This document shows positions 1 to 64,000 of a DNA stretch of 64,000 nucleotides, in pieces. The stretch spans positions 2,919,501 to 2,983,500 of the forward strand of contig NZ_CP032677.1 in the NCBI RefSeq assembly GCF_003627215.1. Direction: 5' to 3'. The position numbers and the translations under genes were made by a program. How positions within the stretch are numbered: the stretch's first letter is position 1; each line of letters opens with the position of its first letter. This stretch comes from Pseudomonas sp. Leaf58 (GTDB lineage: Bacteria; Pseudomonadota; Gammaproteobacteria; Pseudomonadales; Pseudomonadaceae). The notes beneath the pieces were generated by a model. That model was given only the letters and a program-made list of their open reading frames with translations, was not told where the DNA came from and did no database searches.

Positions 1-24
1 CCCGCGCGAGCGGGCCCGGCTTTT
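1..24 (+). terminator. Possible end of an upstream terminator
   Basis: The first 14 bases form a short hairpin (CCCGC-GCGA-GCGGG), followed shortly by a four-T run. It could be the tail of a terminator belonging to a gene outside the window. The window edge cuts the context, so this is weak. Confidence 0.2.
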
Positions 25-118
25 GGTTACCAGCCTTGTAGCCGCCCGCGTTCCCTGCCCTGGCCTGTTATCATCAAGCACACAAGCATGACGATTTAAT
101 GGCAAAAGGGAAGTTTTT

Positions 119-2320
119 GTGAAGAACCTGTCAGACCACTCTCGCGTCCGGTTGGTCGCCTTGGCGAGCCTGGTGCTGGTGATCCCGCTGGGGACGCGCG
201 CCATGCTGGGTTGGTCAAACCCGCTCGGTTACCTGTCCGACCTGGCCCTTGGCAGCCTGCTGGTGTTGCTGCTGCACCGCCGGCCTTGGTGGCTGGCCCT
301 GCCCGTGCTGCTGGCGTGGGCAGCTCTGTGGGTGGCTTCAGCCGAACTGGTGAGCGCGGTAGGCCGGTTGCCCACCAGCGCCGACTTGGCGTACTTGGCG
401 GACCCGCAATTCATGGAGAATTCGACCGGCGGCGGCCTGGCCCATGCCTGGCTGCCGTGGGCCCTCGGGGACGGCCTGCTGGCTTGGCTGGCCATTGCCT
501 GGCGCAGCCGCGCTCACCGCGGCCAAGCGCTACCGCGCAAGGCCTGGGCCGTTCCACTGCTGCTGTTTGGCACCCATTGGGGCAGCCAGCAACTGGCACC
601 GTCGGACGCCGACCAATGGCGGCAATACAACCTCACCCACCAGCTGTTGTCCGCCAGTGCAGGCAATTTGCAGCGCCAGGTCGAAGGCTGGTTGGGCCAG
701 ACGCAAACCTTCACGCCGCTGCCCAGCAGTGGCCTGACCCAGTCCGACCTGCATGGCCAGCGCCTGCTGGCCGGGCCTGGCAATGCCCGCAACTTGCTGC
801 TCATCACCGTCGAAGGCATCCCCGGCGCCTACCTGCAGGCCAACCGCCAGGCCCTGCACAGCCGCTTTGACGAAAACCTGATGCCCAAGCTCAGCCAGTG
901 GGCCGAGCGCGGCATGAACACCCCCGATTACGTGCTGCACACCCACCAGACCATCCGTGGCCTGTACGCCATGCTCTGTGGTGACTACGACAAGTTGGCC
1001 AACGGCACGCCCAAGGGCGTCGAGCTGCTGACCCAGAACGAACGCAACCAGGCCTGCCTGCCGGCACAGTTGCGCCAGGCCGGCTTCACCACCCACTACC
1101 TGCAAGGCGCCGGCCTGCGTTTCATGGCCAAAGACCGCATCATGCCGCACATCGGCTTTGATGCGGTGCACGGCCTGGAGTGGTTCAGCAACCAGAACTA
1201 CCTGGATTTCCCCTGGGGCAAGGACGACCGGGCCTTCTTCGAAGGTGCGCTGGACTACGTCGGCCAGTTGCAAAAGCAGGGCCAGCCCTGGATGCTGACC
1301 CTGCTCACCGTGGGCACCCACCAGCCGTACTCGGCGCCAGCCGAATACCTCGAGCGCTTCGACACGCCTAAACAGGCGGCCGTTGCCTACCTGGACGACG
1401 CGCTCGGGGCGTTCCTCGACAACCTCGAACGCCAGGGCGTGCTCAAGGACACCCTGGTGGTGGTCACCTCCGATGAGTCCCACGGCATCGATGGTGTGCG
1501 CCTGGCCTCGTCCTGGGGCTTCAACCTCACCCTGGCCCCGGAGCAGGCGCAGCTGCCGCACATCAAGCGTGGCACCTATGGCCATGTCGACCTGGCCACC
1601 TCCCTGCTCGACTACTTTGCCCTGCCTATTCCAATGGCGCTCGGCGGCCGCTCGCTGTACCGCGACTACGACAGCGGTCGCGAAATGATCGCCTATACCA
1701 ACGGCATGTTGCGTTACCACAACGGCCAGGGCGTGTTCACCGAATGCGACTTCCAGCAGCGTTGCCGGCGTTACGCCAGCGAGGGTTTCATCGCCGACCA
1801 GGCGCGCTACCTTGGCCCCGGTGAAAACCTGCTCGGCCAGCAGATCGGTGCACTGGCCGGGGTGCTCGACCAGTCCCTGCTGCAAACGCCACTCAACCTG
1901 CGCTACCAGTTTGGCGGCCCTTCGCCGATACAGCTGCGCAAGCGCATTGACGATGACTGGGCCGACAACCTGATTGGCGCCCAGTACCTGGAAATGCCGG
2001 GGGGCTCGCATACCCGCGTGCGGGTCAAGGTACGCTCGCTGGACCCTGAGCACGCGGCCTATATCCAGCTCAAGGCCAAGCAGTTGGAGCAAGATGTGCC
2101 TTTGGGCTTGCCGGAGGAAGTGAAAGTGACCGCTGACGAGCCGCTGGAAATGGAGTTCAGCTTCGACAACCCAACCGAGCGCAAGGCGTTTTCCTTCCAT
2201 TTACTGGGCTATGGCGGTGGCCAGGTGGAAGTCAGTGACTTCAGCGTCATCACAGCGCTGCCGGGGGAAGATGAGCCGGTGGATGAACTGGTCGAAGGTC
2301 CTATCGCCCATTCGGGTTAA
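119..2320 (+). CDS. LTA synthase-family membrane sulfatase/phosphotransferase
   Basis: A 733-aa inner-membrane protein of the alkaline-phosphatase superfamily (sulfatase fold, LtaS/OpgB-like). The first ~160 residues hold several hydrophobic helices; the rest is the extracytoplasmic catalytic domain. Visible family motifs are a metal-site glutamate in LLLITVEGIPG (~residue 230), a candidate nucleophile threonine in HTHQTIRG (~275), GTHQPY (~399) and the metal motif SDESHGID (~451). Family members transfer phosphoglycerol or phosphoethanolamine to envelope glycans or lipids; the substrate here cannot be read. Start is GTG at 119, preceded by AAAGGGAAG. It stands alone, 94 bp from the next gene. 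The sulfatase fold is clear, the precise role is not. Confidence 0.85.
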   Translation: MKNLSDHSRVRLVALASLVLVIPLGTRAMLGWSNPLGYLSDLALGSLLVLLLHRRPWWLALPVLLAWAALWVASAELVSAVGRLPTSADLAYLADPQFMENSTGGGLAHAWLPWALGDGLLAWLAIAWRSRAHRGQALPRKAWAVPLLLFGTHWGSQQLAPSDADQWRQYNLTHQLLSASAGNLQRQVEGWLGQTQTFTPLPSSGLTQSDLHGQRLLAGPGNARNLLLITVEGIPGAYLQANRQALHSRFDENLMPKLSQWAERGMNTPDYVLHTHQTIRGLYAMLCGDYDKLANGTPKGVELLTQNERNQACLPAQLRQAGFTTHYLQGAGLRFMAKDRIMPHIGFDAVHGLEWFSNQNYLDFPWGKDDRAFFEGALDYVGQLQKQGQPWMLTLLTVGTHQPYSAPAEYLERFDTPKQAAVAYLDDALGAFLDNLERQGVLKDTLVVVTSDESHGIDGVRLASSWGFNLTLAPEQAQLPHIKRGTYGHVDLATSLLDYFALPIPMALGGRSLYRDYDSGREMIAYTNGMLRYHNGQGVFTECDFQQRCRRYASEGFIADQARYLGPGENLLGQQIGALAGVLDQSLLQTPLNLRYQFGGPSPIQLRKRIDDDWADNLIGAQYLEMPGGSHTRVRVKVRSLDPEHAAYIQLKAKQLEQDVPLGLPEEVKVTADEPLEMEFSFDNPTERKAFSFHLLGYGGGQVEVSDFSVITALPGEDEPVDELVEGPIAHSG

Positions 2321-2414
2321 GCACCACACCGCTCATCGCCCAGCCTGCGGAGCCTGTCGATTCAACCCTGCGCTGCTCGACTAGTGTCTGAATCCCACTT
2401 ACGGAGACAGCACC

Positions 2415-3143
2415 ATGAGCACGAGCGAAAGCAGGCACCCGGTGGTTTCCCGCAGCCAGTGGCTGGCGGCCCGACAGCAATTGTGGCTGCACGAAAAGGC
2501 CTTTACCCACCACCGCGACGCGCTGGCCGCAGCCCGTCGCGCCCTTCCATGGGTCAAGGTCGAGCGCGACTATCGCTTCCACGGAGCAGACGGCGAGCTG
2601 AGCATGGCCGACCTGTTCGCGGGGCGCAGCCAGCTGCTGGTTTACCACTTCATGTTCGCCGAGGGCTGGAGCGAAGGTTGCCCCGGTTGCTCGTTTTTGG
2701 CCGACCACTTTGACGCTGCCAACCTGCACCTGGCCCACCACGACGTGTCGTTGGTGGCGGTGTCACGGGCACCGTATGACGAATTCCAGGCCTTCCGCCG
2801 GCGCATGGGCTGGCAGTTCCCCTGGTACTCATCGAACGGCAGTGGCTTCAACGAGGACTTCGGTGTCAGTGTTGCCAGTGAGGGCCAGCGGCAATACAAC
2901 TATGAGCCATATGACGGCAGTGAAAGCGAGTTGCCCGGGTTGAGTGCGTTCTACCGTGAGCCGGATGGCAGTGTGTACCACACCTATTCAACCTATGCCC
3001 GCGGGTTGGATATCCTGGTCAACACCTACAACTTCCTCGACATTGCGCCACTGGGGCGCAACGAAAGTGGAACCATGGACTGGGTGCGGCACCATGACCG
3101 CTATGCCCAGCAGCCAGACAAGCCTCACTGCTGCCACACCTGA
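2415..3143 (+). CDS. DUF899 family thioredoxin-like protein
   Basis: A 242-aa soluble protein of the DUF899 family, which has a thioredoxin-like fold. The diagnostic stretch is the motif LLVYHFMFAEGW followed by GCPGCSF, giving a CxxC pair near residues 89-92, and then the HDVSLVAVSRAP strand. The conserved late segment with TYARGLD and the NFLD motif is also present. No signal peptide is visible. Start is ATG at 2415 with GGAGA a few bases upstream. Biochemical role is unknown; a redox or peroxide-related role is only suggested by the fold. It converges on the urease operon with a hairpin between the two. Confidence 0.85.
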   Translation: MSTSESRHPVVSRSQWLAARQQLWLHEKAFTHHRDALAAARRALPWVKVERDYRFHGADGELSMADLFAGRSQLLVYHFMFAEGWSEGCPGCSFLADHFDAANLHLAHHDVSLVAVSRAPYDEFQAFRRRMGWQFPWYSSNGSGFNEDFGVSVASEGQRQYNYEPYDGSESELPGLSAFYREPDGSVYHTYSTYARGLDILVNTYNFLDIAPLGRNESGTMDWVRHHDRYAQQPDKPHCCHT

Positions 3144-3154
3144 GTTCGTTGCCT

Positions 3155-3175
3155 TGGGGCTGCTACGCAGCCCCA
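3155..3175. terminator. Bidirectional hairpin between convergent genes
   Basis: A perfect 9-bp stem (TGGGGCTGC / GCAGCCCCA) with a TAC loop lies between the DUF899 stop (3143) and the ureG stop (3180). It can serve both strands. There is no long U-tract, so its strength as an intrinsic terminator is uncertain. Confidence 0.5.
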
Positions 3176-3179
3176 GCCT

Positions 3180-3803
3180 TCAGTTGCGTACCCCCAACAT
3201 GCCGCGCTCGACGATGAAGTCGATCACCGCCTGCAGCCCCTCGCCCTTCTTCAAGTTGCTGAAGGTCCACGGCCGCTGCGGGCGCATGCGCTGGGTATCG
3301 CTCGCCATCACTTCCAGCGAGGCCCCCACATAGGGCGCCAGGTCAGTTTTATTGATCACCAAAAAGTCCGATTTGGTAATGCCCGGGCCGCCCTTGCGCG
3401 GGATTTTCTCGCCCTCGGCCACATCGATCACGTAGATGGTCAGGTCCGCCAGCTCTGGGCTGAAGGTGGCGCTCAGGTTGTCGCCGCCGCTCTCGACGAA
3501 AATCACCTCAAGGTTGCCAAACTTGCGCGCCAGCGCTTCGACTGCCGCCAGGTTCATCGAAGCGTCTTCCCGAATCGCCGTGTGTGGGCAGCCGCCAGTT
3601 TCCACGCCAACAATGCGCTCCGGCTCCAGGGCGCCGGCTTCGGTAAGGATGCGCTGGTCTTCCTTGGTGTAAATGTCGTTGGTAACCACGGCGATCTGGT
3701 AGTGATCGCGCATGGCCTTGCACAGGGCTTCGAGCAGTGCAGTCTTGCCAGAGCCGACTGGGCCGCCGACACCGACGCGCAGGGGTTGTTGATAGCTTTG
3801 CAT
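3180..3803 (-). CDS. ureG: Urease accessory GTPase UreG
   Basis: A 207-aa SIMIBI-class GTPase that drives nickel delivery and lysine carbamylation during urease maturation, acting in a complex with UreD, UreF and UreE. The P-loop GGPVGSGKT covers residues 13-21. The metal-binding CPH motif follows in [11 protein letters not shown], and ESGGDN is typical of the family. The frame stays open far upstream, but family length (205-207 aa) and alignment put the start at the ATG at 3803, giving [11 protein letters not shown]. It is the last gene of the operon and starts 11 bp after the ureF stop. Confidence 0.96.
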
Positions 3804-3814
3804 GCAGGCAGTCC

Positions 3815-4489
3815 TCAAGAACGGAACAAACGGGTGTATTGGGTTTCGTGACGTGATGAAGCAATCGCCAACATTGGCAGGCCACCGCCGAGTTGGTCGT
3901 CGTCCAAGGCCAGCGCCTGGTCGAGGGCCGCGGGCAAACCAGCACTCAGGTCGCGCAGTAAGGTCTGGGCAGCCTGTTGGCCGAACGGCACCAGCTTGAC
4001 CCCGGCCATCACCGCGCCCTCCAGCCAGGCAAAGCCATGGCCCAAAGCCAGTTGGCGCAACGGGATAGCCCAGTGCGCAGCCAACCAAGCCATGCCGCCC
4101 AACTGGGTGAGTTCCAGGTTGGCGCGCCAGGCCGGTGCCTGGCCCAGTTGCCAACCATCGAGTAGCCGCGCCAGCGCCGCGCCGCGCTGCAGCTCTTCCA
4201 GGCGCAGCTCGGCGGTTTCGCGGTTGGCCAGCAAAAACCGGCTCCACCGCTCGAAGGCTGCAACGTCTTCGGCTTGGCAGGCGCGATACAGGCGCGCCAG
4301 CACCGGCCAGTCAAGGCCGGCCAGGGTGTCGTCGAGCTGCTCGCGCTGCCAGGCAGCGAAACCGTCTACGCCGCGTACCCAGCCCGCCTCGACCGCCCAT
4401 TCCAAGCCTTGCGAGTAGGTGAAGCCACCCACCGGCAAGCCGGGGCTGGCCAGCTGCAGCAGGCGCAGTAACGCCAGGTCGCTGTTCAT
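3815..4489 (-). CDS. ureF: Urease accessory protein UreF
   Basis: A 224-aa all-helical accessory protein that binds UreD-urease and recruits UreG for nickel insertion. The conserved N-terminal [20 protein letters not shown] block and the central [14 protein letters not shown] segment are present. The open frame extends upstream into ureJ, but the family length and the ATGA overlap with the ureJ stop place the start at 4489. The 4-nt overlap indicates translational coupling with ureJ. Confidence 0.95.
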
Positions 4490-5034
4490 CAGCCGGCCAG
4501 TACCACTGCGGCGCCGGCCAGCAGGCCGCCACCAAAGGCTTGCTGCAGGCGGCTGTGCCGACGCAACAGGCAACCCACCGCGAAACCAGCCGCCAGCAAC
4601 AGGCCGCTGACCATGACGAACCCGGCGCTGAATTGCCAGAACGCGCTTGGCGTGGCCTCCACACCATGGGCCCAGCCATGGAACAGGGCGAACACCGGCA
4701 TGGCCATGGCCAACAGCCGTTGCCGGCTGGGCAGCAGCACGGCCCCGGCAACCACCAGCAGCGACACGGCAATCAGCGTTTCCATGCCCAGCACATCGCC
4801 AAACAGGTGGCCACACACCGCGCCACCGAACATCGCTGCCAGGGTTGCCAGAGGCAGCGTCAGGCTGCGCCTGCTCAGCGCGGCGAGCACCCCGGTGCCC
4901 AACAGCATCAGCAGGTGGTCAAGGCCGGTCAACGGGTGCAGCAGGCCATCTTGCAGCGGATTGCTGTCATGCCCGGGGTGGGCAAAGGCTGGCAGCGCCA
5001 GCATCAGCAGAAACAGGGCGAAAGTCTTTTTCAT
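4489..5034 (-). CDS. ureJ: HupE/UreJ nickel permease-like protein
   Basis: A 181-aa membrane protein of the HupE/UreJ family, proposed to move nickel for urease or hydrogenase maturation. It begins with a cleavable-looking signal segment ending ALPAFAHPGH, and the HPGHD sequence after it is a typical metal-binding start. The family motifs HPLTGLDHLLMLLG and FALFHGWAHG carry conserved histidine and aspartate residues. About six hydrophobic helices can be counted. It lies between ureE and ureF and overlaps the ureF start. Nickel as substrate rests on family knowledge and context. Confidence 0.9.
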   Translation of the reverse strand: MKKTFALFLLMLALPAFAHPGHDSNPLQDGLLHPLTGLDHLLMLLGTGVLAALSRRSLTLPLATLAAMFGGAVCGHLFGDVLGMETLIAVSLLVVAGAVLLPSRQRLLAMAMPVFALFHGWAHGVEATPSAFWQFSAGFVMVSGLLLAAGFAVGCLLRRHSRLQQAFGGGLLAGAAVVLAG

Positions 5035-5051
5035 CGGTTGCTCCAGGCAGT

Positions 5052-5549
5052 TCAGGAATGGGCAGGCAGGCGCACGAACGGGTGATCGTGGCCGTGGGCA
5101 TGGCTATGGCTGTGCGGCGCGCTCTGGTAGGCACCCGCCTCAGGCTCGAACGGCGCCTGCTCGGCGTGTACGGTCAAGCCCAGGCCGCGCAGCATGTCGT
5201 CCAGCACATGGTCGTGCTGGAAGCGCAACAGGCCGGGCTCGATCTGCAGCGGCACATGGCGGTTACCCAGGTGATAGGCCGCGCGCGCCAGCAGGTGCGG
5301 GTCGGTGCAGTGCACCGTGGACACCGCTTCGGCCGCCGCCAGCACGCGGATCAGTTGGCTGCCCTCGGCATCGGCCAGCAGTTCACCGCCGCGCAGCAGG
5401 TGGCCGCGTTCGAGCAACAGCCCAGCTTCGCGGCCATCGTCGAGGGTTACCCGCAGGCGGCTCTTGATGCGGCTGTCCACATCCAAGGTGACGGTGCCAG
5501 TTTCGGCACGGGTGCCGGGCTCGGTGATACGGCGGGTCAAGACAATCAT
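5052..5549 (-). CDS. ureE: Urease accessory metallochaperone UreE
   Basis: A 165-aa nickel chaperone that donates Ni(II) to UreG during urease activation. The N-terminal domain (MIVLTRRI, then TLDVDSRIKSRLRV) and central DGREAGLLLERG segment match the family. The C-terminus is a histidine-rich nickel-binding tail (HSHSHAHGHDH). The frame is open upstream, but the ATG at 5549 gives the family's usual beginning and has AGGAGC-type ribosome binding sequence before it. It follows ureC after 10 bp. Confidence 0.95.
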   Translation of the reverse strand: MIVLTRRITEPGTRAETGTVTLDVDSRIKSRLRVTLDDGREAGLLLERGHLLRGGELLADAEGSQLIRVLAAAEAVSTVHCTDPHLLARAAYHLGNRHVPLQIEPGLLRFQHDHVLDDMLRGLGLTVHAEQAPFEPEAGAYQSAPHSHSHAHGHDHPFVRLPAHS

Positions 5550-5559
5550 CGGTGCTCCT

Positions 5560-7263
5560 TCAGAACAGGAAATAACGCTGGGCCAGCGGCAGTTCGCGGG
5601 CCGGCTCGCAAACCAGCAGCTCGCCATCGGCACGCACCTGGTAGGTCTGCGCATCCACCTCGATCAGCGGCTGCAGGGTGTTGTGCACCATGTCGGGTTT
5701 GCGCACTCGGCGGCAGCCGTGGGCCACCCCGATCAAGCTGCGCAGGTTCAGCTCCGCGGCCAGGCCACGGTCTATCGCCGCTTGCGGCAGGAAGGTCATG
5801 CGCGTGGTATGCCGCGCTGCGCCCAAGGCGCCGAACATGGGCCGGTAATGCACCGGTTGCGGCGTGGGGATGGAGCCGTTGATATCGCCCATGGGCGCGG
5901 TGACTATCATGCCGCCCTTGATCACCAGGGCCGGCTTGACCGCAAAGAACGCCGGCGCCCAGAGCACCAAGTCGGCCAGCTTGCCCACCTCCACCGAACC
6001 TACCTCGTGGCCGATGCCGTGGGTCAACGCCGGGTTGATGGTGTACTTGGCGATGTAGCGCTTGACCCGGAAGTTGTCGCTGTAGGCTGTGTCCGGCGCC
6101 AGTGGCCCGCGGCGCAGCTTCATCTGGTGGGCGACCTGCCAGGTCCGCAGCACCACCTCGCCGACCCGGCCCATGGCCTGGGAATCGGACGAGGTCATGG
6201 CAAAGGCGCCCATGTCGTGGAGGATGTCCTCGGCAGCGATGGTTTCGCGGCGGATGCGCGATTCGGCGAAGGCCACGTCCTCGGCGATGCTTGGGTCCAG
6301 GTGGTGGCAGACCATGAGCATGTCCAGGTGCTCGTCCACAGTGTTGACGGTGTATGGCAGGGTGGGGTTGGTCGAGGACGGCAAGACGTTGGCCTGCCCC
6401 GCCGCGCGAATGATGTCGGGCGCATGGCCGCCACCGGCCCCTTCGGTATGGAAGGTGTGGATGGTACGGTCGCCAATGGCCGCCAAGGTGTCTTCGATGC
6501 AGCCCGACTCGTTGAGGGTGTCGGTGTGAATCGCCACCTGGATGTCCATTTCTTCGGCCACGCCCAAGCAGCAGTCGATGGCCGCCGGTGTCGAACCCCA
6601 GTCTTCGTGCAGCTTGAGGCCAACGGCACCGGCTGCGACCTGCTCGCGCAGCGCTTCAGGGCGCGAAGCATTGCCCTTGCCCAGCAAGCCGATGTTGATC
6701 GGCAGGCTGTCGGCCGCCTGGAGCATGCGCGCCAGGTACCAAGGGCCGGGCGTGCAGGTGGTGGCGTTGGTGCCGGTGGCCGGCCCGGTGCCGCCGCCAA
6801 TGAAGGTGGTGACGCCGCTGTTCAGCGCCTCCTCCACCTGCTGCGGGCAAATGAAATGGATATGCGAGTCGACGCCACCGGCGGTGACGATCTTGCCTTC
6901 GGCCGCGATCACTTCGGTGCCGGGGCCCACCGGCACGTTGACGCCGGGCTGCACGTCGGGGTTGCCGGCCTTGCCGATCACGGCGATACGCCCGTGCTTG
7001 ATGCCGATATCGGCCTTGACGATGCCCCAGTGGTCGATGATCAGGGCATTGGTCAGGACCAAGTCCATGGCTTCGGCGGCCAGCATCTGGCCCTGGCCCA
7101 TGCCATCGCGGATAACCTTGCCGCCGCCAAACTTGACCTCTTCGCCATATACCGTGAAGTCCTTCTCCACGGCTACCCACAGCGCAGTGTCGGCCAGGCG
7201 CACGCGGTCGCCCACGGTGGGGCCGAACATGTCGGCATAGGCCCGGCGGGAAATTCGGCTCAT
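5560..7263 (-). CDS. ureC: Urease subunit alpha (catalytic)
   Basis: The 567-aa catalytic subunit that hydrolyses urea to ammonia and carbamate at a dinickel centre in the cytoplasm. The nickel and active-site motifs are intact: HIHF in [12 protein letters not shown], the carbamylated lysine in GLKLHEDWG at residue 217 (the numbering used for Klebsiella urease), HTDTLNESG, and the flap region with CHHLDPS. Full length for the family with no visible defect. The ATG at 7263 overlaps the ureB stop by 4 nt (ATGA), so the subunits are translationally coupled. Confidence 0.98.
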
Positions 7264-7577
7264 GCCCTGCCCTCCAGCGCGCCCATTACCTTGCCCTGGA
7301 AGCCGTACACCTCACGCTTGCCAGCGTAGGCCACCAGTTGCACGGTGCGCGCCTGGCCCGGCTCGAAGCGCACAGCGGTGCCAGCGGGGATGTCCAGGCG
7401 AAACCCCCGGGTCGGCTCGCGCTCGAACACCAGCGCCTCGTTGACTTCGTAAAAGTGATAGTGCGAACCGACTTGCACCGGCCGGTCGCCATGGTTGGCC
7501 ACGGTGACGCTGACCGTCGCGCGGCCGCTGTTCAGCTCGATGTCGCCGTCGGCGACCTGGATTTCACCTGGGATCAT
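7260..7577 (-). CDS. ureB: Urease subunit beta
   Basis: A 105-aa structural subunit of the urease trimer of trimers. The sequence starts MIPGEIQV and carries [20 protein letters not shown] and [18 protein letters not shown], all typical. The open frame reaches 7613, but MIPGEI is the family start and AGGAG sits 6 nt before the ATG at 7577, so I prefer it. It lies 19 bp after ureA and overlaps ureC. As in other proteobacteria, ureA and ureB are separate rather than fused. Confidence 0.96.
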
Positions 7578-7596
7578 GCGGGGCTCCTGGGCAGTT

Positions 7597-7899
7597 TCAG
7601 ACGATGGGGTCATGCACGGTCACCAGCTTGGTGCCATCCGGGAAGGTCGCTTCGACCTGCACGTCGTGGAGCATTTCGGCAATGCCGGGCATTACCTGCT
7701 CGCGGCTCAGTACCTCGCGCCCCAGGCTCATCAGCTCTGCCACGGTGCGGCCATCGCGGGCGCCTTCCAACACCGCAGCACTGATCAGCGCCACGGCCTC
7801 CGGGTAATTGAGCTTCAAGCCACGGGCCAGGCGCCGCTCCGCCAGCAACGCGGCGGTGAACAGCAGCAGTTTGTCTTTCTCTCTTGGGGTCAGCTCCAT
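7597..7899 (-). CDS. ureA: Urease subunit gamma
   Basis: A 100-aa subunit, exactly the family length, beginning [14 protein letters not shown] and containing [12 protein letters not shown] and ending with VTVHDPIV. It contributes to the urease core together with UreB and UreC and has no catalytic residues of its own. It starts 9 bp after the ureD stop in the operon. Confidence 0.97.
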
Positions 7900-7908
7900 G
7901 GCGCTCTC

Positions 7909-8742
7909 TCAGGTGGCCCAGATACGCGGTGGGCAAGCCGGCAGGCCAAGGACGGCCGGACGCAGCACATGCCACAGGCGTTGCAGGGTGCGTTGCAGGT
8001 GTTGGTTGTCATGGTCGAGCACGCGGATCACCAGCAGTGACCCGAGCAGGGTGGCGCCGGCCGGGTTGCCCAGGTCATCGAGCAGTTGGCGAACCTGCTC
8101 CAGCACAGCCTGGTCGGCAGGTGCCGCGCAGAAGGTAGCAAGCAGTGGGTGCCCGCCAAGCTTGGCCAGGCGCCCGCCTTCTAGGCGCAGCCGCTCGTGC
8201 AGGCCGACTTGGTCGGGCAGTTCGATGTGCAAACGGCTGTCGAGCGCCCCCTGGTCGAACCGCTCGTTCATCACCGGGCGCCCCAGGCACAAGGTTTCCC
8301 AGGCCAGCAGGCGCGCCCCTGGTTCGAGGGTGAAACGGCTGTCGAGGCTGGCGCGTGCGCCGCAAAAGAAGATGCTGTCCTGCGGCAGCCACTCCAGAGT
8401 GCTGTCGGCCGCCAGGTGAAAGCGCTGGGCCAGCCATGCGGTCGGGCCGATGCTGCGATAGAACTTGCTGGCGCCGGGCATGGTCAGCAGCGCGTGGCTG
8501 CCGGGTTCCAGGTGGACGTCCAGCTCCAGGCGGTCGCCGGCGACGATGCCACCGGGTGGGTGCAGCACATAGACATGGCACGGCGCACCTTCGGGATAGA
8601 ACGGCCGCTGCACCAAAAGAGGTCCGGAATGCCGCCACGCACCAAGGCGGGTCACATCACCGCGCCGGACGAAGCGCAACTGCAGGTGGGCGCTCCAGCC
8701 TTCAGCGTCTTGTTGTGGTTCGATCTGCTCCGCGAGCGACAT
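7909..8742 (-). CDS. ureD: Urease accessory protein UreD
   Basis: A 277-aa accessory scaffold that binds apo-urease and recruits UreF and UreG. Characteristic segments are FYPEGAPCHVYVLHPPGGIVAGD, read in two halves, and LLTMPGASKFYRS. The frame is open to 8793, but the ATG at 8742 (MSLAEQIEPQQ) gives the usual length. It is the first gene of the operon; the probable sigma-54 promoter lies about 110 bp upstream. The sequence appears intact. Confidence 0.94.
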   Translation of the reverse strand: MSLAEQIEPQQDAEGWSAHLQLRFVRRGDVTRLGAWRHSGPLLVQRPFYPEGAPCHVYVLHPPGGIVAGDRLELDVHLEPGSHALLTMPGASKFYRSIGPTAWLAQRFHLAADSTLEWLPQDSIFFCGARASLDSRFTLEPGARLLAWETLCLGRPVMNERFDQGALDSRLHIELPDQVGLHERLRLEGGRLAKLGGHPLLATFCAAPADQAVLEQVRQLLDDLGNPAGATLLGSLLVIRVLDHDNQHLQRTLQRLWHVLRPAVLGLPACPPRIWAT

Positions 8743-8848
8743 CCTGCGGCCCCTGAAATCCGTGGCCTGCTGGCCGTTTAGAGGGCAAGGCATGCACGGT
8801 TACAGCGCGCGCGGCCTGACCACTCGATCAAATTCTCAGGCTGGACAT

Positions 8849-8864
8849 AGCAGGTTGCGGGCCA
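8849..8864 (-). promoter_or_regulatory. Probable sigma-54 promoter of the urease operon
   Basis: On the minus strand the sequence TGGCCCGCAACCTGCT matches the sigma-54 consensus TGGCACGNNNNTTGCT with two mismatches; the invariant GG and GC doublets are correctly spaced. It would place the transcription start near 8838, about 95 nt before ureD. Nitrogen-regulated, NtrC-dependent urease expression is known in Pseudomonas. A possible NtrC half-site (GGTGCAC, 8930-8936) lies upstream but is weak. Confidence 0.55.
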
Positions 8865-9020
8865 ACTCTGCCGGTTAACGACGATTCAGTTTTTACCGCA
8901 GCCGCTCTGGTATCGAGCATTCAGGGGTGGGTGCACAATGCGGGGGCGCGTAGTGGCCCTGTTTCGGTGCCGGGCCGCTGTACGCAGAAACCCACAGCAC
9001 TGCGTCAACGGGTCGGCTAA

Positions 9021-9935
9021 TCAGTAGTCGAAGCGGTCCACTGCCCGCCGGCGCTCGTTGTCATCACGCCGGTCATAGATGGCAGTGGTCTGGATGTTGG
9101 CATGGTGCGCCAGCTTCTGCGCAATCGACAGGTCGTGCTCTTCGATCACCCGGGTGATGAACGCCCGGCGGAAGTCGTGCGGCATGATCTTCACCCCCAC
9201 TTGGGCACCGCGCTGGCGGGCGATGTAGTAAATGGCATGCTTGGTGATACGCGCCCGGGTGATGTGGTTACCACGACGAATACGGTTGAACAGGAACGGG
9301 TCGTCTTCGGCCCCGGCCGGCAGGTCCTGGCGGCGCAGGTCAAGCCATGCCTGCAACTTGTCGAACGCCCAAGGCGGGGCGTACTTGATCAACTGGTGGT
9401 TGCCCTTGCCCAGCACCTGCAGGCTGCGCGCCTCGAAGTCGACCTGGCTTAAGTCGATGTCCACCGACTCTGACTTGCGCATGCCGGTGCCATACAGCAA
9501 GGCGATGATCGCCGCATCGCGCACCCCTTGTGGCCGGGGGTCGGCCGCGCACACATCCATCAGCTCGCGAATCAGGCTGCGCCGCAGGTTGCGCCCCGGC
9601 GGCAGGCGGCTGCCGGTGGCCGGCTTGACCTCGCGGATGCGCAACAACTGCTCGTGGTCGATCAGGCCCTGGCGCCAGGCTTCGTTCATCACCCCGCGGA
9701 TGGCGTTGACGTACAGCGACGAACTGTTGGGCGCGTAGCCGTCTTCACGCAAGGCCGCTACTAAGGCGATCACATGGCCAGGTTCAAGCCGATGCCAGGG
9801 CACATCGACGATATTGCAGTCGACAAAACCCAGCCGGTCGGCGGCGTCCTGAAGGATGTAGCGCATGGTTTGCTGGCTGGAGGGCGCCAGGCGGGCCATG
9901 TACTGCAGCAGTGGATTTTTCGAGAAATCGGACAA
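9021..9935 (-). CDS. Tyrosine recombinase / site-specific integrase
   Basis: A phage-integrase-family protein (~304 aa) with a complete catalytic set: arginine in YGTGMRKSE, a lysine in the GKGNHQ beta-hairpin region, HDFRR (His-x-x-Arg), LAHHANIQTT and the nucleophile tyrosine in TAIYDRR near the C-terminus. The N-terminal SAM-like arm-binding domain is present. The frame opens at 9998, but the first residues there do not look like protein. A TTG at 9935 (SDFSKNPLLQYM) has AGGA 8 nt upstream and is my choice; an ATG at 9899 is the other option. No phage or transposon genes adjoin it, so it may be a resident or remnant recombinase. Confidence 0.85.
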   Translation of the reverse strand: MSDFSKNPLLQYMARLAPSSQQTMRYILQDAADRLGFVDCNIVDVPWHRLEPGHVIALVAALREDGYAPNSSSLYVNAIRGVMNEAWRQGLIDHEQLLRIREVKPATGSRLPPGRNLRRSLIRELMDVCAADPRPQGVRDAAIIALLYGTGMRKSESVDIDLSQVDFEARSLQVLGKGNHQLIKYAPPWAFDKLQAWLDLRRQDLPAGAEDDPFLFNRIRRGNHITRARITKHAIYYIARQRGAQVGVKIMPHDFRRAFITRVIEEHDLSIAQKLAHHANIQTTAIYDRRDDNERRRAVDRFDY

Positions 9936-10069
9936 AACGTGAATCCTGTAGCGAAGTGTTGGCCAGCGGCAAACCGGCCAAACTGTGAAGCAAGTCAAAA
10001 CGACATACCAGCAAGTCGAGATGACAGCGCACGGCGCAGGTCATTCGGACCCCGAGAGGTGCCATCACC

Positions 10070-10083
10070 TTGATATACATGGG
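10070..10083 (+). promoter_or_regulatory. Possible Anr/Dnr (FNR-type) half box upstream of nnrS
   Basis: TTGAT-ATAC-ATGGG has a perfect left half of the FNR-type TTGAT-N4-ATCAA site but only two matches in the right half. It sits about 70 bp upstream of nnrS, a gene family often under Anr/Dnr control. This is a weak inference. Confidence 0.2.
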
Positions 10084-10149
10084 GTTTGAAGCTGGCACGG
10101 ATTGTGATGTTACCCCAATTAAGCCTACTGAACGAACGAAGGTCCGCCC

Positions 10150-11331
10150 ATGCTTGTGCAACCGATCGCTTCACGCCCACGCCAGGCCGTCTGGGGCCTG
10201 GGTTTCCGTCCATTCTTCCTGGGCGGCAGTTTGTTTGCGCTGGGCGCCTTGCTGTTATGGGCCGGCGTACTGGCCGGGGCACTGCAGCCCACGCCTGCCG
10301 GCGGCATGCTCGCCTGGCACCGTCACGAAATGCTCTATGGCTTTGCCGCCGCCATCGTCGCCGGTTTCTTGCTGACTGCGGTGCAGAACTGGAGCGGCAT
10401 CCCGGGCCTGAGCGGGCGTGCGCTACAGGGCCTGTTCCTGCTCTGGCTGCTGGGCCGGGCGAGTTGGTTCATGCCGCTGCCGAGCGGCTTGCTGGTATTG
10501 ATCGAGGGCAGCTTCTTGCCGCTGGTGGCCGTGGCCCTGGCGCGACCGATCGTGCAACGGCGCTTGCGCAACAACTACCCAATCGTCGGCCTGGTGCTGC
10601 TGATTGCCGCCTGCCAGTGGCTTACCCTGGCCGGTTGGCTGCAGCAAGACGAACTGTGGCAGCGGCGCGGGGTGTTTGCCGGGTTGTGGCTAGTCGCGGC
10701 CATGATGGCCGTGCTTGGCGGGCGGGTGATTCCGTTCTTCACCCGGCGCGGCTTGGGCAACATGGCACCCGCTGCGGCCCGCCCCTGGCTGGACCGGGCC
10801 TGCCTGCTGTTGAGCGTGGCGGTACCACTGGCCTTTGCCTCGGGCTTGGCCGATACACCCCATATAGGCTTGGCCGTGCTGTTTGGTGCCTTGTTCGTCC
10901 TGCACGCTGCCCGCCTTGCCTTGTGGCATGACCGCGGCTTGTGGCGGGTACCGCTGCTGTGGTCGCTGCACCTGGCCTATGCCTGGCTTGCCGCAGCCTG
11001 CCTGGGCATGGCGCTATGGCACGCCGGCGTGGCACTGCCCCCCAGCCTGGTGACCCATGCCCTGACCATCGGCGCCATGACCGGCCTGATAATGGCGATG
11101 ATGGCTCGGGTTAGCCTAGGCCATACCGGCAGGCCGCTGCAGGTGCCAGCTAGCATTGGCTGGGCCTTTGCCCTGATACAACTGGCAACGTTGGCGCGGG
11201 TGGTACTGGCCCTGTTCACGCCGCTGGGGGTGAGCCTTTCAGTGCTGTGCTGGAGCCTGGCGCTGCTGCTGTTCCTGCGCCATTACCTGCCCATCCTGCT
11301 GCGGCCACGGGCAGACGGCATGCCGGGCTAG
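10150..11331 (+). CDS. nnrS: NnrS family haem/copper membrane protein
   Basis: A 393-aa polytopic membrane protein with about 12 hydrophobic helices. The family start GLGFRPFFLGGS, the HRHEMLYGFAAAIVAGFLLTA segment (read in two halves) with putative haem-ligand histidines, NWSGIP and GGRVIPFFTRRGLGN identify NnrS. In denitrifiers and Vibrio the family is linked to nitric oxide stress; no nitrite or NO reductase genes are adjacent here, so a protective role is more likely than respiration. The start at 10150 (ATG) is preceded by GAAGGTC. Its stop overlaps the stop of the convergent helicase gene. Confidence 0.92.
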   Translation: MLVQPIASRPRQAVWGLGFRPFFLGGSLFALGALLLWAGVLAGALQPTPAGGMLAWHRHEMLYGFAAAIVAGFLLTAVQNWSGIPGLSGRALQGLFLLWLLGRASWFMPLPSGLLVLIEGSFLPLVAVALARPIVQRRLRNNYPIVGLVLLIAACQWLTLAGWLQQDELWQRRGVFAGLWLVAAMMAVLGGRVIPFFTRRGLGNMAPAAARPWLDRACLLLSVAVPLAFASGLADTPHIGLAVLFGALFVLHAARLALWHDRGLWRVPLLWSLHLAYAWLAAACLGMALWHAGVALPPSLVTHALTIGAMTGLIMAMMARVSLGHTGRPLQVPASIGWAFALIQLATLARVVLALFTPLGVSLSVLCWSLALLLFLRHYLPILLRPRADGMPG

Positions 11332-13598
11332 CTGCCCTCCGGAACGGCCGTAGGCCACCACCCCGGGAACATCTGCTGTACCCGGGGTTCGGCGAAGCGC
11401 TCGTCGATCAGTACCAGCACGCCACGGTCCTGATCACCCCGGATAACTCGGCCTGCCGCCTGAATGACCTTGCGCACACCTGGGTAGAGATAGGCGTAAT
11501 CGAACCCCGCACCAAACTGCCGCCCCAGGCGCTGCTTGAACTGCTCGTTGACCGGGTTTACCTGCGGCAGCCCGAGCGTGGCCACAAAGGCACCGATCAG
11601 CCGGGTACCCGGCAAATCCACCCCTTCGCCGAAGGCGCCGCCCAACACCGCAAAGCCTACCCCACGGCCATTCGCGACAAAGCGTTCGAGAAAAGCCGCG
11701 CGGGCTGCTTCGTCCATGCCCGGTTGCTGGGCCCACAAGGGTATTTGCGCATGCTGCTCGGCGAGCAGCGCGGCCACCTGCTGCAGGTACTCGAAACTGC
11801 TGAAGAACGCCAGGTAATTACCCGGCATTCGTGCGTACTGCTGAGCAATCAACTGCACAATCGGCGCCAGGGAGGCTTGGCGCTGCTGGTAACGGGTGGA
11901 GACCTGGCTGGCAATGCGCACCTCCAGCTGTTCGGCGCGAAACGGCGCCGCCACTTCCAGCCAGGCGGTATCGGCCGGCATACCCAGCAGGTCGCTGTAG
12001 AAATGCCGCGGGCTCAACGTGGCGGAAAACAGCGTCACACTGCGCGCTGCCTGCATACGCGGGCCTAGCAGGCGCGCCGGGTTGACATTGCGCAGGCACA
12101 GGGTGGCCAGGCGCCGCTGGCGCGGGCCTTGGCGCTGGCTGATGTCGAACAGGAAGTGCGCGTCGAACAGTTCGGCAACCCGGCTGAACTGCAACGCCTG
12201 GTAGAAGAACTGCAAAACCTGCGGGTCGATTTGCGCAGGCGCCTGGTTCATCTGCTCCTGGATCAGCCCGATGCACTGCTGCAGAGCGCGCAATAACCCG
12301 TCTGGCAACGCCTCGCTGGCCTGGTACGGCGCTCGCTGCTCCTTGTAAAGCGCGTTCCACTGCCGGTTCAGCCGGTCCAGTGCACTGACCAGCCCATGCG
12401 GTTTGCTTTTGCGCAGCGCCAGCAGTTGGCCCTGGTCGAGGCTGGCGCTGTACATGGCGCGGCCGCGTTCGACCAAGTTGTGTGCCTCGTCCACCAGCAC
12501 TGCCACCCGCCACTGGTTGGCCTGGGTCAGGCCGAACAACAAGGCGTGGGCATCGAAGTAGTAGTTGTAATCCGCCACCAGCACATCGACCCAACGCGCC
12601 ATCTCCTGGCCCAGGTAGTACGGGCAAACCTGGTGCGCCAGGGCCACATCGCGCAGCTGCGCGCGGTCGAGCAACGGCAACGCTGCCGCCGCCTCGCGCG
12701 CTGCGGGCAGGCGGTCGTAGAAGCCTGCCGCCAAGGGGCAGGACTCTCCATGGCAGGCCTTGTCGGGGTACTCGCAGGCCTTGTCGCGGGCGATCAGTTC
12801 CAGTGTGCGCAGCGCCGGCTGCGGCGTGGCGTCGGTGATCTGGCGCAGGGCATCGAGGGCCAGCGCCCGGCCTGGGGTCTTGGCGGTAAGAAAGAACAGT
12901 TTGTCCAGTTGCTGCGGCACCATGGCTTTGAGCAGCGGGAACAAGGTGCCGAGGGTCTTGCCGATGCCGGTGCTGGCCTGGGCCATCAGGCAGCGGCCGG
13001 TACTCACCGCCTTGTACAGGGTTTCGGCCAGTTGCCGCTGGCCCTGGCGAAACTGGGCATAGGGGAAAGCCAACGCCTGCAGGCCCTGATCACGCTCGGC
13101 CAGGCGCCGCGCCTGGTAGTGGGCCCAGGCCAGGAATACCTGGCATTGGCTTTCGAAGAAGGCCTGCAATTCAGCCGCCGTGCAGTGTTCACTGATCAGC
13201 GTCTGGCCATCGCTGTCAACGTCCAGGTACACCAGCGCCACCTCGATGGCCGACAGCTGGCGTGCCTGGCACATCAACCAGCCATACACCTTGGCCTGTG
13301 CCCAGTGCAGCTGGCGATGGTTGGCCGGCTGGCGCGCCAGGTCGCCGCGGTGGGTCTTGATCTCTTCCAGGCGGTTGCAGGCTGGGTCGTAACCGTCGGC
13401 GCGGCCACGCACCTTCAGCGCTTCGAACTGGCCTTCGAGGGCGATTTCCGACTCGTAGCCGGCAGCGCGCTGGGCCACCACCCGCTGATGCCCCTCGATG
13501 CCCTGCTGGGCGGTGGGCGATGGCGTGAAGCGCAGGTCCAGGTCGCCGACCTTGGCGCTGAACTCACACAGGGCACGCACCGCCACGCTATAGCTCAC
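11328..13598 (-). CDS. DinG/XPD-like DNA helicase with N-terminal PD-(D/E)XK domain
   Basis: A 756-aa superfamily-2 helicase. The N-terminal ~180 residues look like a PD-(D/E)XK nuclease domain (ESEIALEG, GRADGYDP, then EEIKTHRG). The helicase part has Walker A in ASTGIGKT (~residue 211), an iron-sulphur cluster region with four cysteines (CEY, KAC, ESC, CPYYLG, ~275-325), the DEAH box (~368), LFSATLSP, FGEGVDLPG and QAAGRVIRG. Start is GTG at 13598, chosen because it overlaps the upstream gene's stop as GTGA; the open frame to 13808 is shadow. Probably works with the coupled FAN1-like nuclease in repair of blocked or crosslinked DNA; the pairing is inference from context. Confidence 0.88.
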   Translation of the reverse strand: MSYSVAVRALCEFSAKVGDLDLRFTPSPTAQQGIEGHQRVVAQRAAGYESEIALEGQFEALKVRGRADGYDPACNRLEEIKTHRGDLARQPANHRQLHWAQAKVYGWLMCQARQLSAIEVALVYLDVDSDGQTLISEHCTAAELQAFFESQCQVFLAWAHYQARRLAERDQGLQALAFPYAQFRQGQRQLAETLYKAVSTGRCLMAQASTGIGKTLGTLFPLLKAMVPQQLDKLFFLTAKTPGRALALDALRQITDATPQPALRTLELIARDKACEYPDKACHGESCPLAAGFYDRLPAAREAAAALPLLDRAQLRDVALAHQVCPYYLGQEMARWVDVLVADYNYYFDAHALLFGLTQANQWRVAVLVDEAHNLVERGRAMYSASLDQGQLLALRKSKPHGLVSALDRLNRQWNALYKEQRAPYQASEALPDGLLRALQQCIGLIQEQMNQAPAQIDPQVLQFFYQALQFSRVAELFDAHFLFDISQRQGPRQRRLATLCLRNVNPARLLGPRMQAARSVTLFSATLSPRHFYSDLLGMPADTAWLEVAAPFRAEQLEVRIASQVSTRYQQRQASLAPIVQLIAQQYARMPGNYLAFFSSFEYLQQVAALLAEQHAQIPLWAQQPGMDEAARAAFLERFVANGRGVGFAVLGGAFGEGVDLPGTRLIGAFVATLGLPQVNPVNEQFKQRLGRQFGAGFDYAYLYPGVRKVIQAAGRVIRGDQDRGVLVLIDERFAEPRVQQMFPGWWPTAVPEGS

Positions 13599-15280
13599 GG
13601 CGCTTCGCGCCAGCGTACATGGCACACCGCGACCGGCAGGCCGTGGGCCCGGCAGAACTCCAGCCAACGTAGTTGGTTGTCCTGCAGGCGGTCGCCAGGG
13701 CCCTTGACCTCGACCATGCGGTAGCGGCATTGCTCCGGCCAGAACTGGATCAGGTCGGGCATGCCTGCGCGGTTGGCGCGAATGTCCTGCAACAGGCGCA
13801 GGAAACACTGCTGCAGATGCGCCGCGGGCAAGCAGGCCAAGGCCTGCTCTAGCAGCTCGTCGCTGAGCACGGACCAGCTTACGAATGGAGACTGCAGGCC
13901 TTGCTTGGCGGCGTAGCAGTCGAGAATCGCCTGGCGATGGCTACCATCGTCGAGTCGCCCCAGGCAACGCTCGAACAGTGCACTGCGCCGTTGCTGGAAA
14001 TCGCTGTCATGCAAGTCCTGGGGGGCGGCCTGGAACGGGTTGAAGAACGCGCCCGGCACTGGGGCGAAGATCGCCTCCCAGCACAACAGGCCGAACAGGC
14101 TGTTGAACAGTGTGTTCTCCACGTAGTGCACCTGGCTACCGCCCTCGGCCTCGGCGAGGTGCTGACGCACTGCCTCCTCCACACCTAGCGCGGCCTGCTC
14201 GCGAGGGAGCTCAAGCTCGATCAGCTCCAGCGGTGCAACGCGTTGGCGCCGCTGGGGTGGCCCACCGAGCTTGCGTGCCAGGCGTGGCAGCATGCGTTCC
14301 AGCGCCTGCACTTCCAGTGCGTTGGCCGGTGCCGCCGCCAGCTGCAACGCCAGGGCGTGGGCTTGGGGCCACTGCTCGCTACGCTCCAGCACCCGCACCT
14401 GGCGGATGCGCGCCTGGGCATGGCTGCACTGGGTGTAAACGGCCATGGCCTGCACCCAGTCGCCCAGGCGCTCGCAGCGCTGGCCCAGGGCGAATAGCAG
14501 GCGTGCATGGCGCCGGGCCAACCAGGGGTTGTCGCTATGCAGCCCCTGCATGGCGGCCAGGATCGATAGCGGGTCGGCACCCTGCTCCAGGCGTTCGGCG
14601 CACTGGTGCAACGCCATGGCCAAATCGACTTCGGCGCGTTGCTGCAAGGCACGCGAATCAGTGCTGAACGGCACCTGTTCGTAGCGCAACAGGCCAAGGT
14701 CGGCGAGGACGAAGTCTGACCAGTCCTGGTACAAGTTACCGAAGAACAGCAGGCGCATGCGGTCGCACAGCGGTTGCAGGCACCACTGCAAGATGCGTAC
14801 GCCACTGTCCGGGAACCACTCGGCCAACGAGCGCGCGTGCAGGCCCAGGGGTTGCAACTGCGCCAGCAGGTCCCGCTTGGCAGCGCGGGGGCGGCCCAAC
14901 TGGTGGGCGAAACAGCGGGCCAGTTCCTCCTTGCGCAGCACGGCGAACAGTTGCTCCAGCGCCAGCTGTGCGGGCTCCCGCACCCAACCGAGGGCCAGCA
15001 ACGGTTGCAGGGCCTGCCCGGTGTCGCCGATTTCGGCATAATCGAGGCGATCGTTGCGAAACAGCTCACCTTTGCGCATGACCATGCGCACCATCAACGC
15101 CTGTGCCGGGACGGCCAGCTGGCTGAAGGTGCGGATGAAAGCGAGCTCCTGATCGTCGAGCAGGTCTTCATAACGCTGTTCGACCCACAGCAGGACCTGG
15201 CGGAAATTGTGCAGGTAGTAGAACGGGTCGTCGACGGAATGGGCGATCACGAGGCAGGGTCGGGTAGCGGAAACAGACAC
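13595..15280 (-). CDS. FAN1-type VRR-NUC structure-specific nuclease
   Basis: A protein of up to 561 aa matching the bacterial FAN1 family (the P. aeruginosa homologue is about 560 aa). The C-terminal VRR-NUC domain shows the catalytic PD...EVK pattern: GMPDLIQFW, MVEVKGPGD and DNQLRWLEF. The middle is helical and repeat-like, as in the family's TPR region. FAN1 enzymes cleave 5' flaps and unhook interstrand crosslinks. The GTG at 15280 falls within a candidate LexA box and at the predicted transcription start, so the true start may be the GTG at 15250 (IAHSVDDPFYYLHNFRQ). It is translationally coupled to the helicase by a 4-nt overlap. Confidence 0.88.
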   Translation of the reverse strand: MSVSATRPCLVIAHSVDDPFYYLHNFRQVLLWVEQRYEDLLDDQELAFIRTFSQLAVPAQALMVRMVMRKGELFRNDRLDYAEIGDTGQALQPLLALGWVREPAQLALEQLFAVLRKEELARCFAHQLGRPRAAKRDLLAQLQPLGLHARSLAEWFPDSGVRILQWCLQPLCDRMRLLFFGNLYQDWSDFVLADLGLLRYEQVPFSTDSRALQQRAEVDLAMALHQCAERLEQGADPLSILAAMQGLHSDNPWLARRHARLLFALGQRCERLGDWVQAMAVYTQCSHAQARIRQVRVLERSEQWPQAHALALQLAAAPANALEVQALERMLPRLARKLGGPPQRRQRVAPLELIELELPREQAALGVEEAVRQHLAEAEGGSQVHYVENTLFNSLFGLLCWEAIFAPVPGAFFNPFQAAPQDLHDSDFQQRRSALFERCLGRLDDGSHRQAILDCYAAKQGLQSPFVSWSVLSDELLEQALACLPAAHLQQCFLRLLQDIRANRAGMPDLIQFWPEQCRYRMVEVKGPGDRLQDNQLRWLEFCRAHGLPVAVCHVRWREAP

Positions 15281-15311
15281 TGGTTATACATACAGATAAC
15301 TAGCCCTGCAA
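15280..15311 (-). promoter_or_regulatory. Candidate LexA (SOS) box and promoter of the FAN1-helicase operon
   Basis: On the minus strand CTGTATGTATAACCAG (15295-15280) has the CTG-N10-CAG form and matches the E. coli-type LexA consensus at 13 of 16 positions. Inside it TATAAC (15288-15283) matches a -10 element, with TTGCAG (15311-15306) as a weak -35 at 17-bp spacing. A repressor bound here would block the promoter directly, which fits DNA-repair genes downstream. Confidence 0.5.
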
Positions 15312-15349
15312 GTGCCGTGGGTCAGCTCGCGCTGCCCTCCCCCAACCGA

Positions 15350-16711
15350 TCAACAGCTATTGCCTTGCCGGCCGGGCCGCCCGCAGCGCAGTTCCAGTGC
15401 CTGGGCCAGGCGCTCCACGGCCTGCTGCAAGGCCCCCGTTTGCTCATCTAACCACGCCAGTGCCAGGTACTGCTGATACCGCCCCTGCAGGCTGAACTGC
15501 GCTCCCGGCAGCGCATGCAGTGCTGAACCCGCCAGCGCCGCAACAATGTCCTGCCACGGCAGCGGTTGGCGAAAACGCACCCAGAGTGTGCGCCCGCCCT
15601 CGGGCATTTCCAACGCCACGCGCTGGCCGAACTGCAACTCCAGTGCACGTGCCAGGCATTGCACGCGCCGTTGCAGGTCCGTTCGTAGCTGTATGAACTG
15701 CGCCTCCACCTCCCCCCTGCTCAGCATGTGCGCAAGCGCCTGCAAGCGCAGGGGCGCAAGCCGAAATGCGCGGTCGGCAAACGCCTCGGCCAACGCGGCA
15801 GCATGACCCAGCACATAAGCGTAGGGCGCCTCGGCCCCCACCACGGCCTCGAACGACCCCAACACCAACAACCAGCGGGGGTCTACCCAGTCGCGCAGGC
15901 GCTTGGTAGGCGGGCCACTGTAGCAGTGGTCACTGTCCAGGTCGTTTTCCAGCAACCAAACCGGGTGGTGACGAAGCAACAGGCCGAGCTGCTGCTGGTA
16001 GTGCGGGGAAACTAACCGCCCGTGCGGCATGCCAAGGCACGACGGCATGACCAGCATGCACACCGGCTCACTCCCCAAGAGCCGGGCCAAGGCCCGCAAG
16101 TCCGGGTTGCCGCGCGTATCCGCTTGCACCTCCAAAACACGCATGCCGGCACGTGCCAGGGCCCGCAACACCTGCCTGCAACAGGGCGAGTGCACCAGCA
16201 CGGCCCCGCCTTGCAAGGCTAGCGCAGCAAGCAGGGTGTCCAGCAACGCCTGCACATCAGGGGCCAGGTGAACATCCTCGGCACGCCAGTACTGGCTGGA
16301 GGAGCGGGTATAACGTTCAGCCACTGCATTGCGCAGGCGGGCGCTGCCGAGCTCTTCCCAGGGTGCAACGCTGTGCGCACGCTGCCGTGCCAAGCGCCGC
16401 TCGTGGGTAAACAGGGCTCGCTCGAGCATAGGCTGTGCCGGCAAAGGGGGCTGCCGGGGCATGGCCGCAGGCTCTCCTCCGGCAGCATTTTGCACGTAAT
16501 AGCCCGACCTCGGCAGGCACTGTACGCGGCCCTCCTCCTCCAGCAAGCTATAAGCACTCTGCACAGTGGCCAACGACACCCTCAGCCGCCGCGACAGTGC
16601 GCGCAGCGACGGTAAACGGCAGGGGCTACCGCTTGGCGCTTCGTCGATCAACGCTTGCAAGTAGCGGTACACCTTTCGGTAGGCGAACTCACCGCTGCCC
16701 GGCGTTACCAT
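15350..16711 (-). CDS. MocR-type GntR/aminotransferase-fold regulator lacking the PLP lysine
   Basis: A 453-aa fusion of a GntR winged helix (residues ~1-75, with RLPSLRALSRRLRVSLATVQ and YSLLEEEGRV) and a fold-type I aminotransferase-like domain. In normal MocR proteins the PLP-binding lysine lies in a GSFSK-type motif; here the aligned segment reads VLGSFEAVVGAEAPYAY with no lysine. The LENDLDSDHCYSG segment still carries the conserved aspartate. The protein may therefore sense something other than PLP or act PLP-independently. Its ATG overlaps the stop of the upstream gene (ATGA), so both are coupled. Target genes are unknown. Confidence 0.75.
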   Translation of the reverse strand: MVTPGSGEFAYRKVYRYLQALIDEAPSGSPCRLPSLRALSRRLRVSLATVQSAYSLLEEEGRVQCLPRSGYYVQNAAGGEPAAMPRQPPLPAQPMLERALFTHERRLARQRAHSVAPWEELGSARLRNAVAERYTRSSSQYWRAEDVHLAPDVQALLDTLLAALALQGGAVLVHSPCCRQVLRALARAGMRVLEVQADTRGNPDLRALARLLGSEPVCMLVMPSCLGMPHGRLVSPHYQQQLGLLLRHHPVWLLENDLDSDHCYSGPPTKRLRDWVDPRWLLVLGSFEAVVGAEAPYAYVLGHAAALAEAFADRAFRLAPLRLQALAHMLSRGEVEAQFIQLRTDLQRRVQCLARALELQFGQRVALEMPEGGRTLWVRFRQPLPWQDIVAALAGSALHALPGAQFSLQGRYQQYLALAWLDEQTGALQQAVERLAQALELRCGRPGRQGNSC

Positions 16712-18096
16712 CAGGGCAGCCCCGCAAAACCACGCTGCCGCACCAGCGGGCGTCGCGGCAGCAACTTCAGGTGGATATCGCGCCGGGTCAGGGTGCTCAT
16801 GAGGCGCCAGGCCGTCATTGGTAAACGCCCGTCATAGATTGCCCGCAATTGCGCCAGCGGCAGGCCGCTGGTATTCACCAGCCAGTCTTTCACCGCCGCT
16901 GGGCAGGGTTTGCCCTGCAGGGCCCGGTGCAGGTACGGCAATGCCACCAGCATGTCGGCATGCCGGCACTGCAGGAACCGTTCAAGGTTTTTGCCCTGCC
17001 TGGCAAACGGGCTGAACAGCAGGCACACCAGTTGGGTCTGGTCGATGCCGTAGGCTTTGCCAAGCTGCAACTGATGCGCATCGCGCCGCTGGCTGGCGCC
17101 CGGCTTACCAGCCAGCCTTAGCGCTGGGCGACTGGCCTGCGGCTCCAGGCTACGTGCGCGCAGTTCGTGCAAGTGCGCCGGGGCCAACGGGTCAACGAAC
17201 GCCGCCAATGGCCAGGCGTCCTGGGCAGCCTCGAAACAACAACCCAGCATACGGTCGAGTTGCGGCGCTTCGAGCAGATGCGGCAACAGGTCGTCAATGG
17301 TAATTATCCGCAGCGGCGCGTCCTCCGCCGCTGTGCCCGGTGTCGGTTCGGCCAAGACGCCGAGTGGCCCCCCGACGGTACCGTGCAGCCAGCTCAGCCC
17401 CTGGGCCAACGCTGCCAGACACTGATGCGCCCCGTGTGGGCCGCGCGCCCCGGCCATGCGCAAGCTGCGCCTGGCCCACGCCAGGTAACGGCGCCGCTGG
17501 CGCGCAGGGATGGCGGTGACCAATACGTCGGCAGGTGCCTGGGCCCGCAACGCAAAACCCACAGCATCCGCCAACTCTAGGTGCAGGCGGCAACCCAGCA
17601 GGGCTTCTGGCCTGGCATCGACCAGATGGCCGAATATCAACATGGCATCTCGGGCTTGCAGCCAGCGGTCGCACGCTGTCGACGGCTGGCGGTTGAAAGG
17701 TACCACCGCACGCCCCTCGATCATTTGCAGTTGCACCCGTGCGTCATCCTGCATGAACAGGGCACTGAAGCTGCGTTCATGGGCTTCAAGCGTGGCGCTG
17801 TCGGCTGCGGGCAAGCTGGCCACCAGCACTTGCAACTGGAACGTTACCGGCGCGCGCAGGGCAATGCTCAACTGTGCGGCGCGTAGCATGGCCAGCAGCC
17901 GGGCACTGCGGCGATCGCTGCCCTGCAGCACCAACAAGCGGAACGTGCCGATGTACTCGGGCCCACCTGCTGCAACCAGCAACCGTTGTATCAGCAACTG
18001 CAAAGAAGCACGCTGCGCTTGGGACATATGACTTAGCAAGCGCTCAAGTACTTGCTGGTAGATATACTGCATAGCCTGATCGTGAATAGCAGTCAC
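16711..18096 (-). CDS. Unrecognised conserved-looking protein coupled to MocR-type gene
   Basis: A 461-aa protein I do not recognise. It has no signal peptide, no clear membrane helix and no nucleotide-binding motif. It is rich in leucine, alanine, arginine and glutamine, and predicted mostly helical. The N-terminal part (YIYQQVLERLLSHMSQAQR) looks amphipathic. Coding is supported by length, GC-rich third positions and a 4-nt stop/start overlap with the downstream regulator. Start is GTG at 18096 with GAGGTGA 5 nt upstream. The coupling suggests it shares a process with the MocR-like protein, possibly as partner or sensor; that is inference. Confidence 0.6.
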   Translation of the reverse strand: MTAIHDQAMQYIYQQVLERLLSHMSQAQRASLQLLIQRLLVAAGGPEYIGTFRLLVLQGSDRRSARLLAMLRAAQLSIALRAPVTFQLQVLVASLPAADSATLEAHERSFSALFMQDDARVQLQMIEGRAVVPFNRQPSTACDRWLQARDAMLIFGHLVDARPEALLGCRLHLELADAVGFALRAQAPADVLVTAIPARQRRRYLAWARRSLRMAGARGPHGAHQCLAALAQGLSWLHGTVGGPLGVLAEPTPGTAAEDAPLRIITIDDLLPHLLEAPQLDRMLGCCFEAAQDAWPLAAFVDPLAPAHLHELRARSLEPQASRPALRLAGKPGASQRRDAHQLQLGKAYGIDQTQLVCLLFSPFARQGKNLERFLQCRHADMLVALPYLHRALQGKPCPAAVKDWLVNTSGLPLAQLRAIYDGRLPMTAWRLMSTLTRRDIHLKLLPRRPLVRQRGFAGLP

Positions 18097-18562
18097 GAAA
18101 TCACCTCATCAACTTCATGCAGCCAACGCACGCCGAACAGAAACCTGGACGTGAACATGCCTCGACTTTTCCAGAAGAAATTTCCTACAACTAAGTGGAA
18201 GTAATGACGTAACCCTTCACTGTCGCCAAGCCATCGAAAAAAAAGCACCGCTGCGACGGCCCGCTGCTACCACCCACTGCCCTGGCTCGGGCATAGCCCT
18301 GCTCATCCCACGCTCCTTGCGCAAACTATCATTGGGCCATTATCGAGGGATGCAGCGCGAATAGAAGATACAGATCGGGGTAAAAAAACCATTCAGCTCA
18401 AGTGCGAGAGCACATTGGACCTAATGTGGGTAGCGTTCAATGTTTAATGAGTGGCGGGATATTTCGACAAACCTGGGCGGGGATTGATTTGAATGCAGGC
18501 TCTTTCCTAACTTATTGTAGGAAGATTCTTAAATTTAATATTCTAACTTGTGCTTTGGGCAA
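18097..18562. other. Intergenic stretch without a supported gene
   Basis: About 470 bp, more AT-rich than its surroundings, between two minus-strand units. It must hold the promoter of the 16711-18096 gene. The short plus-strand frames that enter it run antisense through mexS and have no ribosome binding site or coding bias, so I see no gene. Confidence 0.6.
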
Positions 18563-18590
18563 ATCGAGCGCCGCGCGGGCGGCGCTCGAT
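18563..18590 (-). terminator. Intrinsic terminator of mexS
   Basis: A perfect 12-bp stem (ATCGAGCGCCGC with its complement) and a 4-nt loop, followed on the minus strand by a short TTT. It lies about 55 bp beyond the mexS stop codon and is the strongest hairpin in this stretch. Confidence 0.7.
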
Positions 18591-18643
18591 CTCGAAGGCA
18601 ACAACAATGCTGAGGCAAGCTGCACCTCACAGCAAGACACCCT

Positions 18644-19666
18644 TCAGTGCTGCGCCATATCCAACACCACGCGCCCACCGCACGGGCATTGGTCCATGTA
18701 CCGATGCGCTTCCACCACCTGCTCGAACGGGTACACCTTGATGATCTGCGGTGTCAGCAAATGGTCGGCAGTGAACTGGTTGATATCGCGCAGGGCGCGC
18801 TGCAGCGCCACCTGGTCCTGGCTAATGCCCAACTCCGGCTTGCCGGTGAAGTTACCGATGCAATGCACATAGAACTGGATGTTCTTCTGGAACGCCGCGC
18901 AGGCCGGGAACGGCGTTTGGTTGCCACCTTGCAGGCCATACAGCACCAGGCTGCCGCGCGGCGCCAGAACATCGCCCAGCAGCGACATCTGCGGCCCGCC
19001 CATGCCATCGAGGACCATGTCCACGCCGCGGCCATCGGTGTACTTGCCAACCTGCAGCAGCAAGTCTTGCTCTTCGGTGACAATCACCTTGTCGGCGCCC
19101 AGGCCCAGCAAGTACTCACGCTGGTCCGCCTCCTTGGTCGCGGCGAACACCTTCAGCCCCAGGGCCTTGCCCAGTTGCACGAAGGCAGGGCCCGCACAGT
19201 GGCTGGCATCGGTGACCAGCGCAGTCTGCCCGGCCTTGGCCCGGGCCAGGTCGACATAGGCGAAATAGGCAATCAGCAGTGGCGTGTAGTGCACGCTGGC
19301 CTCGATCGGGGTGAGCACATCGGGGTAGCGGGTTATGGCGGTACGCGGCAGCACGATGACATCGCCATACACCGGGTGATCGTTGGCACTGGTGGCCGGG
19401 AAGCTGGCCACCCGGTCGCCTACCGCAATGTCCTCGACCCCTTCGCCAACCGCGGTCACCACCCCGGCCATCTCGTGGCCGATACCCGCCGGCAGGCGCG
19501 CTTGGGAGGGGGCCAGGTTCTGGCGCCAGAGCACGTCATACCAGCTCACGCCGACCGCCTCGACGCGGATTTGCACCTCATCGGCAGCCGGTGACAGTTC
19601 GACCTGCTCCTCGCAACGGAGCACGTCGGCAGCGCCGAACTTGTGGAAACGGATCATGCGGGACAT
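18644..19666 (-). CDS. mexS: MexS-like zinc-type quinone oxidoreductase
   Basis: A 340-aa medium-chain dehydrogenase/reductase with GIGHEMAGVVTAVGEGVEDIAVGDRV split over the GroES-like domain and a Rossmann domain from ~residue 140. It lacks the full set of structural zinc cysteines, as in quinone oxidoreductases. It is divergent from a mexT homologue, the arrangement of mexS/mexT in P. aeruginosa, where MexS removes an electrophile or metabolite that otherwise activates MexT. Start is ATG at 19666 with GAGG upstream; ATG three codons later is possible. The assignment rests on sequence type plus neighbour. Confidence 0.82.
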   Translation of the reverse strand: MSRMIRFHKFGAADVLRCEEQVELSPAADEVQIRVEAVGVSWYDVLWRQNLAPSQARLPAGIGHEMAGVVTAVGEGVEDIAVGDRVASFPATSANDHPVYGDVIVLPRTAITRYPDVLTPIEASVHYTPLLIAYFAYVDLARAKAGQTALVTDASHCAGPAFVQLGKALGLKVFAATKEADQREYLLGLGADKVIVTEEQDLLLQVGKYTDGRGVDMVLDGMGGPQMSLLGDVLAPRGSLVLYGLQGGNQTPFPACAAFQKNIQFYVHCIGNFTGKPELGISQDQVALQRALRDINQFTADHLLTPQIIKVYPFEQVVEAHRYMDQCPCGGRVVLDMAQH

Positions 19667-19727
19667 CGCATACCTCGCCTTTGTGAATCTCTAATTACCA
19701 CGGACTTTATCCGGGCTTTGCCGGTTA

Positions 19728-19769
19728 GACCATCAGTGGTCATTAATAGTCGACATGCTTGTTATCGAT
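19728..19769. promoter_or_regulatory. mexS-mexT divergent control region
   Basis: Contains an inverted repeat GACCA-TCAG-TGGTC (19728-19741) and, at 19746-19769, ATAGT-N4-ATGCTT-N5-CGAT, which partly fits the reported MexT site (ATCA-N5-GTCGAT-N4-ACYAT) read on the other strand. LysR-type regulators usually bind such sites between divergent genes. The match is imperfect. Confidence 0.35.
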
Positions 19770-19872
19770 TGGGCACCCGACTTTCCCTGCGATTGGTCCC
19801 CCTAAACCCGTGCAGGGTACCAGCCTTTGGCCTTAAGATTCACCCCTGCCCCATATTAGGCGAAGCGCACCG

Positions 19873-20787
19873 ATGAATCGAAACGACCTGCGTCGCGTAG
19901 ACCTCAACCTGCTGATCGTATTCGAAACGCTGATGCACGAGCGCAGCGTGACCCGTGCCGCGGAAAAACTGTTCCTCGGCCAGCCTGCCATTAGTGCGGC
20001 CCTGTCGCGCCTGCGCAACCTGTTCGACGACCCGCTGTTCGTGCGTACTGGCCGCAGCATGGAGCCTTCGGCGCGGGCTAACGAAATCTTCGCCCTGCTG
20101 TCTCCGGCGCTGGACTCGATTTCCACAGCGGTCAGCCGCGCCGCCGAGTTCGACCCGGCCACCAGCAACGCGGTGTTCCGCATCGGCCTGTCGGACGACG
20201 CCGAATTCGCCCTGCTGCCACAGTTGCTAAAGCGCATTCGCGCCGAAGCGCCGGGTATCGTGCTGGTGGTGCGCCGGGTCAATTACCTGCTGATGCCGAC
20301 GTTACTGGCCTCGGGCGAGATCTCGGTGGGGGTCAGCTACACCAGCGAACTGCCGGCCAACGCCAAGCGCAAGATACTGCGCCGCAGCATGCCGAAACTG
20401 CTGCGTGCCGACAGCGTGCCCGGCAGCATCACCCTGGACGATTTCTGTGCGCGACCGCATGCGTTGGTGTCGTTTGCCGGGGACCTGTCGGGGTTCATCG
20501 ATGAAGCGCTGGAAGCGATCGGCCGCAAGCGCCATGTGGTGCTGGCGGTACCGCAGTTCAACGGGCTGGGGAGCTTGCTGGCCGGCACCGATATTGTCGC
20601 CACGGTGCCGGACTACACAGCGGATGCGTTGACCGCAGCGGGTGGTTTGCGGGCTGAGGATTTGCCGCTGGAGGTGCGCAGTTTCGAACTGCACATGGCC
20701 TGGCGCGGGGCGCAGGACAATGACCCGGCGGAGCGCTGGTTGCGGTCGCGGATACAGATGTTTTTTGGCGATCCGGATAGTCTTTAG
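19873..20787 (+). CDS. mexT: LysR-type regulator MexT
   Basis: A 304-aa LysR regulator with the winged-helix DNA-binding domain at residues ~9-65 (VTRAAEKLFLGQPAISAALS) and an effector domain to the end. The sequence closely resembles what I know of MexT, including the start MNRNDLRRVDLNLLIVFETL and the C-terminus QMFFGDPDSL; 304 aa is the length of active MexT. MexT activates the mexEF-oprN efflux operon, which normally follows it; here it is followed by an accessory region instead. The gene is intact. Its last 33 bp are duplicated at 48674-48706. Confidence 0.88.
   Translation: MNRNDLRRVDLNLLIVFETLMHERSVTRAAEKLFLGQPAISAALSRLRNLFDDPLFVRTGRSMEPSARANEIFALLSPALDSISTAVSRAAEFDPATSNAVFRIGLSDDAEFALLPQLLKRIRAEAPGIVLVVRRVNYLLMPTLLASGEISVGVSYTSELPANAKRKILRRSMPKLLRADSVPGSITLDDFCARPHALVSFAGDLSGFIDEALEAIGRKRHVVLAVPQFNGLGSLLAGTDIVATVPDYTADALTAAGGLRAEDLPLEVRSFELHMAWRGAQDNDPAERWLRSRIQMFFGDPDSL
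20755..20787 (+). repeat. mexT 3' end as candidate attachment core (left)
   Basis: The last 11 codons of mexT, including the stop, recur at 48674-48706 with 30 of 33 bases identical. All three differences are synonymous. Duplication of a gene's 3' end with synonymous changes is the pattern left by islands that integrate in a gene end and restore it. Confidence 0.6.
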
Positions 20788-21223
20788 GAGCTTCGCGCAT
20801 GCTTGTTAGCTGATCATTTTTTCTGCCTTTTCCTAACCTCGAAGCGCCATTTACTTCCAGCTAATTGCTACATTTGGGGCATATTTGAGGGCATGCTCTG
20901 GATGGTTTGAGATTGTCGGCGCTGACCAACGGTCAGATAGTGCGGTAGTGCTCGCGACTGGTGATATCGAAACAACGGATGGTCTCTCTAAGCTCCCCTT
21001 GCGGGAGAACAGGCGCTTGGCCTTATCGTGACCCTGTTCTGATCACGGCTAAAGCCTTCTATCCAGCGAGGCAAAGCCAACCGGCAATGGCCTGTTGACC
21101 ATGTACAGCTGATGTAGGCGCTTTTCAGCCCCCCCAACTGGCCATCAACGATGGCCAGATTCTTGAACACGACAAATGTGCTTAGAAATTATGTGGACCT
21201 CGAGCCGAGTGATGGTGGAGGGG
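20788..21223. other. Island left-end junction with arm-like direct repeats
   Basis: About 435 bp without a convincing gene. Two near-identical direct repeats, ATTTGGGGCAT (20872-20882) and ATTTGAGGGCAT (20883-20894), resemble arm-type sites found beside integrase attachment cores. A short minus-strand frame (20988-21170) has no recognisable product and may be a decayed fragment. No mexE start is present. Confidence 0.4.
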
Positions 21224-22105
21224 TCAATCCTTACTTGCGTAAACCCGATCAGCAAACCTGGAAATCGCATCAGCCATCTCCTTCGGCCGCTCAGGTGCAA
21301 GGGCATGGCCTGCTCCGGCAATTACTTGGTGTTCCACTCGATCACCAAGCATTGACTTCAAGATGTTTGGGATTACCACAGCATCCTTTTCAGCTTGTAA
21401 ATCAAGAATGGGTACCGTGTTTCCAGCAGACCAATAGCTTTCAACCGGAGTGCTATCTCGGGCGTGATCTTGAGCCACATGGGTTTTGTCGTACCACCCC
21501 GTCAGCCAGGCTCGCGCATCATTACCTGGGGCGAAGAATGCCAGCTCAAGGTATTTTAGGCGCTGGGCTTCGGGCAAGGCATAGTTCCCCGCGCCCTTGA
21601 TGGCTTCAACCATCCTTCCATAGGGTTTCTCGGAAGATCCTGGAGGCAACTTGCCAATAGAGGCAGCAGCCAACACTACGCCTTTCACAAGGTCTGGACG
21701 ATCAACCGCAAGGACTCGAGCTGGCTGACTTCCCCAAGCATGGCCGACGACAATTGCTGCCCCGGTATGAGCCTTGTCCATCACCAGCGCAACATCGGCT
21801 GCAAAATCATGCAACGTAGGCGTGTCCATGGGAGCCCGGCTTCCATTGACACCCCGCGGCTCTGGCCGAATGACTCGGTAACCATCATCAGCCAAGTAAC
21901 TGGCTACCTGATCGTAGTCGTGAGCGCCTCGTCCCTTGGACGGCAGGATAACGATGGTTTTTCCAGAGCCCTGAACCAACGCCTCAATGTGGACATCGCC
22001 CTTGCTGGCCGTCAGGACGGACACATCACTCGTGGCGTGCGCAAATTGGCTCGCCAAGCAAAAACTGAGCAGAGTCAGTGAAGTCGCAAAATACGTAGAA
22101 CGCAT
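21224..22105 (-). CDS. Exported alpha/beta hydrolase-fold protein with Ala at the nucleophile elbow
   Basis: A 293-aa protein with a signal peptide (cleavage near FAHA-T, ~residue 25) and an alpha/beta hydrolase fold: IVILPSKGRGAHDYDQV, RVIRPEPRGVNGS, then VVGHAWGSQPAR and GAGHALAPERP with the catalytic-type histidine. The nucleophile elbow reads GHAWG, so the usual serine is alanine. This seems to be a feature of a subfamily, since the paralogue at 28975 has the same motif. Activity is uncertain. It lies downstream of a LysR gene on the same strand, 212 bp away. Start is ATG at 22105 with AGAGG upstream. Confidence 0.75.
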   Translation of the reverse strand: MRSTYFATSLTLLSFCLASQFAHATSDVSVLTASKGDVHIEALVQGSGKTIVILPSKGRGAHDYDQVASYLADDGYRVIRPEPRGVNGSRAPMDTPTLHDFAADVALVMDKAHTGAAIVVGHAWGSQPARVLAVDRPDLVKGVVLAAASIGKLPPGSSEKPYGRMVEAIKGAGNYALPEAQRLKYLELAFFAPGNDARAWLTGWYDKTHVAQDHARDSTPVESYWSAGNTVPILDLQAEKDAVVIPNILKSMLGDRVEHQVIAGAGHALAPERPKEMADAISRFADRVYASKD

Positions 22106-22317
22106 GGTCTATGCCTCTTATTTTTATCTGAGATGCGGAAGCTGGTATCTGCCCCGCTGACAGCAGACTATGCGTTTGACAAAACTTGACAAATACCTTG
22201 TATCGATAGCTATTCATGACTATCGAGCATGGCTCATTCCATACTCTTCGACGATGAAAAGACTCGTTTGGGAGATCGAAGTCAAACACGGGGCAGACTG
22301 AGGTTTGAGCATGCCGT

Positions 22318-23244
22318 TCATTGTGCCAACCAGTGGGTTGCCTCTTTCCAAGCACCAACCGTAACCAATTCCTCCAGGGTCTCCAGCAAGATTTTTTCAT
22401 AGCTCAAGGCCAGACGAGAGCTGCGTCGCTCGCGTAGTCGAGTCAACGAGACAGTTGAGCGAATACCGGGCCTTTCAATTGCGTGACCTACCAGCGCGTG
22501 ACTGTTCATATCCTCCTGAACAGCGGCATGCGCGAGAATCGAGTAGCCAAGCCCCTCAGCGACCAGCCGCTTCGTCAAGCTGACGCTATCGACCTCAAGC
22601 ACAACATTCAGGCGGACCGCGTTTTGCGCGGCGATCTGTTCCACAAGGCGGCGGTTGCTATGCGGCAAACCTGGCAAAATTAAAGGGAAATCACCAAGCG
22701 CAGTCAGGCGTACGTTACGTGAAGCCTCGCCAGGTGGCCCAACCAGCACCATCCGTTCGCTAAACAAGGGCCGTACATCGAACGCCTCGATCAAGGGTTG
22801 GTTATAGACAACTGCCACATCGATACGGCCCTCCAGCAACCATTCCTGAAGCGATGTGCTGAGGCCTTCAAGCGCATGCAGCGACGCCTTTGGCCACCGT
22901 TCCTTGAATTTACGAATCAGCTGAGGCCCAACAATTGATCCAATTGCCGGGGGGAGGCCTATCGCCAGATGTCCCCGCTCCTCATCCGCGGTGTTGCGCA
23001 CATGGTCTGCAGTCTCTTCCATGTAGCGGAGCATGATTTCTGCGCGTTCCAGCAAGCGAGAGCCTGCTGCGGTCAGCTCAACGCCTCTCCCATGTCGAGT
23101 GAATAGCTCGACCTGCAACTGCTCCTCCAGCTTTGCAATCTGTCGACTGAGCGCCGGCTGAGCGATGAATAAATCCCTTGCAGCTCGGCTGAATCCACCG
23201 CATTGGGCGACCTTGACGAAGGAACGTAGCTCACGAATATCCAC
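22318..23244 (-). CDS. LysR-type regulator of the dctA-hydrolase operon
   Basis: A 308-aa LysR regulator. The DNA-binding domain covers residues 1-60 (MDIRELRSFVKVAQCGGFSR, then AARDLFIAQPALSRQIAKLE) and the effector domain resembles the Nac/CynR-like branch. It is divergent from the dctA operon at 23411, with about 165 bp between them, which is the classic LysR arrangement; the divergent operon and the downstream hydrolase gene are the likely targets. The ligand is not known. Confidence 0.85.
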   Translation of the reverse strand: MDIRELRSFVKVAQCGGFSRAARDLFIAQPALSRQIAKLEEQLQVELFTRHGRGVELTAAGSRLLERAEIMLRYMEETADHVRNTADEERGHLAIGLPPAIGSIVGPQLIRKFKERWPKASLHALEGLSTSLQEWLLEGRIDVAVVYNQPLIEAFDVRPLFSERMVLVGPPGEASRNVRLTALGDFPLILPGLPHSNRRLVEQIAAQNAVRLNVVLEVDSVSLTKRLVAEGLGYSILAHAAVQEDMNSHALVGHAIERPGIRSTVSLTRLRERRSSRLALSYEKILLETLEELVTVGAWKEATHWLAQ

Positions 23245-23264
23245 CTTTCACCCCATGCTGTATT

Positions 23265-23340
23265 GGCATAGCTTTTTATCAAAATAAGGTTTTTGCACCG
23301 ATTACGCCAGATCTCTATGCTCAGTTCTAATAGCTATGCC
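23265..23340. promoter_or_regulatory. Distant inverted repeat in LysR-dctA intergenic region
   Basis: GGCATAGCT (23265-23273) and AGCTATGCC (23332-23340) are perfect complements separated by 58 bp in the divergent control region. They could be two regulator half-sites joined by looping, or the arms of separate dimers. No further support is visible. Confidence 0.35.
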
Positions 23341-23410
23341 GGTGGGATTGGCCATCCCAGCATGCGAACCACAAGAACAATGACGCCCATTCCATGGGCG
23401 AGGAATTGCC

Positions 23411-24763
23411 ATGAACCAGTTGAAGAAACTCCACGTTCAGGTGCTGATAGCACTTGTCGCTGCCGTCATCCTCGGTTTCGCCGCGCCCACATGGGCCACT
23501 GCCATGAAACCACTAGGTCAGGCCTTTATCGCGCTCCTAAAAATGATGCTCGCTCCGATCGTCTTCGTGACCTTGGTGCATGGCCTCACCCACGTTCAGG
23601 ACATGCGAAAGCTCGGCCGGCTGGGCATCAAGTCACTGCTCTATTTTGAAGTCGTCAGCACGGTCGCGATGCTCGTCGGCTTTGTGCTGGTAAACGTTGT
23701 CGAGCCAGGCGTAGGTTTGCACGCAACGGGGATGAATGAATCCTCGGCGGCCATCAAAGCTACAGCCGCAGCTGGTGAAGTCTCGGTGATCACCTACCTG
23801 CTGAGCTTGATTCCGCACACCCTTGTGGATGCTTTCGCCAAAGGCGACATCATTCAAGTCCTGCTGATCTCAGTACTGGCCGGTATTGCTATCAATCGTA
23901 CGTGCGGGCCAGAGTCCGTTGCAGTGCGCGCGATTGACGAGGCTCAATCCATCCTCTTCAAGATGCTCAGCTTCATCATGAAGCTGGCCCCCCTTGGCGC
24001 ATTTGGCGCAATGGCCGCTGCGATCGGTAGCTACGGTGGCGACACTCTGCTTTACCTTCTCAAGCTCATCGCCGTTTACTACGCCGCCTCGCTCCTGTTC
24101 GTGTTCGGAGTGCTCGGCACCATCAGCTGGTCGGTTGGCCTGCCGTTCATGACCGTACTGCGGTTGATCCGCGATGAGATCCTGCTTGTCTTCGGTACCG
24201 CGTCGGGTGAAGTCGCATTCCCTCGTCTTATCGAGAAACTGAAACGTACTGGCTGTGATGAGGTGGTTGTTGGATTCGTGCTGCCAGCCGGCTACAGCTT
24301 CAATCTGGACGGCACAGCCATCTACATGGCAATTGCCATCGGCTTTATTGCTCAAGCCACTGACACTCCATTCTCGCTGTGGCAACAGGCCGGCCTGCTG
24401 GCAATCCTCAGCATTACCTCCAAAGGCGGTACCACCGTCGCAGGTGGTGCCTTCATCAAGCTGGCAGCCACCCTGCAGTCTGTACAGACCCTTCCACTGA
24501 GCGGCCTGGGCCTTCTGTTCGGGATTGATCGGATCATGGCGACAGCAACAGCCCTGACCAACATCGTTGGCAACACCATCGCCGTTTTCGCAATCGCCCG
24601 CTGGGAGGGTGCTTTTGATCCGGAGGCGTTCGAACGTGAAACGGGCCGTGCCCCTGGCCGCAGCCTGCTGCGCCCCTCGGATGTCAGCGCAGCTCAAGTA
24701 ACTGCCCCCGAAACTGCTGTGCAAGCCCAACCTCAGCCCCAATCGCAAACCCAGCACTCGTAA
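23411..24763 (+). CDS. dctA: DctA-type C4-dicarboxylate:cation symporter
   Basis: A 450-aa DAACS-family carrier importing C4-dicarboxylates or related organic acids with protons or sodium. Family motifs are LLKMMLAPIVFVTLVHG, the re-entrant loop GTASGEVAFPRLIEKL, GYSFNLDGTAIYMA and SKGGTTVAGGAF. The C-terminal ~40 residues are a Q/A/P-rich tail, slightly longer than usual. Start is ATG at 23411 with GAGGA 6 nt upstream. It leads a tightly spaced operon (11 bp to the next gene), so its substrate is probably the compound degraded by that operon rather than succinate in general. Confidence 0.9.
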   Translation: MNQLKKLHVQVLIALVAAVILGFAAPTWATAMKPLGQAFIALLKMMLAPIVFVTLVHGLTHVQDMRKLGRLGIKSLLYFEVVSTVAMLVGFVLVNVVEPGVGLHATGMNESSAAIKATAAAGEVSVITYLLSLIPHTLVDAFAKGDIIQVLLISVLAGIAINRTCGPESVAVRAIDEAQSILFKMLSFIMKLAPLGAFGAMAAAIGSYGGDTLLYLLKLIAVYYAASLLFVFGVLGTISWSVGLPFMTVLRLIRDEILLVFGTASGEVAFPRLIEKLKRTGCDEVVVGFVLPAGYSFNLDGTAIYMAIAIGFIAQATDTPFSLWQQAGLLAILSITSKGGTTVAGGAFIKLAATLQSVQTLPLSGLGLLFGIDRIMATATALTNIVGNTIAVFAIARWEGAFDPEAFERETGRAPGRSLLRPSDVSAAQVTAPETAVQAQPQPQSQTQHS

Positions 24764-24774
24764 CAGGAACGGCC

Positions 24775-25335
24775 ATGAATCGCTTGCCTCCCATTGATCC
24801 GCAACAACTGAATGACGCCCAGCGTGTCGTTTACGACCGCATCGCCAACGGCCCACGCAAAGGTGTTCGCGGCCCGCTCGCCATCTGGCTACATCGACCA
24901 GAACTGGCTGAGTGCGCCCAGGCCCTCGGACGCTACTGCCGCTACGACAGCTGCCTGGAACCGCGCCTCTCTGAATTGGCCATTCTGCTGATGGGGCGTC
25001 ATTGGCTCGCAGAGTATGAGTGGGCTGCACATAAGCCGTTTGCTCTGGAAGCCGGCCTGGTTCCCGAGATCATCGACGCCATCCGCGATGGTAAAGAGCC
25101 GAGCTTTCACAAAGCCGACGAAGCATTGGTTTATCGCTTCGTTCGTGAACTCCACGACACCCGCGGCATTAGCGACGGCCTCTACAAAGAGTTCATTGAG
25201 CTGCTGGGTAACGACGCCGCGGTCGATCTCGTTGGCATTGCCGGCTACTACACGCTGATTTCCATGACTATCAAGGTCTTCGAAGTACCGCCACCGGCTG
25301 GTGTCGCTCTCGAACTGCCTACCACGTTGAATTGA
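24775..25335 (+). CDS. Carboxymuconolactone decarboxylase/AhpD-family protein
   Basis: A 186-aa helical protein of the CMD/AhpD superfamily. The recognisable core is CLEPRLSELAILLMGRHWLAEYEW split before AHKPFALEAGLVPEIIDAI, typical of gamma-carboxymuconolactone decarboxylase-like proteins; there is no CxxC pair, so an AhpD peroxidase role is unlikely. It may decarboxylate a lactone or muconate-like intermediate; that is inferred from the neighbouring lactonase-type genes. Good ribosome binding site (AGGAACGG), 11 bp after dctA. Confidence 0.8.
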   Translation: MNRLPPIDPQQLNDAQRVVYDRIANGPRKGVRGPLAIWLHRPELAECAQALGRYCRYDSCLEPRLSELAILLMGRHWLAEYEWAAHKPFALEAGLVPEIIDAIRDGKEPSFHKADEALVYRFVRELHDTRGISDGLYKEFIELLGNDAAVDLVGIAGYYTLISMTIKVFEVPPPAGVALELPTTLN

Positions 25336-25345
25336 GGATTACCCC

Positions 25346-26164
25346 ATGACTGAAGTTATTCCAACCAGCGATCGCTTGAAAGGCAAGGTCGCCATCGTCA
25401 CCGGTGCAGGTTGTGTGGGTGCCGGCTGGGGTAATGGCCGTGCCGTGGCAGTACTGTTTGCTCTTGCCGGCGCCAAGGTGTTCGCTGTCGATCGCGACCT
25501 CGGCGCCATGGAGGAAACGCTGGGCCGTATTCGTGAAGCGGGTGGTGAAGTGACGCCGTATGCCTGCGACGTCACCGACAACTCAGCGGTAGCTGCCATG
25601 GTAGAAGCCTGCAAGCAAGCGTACGGGACTGTAGACATCCTGGTGAATAACGTCGGCGGTTCCGCCGCGGGTGGCGCTGTTGCCCTGCCAGAGGACAAGT
25701 TCGACGCCCAGATCGCTCTGAACCTGAAAAGTGTGTACCTGACCTGTAAACACGTGATCCCGGTAATGGAGGCACAAGGCAGCGGCTCAATCATCAACAC
25801 TGCTTCGACGTCCGGCATCCGGTTCACCGGCTCTGCGCAAGTCGCCTACGCCGCGAGCAAGGCCGGTGTCATCCAACTGGGCCGCGTTACAGCCGTTGAG
25901 TACGCCCCCAAAGGTATTCGCGTAAATACCGTGGTACCCGGTCAGTTGCATACGCCTATGGTCGAAGTCCGTCTCGCAGGGCAGCGCACCGGCGGCGACG
26001 TAAACAAGCTGCTCGACTCCCGCCTGGCTCGAATTCCACTGGGCTTCATGGGCGATGGTCGTGACACCGCTTACGCCGCGCTGTACCTGGCCAGTGATGA
26101 GTCGCGCTTCGTGACTGGTACCGAGATCGTCGTCGACGGCGGCATGACCGTTCGCTGCGGCTGA
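25346..26164 (+). CDS. Short-chain dehydrogenase/reductase
   Basis: A 272-aa classical SDR that oxidises or reduces an alcohol/ketone with NAD(P). The cofactor motif is modified (VTGAGCVGAGWGNG, ~residues 18-31) but still glycine-rich. The acidic residue after the second strand (AVDRD) suggests NAD preference. NNVGG, the serine in NTASTSG and the YAASK active site are all present. Fourth-step position in a catabolic operon suggests oxidation of a pathway intermediate; the substrate is unknown. GAGGA lies 7 nt before the ATG. Confidence 0.9.
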   Translation: MTEVIPTSDRLKGKVAIVTGAGCVGAGWGNGRAVAVLFALAGAKVFAVDRDLGAMEETLGRIREAGGEVTPYACDVTDNSAVAAMVEACKQAYGTVDILVNNVGGSAAGGAVALPEDKFDAQIALNLKSVYLTCKHVIPVMEAQGSGSIINTASTSGIRFTGSAQVAYAASKAGVIQLGRVTAVEYAPKGIRVNTVVPGQLHTPMVEVRLAGQRTGGDVNKLLDSRLARIPLGFMGDGRDTAYAALYLASDESRFVTGTEIVVDGGMTVRCG

Positions 26165-26223
26165 CTTCTATAGGGGCCGGCCATGGCCCCTCGTCCACCG
26201 ACAAACAATAAGAGCAGGTCACC

Positions 26224-27168
26224 ATGGACGATCAAAATCAAGTTCAGGCCTCACGACGCCTGTTCATCAAGCACACAGCCATCGCTGCAGCAGGTATCAC
26301 CCTACTCGGCGGAGCAACCAGCCAGACATTTGGAGCCTCCATGTCCAGTCCAACCAATGCGCCTGGGATGTGGGATTGCCACACCCATATTTACGGCCCC
26401 TGGGATCGTTTCCCACTCCCTGCGAACGCCGCATACACTCCCGCCCCCGCGCCATTTTCAGATCTTCTGGCGTTGCATCAGCGCCTTGGCATTGAGCACG
26501 GTGTGCTTGTTCAAGCTGCGCCCTATGGAACGGATCACTCCGCCATCCTGGCCGCAATCGCTGAGAGCGGTGGACACTACCGCGGCGTTGGTCTGATCGA
26601 CGAAACCACCACCGATGAGCAGCTGCAGGTTCTGCACGACGGCGGGCTGCGTGGCATCCGTTTCAACCTGATGGGGCACCTGCCAGGCGCACGGGATCCT
26701 CAAAAGCTGCGACAACTGGCCGAACGTGTTGCTCCATTTGGATGGCATGTGTTGGTTCACGGAGAACTGCACACTTTGTTGCCGTTCCTGGACCAGTGGA
26801 AGGACCTGAAGACGCCTCTGGTCATTGATCACATGGCGCGCCCAGATTTCACCCAACCCCTCGATAGAGAAGAGCTTGCTGCTCTGAAGAAGCATCTTGA
26901 GCATTCGGCTCGATGGATCAAGCTCTCCGGTATCGATCGCGCCATGCAGGGCCAACCTGGCCCGTGGCCGCAGGCTCTGGATTACGTTCGCGAGTTTCTG
27001 GAGTACGCCCCGGAACGCGCGATTTGGGGCTCCGATTGGCCGCATCCAAACATCAAGGGCTCCCCTCCGGATGACCGCCAACTGCTCGACTTCATTCAAC
27101 AGGTATGTGACAGCCCTGCACTGAAACAAGCCGTTCTGGTCGACAACCCGGCCCGCTTGTACCGCTGA
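26224..27168 (+). CDS. Tat-type amidohydrolase-2 family lactonase/hydrolase
   Basis: A 314-aa TIM-barrel amidohydrolase of the type that includes 2-pyrone-4,6-dicarboxylate lactonase. The metal-site motif DCHTHIYG starts near residue 56, HGELH near 180, DHMARPDF near 203 and GSDWPHPN near 271. The first ~35 residues look like a twin-arginine signal (RRLFIKHTAIAAAG, hydrophobic run, then small residues). That would place the enzyme in the periplasm, unlike most relatives. Alternatively an internal ATG at 26341 (MSSPTNAPGMWDCHTH) makes a cytosolic form. Ring-lactone hydrolysis is the best guess given the SMP-30 neighbour. Confidence 0.85.
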   Translation: MDDQNQVQASRRLFIKHTAIAAAGITLLGGATSQTFGASMSSPTNAPGMWDCHTHIYGPWDRFPLPANAAYTPAPAPFSDLLALHQRLGIEHGVLVQAAPYGTDHSAILAAIAESGGHYRGVGLIDETTTDEQLQVLHDGGLRGIRFNLMGHLPGARDPQKLRQLAERVAPFGWHVLVHGELHTLLPFLDQWKDLKTPLVIDHMARPDFTQPLDREELAALKKHLEHSARWIKLSGIDRAMQGQPGPWPQALDYVREFLEYAPERAIWGSDWPHPNIKGSPPDDRQLLDFIQQVCDSPALKQAVLVDNPARLYR

Positions 27169-27204
27169 GCACTTTTGGTTTCAACACACTGACGGAAACG
27201 AATA

Positions 27205-28140
27205 ATGGACGATAGAGATTGGCGTCCAAGCACCCGTGTGCCTGATCCGGCCGTACGGGAGCTTGACCCACGCTTTGCACATTACCGCCTCGCCCACGCA
27301 AAAGTGGAACGCTTGGGTGGGGGAATGCGATGGGCTGAGGGGCCGGCTTGGTTCGCAGATGGCCGGTATGTGCTGTTCACCGATCTGCCCAACGACCGCA
27401 TCATGCGGTGGGATGAAGCCACCGGTGTCCTCGGTGTATTTCGCCAACCGGCCAATCAGGCCAATGGAATGACGCGCGATCGCCAAGGCCGCCTCCTGGT
27501 GTGTGAACACGGTGGTCGACAAGTCACACGCACGGAATACGACGGCAGCATCACCGTTCTGGCAAGTCACTTTGAAGGCAAGCCACTCAACTCTCCAAAC
27601 GACATCGTGGTGAAGTCGGACGACAGTATCTGGTTCACCGATCCGCCCTTTGGCTTGGTCAGTGACTACATGGGCCGTCAAGGCGAAGCAGCGCTGCCGG
27701 CTAACGTGTACTGCCTAACGCCGGACGGAAAGCTTCACTGCGTTGCCGAAGATGTCGAAGGTCCTAACGGACTCGCATTCTCACCCGACGAGAAAATCCT
27801 CTACCTGGTCGAGTCGAGAGCTCGCCCACGCCGCATCGTCGCATACAGCGTCGATGACCAGAACCAGCTCAGTGAGCGTAGGGAACTCATCGATGCAGGC
27901 CATGGCCTGCCCGATGGCATACGCGTCGACGTGGACGGAAACCTGTGGTGTGGCTGGGGGGCTCCCGAGGCTGGCCTGGATGGGGTCCGCGTTTTCGCAC
28001 CTGACGGTCACCCTATCGGACACATCGATCTGCCTGAGCGATGCGCCAACCTCTGCTTCGGCGGCCCTCGGCGCAACCGCCTGCTGATGGCCTCCACAAC
28101 CTCATTGTATTCGCTGTTCGTTAACACTCGCGGCGCCTGA
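27205..28140 (+). CDS. SMP-30/gluconolactonase-family lactonase
   Basis: A 311-aa six-bladed beta-propeller hydrolase. The divalent-metal ligands typical of SMP-30 are visible: the glutamate of WAEGPAW, the asparagines in NSPNDIVV and GPNGLAFS, and the aspartate in LPDGIRVD. Family members open sugar or aromatic-derived lactones. No signal peptide is seen, so it probably acts in the cytoplasm. It lies 36 bp after the amidohydrolase in the same operon. The start at 27205 has only a weak ribosome binding site. Confidence 0.9.
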   Translation: MDDRDWRPSTRVPDPAVRELDPRFAHYRLAHAKVERLGGGMRWAEGPAWFADGRYVLFTDLPNDRIMRWDEATGVLGVFRQPANQANGMTRDRQGRLLVCEHGGRQVTRTEYDGSITVLASHFEGKPLNSPNDIVVKSDDSIWFTDPPFGLVSDYMGRQGEAALPANVYCLTPDGKLHCVAEDVEGPNGLAFSPDEKILYLVESRARPRRIVAYSVDDQNQLSERRELIDAGHGLPDGIRVDVDGNLWCGWGAPEAGLDGVRVFAPDGHPIGHIDLPERCANLCFGGPRRNRLLMASTTSLYSLFVNTRGA

Positions 28141-28165
28141 AGCGCGCCCTTCCGAAGGTAGCCAT

Positions 28166-28978
28166 ATGAAAAAAACAAGATCTGCTCCGCTACTGCTCTC
28201 GACTGGTCTCGCCGGTCTTCTGACCCTTTCTGTCGGCGTTGAAGCATCAGAGCTCAAGATAATCGCGAGCGGTGCGCTGAAGGGGGCCATGGCCCAACTA
28301 CAGCCAGCGTACGAGAAAGCCAGTGGCAACACCCTCAGCATCAGCTGGGGACCTTCGATGGGGGACTCTCCTGAGTCCATCCCGCAGCGAATCAAGCACA
28401 AGGAGCCTATGGACCTGGCCATCATGGCCAGCGAGACCCTGGATCTACTGGGGCCTACCGGGGCTTTCGACATGAGCACTCGCCGAGAAATCGCCGACTC
28501 CCGTATCGGCGTAGGCGTACCTAAAGGCCATCCGCATCTGGATGTATCCACGGTGCCAGCCCTGCGTACCGCGCTACTGAGCTCTGACAAAATCGCATAT
28601 TCCCAAGGCGCTAGCGGTGTCTACATCCGGACAGAGCTGTTTGCTCGCTTGGGCATCACCGATTCGGTCAAGCACAAAACAGTCGAGATTCAAGGCAAGG
28701 AACTGGTGGGCACCGCGCTTGCTCGCGGCGACGCGGACATCGGCATGCAACAGATCAGCGAACTGAAGGTAACCCCTGGCGTGGATTACCTGGGCCCACT
28801 TCCCGAGGAGGTACAGAAAGTCAGCCGGTTTTATGCAGCCGTGGCCAGCAGCACTACCAACACCAAGGTTGCACGTGAGTTCCTCGAGTACCTCAACAGT
28901 GCCGAAGCTCACAAATTGCTTGAGGAAAGCGGCCTTGAGCCTGCCCCCTCGCTTACTGCCCAAGGAAAAAAACAATGA
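28166..28978 (+). CDS. ModA-like periplasmic substrate-binding protein
   Basis: A 270-aa periplasmic binding protein of the molybdate/sulphate-binding type (SBP_bac_11) with an N-terminal signal ending near VGVEAS. Typical segments are LKIIASGALKGAM, MDLAIMASETLD, GVGVPKGHP and YSQGASGVYI. No ABC permease or ATPase lies beside it, so it may serve as a stand-alone binder or sensor, as other orphan ModA-like proteins in catabolic clusters. Clear ribosome binding site (AAGGTAG). Its stop overlaps the next start (ATGA). Confidence 0.82.
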   Translation: MKKTRSAPLLLSTGLAGLLTLSVGVEASELKIIASGALKGAMAQLQPAYEKASGNTLSISWGPSMGDSPESIPQRIKHKEPMDLAIMASETLDLLGPTGAFDMSTRREIADSRIGVGVPKGHPHLDVSTVPALRTALLSSDKIAYSQGASGVYIRTELFARLGITDSVKHKTVEIQGKELVGTALARGDADIGMQQISELKVTPGVDYLGPLPEEVQKVSRFYAAVASSTTNTKVAREFLEYLNSAEAHKLLEESGLEPAPSLTAQGKKQ

Positions 28979-29868
28979 AAAAGATTACTCACTTCATCAT
29001 GGGTGCGTCCCTGACCCTGGCCGCCTCCATCGCCATGGCTAGCACCCCTGCCGCAACGAATGCAGTGCAACAGGAAATGGTGCGGTACGACAACGTCCAG
29101 ATCGAAGTCAACTCACAAGGTTAGGGCCCGATCATCGTAATGCTTCCCTCGCTGGGACGCTCGGGTCGTGACTATGACCAAGTGGCAAATTATCTGCAGC
29201 AAGATGGGTTCAGGGTGGTGCGCCCTGAACCCCGCGGCATAGGCCAAAGCAAAGGCCCGATGGAAAAGCTGTCAGTCCATGACTTTGCCCGCGATATTGC
29301 TGCAGTTGTCGAGCACGAGAAACAAGGACCGGTAGTGGTGGTTGGGCATGCCTGGGGTAACTTCCCGGCTCGACAACTGGCGGCCGATAGGCCGGACCTG
29401 GTGCGTGGCGTGGTGCTCGCAGCGGCTTCTGCCGGCAAGGTTCCACCCGGATCGACTGAGAAGCCCATCAACGCCGAGATGCGCCAGGCAATCGATGGGG
29501 CCGGTGACATGTCTCTGCCCGAAGAGCAACGTCTGGTCTACCTGCACAAAGCATTCTTCGCCCCCGGCAACGACCCTCGTGTCTGGCTTGGCGGATGGCA
29601 CGACGAAACGCATGAGGCTCAGTCCCACGCACGCAATACCACACCGGTCGATGACTACTTCGCGGCTGGCAAGGCCCCGATCCTGGACCTGCAGGGTGAA
29701 TCCGACACAGTAGCCCCACGCAGGTTCTCAGGCGTTCTGCAAAGCATGCTGGGCGATCGCGTTCAGGTAGTGGTGCTCAAAAACGCCGGGCATGCGATGG
29801 CGCCTGAGCAACCGAAGGCAATGGCCGACGCTATTGCGACGTTTGCCAAAGCTCAGTACGCGCATTGA
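28975..29868 (+). pseudogene. Exported alpha/beta hydrolase-fold gene interrupted by an in-frame amber codon
   Basis: Read through, this is a 297-codon homologue of the 21224-22105 protein, with a signal peptide (MKKITHFIMGASLTLAASIA) ending near AMAS. Codon 50 is TAG (29122-29124), one base away from several sense codons, immediately before the first beta strand PIIVMLPSLGRSG. The rest is intact, including GHAWG at the nucleophile elbow and NAGHAMAPEQP. Translation could restart at ATG 29140, but that product would lack a signal peptide. It is either a recent pseudogene, a sequence error or a readthrough case. Its start overlaps the binding-protein stop. Confidence 0.8.
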
Positions 29869-29880
29869 TAGAAACCAGGA

Positions 29881-29900
29881 CGGGCGCCGCGAAGCGCCCG
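29881..29900 (+). terminator. Hairpin at end of the dctA operon
   Basis: CGGGCGC and GCGCCCG form a 7-bp stem around a 6-nt loop just after the last gene of the plus-strand operon. The downstream T-richness is modest, so it is a probable but not certain terminator. Confidence 0.45.
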
Positions 29901-30009
29901 CCCTTGGTCTGCACATACACGTTTCACTGCCCCTGCCCGACCGACGACATCTCGGCGCATTTCCGCTTCGCAAAGCTAATCAAAGTCTGCCGCAGGTTCC
30001 GAAAACACC

Positions 30010-30933
30010 TCACTTGAAAAAGTCGACACCCGGCCTGGCGCGCTCATCGACACTCAGCGAAAACACATCGGGACGCGAGTAGTGGCCAACCACATCGAAG
30101 TCGTAGCGAGCACGCACCAACTCATCAAGGTCGATTTCTGCCGTCAGTAATCCCTCTTCACCACGCAGTGGACCGGCGAGTACATCACCCAGCGGCCCGA
30201 CGATGACACTGTTGCCCTGAATCAGGGGACGGTCAGGATCCCAGGCTGGTACCTCGATACCCAGTTCACGTGGCGATTTCTGCACCTGACAGGCACTAAC
30301 CAAAAACATCCGCCCCTCGTGAGCGATATGCCGCATGCTGGCCAGCCAGACGTCACGCTCATCGACTGTCGGCGCGCACCATACCTGCACGCCTTTGGCG
30401 TACATCGCGGTGCGTAACAACGGCATGTGGTTTTCCCAGCAGATCGACGTGCCAAGCTTGCCGGCTGGCGAATCGACAACAGGTAATGTCGAGCCGTCAC
30501 CCTGACCCCAGATGAGGCGCTCAGTACCCGTTGGCATCAACTTGCGGTGCTTGGCGATGATTCCACCCTCTGGTGAAAAGAACAGCGCGGAACAGAACAG
30601 CGTGTTACCGGAACGCTCGATCACCCCGACGACCAGGTGAGCACCCGTGCGTTCGGACAACGCAGCGAGCTCGTCTGTCTCCGCGCCGGGGATATCAATA
30701 GCATTCTCGAAATAGGCTTGAAATGTCTCACGCCCCTCCGGCAAGCGATAACCCAGGAAAGTGCCGAATATCTGCCCTTTCGGGTACCCGCCTAGGATCG
30801 CCTCGGGCAATACGACCAGTTTCGCCCCACTCGACTTTATCTCTGCCTCATACACGAGGATAGATTTCAGCGTCTCGGCCTTTCCGAGTGGATGGGAGCC
30901 AACCTGCAGCGCTGCAACGGTGGTAAGGGACAT
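30010..30933 (-). CDS. Nitrilase
   Basis: A 307-aa carbon-nitrogen hydrolase of the nitrilase branch, converting nitriles to acids plus ammonia. The catalytic triad is complete: glutamate in [14 protein letters not shown] (~residue 43), lysine in KHRKLMPTG (~130) and cysteine in [11 protein letters not shown] (~165). The ICWEN form of the cysteine motif points to true nitrilases rather than amidases. I start at ATG 30933 ([12 protein letters not shown]); an ATG five codons upstream is possible but less like the family. Divergent from a LysR gene that probably controls it. The nitrile substrate is unknown. Confidence 0.9.
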
Positions 30934-31004
30934 GATGAGCTCTCGCATGAAGTAGTGCAGGTAATGTTCGGCCTCAAGCCGTTATTGAGCAATACTGCGC
31001 AGAC

Positions 31005-31019
31005 TTGATCTGATATCAA
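31005..31019. promoter_or_regulatory. Candidate LysR operator between nitrilase and regulator
   Basis: TTGATCTGATATCAA is a perfect inverted repeat with 5-bp arms, placed between the divergent nitrilase and LysR genes, about 70 bp from each start. It has the T-N11-A form expected for a LysR recognition site. Confidence 0.5.
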
Positions 31020-31084
31020 TGAAAATCATATCGTGCGACCATTGGCGGATTGCTACCTATGCGCCTGGAAAGTTTCCATCAATC

Positions 31085-32011
31085 ATGAAAAAGCTGGACA
31101 TCGCCTCTGTGGACCTGAACCTCTTCAAGGTTTTCGAAGCCTTGTATGAGGAAGGTGGCGCGGGCCGCGCCGCCATTCGCCTGGGCATTACCCAATCAGC
31201 GGTGAGCGCTGCGCTATCCAGACTGCGGGCAGTGTTCGGTGACCACTTGTTCGAACGGACAGGACGTGGTCTTAAACCCACCGCAAAAAGCGAGGAATTG
31301 CGCCCTATCGTGGCCGCCGCGCTGGACAAGTGTCGTCAGGGTCTGATGTTGGCACTCCATGGCGATACGGCGATTCACGGGCGCACCATTGCACTGGGCA
31401 TGTCGGATGACTTCGAACTAGCAATTGGCAGGCTGTTGATCAATAAAGTCCGGGAACAGACGCCTGGTATCCGCCTAGTGTTCAAGCAAACCCACAGCTT
31501 GCTGGCAAGCGATGCTTTGATGAACCGGCAATTTGATCTTGCCTTGACATCGGGCGCCGTGGCCTCGAAGACGCTGGGGCGGCTGGCGCTTGCAACGGGT
31601 GACTACACCTGCCTTACCGCGGCCCGCGCTGACGCCACCCCGCTGACACCCGAGTTTTACCTTGAAAAGCGCCACATTCTGGTTTCATCGGGCGGTTATG
31701 TGGGCGTGGTTGACGAGGTGCTAGCTGCGCACTCGCTGAATCGCACAGTGGAGGCTTCAACCACCCATTTCGCCGCGCTTCCCGCGCTTCTGCAGCACAG
31801 CGACTGCGTGGCCACCTTGCCGACCCATGCCGCCACAGCCTTGGCCAGCGTCAGCAGCGTCCAATGCCACCCCTGCCCAATCAACCTTCCGCGCTACTCG
31901 ATAGAACTGGGATGGCGAATCGACAACGCGCGTGATCCTGCCATTGGCCTGATCATTACCTTGATTCGTGAAGTCATCGCCCAATTGCCTGGTGTCGTGG
32001 TCGTCGGTTGA
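31085..32011 (+). CDS. LysR-type regulator, probable nitrilase regulator
   Basis: A 308-aa LysR protein. The frame opens at 31019, but the family alignment starts at ATG 31085 (MKKLDIASVDLNLFKVFEAL); the upstream ATG falls in the palindromic operator. The DNA-binding helix is IRLGITQSAVSAALSRLRAV. The effector domain includes HGRTIALGMSDDFELAIG, of the NodD/NahR-like branch, as MexT. Divergent from the nitrilase gene, the likely target. Confidence 0.85.
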   Translation: MKKLDIASVDLNLFKVFEALYEEGGAGRAAIRLGITQSAVSAALSRLRAVFGDHLFERTGRGLKPTAKSEELRPIVAAALDKCRQGLMLALHGDTAIHGRTIALGMSDDFELAIGRLLINKVREQTPGIRLVFKQTHSLLASDALMNRQFDLALTSGAVASKTLGRLALATGDYTCLTAARADATPLTPEFYLEKRHILVSSGGYVGVVDEVLAAHSLNRTVEASTTHFAALPALLQHSDCVATLPTHAATALASVSSVQCHPCPINLPRYSIELGWRIDNARDPAIGLIITLIREVIAQLPGVVVVG

Positions 32012-32089
32012 TTCAAAAGACAGAGACGCTGCTGGCCCAGTCAGGCTGGCGGCTTATGGTCCACCAGCACAGCAATATCTTTGATGCCG

Positions 32090-33307
32090 CTAGGTGACAG
32101 CGTCGATACGTTCGAAGGCCAGCGCCAAGCCTTGTCCCACCCCCACGCACATCGTGGCCATACCAAAGCGCCCCCCCGTCTTCTCGAGCTGGTGCACCGC
32201 TGTCAAGACCAGTCGATTTCCGCTCATCCCCAAAGGATGACCCAGCGCTATCGCTCCACCGTTGGGGTTCACTCGCTCACTGTCATCTGGCAAACCGAGC
32301 TCGCGCATCACTGCCAATCCTTGCGCTGCGAACGCTTCATTGAGCTCAATGACGTCGAAAGCATCAATTGTCATGTTCAGCCGTTGCAGAAGCTTTCGCA
32401 CAGCGGGAACTGGACCAATTCCCATTATTTCAGGCAGAACGCCGGCGCTGGCCATTCCAAGGACCCGGGCACGAGGCCTTAGACCGAACTTGTCTACAGC
32501 ATCAGCACTGGCGAGGATCATCGCGCTGGCACCGTCATTCAGGCCTGAAGCGTTGCCGGCAGTTACCGTGCAGTCAGGACCATTTACCGGTTTGAGTTTG
32601 GCCAGAGCTACTGCAGTGGTTTCAGGACGGGGGTGCTCATCGCACACGACAACGGTTTCGCCCTTTTTGCCGGGTATGATGACAGGAACAATCTCTTCAG
32701 CATAAAACCCACGCTCGATCGCGCTAGCAGCTCGTGCTTGACTACGCAGAGCCATGGCGTCCTGATCCTCACGAGAAATGCCGTACTGCTGGGCAACTTT
32801 GTCACCGGTCACCGGCATGCTATCGACACCGTACGCGCTTTTCATTGCCGGATTGATGAAGCGCCAACCGAGCGTCGTGTCCTCAAGTTTCTGCGTGCGA
32901 CCAAACGGGCCGTCAGCTTTTCCCATCACGTAGGGTGCGCGAGTCATCGACTCAACGCCTGCGGCAACGGCCAATTCCATTTCACCATTAGCAATCGCCC
33001 TGAAAGCCGCACCAACAGCTTCCAGACCGGATGCGCACAGCCGATTCAACGTCACACCAGGTACCGATGGGGAGAGCCCAGCAAGTAATAGCGCCATGCG
33101 CGCCACGTTGCGATTGTCTTCACCTGACTGGTTGGCGCACCCCATGAAGACTTCGTCCACGGCGGCCCAATCGATGCCTGGGTTGCGCTCAATCAACGCC
33201 TTGAGTGGGATGGCAGCAAGGTCATCCGCCCTCATCGCTGAAAGGGCTCCATTCAGGCGGCCAATAGGGGTGCGTACTGCATCACAGATGTAAACATCGC
33301 GACTCAT
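32090..33307 (-). CDS. Acetyl-CoA acyltransferase (PcaF-like thiolase)
   Basis: A 405-aa thiolase that cleaves 3-oxoacyl-CoA with CoA to release acetyl-CoA. The acylated cysteine lies in LNRLCASGLEAV (~residue 90), with NEAFAAQGL, GGAIALGHPLGMSG and the second cysteine in MATMCVGVGQG. It resembles beta-ketoadipyl-CoA thiolase (PcaF/PaaJ type), suggesting a dicarboxylic 3-oxoacyl-CoA substrate such as 3-oxoadipyl-CoA; that is inferred. ATG at 33307 has GGAGAG 5 nt upstream and is preferred over the longer frame. A palindromic operator lies ~90-105 bp upstream. Confidence 0.9.
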   Translation of the reverse strand: MSRDVYICDAVRTPIGRLNGALSAMRADDLAAIPLKALIERNPGIDWAAVDEVFMGCANQSGEDNRNVARMALLLAGLSPSVPGVTLNRLCASGLEAVGAAFRAIANGEMELAVAAGVESMTRAPYVMGKADGPFGRTQKLEDTTLGWRFINPAMKSAYGVDSMPVTGDKVAQQYGISREDQDAMALRSQARAASAIERGFYAEEIVPVIIPGKKGETVVVCDEHPRPETTAVALAKLKPVNGPDCTVTAGNASGLNDGASAMILASADAVDKFGLRPRARVLGMASAGVLPEIMGIGPVPAVRKLLQRLNMTIDAFDVIELNEAFAAQGLAVMRELGLPDDSERVNPNGGAIALGHPLGMSGNRLVLTAVHQLEKTGGRFGMATMCVGVGQGLALAFERIDAVT

Positions 33308-33394
33308 CAAAGCTCTCCATACACGAAGGGTCAGCGCTGCCAGTCGACGCGCGCCCACAGTGTCGGAGAGCACTTCAGCAGTGACAATGAGCTA

Positions 33395-33411
33395 GTTCCA
33401 CTGACTGGAAT
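33395..33411. promoter_or_regulatory. Candidate IclR operator upstream of thiolase gene
   Basis: GTTCCACTGACTGGAAT matches the palindrome GTTCCA-N5-TGGAAY that also occurs at 41825 and 44841. It overlaps the stop codon of the LysR gene and lies 88 bp upstream of the thiolase ATG. Confidence 0.6.
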
Positions 33412-34313
33412 CAGATCTCTGAGAAAAATCGCTTCCCGTCTGCCTTCAGCAGCTCGACCATCAGCCGCACAGCCGGTGCCAGATAGGCCTCCGCTCGCAC
33501 TGAAACGGCGACGGTCCGAGTCATTGTAGTCTCTGGAATAGGGACCTCTCTCAGCGTGGATTGCCAACGTCCAGACACTAATGTTTCCCGGGCCAGAAAG
33601 CTCAATAATTGCGTTTTGGCGATCAGTCTAGGCAGCAAGGAAACGGCATTTGCTTCAATCTGGACCGTAGGAGCAGGCAACTGATGTGACCTGAAGGCCT
33701 CGTCGATCCAGCGTCTGGAGGCAACTGCGTCGCCAGGCAAAACCCAGCGGTATTGGCATAGGGCTGCGATGCTGATAGCAGAAGAGAAGACGGAATGATC
33801 TGCGCTGGCTACGACGACAGCCTCATCTTGAAGAATTGGGAAGGTAAGCAGATGTGGATCGCCGGCATTCAAAGGGCAAATAATCGCATCCAGGCGCCCG
33901 GAGCTCAGGGACTCCCTGAGGATGTCATCTTGGCCGATCGAGAGTTTCAAACGCAGCTCGGGAGCGCGCTCCAACAAGAAGGATGCCAGCTGCGGAAGGA
34001 GGTGCTCGGCCATGCTCGCGGAACAGCCCAGGCGTATGGTTCCAATCTGCCCGCTCGCAAAGTCTCGTACTTCGCGCTCGGTCTCCGCAATACTCAGTTG
34101 TAACTGCCGCCCGCGCTGGAGAAGGAGCTCGCCAACCTCAGTGAGCCTTATTCTCCTGCCTTCTCGCCTGAAAAGCTGCGCGCCTAAAGCCTCTTCGAGA
34201 CGCTGAATGCTTTTGCTGAGCGCAGGCTGACTTTTGTGCAACAACTCTGCAGCTTTACCGAGATGACCCGTTCGGGCAATGGTCTCGAAGTAAGTGAGGT
34301 CCCTAAGATCCAT
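33411..34313 (-). CDS. LysR-type regulator between thiolase and AbrB-family genes
   Basis: A 300-aa LysR regulator, with helix-turn-helix segment GHLGKAAELLHKSQPALSKS (~residues 16-35) and a substrate-binding-like effector domain beginning IGTIRLGCSASMAEHLLPQL. It is divergent from the AbrB-family transporter gene at 34414 (100 bp gap), its most likely target. The thiolase gene follows on the same strand after 103 bp. Confidence 0.85.
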   Translation of the reverse strand: MDLRDLTYFETIARTGHLGKAAELLHKSQPALSKSIQRLEEALGAQLFRREGRRIRLTEVGELLLQRGRQLQLSIAETEREVRDFASGQIGTIRLGCSASMAEHLLPQLASFLLERAPELRLKLSIGQDDILRESLSSGRLDAIICPLNAGDPHLLTFPILQDEAVVVASADHSVFSSAISIAALCQYRWVLPGDAVASRRWIDEAFRSHQLPAPTVQIEANAVSLLPRLIAKTQLLSFLARETLVSGRWQSTLREVPIPETTMTRTVAVSVRAEAYLAPAVRLMVELLKADGKRFFSEI

Positions 34314-34413
34314 GATTCATAACTCTCGGTAATCGGTTCATCAAAAACAGCAAATGGACCACGCCCATTAGCCCCTCGGATAATCATCTGGCCCAGCATC
34401 CGAGGATTCTCCA

Positions 34414-35523
34414 GTGCCAAACCCCTCTTCACTCTCGAAGCCCGCCCTGCTGCAGTGGCTATGCGTGGTACTCGCAGCCGGCGCTGCGGGGCAATTTTTT
34501 CACTTCCTGCATATCCCTGCAGGTCTGTTCCTCGGGCCCATGCTCGCGGGCATTGCTTGTGGTCTTCTGGGCGTGACAATCCGTGTTCATCGTCATGCGT
34601 TTCGCTTCGGCCAAGGTTGCGTAGGTGTATTGGTGGCTCACTCGATGACTTGGCCAGTCATCCAGACGCTCGCACAATCCTGGTATCAGATGTTGGGTGT
34701 CACAGCCCTGACACTGGCCATGAGCGCACTGGTAGGCCTAGGAGCTATCCGATTCAGTGGCCTATCTAAAGCAACTGCAGCTTGGGGAACAGCACCCGGT
34801 GCAGCATCGGCGATGGTGGCAATGTCGGAGGATTATGGAGCTGATGCACGTGTGGTGGCGACCATGCAGTACGTTAGGGTGGTTTGCGTGGTAATAGTAG
34901 GAGCACTGGTGAGTCATGTGCTAGGTGCACAAACGCCCTCCTCGGGAGCCGCCAATGTGGGCCCGGTTGGAAACCTGACGGACTTAGTTATAAGTCTCGG
35001 GGTCATCTTAACCGGCGTTGCAGCGGGGACACGTCTACCGGCGGGCGCACTGCTGGTGCCACTGATGCTTGGTGGTGGACTTCAGCTGTCTGGTGCACTC
35101 ACGATTGATCTTCCCAGTTGGATCTTCAGCCTGGGCTACGGTTTGATCGGGTGCTACATCGGCCTTAGATTTGACCAACGAACCGTCACGTACGTCTGGC
35201 GGCAGATGCCCGCAATGGTTCTGAGCTCTAGCGCCCTTATTTTGCTGTGTGCCGGCTCTGCCTGGTGCCTTGCAAAGTTGATGAATATTGATTTTCTCTC
35301 GATGTACTTAGCTACGAGCCCAGGCGGCCTAGACGCCATGGCGATCCTCGCTGTCGAAACGCACGCAGACACTGGCTTCGTGCTCGCCACCCAAACGCTG
35401 AGGTTGTTTTCCGTGGTATTGGTCAGCGTGGTGATAGCGCGCCACGCTTTGCGAGCGGCGCCCACTGCCCCGGCAGAAAAAAAGGGACAGCCGAAGTTGT
35501 GGTCAACGGCCGACCCAAAATAA
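34414..35523 (+). CDS. AbrB-family membrane protein, putative transporter
   Basis: A 369-aa integral membrane protein of the AbrB duplication family (COG3180, sometimes named ammonia monooxygenase-like without evidence). Two homologous halves each begin with a glycine-rich helix pair (GPMLAGIACGLLG, LVPLMLGGGLQLSG), and TAAWGTAPGAASAMVAMS and TSPGGLDAMAILAVE are repeat signature loops. About ten helices. Probably a carrier, but family function is not established. Start is GTG at 34414 with GAGGA upstream. It converges on the FadB-like gene with 10 bp between stops. Confidence 0.8.
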   Translation: MPNPSSLSKPALLQWLCVVLAAGAAGQFFHFLHIPAGLFLGPMLAGIACGLLGVTIRVHRHAFRFGQGCVGVLVAHSMTWPVIQTLAQSWYQMLGVTALTLAMSALVGLGAIRFSGLSKATAAWGTAPGAASAMVAMSEDYGADARVVATMQYVRVVCVVIVGALVSHVLGAQTPSSGAANVGPVGNLTDLVISLGVILTGVAAGTRLPAGALLVPLMLGGGLQLSGALTIDLPSWIFSLGYGLIGCYIGLRFDQRTVTYVWRQMPAMVLSSSALILLCAGSAWCLAKLMNIDFLSMYLATSPGGLDAMAILAVETHADTGFVLATQTLRLFSVVLVSVVIARHALRAAPTAPAEKKGQPKLWSTADPK

Positions 35524-35533
35524 ACCCGCACAA

Positions 35534-37618
35534 TCAGCCTTGGCTAAGTGGAACGTGCTCTTTTGCTCTGGATTGAAGCAAAGCGCAAACATTCAATTGC
35601 CGATCAGGATGTTTGAGGGCCCACTGCCCCAAGGTTTCACCGACCTGAGTCAGCCCGACCTGATCTGCATAATAGAGAAGCCCACCCCGATAGCGCGGGA
35701 AGCCATATCCATGGATCCAGACAAGATCGATGTCATTAGGGCTGTCGACGATACCTTGCTCCAACATGTGAGCGGCTTCATTGATCATTACGAACAAGCA
35801 CCTCTGCAGGATCTCCTCGTCCGAGATTATCCGCGGCTCCAGTCCTCTCGCGTGACGGTGCTCAATAAGCATTCTCGCAACGAATGGGTCAGGAGCCCCC
35901 TTGCGCTGCCCCTCTTCATATCGGTAGTACCCCGCGCCGGACTTCTGGCCAAGACGGCCGGCTTCGTGGAGCTGCTCAATCAAATTGCATCGACGCTCAG
36001 CCTGGCCGAGGTGTTCCCCCCGGCCTTTCCTGTTGAACCACGCGATATCAACGCCAGCCAGATCACGCAGTTCAAAGGGACCGATCGGGAAGCCGAAGCC
36101 ACGTAGCACTCGGTCGACATCCTCTGGTGATGCCCCTTCCTCCAGCAAGAATGTCGCTTCGCGCTCGCGGACGGCCAACAACCGATTCCCTACAAAGCCG
36201 TAGCAGTTCCCTACCGCAACCGCAGTCTTACCCAAGCGCCCACCCAATTGGAGCACCGTCGCCAGCACATCGGGTTGCAGGTGAGCGGTTTTCACAACCT
36301 CGAGCAGCTTCATGACGTGAGCGGGGCTGAAAAAATGCATACCGATGACGTCTCCTGGGCGATCGGTAACACCGGCAATCGCATCGACATCGAGGTAAGA
36401 GGTATTGGTTGCCAGGATCGCCCCGGGCTTGGCAAAACGATCCAGCGTTCGGAAGACGTCTTGCTTGACGGCCAAGTCTTCAAACACTGCCTCGATGATC
36501 AAATCTGTATCCGCGATCGCCTCAAGACTTCCTTCGTATCGAATATGGCCAGCATGCTCAGCCGCCTTTTCTGCAGAGAGGCGGCCTTTCTCCAACGCGC
36601 TGGCATAGTAGCGCTCGACAGTCGCTCGTCCGCGATCAAGCGCCGCAGGCTGAGTATCGATCAGCAGTGTCTCGATACCCGCGTTAGCCAAACACAACGC
36701 GATACCACTACCCATCGTGCCCGCTCCGATCACCGCGACCGAATCAACGGCACGAACTTGGGCTTGTCTAGCTAATGTGCGGCGGCGAGAGGCAAGATCA
36801 CGCTCGGCAAAGAAGACATGCCGTAAGGCGCGTGCCTGAGCACTTTCACGCCGGGAAATAAACAGCTCTCGCTCCAACGCCATGCCCGCGTTAAAGGGAA
36901 CCTGCCAAGCTGCCTGCAGTGCTTGGAGCGCGAGAGGTGGAGCCTCCTGCCCCACAAGCTTATGAAGAATCGCTTGAGCCCTACGCTGGAAAACCGCTAG
37001 ATCAAATGCTGCCACGGTCCGATTGCATGAGCGCGGTATCGGCTGCCCAACAATCTCTTTGGCGAACTCCAGAGCAGACTCGAATACCGATGAGCGACTC
37101 AAGCGATCCAGTAAACCAATCTCCAACGCTTGCTCAACACCTAGCTGCTCCCCGCCCAATACCATATCGAGCGCCGGGAGCATCCCGCACAAGCGCGGCA
37201 GGCGTTGCGTTCCGCCAGCGCCGGGGATCAAGCCCAAACCCACTTCGGGTAGCCCGAACTGAGTGCCTGGACCTGCGATGCGGTAATGGCAGGCAAGCGC
37301 AAGCTCAAGGCCACCACCTAGGACCGAACCATGCATCGCAGCGATAACAGGCTTCGGCGAGTTTTCGATTGCCGCCAATACATCAGGCAGGTGCGGAGCC
37401 TGCAAAGGCAGATCGAACTCTTTTATATCGGCACCGGCGATGAAGGTACGCCCCTCACACACGATCACTACTGCCCGAATATCGGCGTCACCCGCCGCCT
37501 GCTCGAGTCTCGCAAGTACCTGTTCACGGACCTCACGCGAGAGGGCATTTACTGGCGGATTGTTGATGATGATCAGACCGACATCACCTTCGCGTTGAAG
37601 CGCTACGAGGGAGTGCAT
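35534..37618 (-). CDS. Bifunctional enoyl-CoA hydratase / 3-hydroxyacyl-CoA dehydrogenase (FadB/FadJ-like)
   Basis: A 694-aa multifunctional beta-oxidation enzyme. Residues 1-190 form a crotonase domain with the oxyanion motif HGSVLGGGLELALACH and the two catalytic glutamates (one there, one in LPEVGLGLIPGAGG). From ~290 comes the NAD-binding dehydrogenase domain (VIGAGTMGSGIA, MHFFSPAHVMKLLEVV, NCYGFVGNR), then its helical C-terminal domains. It hydrates an enoyl-CoA and oxidises the hydroxyacyl-CoA to feed the thiolase. It is the last gene of the ABC-porin unit. Start is ATG at 37618 with GAGAGAA upstream. Confidence 0.92.
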   Translation of the reverse strand: MHSLVALQREGDVGLIIINNPPVNALSREVREQVLARLEQAAGDADIRAVVIVCEGRTFIAGADIKEFDLPLQAPHLPDVLAAIENSPKPVIAAMHGSVLGGGLELALACHYRIAGPGTQFGLPEVGLGLIPGAGGTQRLPRLCGMLPALDMVLGGEQLGVEQALEIGLLDRLSRSSVFESALEFAKEIVGQPIPRSCNRTVAAFDLAVFQRRAQAILHKLVGQEAPPLALQALQAAWQVPFNAGMALERELFISRRESAQARALRHVFFAERDLASRRRTLARQAQVRAVDSVAVIGAGTMGSGIALCLANAGIETLLIDTQPAALDRGRATVERYYASALEKGRLSAEKAAEHAGHIRYEGSLEAIADTDLIIEAVFEDLAVKQDVFRTLDRFAKPGAILATNTSYLDVDAIAGVTDRPGDVIGMHFFSPAHVMKLLEVVKTAHLQPDVLATVLQLGGRLGKTAVAVGNCYGFVGNRLLAVREREATFLLEEGASPEDVDRVLRGFGFPIGPFELRDLAGVDIAWFNRKGRGEHLGQAERRCNLIEQLHEAGRLGQKSGAGYYRYEEGQRKGAPDPFVARMLIEHRHARGLEPRIISDEEILQRCLFVMINEAAHMLEQGIVDSPNDIDLVWIHGYGFPRYRGGLLYYADQVGLTQVGETLGQWALKHPDRQLNVCALLQSRAKEHVPLSQG

Positions 37619-37644
37619 CGTTTCTCTCCTGGTGAGGATATTGA

Positions 37645-38898
37645 TTACAGAAGCGACAACGGGTAGCTGACAATCACCCGCACATCATCGGCATCCCGAG
37701 CGAAGTCCGCGCGGTAGGTGGCACTGCGCAGACGCATGCTCAGCCCCTTCAGGGACCCGCTCTGCAACACGTACTGCAACTCGACATCGAGCTCGCGCTC
37801 GCCGTCCGAGCCCGAATCCACTCCGCGCACATCAGCTTGGTTGCCTTTCAGATATCGAGTCATGAAGGTCAACCCTGGGACACCCACGCTCGCAAGATCG
37901 AAGTCGTAGCGAGCCTGCCAGGAGCGCTCGTCCTTCTCGGCGAAGTCGCCCACCTGCACGAAGTTGACCAGGTAGGGGTCAGTGCCATCCACGTAGGGGA
38001 ATGCCGAGTCCCCGGACATTTTTTGGTAGCCGAGACCAAAAGCGTGGCCACCCAGTTTGTAAGTACCCATGACACTAAGTGCGCGGTTGTCGATAGGTCC
38101 GCCGCGGGCTTGCCCCTGATCGTCGCTATCGAACACGCGGACATCACTCGTGAATGAGCCCCAGGTGCCCTTTCTACGATCAGTCAGACCGTAGAATCGC
38201 TGGGTATAGACGTCTTCGAGAACCGCGTACTGAGCCAACAAATCCGTACTATCAGCAACGTGGTACGTCACTCCCATCAGGTTGAAATCACCGCCATCAA
38301 GAGGGCCGCTAAACCGACGGTTCTTGTTGTTCAGTGCCAGCCCTGTGGAACCGGATTGATCGCGATATACAGTTCCCTGGATCTTCGCCCCGGTAAACTC
38401 CAAGGCTTTCCATTCGTTGACCTGAATCTGGGCACCGTCGAATGTCTGGGGCAACAAACGTCCGTTGTTAGAGACCAGGGTCGGCCATTTTGGTATCAAC
38501 GTGCCGACACGGAGCTCGCTCTCGGACACCTTGACCTTGAGTGTCCCACCGGCTTTGGAGTAATTGTCCGGCACATCACCATCATCTTGCACGGGCAACA
38601 ACCCAGTACCCGAACGACCCGGCCCTGAGTCCAGCTTGACCCCGAGCATGCCGATTGCATCGAAGCCAAAACCTATAACACCCGGCGTGTAGCCCGACTC
38701 GTAGCGCAGAATGAAACCCTGGGCCCATTCCTGTCGCTTGGATTGCGCACTGCCTTCGCGAAAGTCTCGGCTCATGTAGAAGTTGCGCAGCTCCAGAGAA
38801 GCTTTGCTGTCTTCAAAGAACCCTTGCGCACCAGCAAGCGGCAGATACACGGCAAAGCCAACCCCTGCCGCGCAGAGCGGCATATTTTTTTTCATCAT
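37645..38898 (-). CDS. OprD-family outer-membrane porin
   Basis: A 417-aa OprD-type specific porin with a signal peptide (cleavage near LAGAQG, ~residue 25). Characteristic are FFEDSKASLELRNFYMSRDF at the mature N-terminus, the RQEWAQGFILRYESGYTPG strand, and the final WQARYDFD...RYLKGN pattern typical of OprD/BenF/OpdK proteins. It forms a substrate-selective channel, most often for aromatic or dicarboxylic acids. Placement between a binding protein and a beta-oxidation gene suggests it admits the same compound. The terminal residue is leucine rather than phenylalanine. Confidence 0.92.
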   Translation of the reverse strand: MMKKNMPLCAAGVGFAVYLPLAGAQGFFEDSKASLELRNFYMSRDFREGSAQSKRQEWAQGFILRYESGYTPGVIGFGFDAIGMLGVKLDSGPGRSGTGLLPVQDDGDVPDNYSKAGGTLKVKVSESELRVGTLIPKWPTLVSNNGRLLPQTFDGAQIQVNEWKALEFTGAKIQGTVYRDQSGSTGLALNNKNRRFSGPLDGGDFNLMGVTYHVADSTDLLAQYAVLEDVYTQRFYGLTDRRKGTWGSFTSDVRVFDSDDQGQARGGPIDNRALSVMGTYKLGGHAFGLGYQKMSGDSAFPYVDGTDPYLVNFVQVGDFAEKDERSWQARYDFDLASVGVPGLTFMTRYLKGNQADVRGVDSGSDGERELDVELQYVLQSGSLKGLSMRLRSATYRADFARDADDVRVIVSYPLSLL

Positions 38899-38978
38899 TA
38901 CTGCTTACCAAGAAGTTGATCGCGCGCGGCGGCAGTCCGTAGCCACCGCGCTGATCAGGCAGGAGTTTGCAAGGCGCT

Positions 38979-39977
38979 TCAGCGCACCTGGGTCAGGTAG
39001 TCTTCGGCTTTACCCGGGATTTTCTCGTTCTGGATCTCACCCAGGAACTTGATCGCACGATTGACTTCCTCATCGGTGAGGTAGGGTGTCTGGGGGAACG
39101 ACTTGCGATTGTTCTCCCACGCGGCTGCATAAACCTTGTCGTTCACGCCCTCGAAGCGGCTGCGAACGGACTTCATGGCTTCCTGAGGCTGCTCGTTGAT
39201 GAGTTTCGTGGCATCGCTCAAGGCAGCCAGGAAGGCTTTGACTGTGTCCTGGTTTTCAGTCGCCCACTGACGACGAGCACTGAGTGCAATCGATGGGTAG
39301 CCATCGAGTTCCGGTACCATTCCTTCGGACATGTCGAGCAACGTGTAGCCCTTATGGTCGATCACCGCGCTATCGGACGCCGGCGACGAAAGCGCAAAGC
39401 CGTCGATCTTGTTCTGGGCAAATGCTGCCAGCATCGCCGCACCGTTGTTGAGGTACAGAAGCGTGAAGTCTTTTTCTGCATTCAACTTCGCTTCTTTACC
39501 GAGGAAGCGCACGAGGAAGTCTGCACTGCCGCCGGCGCCGCTGACTGCCAAGCGTAGCCCCTTGAACGCAGCCAAACGTTGCTCAACCGTCGAGTCTGCT
39601 GTGAGGCCCAGGCGATCAGCGAGGTCTTGATGGATAACTATGTTGCTTGCGTATTGGCCGACCAAACGACCAAGCAGGGTGATGTCCGCGCCCTTCACCT
39701 TCGCGTTGATCGCATTCTGGATAGCACACGAGCAGAACTCGACCGAGCGACTGGCAAGCCCTGAGGCCGCCGCGCCGCCACCTTTGAATTTCACCAGTTC
39801 GACATCTAGTCCATGCTTTTTGAACTTGCCGCCGTCCAAGGCTACGAACAAGGGCATGTGAACAAACCCCTCCGTACCCAGAGCAACTTTAACGGTTTCG
39901 GCAGCCTGCGCGTAAAAGCTGGTTGCACTCATGGCAACGCTCAACCCCAGCGCAGAGAACAGACGCTTGATAGACAT
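38979..39977 (-). CDS. SsuA/NMT1-type ABC substrate-binding protein
   Basis: A 332-aa periplasmic binding protein with a signal peptide ending FYAQA-AE (~residue 24). The SsuA/TauA/NMT1 fold is shown by EGFVHMPLFVALDGGKFKK, the glycine-rich KFKGGGAAASGLAS and SVEFCSCAIQNA. Relatives bind sulphonates, nitrate, thiamine precursors or aromatic acids. The ATG at 39977 has AGAGGT 7 nt upstream and gives the signal peptide its normal start, so I prefer it to 40013. It is encoded with its permease and ATPase. Confidence 0.9.
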   Translation of the reverse strand: MSIKRLFSALGLSVAMSATSFYAQAAETVKVALGTEGFVHMPLFVALDGGKFKKHGLDVELVKFKGGGAAASGLASRSVEFCSCAIQNAINAKVKGADITLLGRLVGQYASNIVIHQDLADRLGLTADSTVEQRLAAFKGLRLAVSGAGGSADFLVRFLGKEAKLNAEKDFTLLYLNNGAAMLAAFAQNKIDGFALSSPASDSAVIDHKGYTLLDMSEGMVPELDGYPSIALSARRQWATENQDTVKAFLAALSDATKLINEQPQEAMKSVRSRFEGVNDKVYAAAWENNRKSFPQTPYLTDEEVNRAIKFLGEIQNEKIPGKAEDYLTQVR

Positions 39978-40013
39978 GGCAAAGACCTCTTTTTGTTGTT
40001 GTGTTGGTTGCAA

Positions 40014-40781
40014 TCAGACGGACAGTTCACGTTCTTCCTGATCTTTTTTCCAAGGCATCAATGACGCTTCCAGTTTGCGCACAGCGGCTTGGAGGATCAG
40101 CGCAAGCGAGATGATTGCAATGAGCGCGGCGAACACGCCTGCCGTATCCAGCTGCCCGGCAGCGTCCTGCAGCAGATAGCCCAAGCCTCGGTTGGCGGCC
40201 ATGATCTCGCCAACGATGGCGCCGATCAGCGCGTACGGGACCGACATCTTGAGGCCGGTAAATACCCACTGAATTGCCGAAGGCAGGACGACTTTGGTAA
40301 TCAGGTGATGCTCTTTGGCACCCATCAACCGCAAAATTTCCAACTGCTCGCGCTCCACAGCACGAACACCGCTGTAGGTGTTGAGGAACACCAGGAAGAA
40401 GACGATGGTGGCGGTAAGTATGATTTTCATCTCTATGCCGATTCCGAACCACATGATGAAAAGTGGAGCCAAAGCGACTTTCGGCAGGCTGTAAATCGAG
40501 ACAAGAATCGGGTCGAGCAATTTAGCCAGAAGCTCATTGCGACCGAGGATCAGGCCAACCGATATACCTGCGCAAGCGCCGAAGAAGAAGCCCACGAGGG
40601 TTTCAACCACAGTGATCCAACCATGCGAGAACAGACGGCCACTGGCGACCAGGTCAATGAAGCGGCTTCCGATTTCCAATGGCGAACTCACGAAAAACGG
40701 GTCGATCAATGGGCCTGAAGCGAATTGCCAGGACAGAAAGAGCACAGCAAAAATGGCGACACGGCCGAGGAAGATTTTCAT
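40014..40781 (-). CDS. SsuC-type ABC transporter permease
   Basis: A 255-aa inner-membrane permease of the binding-protein-dependent transport family with about six helices. The EAA-like loop is RAVEREQLEILRLMGAKEHH with the conserved glycine, followed by LPSAIQWVFTGLKMSVPYAL. It forms the channel of the importer with the ATPase encoded just upstream (26 bp gap) and the binding protein downstream (36 bp). Confidence 0.92.
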   Translation of the reverse strand: MKIFLGRVAIFAVLFLSWQFASGPLIDPFFVSSPLEIGSRFIDLVASGRLFSHGWITVVETLVGFFFGACAGISVGLILGRNELLAKLLDPILVSIYSLPKVALAPLFIMWFGIGIEMKIILTATIVFFLVFLNTYSGVRAVEREQLEILRLMGAKEHHLITKVVLPSAIQWVFTGLKMSVPYALIGAIVGEIMAANRGLGYLLQDAAGQLDTAGVFAALIAIISLALILQAAVRKLEASLMPWKKDQEERELSV

Positions 40782-40807
40782 GTTCGTAATTCTCCGGAAG
40801 AAGGACC

Positions 40808-41635
40808 TTAGGCGTCATGAGAGGGAGTAATGAACTCCCAAAGATCGCCGCACAACTCGTGGTAACGCGGGTCCTTGCGTAGCTGGAGAATGTTGCGGTC
40901 ATCACCTAGAGGGATACTCACGTCGCGAACGATAGTGCCCGGACGTCCAGAAAAGATCAGGCAGCGATCGCCCAATGCCACGGCCTCATCCAGGTCGTGC
41001 GTGACGAACAGCACCGTTTTGTTGAGCTGACGGCTGAGCTTGAACAGCTCGGTCTGCATACGCATACGCAGCTGTGCATCGAGTGCAGCGAATGGCTCGT
41101 CCATCAGCAAGGTTTCTGGGTCGTAAGCCAGCAATCGAGCCAGCGCAGCGCGCTTGCGCATGCCCCCGGAAAGCTGGCTGGGATACGCCTTTTCATGCCC
41201 CTCAAGACCCACAAGGGACAGTAGTTCGCGAATCCGCTCCTGTCGCTTGGCTTTCGGGACCCCTTGGATTTCCAGCGGAATGGCGATATTGCCAGTCACA
41301 TCACGCCATGGCAGCAAATGGTCGCTTTGGGTCATGTAACCGGTACGGCCGTTGATACCTTGAACAGCCTGGCCCCGGTAAAGCACTTCACCTGTTGTAG
41401 GCGCGAACAGCCCGGCGACCATGTTCAAAAGAGTGGACTTGCCGCAACCCGAAGGACCGATGATGGTCACCACCTGGCCTTGTTGGATGTCGACATTGAT
41501 GCTGTGGGAGGCTTGCTTGGCAACCCCCTTCACGGTGAATGACTTCGAAACCTCTCTGAACGAAATAACCGTCGGTGAGACGGCTTTTGCGCCGATAGGC
41601 TCAGGTGAAGTGGCACTTTTCAACACGGCGGTCAT
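40808..41635 (-). CDS. SsuB/TauB-type ABC transporter ATPase
   Basis: A 275-aa nucleotide-binding subunit. Walker A is GPSGCGKST (~residue 59), the Q-loop MTQSDHLLPW, the signature SGGMRKRAALARLLAYDP, Walker B LLMDEPFAALD and the switch histidine in VTHDLDEA. The residue set is complete. The first ~25 residues are a linker-like extension. It begins the ABC-porin-FadB unit; about 190 bp upstream lies a palindromic operator also found upstream of two other units. Confidence 0.94.
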   Translation of the reverse strand: MTAVLKSATSPEPIGAKAVSPTVISFREVSKSFTVKGVAKQASHSINVDIQQGQVVTIIGPSGCGKSTLLNMVAGLFAPTTGEVLYRGQAVQGINGRTGYMTQSDHLLPWRDVTGNIAIPLEIQGVPKAKRQERIRELLSLVGLEGHEKAYPSQLSGGMRKRAALARLLAYDPETLLMDEPFAALDAQLRMRMQTELFKLSRQLNKTVLFVTHDLDEAVALGDRCLIFSGRPGTIVRDVSIPLGDDRNILQLRKDPRYHELCGDLWEFITPSHDA

Positions 41636-41824
41636 GGCGATACTCCCGGCACGAAGGTGGCGTTCAGCTCAAAAATCTTGACTGTCGCAACTGAAGTGGT
41701 CGAAAGAGCGCTGCGCCGAGAAGCGGCGGAATAGAGAGTGTTCATAGCGACCTACTTATTTTTATGAGTCAGAAATGAAGCGTTCTTTGATTATGCAAGC
41801 GTGAGATATGAGGTCAAAGAGGCT

Positions 41825-41841
41825 GTTCCACTGAATGGAAC
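41825..41841. promoter_or_regulatory. Candidate IclR operator upstream of the ABC-porin-FadB unit
   Basis: GTTCCACTGAATGGAAC is a perfect palindrome with 6-bp arms and 5-bp spacer; with flanking bases the stem grows to 10 bp (41821-41845), so it might also act as a terminator after the ligase gene. It matches the sites at 33395 and 44841. Confidence 0.6.
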
Positions 41842-41852
41842 AGCCGATTTTT

Positions 41853-43934
41853 TCACGCGATGATCGTCAAGCCATCCAGAGCGATGACCCCGCTACCCGC
41901 AGGACGAACAAGGAGCGGGTTGATTTCCGCCTCGACCAATCGGTCGCCGAGCTGCATGGCCATTTGCGAAAACGCCACGATGCATTTGGCTGCGGCGTCG
42001 ACGTCTGCCTTTGGCATGCCGCGGAAGCCATCCAATAGCGGGTAGGTTTTCAGTTCACTCAGCATTTCCCGGGCTTGCTCTTCACTCACAGGCAGAAGAC
42101 GCAAGGTCGTATCCTGGAAAAGCTCCGCAGTGACGCCTCCCATTCCGAGCAGCAGTGCTGGGCCGAGCTGAGGGTCCCGGTGGAAGCCGAGGATCAGCTC
42201 CTGCCCGCCAGTGACCATCTCCTGGACCAGGAACGACTCCGGGGTGAAGCCGACATGCCCGCCGACCTCATCCCGCATGCGCTCCAAACGATCCCCGATG
42301 GTGTCCGAAGTAAGATGCAACGCTACTCCACCCACTTCACTCTTGTGCGGGATCAGTTCCGAGAGCACTTTCAAGGCTACATGACCGCCGAGTTCGCTCG
42401 CGGCCTGCGCTGCTTCTTGCCCGTTCTTCACTACCCGTTCGCGAGTGACCGGGATGCCAAAGCCCGCGTACAAGCGCTTGCTACGCTCCTCATCAAGCGG
42501 ACCACTTGGCAGTTCTTCCACCCTAACTGCTGCCGCTGACGGGGCTACATCGGCCGCACTCGCCGACCTCACCTGACCGCTCATGACCAAAGCCTTTAGC
42601 GCGCTAGCGCAGCTCTCCGGAGCATTGAACGCAACACCACCCGAGCCGTTGATACGCTGAGCTGCTGCGGGGGCGTGGGGACTGATGTAGGCCAGGACTG
42701 GCTTATCCGAACTCGCTAGGCTGTCGCGAATAGCGTCCGCCATCAAATGAGGTTGAGCGACACCCGATGAGCCAACTACGCTGACCACCGCATCGTAGTC
42801 ATCGCTGTCGAGCAGAATGCCGATGGCGCTGCGCATCAACTCTGGCTGCAAGCCTGCGAGGGTCAAATCGATGGGATTGCGGTCGAGCACCGCTTGGTCA
42901 CCGATGTCCAAGTTACGCAGCTTCTCGGCAGTTTCCGGCCCAGGCGCAGGTGTTTCGAAACCGCTCATGCCCAGGTTGTCGGCGATCAGGGTGCCAGCTC
43001 CGCCGGTCGAGGTCAGGATCGCTACACGATAGCCATTCATCGATCTCCCGCTTGCCAACGCGAAGGGGATATCGAGCAAATCCGCGAAAGTTTCCGCGCG
43101 GATCACACCGAGCTGCTTGAAGTAAGCGGAGTACAAGTCGTCAGAGCCAGCCAGCGCGCCCGTGTGCGAATTGGCGGCATGAGCACCTGCTTCGGACCGC
43201 CCTACCTTGTAAACCACAACTGGCTTACCAGCACTGCTGGCCTTGCGAGCTGCTCGACTGAATTTTTCGCTGTCGCGCAGTCCTTCGATGTACAGCGCGA
43301 TGACCGATGTGGCAGGGTCATCAGCGAGATAGTCGACGAAGTCTGCGACGTCGAGATCGACCTCGTTGCTGGTGGAAATGAGCTTTGAGAAGCCAATTCC
43401 GGCAGCGACACCGCGAGAAAGAAGAGCGCCCAGGATACCGCCGCTCTGAGAAACCACAGCGACACGGCCGGGGAGCAGTGCGTCCATGTCCAATGCACCA
43501 CTTGCAGAGAGGGTCACGTGCTCCGTGAGGTTGACCAGCCCGATGGTATTAGGACCAAGGATTCTCATCGAGCCGCGTGCTGCCTTGAGCTCTTCTTGCC
43601 GTAGAGCCCCGGTTGTGCCGGTCTCACCATAACCACCCGCCAGTACGATTGCTGCTGGGCAGCCGCGTGCAGCCAGATCGGCAACAGCCTGGTTGGCCCG
43701 CTCTGGACCAAGCAATATGATCGCCACATCCGGCACCTCCGGCAGCGCCTCCACCGAGGGATAGCAGCGCAATCCGTCGATTTCCTCATACCGCGGGTTC
43801 ACCGGGTATAGCCGGCCCTGGAAGCCATGTTTGCGAAGGAATGCGATGGGGCGGCCGGAGGTTTTCCGGGCGTCACCCGATGCGCCGATAACGGCGACGC
43901 TGGCAGGGCTGAGAAGACGTGCAATCTGGTCCAT
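41853..43934 (-). CDS. NDP-forming acyl-CoA ligase (acetyl-CoA synthetase family)
   Basis: A 693-aa fusion of the alpha and beta parts of ADP-forming acyl-CoA synthetases. The N-terminus is a CoA-binding Rossmann domain (VAVIGASGDARKTSGRP), followed by succinyl-CoA-ligase-like domains with VVSQSGGILGALLS and the phospho-histidine loop ANSHTGALAGSDD (~residue 257). The C-terminal ~220 residues are an ATP-grasp domain (LKVLSELIPHKSEVGGVALH, EINPLLV). It likely activates the imported acid to its CoA thioester. It starts 3 bp after the enoyl-CoA hydratase stop. The substrate is not readable. Confidence 0.88.
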   Translation of the reverse strand: MDQIARLLSPASVAVIGASGDARKTSGRPIAFLRKHGFQGRLYPVNPRYEEIDGLRCYPSVEALPEVPDVAIILLGPERANQAVADLAARGCPAAIVLAGGYGETGTTGALRQEELKAARGSMRILGPNTIGLVNLTEHVTLSASGALDMDALLPGRVAVVSQSGGILGALLSRGVAAGIGFSKLISTSNEVDLDVADFVDYLADDPATSVIALYIEGLRDSEKFSRAARKASSAGKPVVVYKVGRSEAGAHAANSHTGALAGSDDLYSAYFKQLGVIRAETFADLLDIPFALASGRSMNGYRVAILTSTGGAGTLIADNLGMSGFETPAPGPETAEKLRNLDIGDQAVLDRNPIDLTLAGLQPELMRSAIGILLDSDDYDAVVSVVGSSGVAQPHLMADAIRDSLASSDKPVLAYISPHAPAAAQRINGSGGVAFNAPESCASALKALVMSGQVRSASAADVAPSAAAVRVEELPSGPLDEERSKRLYAGFGIPVTRERVVKNGQEAAQAASELGGHVALKVLSELIPHKSEVGGVALHLTSDTIGDRLERMRDEVGGHVGFTPESFLVQEMVTGGQELILGFHRDPQLGPALLLGMGGVTAELFQDTTLRLLPVSEEQAREMLSELKTYPLLDGFRGMPKADVDAAAKCIVAFSQMAMQLGDRLVEAEINPLLVRPAGSGVIALDGLTIIA

Positions 43935-43937
43935 GAT

Positions 43938-44744
43938 TCAGCTCCGCTCTGCCTTGCGAGCAAGGAAGGCGGCAACCGACTCCTGATGCTCGCTGGAGGT
44001 GTAGCAGATTCCCTGGGCTTGGCTGCCCATGGAGAAGATCTGGCTCTGGGTCAGCTCGAAGGTGTTATTGAGGATCGACTTGCTCAGCGCCAAAGCGGTA
44101 GCCGAGCCAGCAGAGATCTGCTGAGCCCAATCCCGAGCTGCAGGGAGAAGGTTCTCATGCGGTGCCACGCGATCGATCATCCCGATCTGCTGTGCTTCGG
44201 ATGGCGAAACGTTGCGACCGCTGAAGATAAGCTCTTTTGCTTTGCTCAGCCCAACACGGCGTGGAAGGAAGTACAAACCACCGCCATCAGGAATCAGGCC
44301 CCGCGCGATGTAACTCATAGCGAAAGAGGCTTGCTCGGATGCGATGATGAAATCACAGCTCAGCGCCATATCGCAGCCCAGCCCGGTTGCCGCGCCGTTG
44401 ACTGCAGCAATGGTGGGTTTAGGCAGGTTATGGAGCAGCGACACTGCATGGTGGACGCGCTGCTGCCGCTTCCAGCCGTTGAAGGCTACCGAACCGGCCG
44501 GTGCACTCATCCGGGCTTGCATGCCCTTGATGTCGCCGCCGGCGCAGAAACCTTTGCCAGTGCCGGTCAGGATCAGCGCTTTGATGCTGCTGTCCGCCGC
44601 GACATGCTCAAGGTGCTCGATGAGCAGCGATCGCATTTCATCGCTGATGGCATTACGTGCCTCTGGACGGTTGAGCGTCAGGGTTGCGATACCGTCAGTG
44701 ACGGTAAGGTCGATCGGAGTCGACAATTCCGGGGAAGTCGTCAT
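43938..44744 (-). CDS. Enoyl-CoA hydratase/isomerase family protein
   Basis: A 268-aa crotonase. The oxyanion-hole segments CAGGDIKGM and GAATGLGCDMALSCDF are present. The usual first catalytic glutamate position is C-D-M rather than L-E-L, and the second reads ARGLIPDGGG, with aspartate after proline, so it may be an isomerase, hydrolase or ring-cleaving relative rather than a plain hydratase. It starts the operon with the acyl-CoA ligase and is divergent from the IclR gene. ATG at 44744 has AGAGG 7 nt upstream. Confidence 0.88.
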   Translation of the reverse strand: MTTSPELSTPIDLTVTDGIATLTLNRPEARNAISDEMRSLLIEHLEHVAADSSIKALILTGTGKGFCAGGDIKGMQARMSAPAGSVAFNGWKRQQRVHHAVSLLHNLPKPTIAAVNGAATGLGCDMALSCDFIIASEQASFAMSYIARGLIPDGGGLYFLPRRVGLSKAKELIFSGRNVSPSEAQQIGMIDRVAPHENLLPAARDWAQQISAGSATALALSKSILNNTFELTQSQIFSMGSQAQGICYTSSEHQESVAAFLARKAERS

Positions 44745-44826
44745 GCGGTGCCTCTCTTATTATTCGGTTGATTGACCGCCCAGCAATGAGCCAAGCTTGA
44801 TTCCAATCTGAGGGAGAGTGATTTTC

Positions 44827-45663
44827 ATGACAACGCGACCGTTCCACCTATTGGAACATGGCGAGAGCGGCCTTACCTCACCTCACATCCCTGGGCAAGG
44901 CAAGGCACCGCTCAATCGCTCGCTGGAGCGCGGGCTAGATATTCTTCGCGCCTTCAGACCCGGCAGCGAACATCTGACCAATGGGGACCTGAGCGAGATC
45001 ACCGGACTATCAAAGTCCACTGTCAGCAGGCTTACACAGACCCTCGTACGCTCTGGTTTCCTGGATTTCGACAGTATTTCCAGGGGCTACAGGCTAGCGC
45101 CTTCGGTACTTGGCATGGCCCACTCCATGTACCACGGCAGCTTTCTGCTTCAAGTCGCTACGCCTCTGATGGCCCAGGTGGCGCGAGACCACCAAGTGAA
45201 TGTTGGCCTAGCCGCAGCGGACGGTGACGAGATGATCTACCTCGAGTCGATACGTTTTAGTAAACGCAAATCTCCGCGAAACGTACTGACCGGCCAGCGG
45301 CAGCCCATGGAAATGACATCCTTGGGTAGAGCCTATCTATCGATCCTGGACGAAGCGCAACGACGGCCTCTGATCGAGCTGTTCAGATCAAGACGATGCG
45401 AAGCCAGGGCTGGACAACTTGCGCTAGAGATCGAGGCCGCGATTGCCGATGTGAAAAACAACGGGTATTGCGTAGCGTCATGGCAGCCTGAAGTCATCGC
45501 CATCGCTACCCCGCTGAGCCACCCGGTGTACACAACTCACGCTCTGAACATCAGCCTATCGACGGTCGAAGCTCAGGAAGGTGTGATCGAACGGTATGCT
45601 CCGATTCTTCTGAGCCTCGCCGATGCCATCCGTGCAATGCTTGCTCGGCCTGAGAATGAGTGA
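44827..45663 (+). CDS. IclR-family transcriptional regulator
   Basis: A 278-aa IclR regulator. The winged helix covers ~residues 30-90 (LNRSLERGLDILRAF, TGLSKSTVSRLTQTLVRSGF) and the effector domain follows (MEMTSLGRAYLSIL, NNGYCVASWQPEVIAIATPL). I prefer the ATG at 44827 (GGGAGAG upstream) to the GTG at 44818. An operator-like palindrome lies within its first codons, indicating autoregulation; a start further downstream at TTG 44851 cannot be excluded. Divergent from the hydratase-ligase genes. IclR proteins commonly control catabolism of aromatic or organic acids. Confidence 0.88.
   Translation: MTTRPFHLLEHGESGLTSPHIPGQGKAPLNRSLERGLDILRAFRPGSEHLTNGDLSEITGLSKSTVSRLTQTLVRSGFLDFDSISRGYRLAPSVLGMAHSMYHGSFLLQVATPLMAQVARDHQVNVGLAAADGDEMIYLESIRFSKRKSPRNVLTGQRQPMEMTSLGRAYLSILDEAQRRPLIELFRSRRCEARAGQLALEIEAAIADVKNNGYCVASWQPEVIAIATPLSHPVYTTHALNISLSTVEAQEGVIERYAPILLSLADAIRAMLARPENE
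44841..44857. promoter_or_regulatory. Candidate IclR operator in the divergent IclR/hydratase region
   Basis: GTTCCACCTATTGGAAC, a perfect 6-bp-arm palindrome, lies 97 bp upstream of the hydratase ATG and just inside the IclR coding start. The same arms and spacing occur at 41825 and, with one change, at 33395. Confidence 0.65.
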
Positions 45664-46093
45664 GAACTCAGGCTCCATTTTCGCGCCATGGCCTATGAGA
45701 CTGTGAAAAGCAGACCTACAGCCGTTATTTCACGCCTGCATCCACGCACCGCGCCCCCAAACCCCGGGCAAAAAAAACGCCTAGCGTACCCGCACGGTAG
45801 CTAAGCGGTGTGTGAAAGAACTGAGCATAAGCCAGACGTCACTACTAAGTATGGGAATTCTGATTTGTCGCTGCACTGGACGCATTTCTGAACCGGGCCG
45901 AAACGCAGCCTGAGAGATTATTTATTATCAAAAAAAATTCAAATGCTTTGTTTTTATAGGATGCAATTCCTGAAAGGCATGGCAAATGTATGCCGCAATG
46001 GTATAGCAAGTCATGGTGTAAAGGTCTTGGCGATCTGCGTTCTAGCTGCTCTATGCTGCTGAGCCCTGTCCCTACAAAAATAATGGTCGCCAG
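45664..46093. other. Intergenic stretch between IclR and MFS genes
   Basis: A 430-bp AT-rich stretch without a supported gene. It contains an A/T-rich tract around 45920-45960 that may hold the MFS promoter, but no element stands out clearly. Confidence 0.5.
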
Positions 46094-47401
46094 ATGCCTA
46101 CCTTGACTGCTTCAATCGCGCGGGAACGAGACCCTGCGGAAATACGGGCTTGTAAAAAAGCAGCGCTACGGCTTGTTCCTCTCTTGGCCCTTGCCTACTT
46201 CTTCAACTATTTGGACCGTACTAACGTAGGGTTCGCCTCTCTTACAATGAATGATGACCTAGGGCTAACTGCGTCGCAGTTTGGTTTCGCAGCAGGAATC
46301 TTCTACTTGGGTTATTGCATATTCGAAGTCCCCAGTAATTTGGCCCTCTACAAGTATGGGGCTCGACGGTGGCTTGCAAGGATCATGATTACGTGGGGGT
46401 TGTTTGCCGCCGCAACCTCTCTGGCACAAGGCCCCACCAGTTATGCGATTATCCGTTTGCTCGCGGGAATTGCTGAAGCAGGATTTTTCCCTGGCGTTAT
46501 CTTCTTCCTTTCGTTGTGGTTCCCCGCTCATTACCGCACCAAGGTTATGGCGTGGTTTCTTTTCGCGATCCCAATGTCGTCCGTTCTTGGCGGCCCCTTG
46601 TCCGCCGCGATGTTGCAAATGGATGGCATCTGGGGCTTTGCTGGCTGGCAGTGGTTACTCGTCCTCCAAGGGCTTCCAGCATGCTTCCTAGGGCTCTTGT
46701 GTTTGCGCTTTTTAGCTGACAAGCCAACTGATGCCGGTTGGTTGACGACAGAAGAAAAAGCAGCTCTACAAGCCGTTTTGGACGCTGAGCATGAATCCAA
46801 AAGCGCACACAGCTTCCGCCAATCGCTTAAAGACCCTCGGGTCTGGTTGCTTGCTGCAATTCTATTCAGCTACATCATCGGCATTTTAGGCATCGGCGTA
46901 TGGCTGCCACAAATTCTGAAGAGTCACAACCTGACTACCATGCAGATCGGATGGATTTCCGCTGCTCCCTACTTGATTGCCAGCGCTGCCATGCTGGTGT
47001 GGGCAAAGGTACTGGCACGTAAAAGACGCTACATCCTTCACTTGGCGCTCACCTGCGGTACCGGGGCTGCCGGCTTTATATTCTCTGTGGTCTATAGCGA
47101 CTTTTTACCCGCTCTATTTGGACTGACCGTTGCTCTTATCGGGTTGTGTTCCGTACGTACCTGCTTCTACAGCATCCCTTCGACCTTTTTGAGTAAGCAA
47201 GCAGCCGCAGGTGGCATTGCATTCATCAATGCAACAGGTAGCTTGGGCGGCTTGGTCGGACCTTACGCTGTCGGCTGGCTCAAAGATGTGACTGGTTCGT
47301 TCAGCGCTGGCTTGATGGGCATGGCGTTCATGCTCTGTTTAGCGACTGTGCTGACGATTGTTCTCAGTTTCCTGGTCAAGTACAAAGCCTTTGAGTCATG
47401 A
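46094..47401 (+). CDS. MFS transporter, anion:cation symporter (ACS) type
   Basis: A 435-aa major facilitator protein with 12 hydrophobic segments. The ACS family signature is clear: YFFNYLDRTNVGFASLTMNDDLGL, split across helix 1, then IFYLGYCIFEVPSNL, and GIAEAGFFPGVIFFLSLWFP. Family members import tartrate, phthalate, glucarate, hydroxyphenylacetate and similar organic anions. It lies next to the IclR gene and lacks a matching operator, so its link to that regulon is only positional. Its GC content is visibly lower than that of the flanking chromosome, consistent with acquisition. Confidence 0.9.
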   Translation: MPTLTASIARERDPAEIRACKKAALRLVPLLALAYFFNYLDRTNVGFASLTMNDDLGLTASQFGFAAGIFYLGYCIFEVPSNLALYKYGARRWLARIMITWGLFAAATSLAQGPTSYAIIRLLAGIAEAGFFPGVIFFLSLWFPAHYRTKVMAWFLFAIPMSSVLGGPLSAAMLQMDGIWGFAGWQWLLVLQGLPACFLGLLCLRFLADKPTDAGWLTTEEKAALQAVLDAEHESKSAHSFRQSLKDPRVWLLAAILFSYIIGILGIGVWLPQILKSHNLTTMQIGWISAAPYLIASAAMLVWAKVLARKRRYILHLALTCGTGAAGFIFSVVYSDFLPALFGLTVALIGLCSVRTCFYSIPSTFLSKQAAAGGIAFINATGSLGGLVGPYAVGWLKDVTGSFSAGLMGMAFMLCLATVLTIVLSFLVKYKAFES

Positions 47402-47582
47402 GATAGCGGGCATCTTCGCTAAATCTCTGTGCGCAAACCAACGCAAATAAAAAAGTAGGGCGCTGTTCGCCTCCACGGTCCAACCGAACGTAGCTGTTTG
47501 CTCTGTAAGACCCTAGATAGGATTAGCATTGGAGGACGGCGGACACTAAAAGATAACTGGTTTCGTCAGCGCGACACGTAGT

Positions 47583-47604
47583 CTGTGGGAGCGGGTTAAC
47601 CCGC
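47583..47604. repeat. Partial P. putida-type REP element
   Basis: CTGTGGGAGCGGGTTAACCCGC matches (from position 47583) the conserved half of the P. putida repetitive extragenic palindrome; its core GCGGGTTAACCCGC is a perfect palindrome. The remaining part of the REP is absent, replaced by the start of the toxin-antitoxin repeat unit two bases later. Confidence 0.6.
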
Positions 47605-47699
47605 TGATCGTGTCCCGGGCAGTGGTGTAACTCATCCTGCGGCGTTGCTGAGCGTCCGCGCCGCCTATGCTCGATCAGCAGGAAACCAAGATTGACCAC

Positions 47700-47717
47700 G
47701 TAAGGATTATTCCTTAC
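47700..47717. promoter_or_regulatory. Toxin-antitoxin operator, copy 1
   Basis: GTAAGGA-TTAT-TCCTTAC is a perfect inverted repeat 30 bp upstream of the antitoxin ATG, placed as expected for autoregulation by an AbrB-fold antitoxin. Copy 2 has the same site. Confidence 0.55.
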
Positions 47718-47747
47718 CATTTATTCAATACATCCGGGAGAACACTC

Positions 47748-48026
47748 ATGCCTGCCATCCACGAAATCGCCACACTGACCTCAAAGGGGCAGGTCACACT
47801 GCCCAAATCCGTTCGCCAGCTACTCGGGCTTGATACCGGTGGCAAGATTGCATTCGACGTACGCGGGGGTGAAATCGTGGTCAGCCGCGTAGAAACCACC
47901 CACGAAGACCCTGCCATCGGTGCGTTCCTGGGTTTGCTGGAGGCTGATATCCGAGGCGGCCGCAACCTCACCACTCTCCGGAAGACTTGGCGCAAACCAT
48001 GCTCGCCAACGCAAACCACCCTGTAA
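47748..48026 (+). CDS. prlF: PrlF-type antitoxin with frameshifted C-terminus, copy 1
   Basis: A 92-aa AbrB/SpoVT-fold antitoxin: residues 1-70 (ATLTSKGQVTLPKSVRQLLG, IAFDVRGGEIVVSRVE) are normal. After GRNLTTL the frame shifts and ends in an unrelated basic tail at 48026. In the adjacent frame the sequence continues PEDLAQTMLANANHPVNLDE and ends at a TGA (48062-48064) overlapping the toxin ATG, which is the normal arrangement. So one base appears to be missing near 47980. The identical change is in copy 2. GGGAG lies 8 nt before the ATG at 47748. Confidence 0.8.
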   Translation: MPAIHEIATLTSKGQVTLPKSVRQLLGLDTGGKIAFDVRGGEIVVSRVETTHEDPAIGAFLGLLEADIRGGRNLTTLRKTWRKPCSPTQTTL

Positions 48027-48063
48027 ACCTGGACGAAGAGATCGACGGTGAGGTCGCGATCTG

Positions 48064-48525
48064 ATGGTGCGACATGGCTGGACACTGTTGTTCCATGAAG
48101 GTGTGACTTTACAGCTACGCAAATTGCAAGAAGCCGCCGCCCGGGCCGAGCAGAACGACCCACACGGTTTTGAAAGCAACGCCAACGTGAAGCTGTTTCG
48201 GGCATTGAGCCATCTGATCATGGAGGCTGTGCCTGCCGACCCGGGCCGTGATGAGTTTCGCCAAGGCAACACGCTGGGCACCTCCTACCGACATTGGCGG
48301 CGGGCAAAGATCGGTAGGCGCTTTCGGCTGTTCTTTCGCTACGACTCAAGATCCAAGGTCATCGTCTATGCATGGGTCAACGACGAAAATACCCTCCGGT
48401 CTGCAGGCAGCAAATCCGGTCCCTACGCCGTATTCGAGAAGACGCTGGGCCGCGGCAACCCTCCTGATGACTGGGATGCGCTGATTACTGCAACGCGTAG
48501 CAACTGGGACGAGCCCAAAGCATAA
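48064..48525 (+). CDS. yhaV: YhaV-type toxin, copy 1
   Basis: A 153-aa ribonuclease toxin of the YhaV family (RelE-like fold), which cleaves mRNA when not held by PrlF. Diagnostic segments are NGW-like HGWTLLFHEG, LGTSYRHWRRAKIGRRFRLFF (basic, presumably RNA-binding) and YAWVNDENTLRSAGSKSGPY. Full length and intact. It starts with ATG at 48064, overlapping the stop of the ancestral antitoxin frame as TGATG. Confidence 0.9.
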   Translation: MVRHGWTLLFHEGVTLQLRKLQEAAARAEQNDPHGFESNANVKLFRALSHLIMEAVPADPGRDEFRQGNTLGTSYRHWRRAKIGRRFRLFFRYDSRSKVIVYAWVNDENTLRSAGSKSGPYAVFEKTLGRGNPPDDWDALITATRSNWDEPKA

Positions 48526-48673
48526 GCTGCGCGACTGGGTGAGGGATTGCACGTTTGACACCGCCCCCCTCGGTGCGGCCACTGTAGTCCACGCGTAGCT
48601 GCTGCAAAAAGGGGTACATCTGGGGGTACAAAATCATTTTTCTATTCATAACTTATTGATTTAAATGAATGGC

Positions 48674-48706
48674 CAAATGTTTTTTGGCGATCCTGACAGT
48701 CTTTAG
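48674..48706 (+). repeat. Duplicate of the mexT 3' end (candidate right attachment core)
   Basis: Encodes QMFFGDPDSL and a stop codon, exactly the MexT C-terminus, with three synonymous differences from 20755-20787. It follows directly on toxin-antitoxin copy 1. A further partial copy (49830-49843) ends copy 2 and is cut by the IS5 fragment. Confidence 0.65.
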
Positions 48707-48854
48707 AGCGGCTCAGAGGCATTCAAAAGCCGCCTTTCAGGAACCGTTCAGCACTAATACCGATCGTGTCCCGGGCAGTGGTGTAACTCATCCTGCGGCG
48801 TTGCTGAACGTCCGCGCCACCCATGCTCGATCAGCAGGAAACCAAGATTGACCA

Positions 48855-48874
48855 GGTAAGGATTATTCCTTACC
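48855..48874. promoter_or_regulatory. Toxin-antitoxin operator, copy 2
   Basis: GGTAAGGA-TTAT-TCCTTACC, a perfect inverted repeat with 8-bp arms, 30 bp upstream of the second antitoxin ATG. Confidence 0.55.
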
Positions 48875-48903
48875 ATTCATTCAATTCATCCGGGAGAACA
48901 CTC

Positions 48904-49182
48904 ATGCCTGCCATCCGGGAAATCGCCACACTGACCTCAAAGGGGCAGGTCACACTGCCCAAATCCGTTCGCCAGCTACTCGGGCTTGATACCGGTGGCA
49001 AGATTGCATTCGACGTACGCGGGGGTGAAATCGTGGTCAGCCGCGTAGAAACCACCCACGAAGACCCTGCCATCGGTGCGTTCCTGGGTTTGCTGGAGGC
49101 TGATATCCGAGGCGGCCGCAACCTCACCACTCTCCGGAAGACTTGGCGCAAACCATGCTCGCCAACGCAAACCACCCTGTAA
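48904..49182 (+). CDS. prlF: PrlF-type antitoxin with frameshifted C-terminus, copy 2
   Basis: Same 92-aa product as copy 1 except for arginine instead of histidine at residue 5. It carries the same apparent one-base loss after GRNLTTL, so the frameshift is older than the duplication, or the frame is used as it stands. The normal continuation frame is open to the toxin start at 49220. Confidence 0.8.
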   Translation: MPAIREIATLTSKGQVTLPKSVRQLLGLDTGGKIAFDVRGGEIVVSRVETTHEDPAIGAFLGLLEADIRGGRNLTTLRKTWRKPCSPTQTTL

Positions 49183-49219
49183 ACCTGGACGAAGAGATCG
49201 ACGGTGAGGTCGCGATCTG

Positions 49220-49681
49220 ATGGTGCGACATGGCTGGACACTGTTGTTCCATGAAGGTGTGACTTTACAGCTACGCAAATTGCAAGAAGCCGCCGCCCGG
49301 GCCGAGCAGAACGACCCACACGGTTTTGAAAGCAACGCCAACGTGAAGCTGTTTCGGGCATTGAGCCATCTGATCATGGAGGCTGTGCCTGCCGACCCGG
49401 GCCGTGATGAGTTTCGCCAAGGCAACACGCTGGGCACCTCCTACCGACATTGGCGGCGGGCAAAGATCGGTAGGCGCTTTCGGCTGTTCTTTCGCTACGA
49501 CTCAAGATCCAAGGTCATCGTCTATGCATGGGTCAACGACGAAAATACCCTCCGGTCTGCAGGCAGCAAATCCGGTCCCTACGCCGTATTCGAGAAGACG
49601 CTGGGCCGCGGCAACCCTCCTGATGACTGGGATGCGCTGATTACTGCAACGCGTAGCAACTGGGACGAGCCCAAAGCATAA
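49220..49681 (+). CDS. yhaV: YhaV-type toxin, copy 2
   Basis: A 153-aa YhaV toxin identical in sequence to copy 1. Two intact toxin genes beside two altered antitoxins imply that the toxins are still neutralised somehow or are weakly expressed. Start overlaps the ancestral antitoxin stop. Confidence 0.9.
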   Translation: MVRHGWTLLFHEGVTLQLRKLQEAAARAEQNDPHGFESNANVKLFRALSHLIMEAVPADPGRDEFRQGNTLGTSYRHWRRAKIGRRFRLFFRYDSRSKVIVYAWVNDENTLRSAGSKSGPYAVFEKTLGRGNPPDDWDALITATRSNWDEPKA

Positions 49682-49843
49682 GCTGCGCGACTGGGTGAGG
49701 GATTGCACGTTTGACACCGCCCCCCTCGGTGCGGCCACTGTAGTCCACGCGTAGTTGCTGCAAAAAGGGGTACATCTGAGGGTACAAAATCACTCTTCTA
49801 TTCATAACTTATTGATTTAAATTAACGGCCAAATGTTCTTCGG

Positions 49844-50134
49844 AGTCGGCGCGCTGAGCGTCAGTCGAGCAAACTGGCGCATCGACGTGATTTCGTAAAG
49901 TGCTTCTTCCATGGACGGGTCACTCAGCGAAAACTAGTTTTGCAGCAGGTGAATACGCAGCATGGTTTCCAGAGGATACGGCTTGCGACCACCACCCGCC
50001 TTTGGGTAGTGCGGTTCATCAACGCCATCAAGCCACTCCACAGTACGACCTGTTTCATCTCGGCCAGGAAACGCTCACGGCGGTTTGCTTGCGCTTACCG
50101 GCGTACTCGAAATCAGAAAAGCTCATCTGACTCA
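49844..50134 (-). pseudogene. IS5-family transposase fragment, decayed
   Basis: The minus strand from ATG 50134 encodes the N-terminus of an IS5-type transposase: MSQMSFSDFEYAGKRKQT, then after frameshifts [35 protein letters not shown], an in-frame TAG where tryptophan is usual, FSLSDPSMEEALYEITSMRQ and FARLTLSAPTP. At least two frameshifts and one nonsense codon are visible. The catalytic DDE domain is missing, cut at the junction with toxin-antitoxin copy 2. It is inactive. Confidence 0.8.
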
Positions 50135-50301
50135 TGGGCAAGGCTTGTTGGGTGGTTGAAAGGAGGGCTATTTCAGCACAAGTCAGACCGGCCTGTGCTG
50201 ACTTGATCGGAGAATCCCTATCCAGGCTTGTGGAATGCCAGACATTAAGCCGGGTGAAGCGCGGGCAGCAAAACGAATCCCACGTTTCACACCTTGTACA
50301 G

Positions 50302-53300
50302 TCAAGTGAAAAGCTGCACATCGCTCGCCGCCAGGCTCGCCACCCCAGCCAAAGTCACCACAGCGACGGAGTTGCCGTTGGTAGCGCCATCAGCATCGTA
50401 ATAAAGCGTCTGGTCGGACTGGTTGAATACCAGGTGAGCACCCATCTGCTCGGTCAGTCCATTGACATTGGCAAGCACTCGCTCGACGGGCTCACCGTTG
50501 AACTGGAACACTCCACTGCTCAGCGAAAGGATGTCTGCGCCATTCGCGAAGCCGATGACAATGTTGCTGCTAGCGGCGTCGGGCGCCGCTGAGAAGCGGA
50601 AGATATCGTCGCCGTTGCCACCGATGAGCTGGTTGAAACCACTGCCACCATCCAGCGTGTCATTGCCGTCATCGCCGGACAGAAAGTCGTTGCCCTCGCC
50701 ACCCTCCAGCAGGTCATCGCCCAGCCCGCCATTGAGCAGGTCATCACCAGCCCCCGCCGACAGGCTGTCATTACCACCGTGTCCATAGAGGACCTGAGTA
50801 CCCGCCCCGGTGCTGAAGCTGTCATCGGTCGCGTCGCCGCCAATGTAGAAGCCGGCCAGCTCGCGCAGATCTTGCCGGCTCCATACGGTGCCGTCGCTAA
50901 AGCGCACTTCCTGCACCCCATACTGGTTGGGGTTGTCGCTGGCCTGGTTGGCCATTATCTGGTTCGACAGGAGCACGGTCCTGCTCGAAGTGAAGCTCAG
51001 GGTGATGTTGCTGACGTCGCCAAAGACCGTGACGCTGGCCGGGCTGAAAGCATCACCCAGCTCAAGCCGATTGACATCGCTCGCCGTCGAGGTGTTCACG
51101 TAATCCGATAGCGTGACATTGCCGCTGCCGTCGAAGCGATAGGTGTCGCTGCCACTGTCACCGATGACGGTGACCGCGAAGGTGTTGGCCAACCCATTGG
51201 CAATTAACAGGTCATCACCCGAGCCACCGGAGGCATAGCTGCTATCGGTGGCGCCTGTGCCGAGGATCAGCGTGTCGTTGCCATTACCCCCCAGCAGCTG
51301 GTTGTAGCCGCTGCCGCCGTCGAGGCTGTCGTTGCCATCTTCGCCGAACAGCACGTCGTTGCCGTCACCGCCATTCAACACATCATCGCCCAGAGCGCCA
51401 TACAACTGATCATCCCCTGCCCCGGCCGTCAAGCTGTCATTACCGCCGTGCCCGTAGAGGAACTGGTTGCCCGCGCCGGTGCTGATCGTGTCATCAACCG
51501 CGTCGGCACCAATGAAGTACCCGGCCAGCTCGCGCAGGTCTTGCCGGCTCCACACGGTGCCGTTGCTAAAGCGCACTTCCTGTACGCCATACTGGTTAGG
51601 GTTGTCGCTGGCCTGGTTAGCCAGCAGCTGGTTCGCCAGGAGCAGGGTTCCGCCAGTGGCGAAACCCAGGGTGATGCTGTTGCCGTCACCGCTGACCGTG
51701 ACGCTGGCCGGGGTAATGCCGGCGGCCAGTTCCAGCCGATTGACATCGCTCGCCGTCGAGGTGTTCACGTAATCCGATAGCGCGACATTGCCGCTGCCGT
51801 CGAAGCGATAGGTGTCGCTGCCACTGTCACCGATGACGGTGACCGCGAAGGTGTTGGCCAACCCATTGGCAATTAACAGGTCATCACCCGAGCCACCGGA
51901 GGCATAGCTGCTATCGGTGGCGCCTGTGCCGAGGATCAGCGTGTCGTTGCCATTACCCCCCAGCAGCTGGTTGTAGCCGCTGCCGCCGTCGAGGCTGTCG
52001 TTGCCATCTTCGCCGAACAGCACGTCGTTGCCGTCACCGCCATTCAACACATCATCGCCCAGAGCGCCATACAACTGATCATCCCCTGCCCCGGCCGTCA
52101 AGCTGTCATTACCGCCGTGCCCGTAGAGGAACTGGTTGCCCGCGCCGGTGCTGATCGTGTCATCAACCGCGTCGGCACCAATGAAGTACCCGGCCAGCTC
52201 GCGCAGGTCTTGCCGGCTCCACACGGTGCCGTTGCTAAAGCGCACTTCCTGTACGCCATACTGGTTAGGGTTGTCGCTGGCCTGGTTAGCCAGCAGCTGG
52301 TTCGCCAGGAGCAGGGTTCCGCCAGTGGCGAAACCCAGGGTGATGCTGTTGCCGTCACCGCTGACCGTGACGCTGGCCGGGGTAATGCCGGCGGCCAGTT
52401 CCAGCCGATTGACATCGCTCGCCGTCGAGGTGTTCACGTAATCCGATAGCGCGACATTGCCGCTGCCGTCGAAGCGATAGGTGTCGCTGCCACTGTCACC
52501 GATGACGGTGACCGCGAAGGTGTTGGCCAACCCATTGGCAATTAACAGGTCATCACCCGAGCCACCGGAGGCATAGCTGCTATCGGTGGCGCCCGTGCCG
52601 AGGATCAGCGTGTCGTTGCCATTGCCCCCCAGCAATTGGTTGTAGCCGCTGCCGCCGTCGAGGCTGTCGTTGCCGTCTTCGCCGAACAGGACATCGTCCC
52701 CCTCCTCGCCGAACACCGTGTCATCGCCCGCCCGAGCCTGGACGACGTCGTTGCCCATCCTGGCGCGAATCAGGTCGGCGCCGTCTGTGCCGAGCAATGG
52801 GTTGTCACTGCCGTCGGTGCCGTCGATGGGGTTGAGCAGTTGCGCAATCCCTGCAGTCGAGCTGCTGGCGACGGACTCCAGGGTATTGCCACCATCGGTG
52901 TAGCTCGCTACTACACGGACCTGCAGGCCGATCAGTACCGTACCCAGCACCAGGCTGGCTGCGGTGGCGCCGGCAAGGTTCTGCCAAGCGGCGCCGTCGG
53001 TCGAGGTCTGCCACTGGTAGCTGACCACGCCCAGGCCGTCGGCGTCGGCCAGGGTATGGCTGGCAGTCAGTGTCTGGCCTTCCAGGGCGATGCCGGACAG
53101 GGTGACGTTGCCGGTCGGGGCATCGTTTACCGGGGCCAGGTTCAAGGTTGCGGCGGTCGAAACCGTAGCGGTGCCATCAGTGATAACCACGGTGAAAGTG
53201 ACCGTGCCGTTGCGGTTGGCTGCGGGGCTGAAGGTCCAAGTGCCGTTGCCATTGTCAGCCACGCTGCCATCGGCCGGGGCCACGCTGACGCTCTGCACGC

Positions 53301-56300
53301 TCAAGGTGGCGCCGACATCCACATCGCTGGCATTGGGCAGCAATTGCGCGCTGGTCAGGGTGTAGCTCTGGTCCTCCGTGCCATTGGCCAGGGTTACCGG
53401 GCTGCTGACGGTCGGGGCGTCGTTGGTGTTGGCGATGGTCAGGGTGAAGACATCGCTGACACTGGCATTGCTGGTGTCGGTAGCAGTCACGCGGATGTCC
53501 AGGCTGCCTACTTCGGCGTTGCCTGGGGTACCGGTGAAAGTATGTGTGGCGGTGTCGAAGCTCAGCCAGGTTGGTAGCGCGGAGCCGTTGGCCAAGCGGG
53601 CACTGTAGCTCAAAGTGTCACCAGGGTTCGGGTCAGCGAAGGCATTGGCCGGAACGGTGAAGGTAAAGGCGGCGTCCTCGTTGGCCGTCTGGTCTGCGAG
53701 CGGGGTGCTGAGCACCGGAGCGGTATTGGGCGCTTGCGTAACCCCGGCAGTCGCACTACTGGCGACGGACTCCAGGGTATTGCCGCCATCGGTGTAACTG
53801 GCCAGTACACGGACCTGCAGGCCGACCAACGCCGATCCGAGTGCCAGGCTGGCGGTGGTAGCGCCGGCAAGGTTCTGCCAGGTAGTGCCATCGCTGGAGC
53901 TCTGCCACTGGTAACTTACAGCGCCAAGGCCATCAGCGTCGGTCAGATTGTGACTGGCGGTCAGCGTCTGGCCTTGCTGGGCCGTGCCGGACAGGGTGAC
54001 GTTGCCGGTCGGGGCATCGTTTACCTGGGCCAGGTTCAAGGTTGCGGCGGTCGAAACCGTAGCGGTGCCATCAGTGATAACCACGGTGAAAGTGACCGTG
54101 CCGTTGCGGTTGGCTGCGGGGCTGAAGGTCCAAGTGCCGTTGCCATTGTCAGCCACGCTGCCATCGGCCGGGGCCACGCTGACGCTCTGCACGCTCAAGG
54201 TGGCGCCGACATCCACATCGCTGGCATTGGGCAGCAATTGCGCGCTGGTCAGGGTGTAGCTCTGGTCCTCCGTGCCATTGGCCAGGGTTACCGGGCTGCT
54301 GACGGTCGGGGCGTCGTTGGTGTTGGCGATGGTCAGGGTGAAGACATCGCTGACACTGGCATTGCTGGTGTCGGTAGCAGTCACGCGGATGTCCAGGCTG
54401 CCTACTTCGGCGTTGCTCGGGGTGCCGATAAAAGTGCGGGTGGCGGTGTCGAAGCTCAGCCAGGTTGGTAGCGCGGAGCCGTTGGCCAGGCGGGCACTGT
54501 AGCTCAACGTGTCACCGGGGTTCGGGTCGACGAAGGCGTTGGCCGGTATTGTGAAGCTGAGGGCGGCGTCTTCGTTGGCTGCCTGGTCAGAGAGTGAAAT
54601 GCTGAGCGTCGGCGGAGCGTTAAGGTTTACTACCTCGATATTGGTAATGCTTGTGGCCGGCGCGAAATTGTCCAGAGTAAGGGTGCTGGCAGTGGTGTTA
54701 CGCAAAGTAATGATGGACATCCAACTGGTCGCGTCCACTGCCGCGCCATCCTGGTCCCACTGCAACAGCGTATCGGCGCCCTGCTGCACCAGGCGCAGAT
54801 AGCCCAGCGCCGGGTCGAAGGGGTTACCACCGCTGTAGCCGCTGCTATTGGTCAGTAGCACATTGATGCTCAGGATGTCGCCACCCGCACCGCTTGCGAA
54901 ATCGCTGACCAGCAGTTGCCCACTGGTGTAGGGATAAAGCAGGTAGGTATCGCGACCACTACCGCCCGTGACAGTGGTCACGGTGTTGATATTGCCTTGG
55001 GCAACAACAATCGTGTCATCACCGGCACCCGCATCGAGGGTGTTCGTCGCCAACTCGCCACCTCTGTCTTCGAGGTAGTCATTGCCGTCTCCGCCGATCA
55101 GCACATCACTCCCCTCGTCGCCAAAGAGATTGTCGTTGCCATCGCCACCAGCCAGCAAATCGTTGCCGGCTCTGCCCAACATGTAGTCACTCCCATTGCT
55201 ACCCGTCAGGCTGTCATCACCCGCTTCGCCATCCAGAAAACTTCCATTGCTATCATCGCCAGCCAATAACACATCGTTACCTTGGCCGCCATAAAGCTGG
55301 TCGTATCCGCTACCGCCATCCAGCAGGTCATCGCCACCAAAACCATACAGCTGGTCATTGTCTGCCAGGCCGTAGATCGCATCCGCCACCACGCTGCCAT
55401 TGAGCGTGTCGGCGTTGGGCGTGCCGATCAAGGTGAGTCCCACCGTACTGCCATCCGGCGGTGCCGCCGGTGCAAAGTTATCAATAGTGAGGCTGCTGGC
55501 CACGGTATTCTGCAGGTTAATGACGGTCCGCCAACCGTCGCCCCCTGCGGCCGTGCCGTTCTGGTCCCACTGCAGCAGCGTATCGGCGCCCTGCTGCACC
55601 AGGCGCAGATAGCCCAGCGCCGGGTCGAAGGGGTTACCACCGCTGTAGCCGCTGCTATTGGTCAGTAGCACATTGATGCTCAGGATGTCGCCACCCGCAC
55701 CGCTTGCGAAATCGCTGACCAGCAGTTGCCCACTGGTGTAGGGATAAAGCAGGTAGGTATCGCGACCACTACCGCCCGTGACAGTGGTCACGGTGTTGAT
55801 ATTGCCTTGGGCAACAACAATCGTGTCATCACCGGCACCCGCATCGAGGGTGTTCGTCGCCAACTCGCCACCTCTGTCTTCGAGGTAGTCATTGCCGTCT
55901 CCGCCGATCAGCACATCACTCCCCTCGTCGCCAAAGAGATTGTCGTTGCCATCGCCACCAGCCAGCAAATCGTTGCCGGCTCTGCCCAACATGTAGTCAC
56001 TCCCATTGCTACCCGTCAGGCTGTCATCACCCGCTTCGCCATCCAGAAAACTTCCATTGCTATCATCGCCAGCCAATAACACATCGTTACCTTGGCCGCC
56101 ATAAAGCTGGTCGTATCCGCTACCGCCATCCAGCAGGTCATCGCCACCAAAACCATACAGCTGGTCATTGTCTGCCAGGCCGTAGATCGCATCCGCCACC
56201 ACGCTGCCATTGAGCGTGTCGGCGTTGGGCGTGCCGATCAAGGTGAGTCCCACCGTACTGCCATCCGGCGGTGCCGCCGGTGCAAAGTTATCAATAGTGA

Positions 56301-59300
56301 GGCTGCTGGCCACGGTATTCTGCAGGTTAATGACGGTCCGCCAACCGTCGCCCCCTGCGGCCGTGCCGTTCTGGTCCCACTGCAGCAGCGTATCGGCGCC
56401 CTGCTGCACCAGGCGCAGATAGCCCAGCGCCGGGTCGAAGGGGTTACCACCGCTGTAGCCGCTGCTATTGGTCAGTAGCACATTGATGCTCAGGATGTCG
56501 CCACCCGCACCGCTTGCGAAATCGCTGACCAGCAGTTGCCCACTGGTGTAGGGATAAAGCAGGTAGGTATCGCGACCACTACCGCCCGTGACAGTGGTCA
56601 CGGTGTTGATATTGCCTTGGGCAACAACAATCGTGTCATCACCGGCACCCGCATCGAGGGTGTTCGTCGCCAACTCGCCACCTCTGTCTTCGAGGTAGTC
56701 ATTGCCGTCTCCGCCGATCAGCACATCACTCCCCTCGTCGCCAAAGAGATTGTCGTTGCCATCGCCACCAGCCAGCAAATCGTTGCCGGCTCTGCCCAAC
56801 ATGTAGTCACTCCCATTGCTACCCGTCAGGCTGTCATCACCCGCTTCGCCATCCAGAAAACTTCCATTGCTATCATCGCCAGCCAATAACACATCGTTAC
56901 CTTGGCCGCCATAAAGCTGGTCGTATCCGCTACCGCCATCCAGCAGGTCATCGCCACCAAAACCATACAGCTGGTCATTGTCTGCCAGGCCGTAGATCGC
57001 ATCCGCCACCACGCTGCCGTTGAGTATGTCGGCGTTGGGAGTACCTATAATCGCACCCAGCAAATCCAGGCTGAACCCCGCGATTGCCGAAAGCCCGCCC
57101 GCATCCGTCGCGGTCACGACGATATCGAGACTACCCGCTACTGTCCCTTCTGGCGATGTACCACTGAACGTACGGCTCGCTGCATCGAAGTTCAGCCAGG
57201 CAGGTAATGAGGCGCCACCGGCAAGCGTCGCACTCAGCGTCAGGCTGTCGCCAGCATCCACATCGATGAACGTATTCGCTGGCAAGGTATATGTGAAAGC
57301 ACGTCCTAACCCACCGAGTTGGTTGGCAATAGGAACCTGCATGGTCGGCGCATCGTTCACCGCTGCCAGATCCAGGCTAGCGGTAGTGTTGATGCTGACC
57401 GAACCATCACTGATCACCACCGTGAAATTGACCGCACCATTACGATTGGCCGCCGGGCTATAGGTCCAGGTGCCATCACCATTGGCGGTCACGCTGCCAT
57501 CGGCCAGCGCAACGCTGACGCTTTGCACGCTCAGCGTATCGCTCACATCCACATCGCTGGCGTTGGCCAATAGCTGAGCAGCGGTGAAGGTGTAGCTCTG
57601 GTCCTCCACTCCATTTGTCAGGATTACCGGGACGGAAACGGTCGGTGCGTCGTTGGTGTTGGCGATACTCAGGGTAAAGTCATCGCTGACACTGAGGTTG
57701 CCAGTATCGGTAGCGGTCACCCTGATACTCAGAGTACCCACGTCGGCATTGCCCGGTGTACCGCTGAAGGTACGGCTGGCGGGATCGAAACTGAGCCAGG
57801 CGGGCAGCGGGTTGCCATCAGCCAGGCGGGCACCGTAGGTCAGGCTGTCGCCTACGTTCGGGTCGATGAATGCATTGGCCGCAAGCGTGAAGTTGAAGAC
57901 AGCGTCCTCACTGGCCGACTGGTCGGACAGTGGGGTACCAACCACCGGTGGGGCATTCAGGTTTACCACCTCAATAGTGACGATACCGGTAGCGGGTGCG
58001 AAGTTTTCAGGGATGAGGCTGTTTGCCTGGGTGTTCTGCAGGGTGATGACGGTCTGCCAATCGTTGGTGGCACCGGCCGCGCCGTCCCGATCCCACTGCA
58101 GCAACGTGTCGGCACCTTGCTGTACTAAACGCAAGTAGCCCAACACCGGGTCGAACGGATTGCCGCCGCTGTAGCCGCCGCTCAACAGCAGCAGCTGGTT
58201 GATGTTGAGGATATCGCCGTTGGCGCCAGCAGCGAAGTCGCTCGCCAGCAGATGGCCGATGGAGTTTGCCTGCAAGATGTAGGTATCACGCCCGCTGCCA
58301 CCAGCAATCGTGGTGACGGCATTGGCGTGGCTCTGATAGACCAGGATCGTGTCATCGCCGGCACCGCCATCCAGGTTGTTGTTGCCTGCCTGACCGCTTT
58401 GGTCGAAGTCCTCCAGGAAATCATTGCCGTTACCGCCACTGATCGAGTCGTTGCCTGTATCACCGTACAAAGTGTCCGAGCCGCCGCTGCCGATCAGCGT
58501 GTCATCGCCGCCCTCGCCCAACAAGACGCTGCCATCGTTGTCATTACCTGCCAGCAGCGTGTCATTACCCTGCCCCCCGGAAAGCGTGTCAAAGCCACTG
58601 CCCCCATCCAGCAGGTCATTGCCGCCAAAACCGAACAGCTGGTCGTTACCGGCCAAGCCATAGATCGCATCGTCGACCACGCTGCCATTGAGCACGTCAT
58701 CGTTCGGCGTGCCGCTCAGCGTCAACCCCGATGAACTGCCATCCGGAGGTGAAGCAGGCGAGAAATTGTCGAGGGTCAGGCTGTTTATCTGGGTGTTCTG
58801 CAGGGTGATGACGGTCTGCCAATCGTTGGTGACACCGGCCGCGCCGTCCCGATCCCACTGCAGCAACGTGTCGGCACCTTGCTGTACTAAACGCAAGTAG
58901 CCCAACACCGGGTCGAACGGATTGCCGCCGCTGTAGCCGCCGCTCAACAGCAGCAGCTGGTTGATGTTGAGGATATCGCCGTTGGCGCCAGCAGCGAAGT
59001 CGCTCGCCAGCAGATGGCCGATGGAGTTTGCCTGCAAGATGTAGGTATCACGCCCGCTGCCACCAGCAATCGTGGTGACGGCATTGGCGTGGCTCTGATA
59101 GACCAGGATCGTGTCATCGCCGGCACCGCCATCCAGGTTGTTGTTGCTTGCCTGACCGCTTTGGTCGAAGTCCTCCAGGAAATCATTGCCATCGCCGCCC
59201 TGCAACTGGTCGCTGCCCATATCACCTTGCAGACGATCATTGCCGTTACCGCCACTGATCGAGTCGTTGCCTGTATCACCGTACAAAGTGTCCGAGCCGC

Positions 59301-62300
59301 CGCTGCCGATCAGCGTGTCATCGCCGCCCTCGCCCAACAAGACGCTGCCATCGTTGTCATTACCTGCCAGCAGCGTGTCATTACCCTGCCCCCCGGAAAG
59401 CGTGTCAAAGCCACTGCCCCCATCCAGCAGGTCATTGCCGCCAAAACCGAACAGCTGGTCGTTACCGGCCAAGCCATAGATCGCATCGTCGACCACGCTG
59501 CCATTGAGCACGTCATCGTTCGGCGTGCCGACCAAAGCACTCAGCAGGCTCAACGTGAAATCATCACTCACCGAAAGCCCACCCGCGTCGGTCGCGGTGA
59601 CGGTGATGTCAATTTCCCCAGGCTCTGTACCGGCCGGTGGGGTGCCGGTGAAGCTGCGGCTCGTCGCATCGAAGCTCAGCCACACCGGCAATGGGTCACC
59701 ATTCACCAAGCGGGCACTCAAGACCAACGTGTCGCCGGCATCAATGTCTGCAAAGGTATTCACCGGCAAAGTAAGACTGAAGGCGCGCCCCAAGCCGCTG
59801 AGTTGATTGGCAAGTGGCACCTGCAAGATCGGCGCATCATTGACCGCCGCCACATCGATGCTCAGGGTACTGGCGTTAACGGCGAAGTCTGTGCCGTCGC
59901 TCACCTTGAAGCCGATGCTTGCATAGCCGTTGCCATTACCATTGAGAGCCGGCACGAACTGAAGCTTGCCAGCATCGAGGTCAGCCATGCTGATTACCTG
60001 ATCCTGAACCACCGCAACCCAGGCGCTTCCATTGTTGTACTGCAGGCTACCAAGTGCTGGCAGGCTGGTAATCTTCACCGCGGCCATCGGGGTATTTTGC
60101 GGGTCGCTGTAATTGCCGAAATCACTCGCCTGCAACACTAGCGGTGTGTCTTCGTCGGTAGTGGCGCTGTCATCGGTCGAACTGGGAGGTGCGCTGAACA
60201 TGGCCAGTACAGTTGCGGGCGCCCACGCCGTGCCATTGGCAAAGCGTATCTCATCAACTTGAGCCACCCCACCAAGGAAGTAATCCAGCACAGTGATGCG
60301 GTCGCTGGCATTGAGGGTAAGCACCAGGTCATCATTGATGCGGCTCACACTTACCTGGGATGGCAGTATGGGGTTTTCCAGCACGATGGCGTCGAAGTCC
60401 GCCTGGCCGGCGCTGCGGTTGTCCACGGTGTCGCGGCCATAACCGAGGAAGTAGTGATACACGTCATTACCGCTGTCGCCAGCAAGGGTGTCGTTGCCGT
60501 AGTTGCCATACAGTTGATCATCACCCGCGCCGCCGCTGACAATATCGTCACCGTCGCTACCATCGAGCAGATCATCGCCGTCACCACCGGCCACCGCATC
60601 GTTACCGGTCGAGCCATTGACGTAGTCGTTACCTGCAAGCCCATTGAGCTGATCATCACCCGCAGAACCGTTCAGGTAATCGGCCCCTGCGCTACCCACG
60701 AAACTGTCGTTCTGCGTGGTGCCAAAGTACCAGCCCGCCCGGTGCATGATCTCGGCGCGATCCCACACGGTGCCATCGGCAAAGTGGAACGCCTGCACCC
60801 CGGAGCCTTCACCAGAGTCTTGCGGGTACGGTAACCCCATACTGCCAATGAACAAACGATGCCCATTGGCAAACTCGATCACTAGATTGCCGGACGGGTT
60901 GTAACTATCCAGCGGCCGCACGAAGTGCAGATCCCCAGGATTGATACCCGCCGAAAACTGCACGACGTTGAACTGACCCAGACCGTTGTCATCACCAATG
61001 GTGACGTCGCCACTGCCGTCGATCAGGTAGGTGTCATTTCCACTGCCCCCGCTCAACCCGACATAGCCACCAACATTGCTGAGGTTGCGAGCGTCCAGCG
61101 TGTCGTCACCGGCTTCGCCCAACAGGAGTGTCCCGGTCTGGCTGTTGCCCACGACCAAGGTGTCGTTGCCATCTCCACCCCAGAGAAAGTCGACCCCACC
61201 CCCACCCTGCAACACATCGTTACCGGCCTCGCCACGCAAGGTGTTGTTGCCGGCGTTGCCCAACACCTGGTTGTTACCAGCGTTGCCGGTGCCGTCGAGG
61301 TTGGCAGTGCCCGTCAGCGTGAGGTTCTCGACATTGCTGCCAAGCGTGTAGTTGACCGAGGCGCGGACGCTATCGTTGCCTTCGTTGGCCAGTTCGCTGA
61401 TCTGGTCGCCGGTGCTGTCGACTACATAGAGGTCGTCCCCCGCGCCACCGAACATGGCGTCGTCACCGGTACCACCATCAAGCGTGTCGTTGCCACCCAG
61501 CGCGCGGATCTCGTCATTGCCGCCCAGCGCCTGGATCAAGTCATCGCCGTTGCTGCCGATCAGCAGGTCGGCGCCATTGGTGGCACCCGGCTGCACGTTG
61601 GCCAACAGTGTCGCGCGGTTCCAGAGTGTGCCGTTGGCAAACTGGACACGGTCGATCTCGTAGTCGGACCCCAGGTAGAAATTCTTCACGGTGAGTGTGG
61701 CGGAGGTGCTGTTGACCAGCATCACCATGTCATTGCCGCTGCGCTGGAAGCGCACGTCGGCCGGGTTGAGACCAGCCAGTTGCAGTGTGTCGACGTCGCC
61801 GGCCAGTCCTCCGCTGTTGTCGACCTCGTCATTACCGGTATTCAGGCCGTAGACGTACGTGTCGTTACCCTCGCGCCCCGCCAGCCAGTCATTGCCGGCG
61901 CCACCGTTGAGGGTGTTGCGGCCGCTGTTGCCGGTCAGGCGGTTATCAAGCTCGTTGCCGGTACCCGCCAGGTTGGCAGTACCGATGAGCTCGAGGTTTT
62001 CCAGGTTGGCGCCGAGGGTGTAGGCGATGGCGGTGCGAACGGTATCGCTGCCCGCGCCTGCCGCCTCACTGATGCTGTCGCCCGCCTGGGCGACCAGATA
62101 CAGGTCGTCGCCGGCACCACCGGCCATGCTGTCGTTGCCCGCGCCCCCGTCGAGCAGGTCGTTGCCATCGCCACCGGACAGGCTGTCGTTGCCGGCGCCA
62201 CCCAACATGGTGTCGTTGCCGGCACCGCCTTGCAGGATGTCGGCGCCATCGCCGCCGTCCAGCTGGTTGTTGCCACTATTGCCGATCAGGGTGTTGGCCA

Positions 62301-64000
62301 GCGTGTTACCAGTGCCGTTGAGGTGGGCGGTGCCCAGCAGGGTCAGGCGCTCGACATTGTTGCCGAGGGTATAGTTGATGCTCGCCTGCACGGTGTCGTC
62401 GCCGCTGTTGGCCGCCTCGACCACCGCATCGCCAAGGTTGTCGACCACGTAGGTGTCATTGCCAATGCCGCCTTCCAGGCGGTCTGCACCGGTGCCACCA
62501 TCGAGCAGGTCGTTGCCGCCGTTGCCGAACAGCGTGTCGTTGCCGCCCAGGCCTTGCAGCACATCGTCGCCAGGGTTGCCGTTGAGCACATCCGCGCCCT
62601 CGGTCGGGGTGGCGGGCGGGTAATAGAGATTGCTGAGGATGTTGCTGCTGGTCCAGGTAGTGCCATCGGCGAACTGGATGCGGTCGATGGCATGGTCGGC
62701 ATCGAGGAAATGCTGACTGACAGTGAGGGTTTCACCACTGGCCAGCACGCTCAGCACCAGGTCGTCGCCAACCCGCGTCAAGCGCACCTGGCTGGGGTTG
62801 AGATCGGTCAGCCGCAGGCTGTCGAGGTCAGCGGCCAGGCCGCCGCTGTTGTCGATGACGTCGTTGCCATAACCCAGGCCATAGAGGTAGGTGTCGTTAC
62901 CCTGCCGCCCCGCCAGCCAGTCATTACCGGCACCGCCGTTGAGGGTGTTGCCACCGCTGTTGCCGGTCAGCCGGTTGTCGAGGGCGTTGCCGGTACCGGC
63001 CAGGTTGGTGGTACCAGTTAGTTCGAGGTTTTCCAGGTTGGCGCCGAGGGTGTAGGCAATGGCGGCGCGGACCGTGTCGTTGCCCTCGCCCGCTGCCTCG
63101 CTGACGCTGTCGCCCGCCTGGGCGACCAGATAAAGGTCATCGCCGGTACCACCAGCCATGCTGTCATTGCCCGCTCCGCCATCGAGCATATCGTTGCCGT
63201 CACCGCCGGTCAGGCTGTCGTTCCCGGCACCGCCCAGCAAGGTGTCATTGCCAGCACCGCCTTGCAGAACGTCGGCGCCATCGCCGCCGTCCAGCTGGTT
63301 GTTGCCACTGTTGCCGACTAAGATGTTGGCCAGCGCGTTGCCGGTCCCGTTGAGATGGGCGGCGCCCAGCAGGGTCAGGCGCTCGACATTGTTGCCGAGG
63401 GTATAGTCGATGCTCGCCTGCACGGTGTCATCGCCGCTGTTGGCCGCCTCGACCACCAGATCGCCAAGGTTGTCGACCACGTAGGTGTCATTGCCAATGC
63501 CGCCTTCCATGCGGTCGGCGCCAGGGCCGCCATCGAGCAGGTCGTTGCCGCCGTTGCCGAACAACGAGTCGTTGCCGCCCAGGCCTTGCAGGACGTCGTC
63601 GTCGGGATTGCCGTTGATCAGGTCGGCACCCTCAGTCGGCGTAACGGCCGGGTAATAGAGGTTGGCCAGGATGGCGTTGCTGTCCCAGCGGCTGCCGTCG
63701 ACAAACTGGATGCGGTCCATGGCATGGCCGGCATCGAGGAAATGCTGGCTGACGGTGAGGGTTTCGCCAGTGGTCAGGACACTGAGCACCAGGTCGCTAC
63801 CGATCCGGGTCAGGCGGATCTGGTTCGCGTTGAGATTGGTCAACCGAATGGTGTCGACGTCGTTATTTGCGCCACCGGAATTGTCGATTACATCGAAGCC
63901 ATAACCCTGACCGAAACGGTAAGTATCGCTGCCGAGTCCACCTATGAGCAGGTCATTGCCGGTACCACCATCCAAAGTGTCGTTACCACCGTTACCCAAG
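50302..64000 (-). CDS. Giant RTX/cadherin-like secreted calcium-binding protein (5' end outside window)
   Basis: More than 4,560 codons, open to the window edge; the N-terminus is missing. Reading from the N-terminal side: RTX nonapeptide arrays (GGxGNDxLxGG) alternating with haemolysin-type linker domains (LTVSQHFLDADHAIDRIQFA) to ~residue 1260; cadherin/dystroglycan-like Ig domains (LPVWLSFDATSRSFTGTP) around 1390-1490; two RTX modules; more Ig domains; three near-identical 270-aa RTX modules; a run of Ig domains (VSYQWQ and ATDTSNASVSDVFTLTIAN types); three 223-aa RTX modules; and a C-terminal type I secretion-like end (LYYDADGATNGNSVAVVTL, ending VQLFT). Likely an exported, calcium-folded adhesin or surface protein; no secretion genes are in the window. 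Confidence 0.9.
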   Translation of the reverse strand, partial: LGNGGNDTLDGGTGNDLLIGGLGSDTYRFGQGYGFDVIDNSGGANNDVDTIRLTNLNANQIRLTRIGSDLVLSVLTTGETLTVSQHFLDAGHAMDRIQFVDGSRWDSNAILANLYYPAVTPTEGADLINGNPDDDVLQGLGGNDSLFGNGGNDLLDGGPGADRMEGGIGNDTYVVDNLGDLVVEAANSGDDTVQASIDYTLGNNVERLTLLGAAHLNGTGNALANILVGNSGNNQLDGGDGADVLQGGAGNDTLLGGAGNDSLTGGDGNDMLDGGAGNDSMAGGTGDDLYLVAQAGDSVSEAAGEGNDTVRAAIAYTLGANLENLELTGTTNLAGTGNALDNRLTGNSGGNTLNGGAGNDWLAGRQGNDTYLYGLGYGNDVIDNSGGLAADLDSLRLTDLNPSQVRLTRVGDDLVLSVLASGETLTVSQHFLDADHAIDRIQFADGTTWTSSNILSNLYYPPATPTEGADVLNGNPGDDVLQGLGGNDTLFGNGGNDLLDGGTGADRLEGGIGNDTYVVDNLGDAVVEAANSGDDTVQASINYTLGNNVERLTLLGTAHLNGTGNTLANTLIGNSGNNQLDGGDGADILQGGAGNDTMLGGAGNDSLSGGDGNDLLDGGAGNDSMAGGAGDDLYLVAQAGDSISEAAGAGSDTVRTAIAYTLGANLENLELIGTANLAGTGNELDNRLTGNSGRNTLNGGAGNDWLAGREGNDTYVYGLNTGNDEVDNSGGLAGDVDTLQLAGLNPADVRFQRSGNDMVMLVNSTSATLTVKNFYLGSDYEIDRVQFANGTLWNRATLLANVQPGATNGADLLIGSNGDDLIQALGGNDEIRALGGNDTLDGGTGDDAMFGGAGDDLYVVDSTGDQISELANEGNDSVRASVNYTLGSNVENLTLTGTANLDGTGNAGNNQVLGNAGNNTLRGEAGNDVLQGGGGVDFLWGGDGNDTLVVGNSQTGTLLLGEAGDDTLDARNLSNVGGYVGLSGGSGNDTYLIDGSGDVTIGDDNGLGQFNVVQFSAGINPGDLHFVRPLDSYNPSGNLVIEFANGHRLFIGSMGLPYPQDSGEGSGVQAFHFADGTVWDRAEIMHRAGWYFGTTQNDSFVGSAGADYLNGSAGDDQLNGLAGNDYVNGSTGNDAVAGGDGDDLLDGSDGDDIVSGGAGDDQLYGNYGNDTLAGDSGNDVYHYFLGYGRDTVDNRSAGQADFDAIVLENPILPSQVSVSRINDDLVLTLNASDRITVLDYFLGGVAQVDEIRFANGTAWAPATVLAMFSAPPSSTDDSATTDEDTPLVLQASDFGNYSDPQNTPMAAVKITSLPALGSLQYNNGSAWVAVVQDQVISMADLDAGKLQFVPALNGNGNGYASIGFKVSDGTDFAVNASTLSIDVAAVNDAPILQVPLANQLSGLGRAFSLTLPVNTFADIDAGDTLVLSARLVNGDPLPVWLSFDATSRSFTGTPPAGTEPGEIDITVTATDAGGLSVSDDFTLSLLSALVGTPNDDVLNGSVVDDAIYGLAGNDQLFGFGGNDLLDGGSGFDTLSGGQGNDTLLAGNDNDGSVLLGEGGDDTLIGSGGSDTLYGDTGNDSISGGNGNDRLQGDMGSDQLQGGDGNDFLEDFDQSGQASNNNLDGGAGDDTILVYQSHANAVTTIAGGSGRDTYILQANSIGHLLASDFAAGANGDILNINQLLLLSGGYSGGNPFDPVLGYLRLVQQGADTLLQWDRDGAAGVTNDWQTVITLQNTQINSLTLDNFSPASPPDGSSSGLTLSGTPNDDVLNGSVVDDAIYGLAGNDQLFGFGGNDLLDGGSGFDTLSGGQGNDTLLAGNDNDGSVLLGEGGDDTLIGSGGSDTLYGDTGNDSISGGNGNDFLEDFDQSGQAGNNNLDGGAGDDTILVYQSHANAVTTIAGGSGRDTYILQANSIGHLLASDFAAGANGDILNINQLLLLSGGYSGGNPFDPVLGYLRLVQQGADTLLQWDRDGAAGATNDWQTVITLQNTQANSLIPENFAPATGIVTIEVVNLNAPPVVGTPLSDQSASEDAVFNFTLAANAFIDPNVGDSLTYGARLADGNPLPAWLSFDPASRTFSGTPGNADVGTLSIRVTATDTGNLSVSDDFTLSIANTNDAPTVSVPVILTNGVEDQSYTFTAAQLLANASDVDVSDTLSVQSVSVALADGSVTANGDGTWTYSPAANRNGAVNFTVVISDGSVSINTTASLDLAAVNDAPTMQVPIANQLGGLGRAFTYTLPANTFIDVDAGDSLTLSATLAGGASLPAWLNFDAASRTFSGTSPEGTVAGSLDIVVTATDAGGLSAIAGFSLDLLGAIIGTPNADILNGSVVADAIYGLADNDQLYGFGGDDLLDGGSGYDQLYGGQGNDVLLAGDDSNGSFLDGEAGDDSLTGSNGSDYMLGRAGNDLLAGGDGNDNLFGDEGSDVLIGGDGNDYLEDRGGELATNTLDAGAGDDTIVVAQGNINTVTTVTGGSGRDTYLLYPYTSGQLLVSDFASGAGGDILSINVLLTNSSGYSGGNPFDPALGYLRLVQQGADTLLQWDQNGTAAGGDGWRTVINLQNTVASSLTIDNFAPAAPPDGSTVGLTLIGTPNADTLNGSVVADAIYGLADNDQLYGFGGDDLLDGGSGYDQLYGGQGNDVLLAGDDSNGSFLDGEAGDDSLTGSNGSDYMLGRAGNDLLAGGDGNDNLFGDEGSDVLIGGDGNDYLEDRGGELATNTLDAGAGDDTIVVAQGNINTVTTVTGGSGRDTYLLYPYTSGQLLVSDFASGAGGDILSINVLLTNSSGYSGGNPFDPALGYLRLVQQGADTLLQWDQNGTAAGGDGWRTVINLQNTVASSLTIDNFAPAAPPDGSTVGLTLIGTPNADTLNGSVVADAIYGLADNDQLYGFGGDDLLDGGSGYDQLYGGQGNDVLLAGDDSNGSFLDGEAGDDSLTGSNGSDYMLGRAGNDLLAGGDGNDNLFGDEGSDVLIGGDGNDYLEDRGGELATNTLDAGAGDDTIVVAQGNINTVTTVTGGSGRDTYLLYPYTSGQLLVSDFASGAGGDILSINVLLTNSSGYSGGNPFDPALGYLRLVQQGADTLLQWDQDGAAVDATSWMSIITLRNTTASTLTLDNFAPATSITNIEVVNLNAPPTLSISLSDQAANEDAALSFTIPANAFVDPNPGDTLSYSARLANGSALPTWLSFDTATRTFIGTPSNAEVGSLDIRVTATDTSNASVSDVFTLTIANTNDAPTVSSPVTLANGTEDQSYTLTSAQLLPNASDVDVGATLSVQSVSVAPADGSVADNGNGTWTFSPAANRNGTVTFTVVITDGTATVSTAATLNLAQVNDAPTGNVTLSGTAQQGQTLTASHNLTDADGLGAVSYQWQSSSDGTTWQNLAGATTASLALGSALVGLQVRVLASYTDGGNTLESVASSATAGVTQAPNTAPVLSTPLADQTANEDAAFTFTVPANAFADPNPGDTLSYSARLANGSALPTWLSFDTATHTFTGTPGNAEVGSLDIRVTATDTSNASVSDVFTLTIANTNDAPTVSSPVTLANGTEDQSYTLTSAQLLPNASDVDVGATLSVQSVSVAPADGSVADNGNGTWTFSPAANRNGTVTFTVVITDGTATVSTAATLNLAPVNDAPTGNVTLSGIALEGQTLTASHTLADADGLGVVSYQWQTSTDGAAWQNLAGATAASLVLGTVLIGLQVRVVASYTDGGNTLESVASSSTAGIAQLLNPIDGTDGSDNPLLGTDGADLIRARMGNDVVQARAGDDTVFGEEGDDVLFGEDGNDSLDGGSGYNQLLGGNGNDTLILGTGATDSSYASGGSGDDLLIANGLANTFAVTVIGDSGSDTYRFDGSGNVALSDYVNTSTASDVNRLELAAGITPASVTVSGDGNSITLGFATGGTLLLANQLLANQASDNPNQYGVQEVRFSNGTVWSRQDLRELAGYFIGADAVDDTISTGAGNQFLYGHGGNDSLTAGAGDDQLYGALGDDVLNGGDGNDVLFGEDGNDSLDGGSGYNQLLGGNGNDTLILGTGATDSSYASGGSGDDLLIANGLANTFAVTVIGDSGSDTYRFDGSGNVALSDYVNTSTASDVNRLELAAGITPASVTVSGDGNSITLGFATGGTLLLANQLLANQASDNPNQYGVQEVRFSNGTVWSRQDLRELAGYFIGADAVDDTISTGAGNQFLYGHGGNDSLTAGAGDDQLYGALGDDVLNGGDGNDVLFGEDGNDSLDGGSGYNQLLGGNGNDTLILGTGATDSSYASGGSGDDLLIANGLANTFAVTVIGDSGSDTYRFDGSGNVTLSDYVNTSTASDVNRLELGDAFSPASVTVFGDVSNITLSFTSSRTVLLSNQIMANQASDNPNQYGVQEVRFSDGTVWSRQDLRELAGFYIGGDATDDSFSTGAGTQVLYGHGGNDSLSAGAGDDLLNGGLGDDLLEGGEGNDFLSGDDGNDTLDGGSGFNQLIGGNGDDIFRFSAAPDAASSNIVIGFANGADILSLSSGVFQFNGEPVERVLANVNGLTEQMGAHLVFNQSDQTLYYDADGATNGNSVAVVTLAGVASLAASDVQLFT
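50761..52690 (-). repeat. 669-bp tandem repeats in RTX gene (about three units)
   Basis: Units recur every 669 bp (223 codons); the middle and upper units are almost identical, the lower unit nearer the stop is diverged in its first half. Each encodes RTX repeats, a SSYASGGSGDDLLIANGLAN segment and an EVRFSNGTVWSRQDL linker. Confidence 0.85.
52840..54620 (-). repeat. 894-bp tandem repeats encoding Ig-like domains (two units)
   Basis: Two units of 298 codons, long stretches identical at DNA level (for example 53100-53520 versus 53994-54414). Each carries a cadherin-like domain, a VTFTVVITDGT module and a VSYQWQ-type Ig module. Confidence 0.8.
54766..57018 (-). repeat. 810-bp tandem repeats in RTX gene (2.8 units, apparently perfect)
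   Basis: A unit of exactly 810 bp (270 codons) repeats without visible differences across 2.25 kb; the ends diverge sharply. Each encodes an RTX module beginning IGTPNADTLNGSVVADAIYG and ending in the LQWDQNGTAAGGDGW segment. Such identity indicates very recent duplication or active gene conversion. Confidence 0.85.
58037..59544 (-). repeat. Pair of RTX modules differing by a 54-bp unit
   Basis: Two near-identical RTX modules, 762 bp or 816 bp apart depending on where measured: the upper one contains an extra 54 bp encoding RLQGDMGSDQLQGGDGND, two nonapeptide repeats. Apart from that they differ at only a few bases. Confidence 0.8.
61560..63660 (-). repeat. ~1032-bp tandem repeats, diverged, at the N-terminal side
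   Basis: Two units about 344 codons long, similar but with many substitutions, each with RTX arrays, a VERLTLLG/NLENLEL beta region, and the LTVSQHFLDADHAIDRIQF linker. Their divergence suggests they are older than the other repeat families of this gene. The pattern continues past the window edge. Confidence 0.7.

Follow-up and report, generated by a model that had tools for sequence, protein, structure and literature searches.

Gene content of the cluster and the likely acid

The locus studied lies within a 64,000-nt window, the whole stretch of DNA analysed, and is headed by a plus-strand gene for an IclR-family regulator and putative activator (44827..45663). Its product scores above the Pfam cut-offs for both HTH_IclR (PF09339, 62.3 bits against 22) and IclR_C (PF01614, 55.6 against 24); the start was taken as the ATG at 44827 by its SD sequence, the mechanical ORF beginning with GTG at 44818. 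On the minus strand follow a crotonase-fold protein (43938..44744, PF00378) and an ADP-forming acyl-CoA ligase (41853..43934; PF13607, PF13549 and PF13380) whose best solved relative is a 4-hydroxybutyrate-CoA ligase. Next come, by profile match, an ABC importer ATPase of the SsuB/TauB type (40808..41635, minus strand), its permease (40014..40781, minus) and an NMT1/SsuA-type substrate-binding protein (38979..40013, minus), then an OprD-family porin (37645..38898, minus; best solved relative OpdH, named as a cis-aconitate porin) and a FadB/FadJ-like hydratase-3-hydroxyacyl-CoA dehydrogenase in which the hydratase Glu pair is present (35534..37618, minus). Beyond a LysR regulator gene (33411-34313) lies a minus-strand 3-oxoadipyl-CoA thiolase of the PcaF type (32090..33307, likely start ATG 33307), above cut-off for NCBIfam TIGR02430 (683.5 bits, cut-off 597) and NF006551.

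An earlier reading made from the sequence alone had described these genes as CoA-dependent import and degradation units, which stands, and the crotonase as a hydratase, which does not. At the two positions that carry the catalytic Glu residues in enoyl-CoA hydratase (rat numbering), the protein of the window and each of the 47 orthologues compared have Asp and Tyr instead of the Glu pair, and the enoyl-CoA hydratase assignment was rejected. The protein has instead a PDGG motif as in PaaG, with its Asp aligned to that of E. coli PaaG (4fzw_C). This Asp, presumably the functional acidic residue that PaaG-type isomerases have in their [IV]PD motif, is found in the window and in 47/47 orthologues, including L071 and L090 where the motif reads ADGG or SDGG. 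A review gives PaaG one catalytic glutamate. On these residues, the crotonase looks like a PaaG-like isomerase rather than a hydratase.

Because the crotonase is PaaG-like and the thiolase is of the 3-oxoadipyl-CoA type, a reasonable guess is that the acid may be a beta,gamma-unsaturated C6-type dicarboxylic acid. An acyl-CoA dehydrogenase would support adipate as substrate, and none of the 28 PF02771 matches in the genome falls in the window. In the lower phenylacetate (Paa) pathway (PaaG, PaaF, PaaH, PaaJ; PMC4498308), dehydroadipyl-CoA passes through Delta3-Delta2 isomerisation, hydration, dehydrogenation and thiolysis, steps to which the genes found here for the crotonase, the FadB-like protein and the thiolase correspond well. 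Unlike the Paa pathway, the present one would start from an imported acid activated by an ADP-forming ligase, and the ten proteins scanned include none for ring opening.

Three palindromes in the cluster

A motif search of the window returned GTTCCA-N5-TGGAAY at 44841, 41825 and 33395, exactly where the sequence-only reading had placed it. The sites at 44841 and 41825 are perfect palindromes with 6-bp arms; at 33395 the pattern fits on one strand and has a single change on the other. Putative operator 1 (44841..44857, minus strand; GTTCCAATAGGTGGAAC read towards the crotonase gene) lies 5′ of the crotonase gene and inside the 5′ end of the IclR ORF, of which it also forms codons 5-11. Putative operator 2 (41825..41841, minus; GTTCCATTCAGTGGAAC) is located between the ligase and ABC genes, and putative operator 3 (33395..33411, minus; ATTCCAGTCAGTGGAAC) between the thiolase and the end of the LysR gene, which it overlaps by one base.

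With two mismatches allowed, the window holds 10 matches, which is chance level (15 of 100 shuffles reach 10), and significance was therefore drawn from whole-genome counts. A random genome-wide spread, named beforehand as a point to check, is not what was found: the exact motif is rare, with five places in the 6.34 Mb genome, namely the three cluster sites and two copies within ORFs (L001 and L005) that were dropped as regulon members. One-mismatch copies are not enriched over a reversed control (45+41 vs 57+50), so a composite pattern, core plus TTG, was used instead. The core TTCCA-N5-TGGAA alone occurs at 17 genome places (6 for the reversed control), and its remaining 14 copies all lie within mechanical ORFs 100 codons or more in length, which by itself is weak evidence since the genome is gene-dense. 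When TTG is required 8 bases on, only three places are left in the 6.34-Mb genome, all of them in the cluster, against 0 for the control. The three cluster palindromes are not chance.

Conservation with the IclR orthologue

An orthologue of the IclR protein is present in 11 of 398 genus genomes at E<=1e-50, the source genome counted. Operators 1 and 2 recur, each with no more than one change, in 8/8 syntenic Pseudomonas clusters first examined, with varying spacers; the invariance of the arms is partly built in, as sites were selected by palindrome. Operator 3 was found elsewhere only in the close relative L041. The thiolases of other loci have no preceding palindrome with at most one change (L043, where the thiolase gene comes directly after FadB, was checked to two changes).

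Over 42 named IclR loci the core was found in 38 (62 copies in 844 kb), whereas each of eight permuted cores gave 0 copies in the same loci; it was not found in L065, L078, L084 and L091, nor in the relative L050 (43% identical). The composite occurs in 9 of the 11 genus genomes with the orthologue vs 3 of the 387 without it, and these three (G085, G117 and G230) share one near-identical sequence, which in G085, the copy inspected, sits within a 621-aa ORF. The position of the operator relative to the regulator gene shifts: it lies inside the IclR ORF in the window and in L041-L043, and 5′ of the start codon in L047-L049. In L044 and L045 it is displaced yet retained where the IclR 5′ end lost the motif or the partner genes changed; L044 partly keeps the N-terminal peptide and has the motif about 300 bp upstream. 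The pathway recurs in Pseudomonas, Burkholderiales and Azospirillum beside three kinds of transporter (ABC, tripartite tricarboxylate and MFS), and the motif tracks the IclR orthologue through clusters with little else in common. By this comparison, the palindrome travels with the IclR orthologue.

Predicted promoters at a constant distance

Each of the three window sites stands 7 bp before a TTGNCN hexamer. TTG at 7 bp was seen in 20/20 sites first examined and, in a second set, in 23/23 Pseudomonas/Stutzerimonas sites, 14 of which were absent from the first. The second set comprises 62 sites, and in 33 of them a TTG stands 7 bp away on one side or the other, whereas each remaining distance in the range 0-19 gives 0 to 4; the other 29 are all outside Pseudomonas/Stutzerimonas, and many have GTG or ATG at that place (L070 and three L088 sites have neither). 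In 34/34 aligned Pseudomonas sites the whole operator precedes the -35, always by the same distance.

A promoter scan of the region returned 2 promoter-like sites (shuffle mean 1.1). Among them is a predicted sigma-70 promoter for the importer genes (41790..41817, minus; TTGACC-16-CATAAT, 10/12 consensus). The predicted crotonase-ligase promoter (44806..44833, minus) is a consensus match only and not among the scan matches, with TTGTCA at 44828-44833, a 16-bp spacer and a weak -10, TCAGAT, at 44806-44811; likewise by consensus match only, the predicted thiolase promoter (33359..33387, minus) has TTGTCA at 33382-33387, 17 bp and a weak GACACT. Both -10 hexamers are poor, agreeing at 3-4 of 6 positions as best of four spacings. 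That the sites precede sigma-70-like promoters, always with the same spacing, suggests activation. The near-consensus importer promoter would suit repression too.

Leaders and the repeat around operator 2

Directly 5′ of the crotonase SD sequence is AATAATAA (44757..44764, minus), an A-rich AANAANAA motif of the Crc/Hfq type, found within 40 nt in 11/13 Pseudomonas leaders, in 0/4 of TTT-type Pseudomonas and in 0/26 beta/alpha leaders. The importer genes are preceded by a 37-codon leader ORF (41632..41745, minus) whose stop overlaps the ABC start (ATGA) and which has AAAAATAA at -18 from its own start; its initiation signature is present in 12/13 loci and its body differs between clades. The AANAANAA motif thus lies near a translation start in both the crotonase and importer leaders, and proximity of AANAANAA to the translation start is how Crc/Hfq targets are defined in PMC5429807, making both leaders putative targets.

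Operator 2 is the centre of a longer inverted repeat (41821..41845), a possible hairpin whose inner arms are letter-invariant and whose varying outer arms appear to covary between species. No comparable outer-arm covariation was found at operator 1, and the operator arms before OprD genes have no more than three consecutive outer pairs. A T-rich tail follows operator 2 on the plus strand, the operon direction being without a T run, and terminator-like matches in the region number 4 vs 3.0 in shuffles. We speculate, as a rather doubtful extension, that operator 2 could be doubly selected: the inner arms as the DNA operator of the importer operon and the whole repeat as a hairpin in the RNA, closing the ligase transcript at its 3′ end and maintained through compensatory outer-arm changes, so that activator binding would be physically coupled to processing or termination of the upstream message.

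Comparison with known systems

The sites resemble the group-1 operators of the IclR family, subgroup GTT-11-AAC, with consensus GTTYCRYW3RYGRAAC (Suvorova and Gelfand 2021, PMC8222616): the 17-bp palindrome and the arm letters are the same, GTTYCR and YGRAAC both being present, though the third site has A in a single outer place (T when read from the opposite strand), and the spacer letters beside the arms fit only in part. Copies outside Pseudomonas, WTTCCA-N5-TGGAAW, fit subgroup WTT-11-AAW of the same study. What sets the present sites apart from the GTT-11-AAC class is their constant spacing of 7 bp to the -35 and, in one case, an additional paired stem. GenR of Corynebacterium glutamicum (ATTCC-N7(5)-GGAAT, Table 1 of PMC8222616) has nearly the same letters but belongs to gentisate/3-hydroxybenzoate genes in a distant organism.

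PcaR/PcaU/PobR is the best NCBIfam subfamily of the IclR protein, and membership was rejected at 121 bits against a TIGR02431 cut-off of 284.75. If the guessed pathway is right, these regulators would have 3-oxoadipyl-CoA as end product in common with the present one, but the operators published for them are built from different half-sites and in some cases include a third box. In the open-access literature, supplements not covered, we found no description of this cluster or its acid and no paper that combines IclR with a sequence starting in TGGAAC; we make no claim of a first description. The regulon is a further, well-supported case of an established type of switch.

A regulon model and its alternatives

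A single IclR protein very probably controls three neighbouring gene sets for the import and breakdown of an organic acid, as the sequence-only reading had proposed: the exact motif is rare genome-wide, it is present in orthologous clusters, as that reading had suggested checking, and it belongs to a published class of IclR operators. We infer that the adjacent IclR-family protein uses the three palindromes as its operators. One dimer would occupy each of them, with its centre some 50 bp ahead of the predicted start of transcription and the -35 hexamer exactly 7 bp away. With the acid or its CoA ester present, the three minus-strand units (crotonase-ligase, importer-porin-FadB and thiolase) would be activated, and the acid would end as 3-oxoadipyl-CoA. 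Operator 1, in the first codons of the regulator, may let IclR damp its own transcription, and preferred carbon sources may lead Crc/Hfq to repress translation of the crotonase-ligase and importer units. Our confidence in the model as a whole, three IclR-bound operators activating three units, is high; its operators, their link to this orthologue and the fixed spacing are what comparison across genomes establishes.

The regulon could be the same and IclR a repressor that releases the operators on binding an inducer, a somewhat unlikely arrangement. The IclR-family PcaR of Ralstonia CL21 is described as a repressor in passages of PMC12543098 that do not describe this cluster, the importer promoter is close to consensus and operator 1 falls within the regulator's own 5′ codons; operators lying wholly upstream of the -35 at a constant distance, and the poor crotonase and thiolase -10 hexamers, argue for activation. 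That the palindromes serve another protein, such as the LysR regulator, whose gene end directly adjoins operator 3 before the thiolase, or a regulator elsewhere in the genome, is very improbable, given that a close relative of this LysR (99%) was found only in L041, that the motif accompanies the IclR orthologue through otherwise dissimilar clusters and that it belongs to an IclR class.

It is also improbable that the main role of the 41825 site is hairpin formation, for a terminator or an mRNA 3′ end downstream of the ligase gene, its likeness to the other sites being secondary. The extended stem, with outer pairs changing on both sides, and the plus-strand T-rich tail agree with such a role, though terminator-like matches are barely above chance; against it, the inner arms do not vary as the outer ones do, the same arms occur without the extended stem at operator 1 and, with three consecutive outer pairs at most, before OprD genes, and the operon direction lacks a T run. 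Hardly credible is a mixture of coding constraint and chance, in which operator 1 would be kept as code for the IclR N-terminus and the other sites would be coincidence. Its location inside the ORF in the window and three relatives, and the one-mismatch counts, would allow this, but the operator precedes the start codon in L047-L049 and lies far upstream in L044, the composite is found only in the cluster, and the TTG spacing of the second set and the 38 of 42 IclR loci already contradict it.

The activation model offers a nearly complete, testable regulon map that covers operators, promoters and pathway. Since the operator stays with the regulator even where transporters and enzymes differ, this IclR family would be well suited to finding the inducer and to examining the contact between an activator of the IclR type and RNA polymerase at constant spacing.

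Palindromes and their place in the genome

A pattern search of the window finds GTTCCA-N5-TGGAAY exactly where a sequence-only reading had placed it, at 44841, 41825 and 33395, with two palindromes perfect and the third carrying one change, as that reading said. Operator 1 (44841-44857) overlaps the 5′ end of the IclR gene (44827..45663, plus strand), also as claimed: it covers codons 5-11, after a start ATG at 44827 preceded by an SD-like sequence, and is at the same time 5′ of the crotonase gene. The ligase and ABC genes flank operator 2 (41825-41841), and operator 3 (33395-33411) has a LysR gene on one side and the thiolase on the other. As to scatter through the 6.34-Mb genome, a check that the reading had proposed, a genome search returned the exact pattern at five places, the three cluster sites and two inside ORFs, one of these a serine-rich repeat ORF. 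With one mismatch allowed the pattern is no commoner in this genome than its reversed control. The 10-letter core TTCCA-N5-TGGAA occurs at 17 places versus 6 for the reversed control, and each of the 14 copies outside the cluster falls within a mechanical ORF that is 100 codons or more in length. Read towards the gene that each site precedes, TTGTCA or TTGACC stands 7 bp past all three; the core with TTG at that distance occurs at three places in the genome, which are the three sites (reversed control, none).

Elsewhere in the window, at 47714-49681, a stretch of about 1.16 kb stands twice in tandem, with identical 153-aa ORFs at 48064 and 49220, whose product resembles a YhaV-type toxin of a toxin-antitoxin pair.

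Conservation of the operators

The IclR protein is found at E<=1e-50 in 11 of 398 genus genomes, source genome counted, and 20 kb round IclR in each of the other ten (loci L041-L050) formed the first comparison set. Crotonase, ligase, ABC, OprD and FadB genes keep the same order in 8 clusters, window counted. A palindrome with at most one change stands at both main positions in all 8, with differing spacers, so that the check in related genomes also bore the reading out. Operator 1 lies just 5′ of the regulator start codon in L047-L049 and inside the ORF in the window and L041-L043; coding constraint is therefore no explanation. No palindrome with at most one change was found in L050, whose IclR protein is 43% identical.

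The composite GTTCCA-N5-TGGAAY-N7-TTGNC, searched in a separate draw of 398 genus genomes whose handles agree with those of the IclR search where listed, occurs in 12, namely 9 of the 11 that have the IclR protein and 3 of the 387 that do not. Its reversed control occurs once, in genome G076. The two misses among IclR-bearing genomes are G126, where the -35 reads TTGAAC, and G057, which holds the 43% relative. The three matches in genomes without the protein (G085:C150:139751, G117:C1:3718154 and G230:C1:3408464) are one near-identical sequence, and the G085 copy sits inside a 621-aa ORF.

A scan of named genomes gave a second set of 42 IclR loci (L051 onward) from Pseudomonas, Stutzerimonas, Cupriavidus, Paraburkholderia and other Burkholderiales, Achromobacter, Bordetella, Azospirillum and some MAGs; it repeats five earlier loci (L051, L053, L057, L061, L063) and holds several close strains, so its counts are not independent events. 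The core is present in 38 of these loci, with 62 copies in 844 kb and none of any of eight permuted-letter cores. Most copies lie near module genes or the IclR start, some in L088 and L089 do not. The core is absent from L065, L078, L084 and L091 among the 42; near the IclR start, L078 has a copy with three changes and L084 one with two.

The 7-bp link was noticed in the first 20 sites and afterwards tested on the second set. There, with both sides of every palindrome examined, TTG stands at distance 7 in 33 of 62 sites, and the remaining distances in the 0-19 range have 0 to 4 each. All 23 Pseudomonas/Stutzerimonas sites have it (14 of them new relative to the first set), and the other ten comprise nine Paraburkholderia-type sites facing an MFS gene and one from Azospirillum. 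The 29 sites without TTG are all from outside Pseudomonas/Stutzerimonas, many with GTG or ATG instead; L070 and the three L088 sites have none of these. In the nine Paraburkholderia-type loci the divergent region that separates the MFS from the crotonase-ligase genes holds two palindromes at a spacing of 44-46 bp (near 12220 and 12264 in L067-L069, L071, L072, L075 and L092; 4801 and 4847 in L073; 10197 and 10243 in L077). One faces the MFS gene (TTGTCA) and the other the crotonase gene (GTG or ATG), both outwards with a -35-like hexamer 7 bp away, as if each divergent promoter had its own palindrome. An alignment of 34 Pseudomonas sites shows no variation in the TTG or in the inner pentamers; for the pentamers this is partly because sites were picked by palindrome, which does not hold for the TTG.

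Variant clusters (L044, L045, L056-L060, L089) keep the regulator family and the palindrome, and CaiB-type CoA-transferase, MmgE/PrpD and tripartite tricarboxylate transporter genes replace or adjoin the window's genes. In L044 and L045 the IclR orthologue is beside a related porin, with the palindrome before the porin gene; the other genes there (CaiB-type CoA-transferase, MmgE/PrpD, TctC/TctA) are named by likeness, the CoA-transferase name being tested on L056.

Operator class and mode of action

We judged the operator class against a published survey of IclR operators (PMC8222616), within the portion of it used here. The arms of the Pseudomonas sites fit GTTYCRYW3RYGRAAC, one of four subgroups in its main group, and its WTT-11-AAW subgroup accommodates the TTTCCA/ATTCCA-N5-TGGAAT sites from outside Pseudomonas; the class is thus already known. 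Uniqueness of the core with TTG, the orthologous clusters and this class together support the earlier proposal that the three units form one IclR regulon.

Each palindrome ends 7 bp short of a -35-like hexamer, and 16-17 bp beyond that comes a -10-like hexamer, CATAAT for the importer and poor for crotonase and thiolase. The -10 was taken as the best among four spacings, and the promoter scan itself finds little more than shuffles do. Because the operators lie upstream of the -35 at a constant distance and the -10 boxes are weak, IclR is a putative activator at all three promoters, a role that we consider about twice as likely as repression. Since operator 1 lies within the regulator's own codons, its position suggests autoregulation, in which IclR would damp its own expression.

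LysR and AbrB-type membrane protein genes (33411-35523) stand between FadB and the thiolase in the window and L041 and not in L043, where the thiolase directly follows FadB and has no operator of its own. This separation may be the reason for the thiolase's own operator. The L043 arrangement agrees with this, but the evidence on operator 3 comes from two close genomes, and the second set has no other thiolase directly preceded by a palindrome.

Possible hairpin and leaders

A longer inverted repeat (41821-41845) has operator 2 at its core, and its outer pairs seem to covary among species. The two pairs that adjoin the constant C-G and U-A on the outside form in all 13 importer sites, with G-U counted as a pair, and show A-U, G-C and C-G exchanges; of the two outermost pairs, one fails in 4 of the 13 sites and the other in 5. 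The covariation score (0.319 versus 0.118 in shuffles) and the cells changed on both sides (20 versus 8.8) were each reached in 0 of 500 shuffles, and in 10 distinct sites 28 of 40 flank pairs form, a count that permuting the flanks (mean 16.9) reached 25 times in 20000; the sequences being related, these figures are not probabilities. Pair count (4 versus 3.9) and pair types (9 versus 8.2), measures less open to relatedness, are not above shuffles. In 12 operator 1 sequences no covariation measure exceeds shuffles; the separate flank count gives 9 of 40 pairs at operator 1. The operator 2 hairpin follows the ligase stop codon, with no T run after it in the operon direction; the other strand has one in the window. 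Two Achromobacter sites at the corresponding position, those of L074 and L076, do not have the extended stem. Operator 2 may thus have a double use, as putative protein-binding operator and putative RNA hairpin.

The conserved leader GACTCATAAAAAYAAGTAGGTCGCTATGAAC (41632-41763) contains a short leader ORF and an A-rich motif of Crc/Hfq type. When an RNA has such a motif near its start, Hfq and Crc together inhibit its translation, according to the part of the source used (PMC5429807); at the importer and crotonase leaders this would add a further level of control. The motif AANAANAA stands at -18 of the leader ORF in 12 of 13 importer loci (L052 lacks the signature). The ORF has 29-37 codons, a conserved start, a body differing among clades and a stop whose position ranges from 5 bases ahead of the ABC start to 16 bases past it. 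Of 13 Pseudomonas loci, 11 have AANAANAA in the crotonase leader, at -20 to -22. The four TTT-type Pseudomonas loci have none, nor do the 26 beta/alpha loci in the 40 nt next to the extrapolated start, many of these starts being approximate; L074 has one at -42.

Proposed pathway and imported acid

The FadB-like protein keeps both hydratase glutamates, and in a profile search the thiolase is over the cut-off for 3-oxoadipyl-CoA thiolase. The separate crotonase, called a hydratase in the sequence-only reading, by its residues looks PaaG-like instead: Asp and Tyr stand at the presumed places of the Glu pair (rat numbering) in the window and in 47 of 47 listed orthologues (>55% identity). An [IV]PD motif is common to it and E. 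coli PaaG, and the Asp of this motif may have a role in the reaction.

The nearest relative of the cluster's porin is OpdH, named a cis-aconitate porin. A review, in the part used, speaks of one catalytic glutamate in PaaG and has the enzyme shift the dehydroadipyl-CoA double bond from Delta3 to Delta2, with hydration, oxidation and thiolysis following (PMC4498308). In the family of the variant clusters' MmgE/PrpD proteins, the members that have been characterised act, in the portion of the source used, on substituted 1,4-dicarboxylates (PMC12290011). None of the 28 genome matches to PF02771 (acyl-CoA dehydrogenase) lies inside the window, and the proposed route would need no such enzyme: a beta,gamma-unsaturated C6 dicarboxylate would yield succinyl- and acetyl-CoA by way of the ligase, the PaaG-like isomerase, the FadB-like enzyme and the thiolase. 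A 3-hexenedioate-like compound is a tentative and rather unlikely candidate for the acid that this regulon would import.
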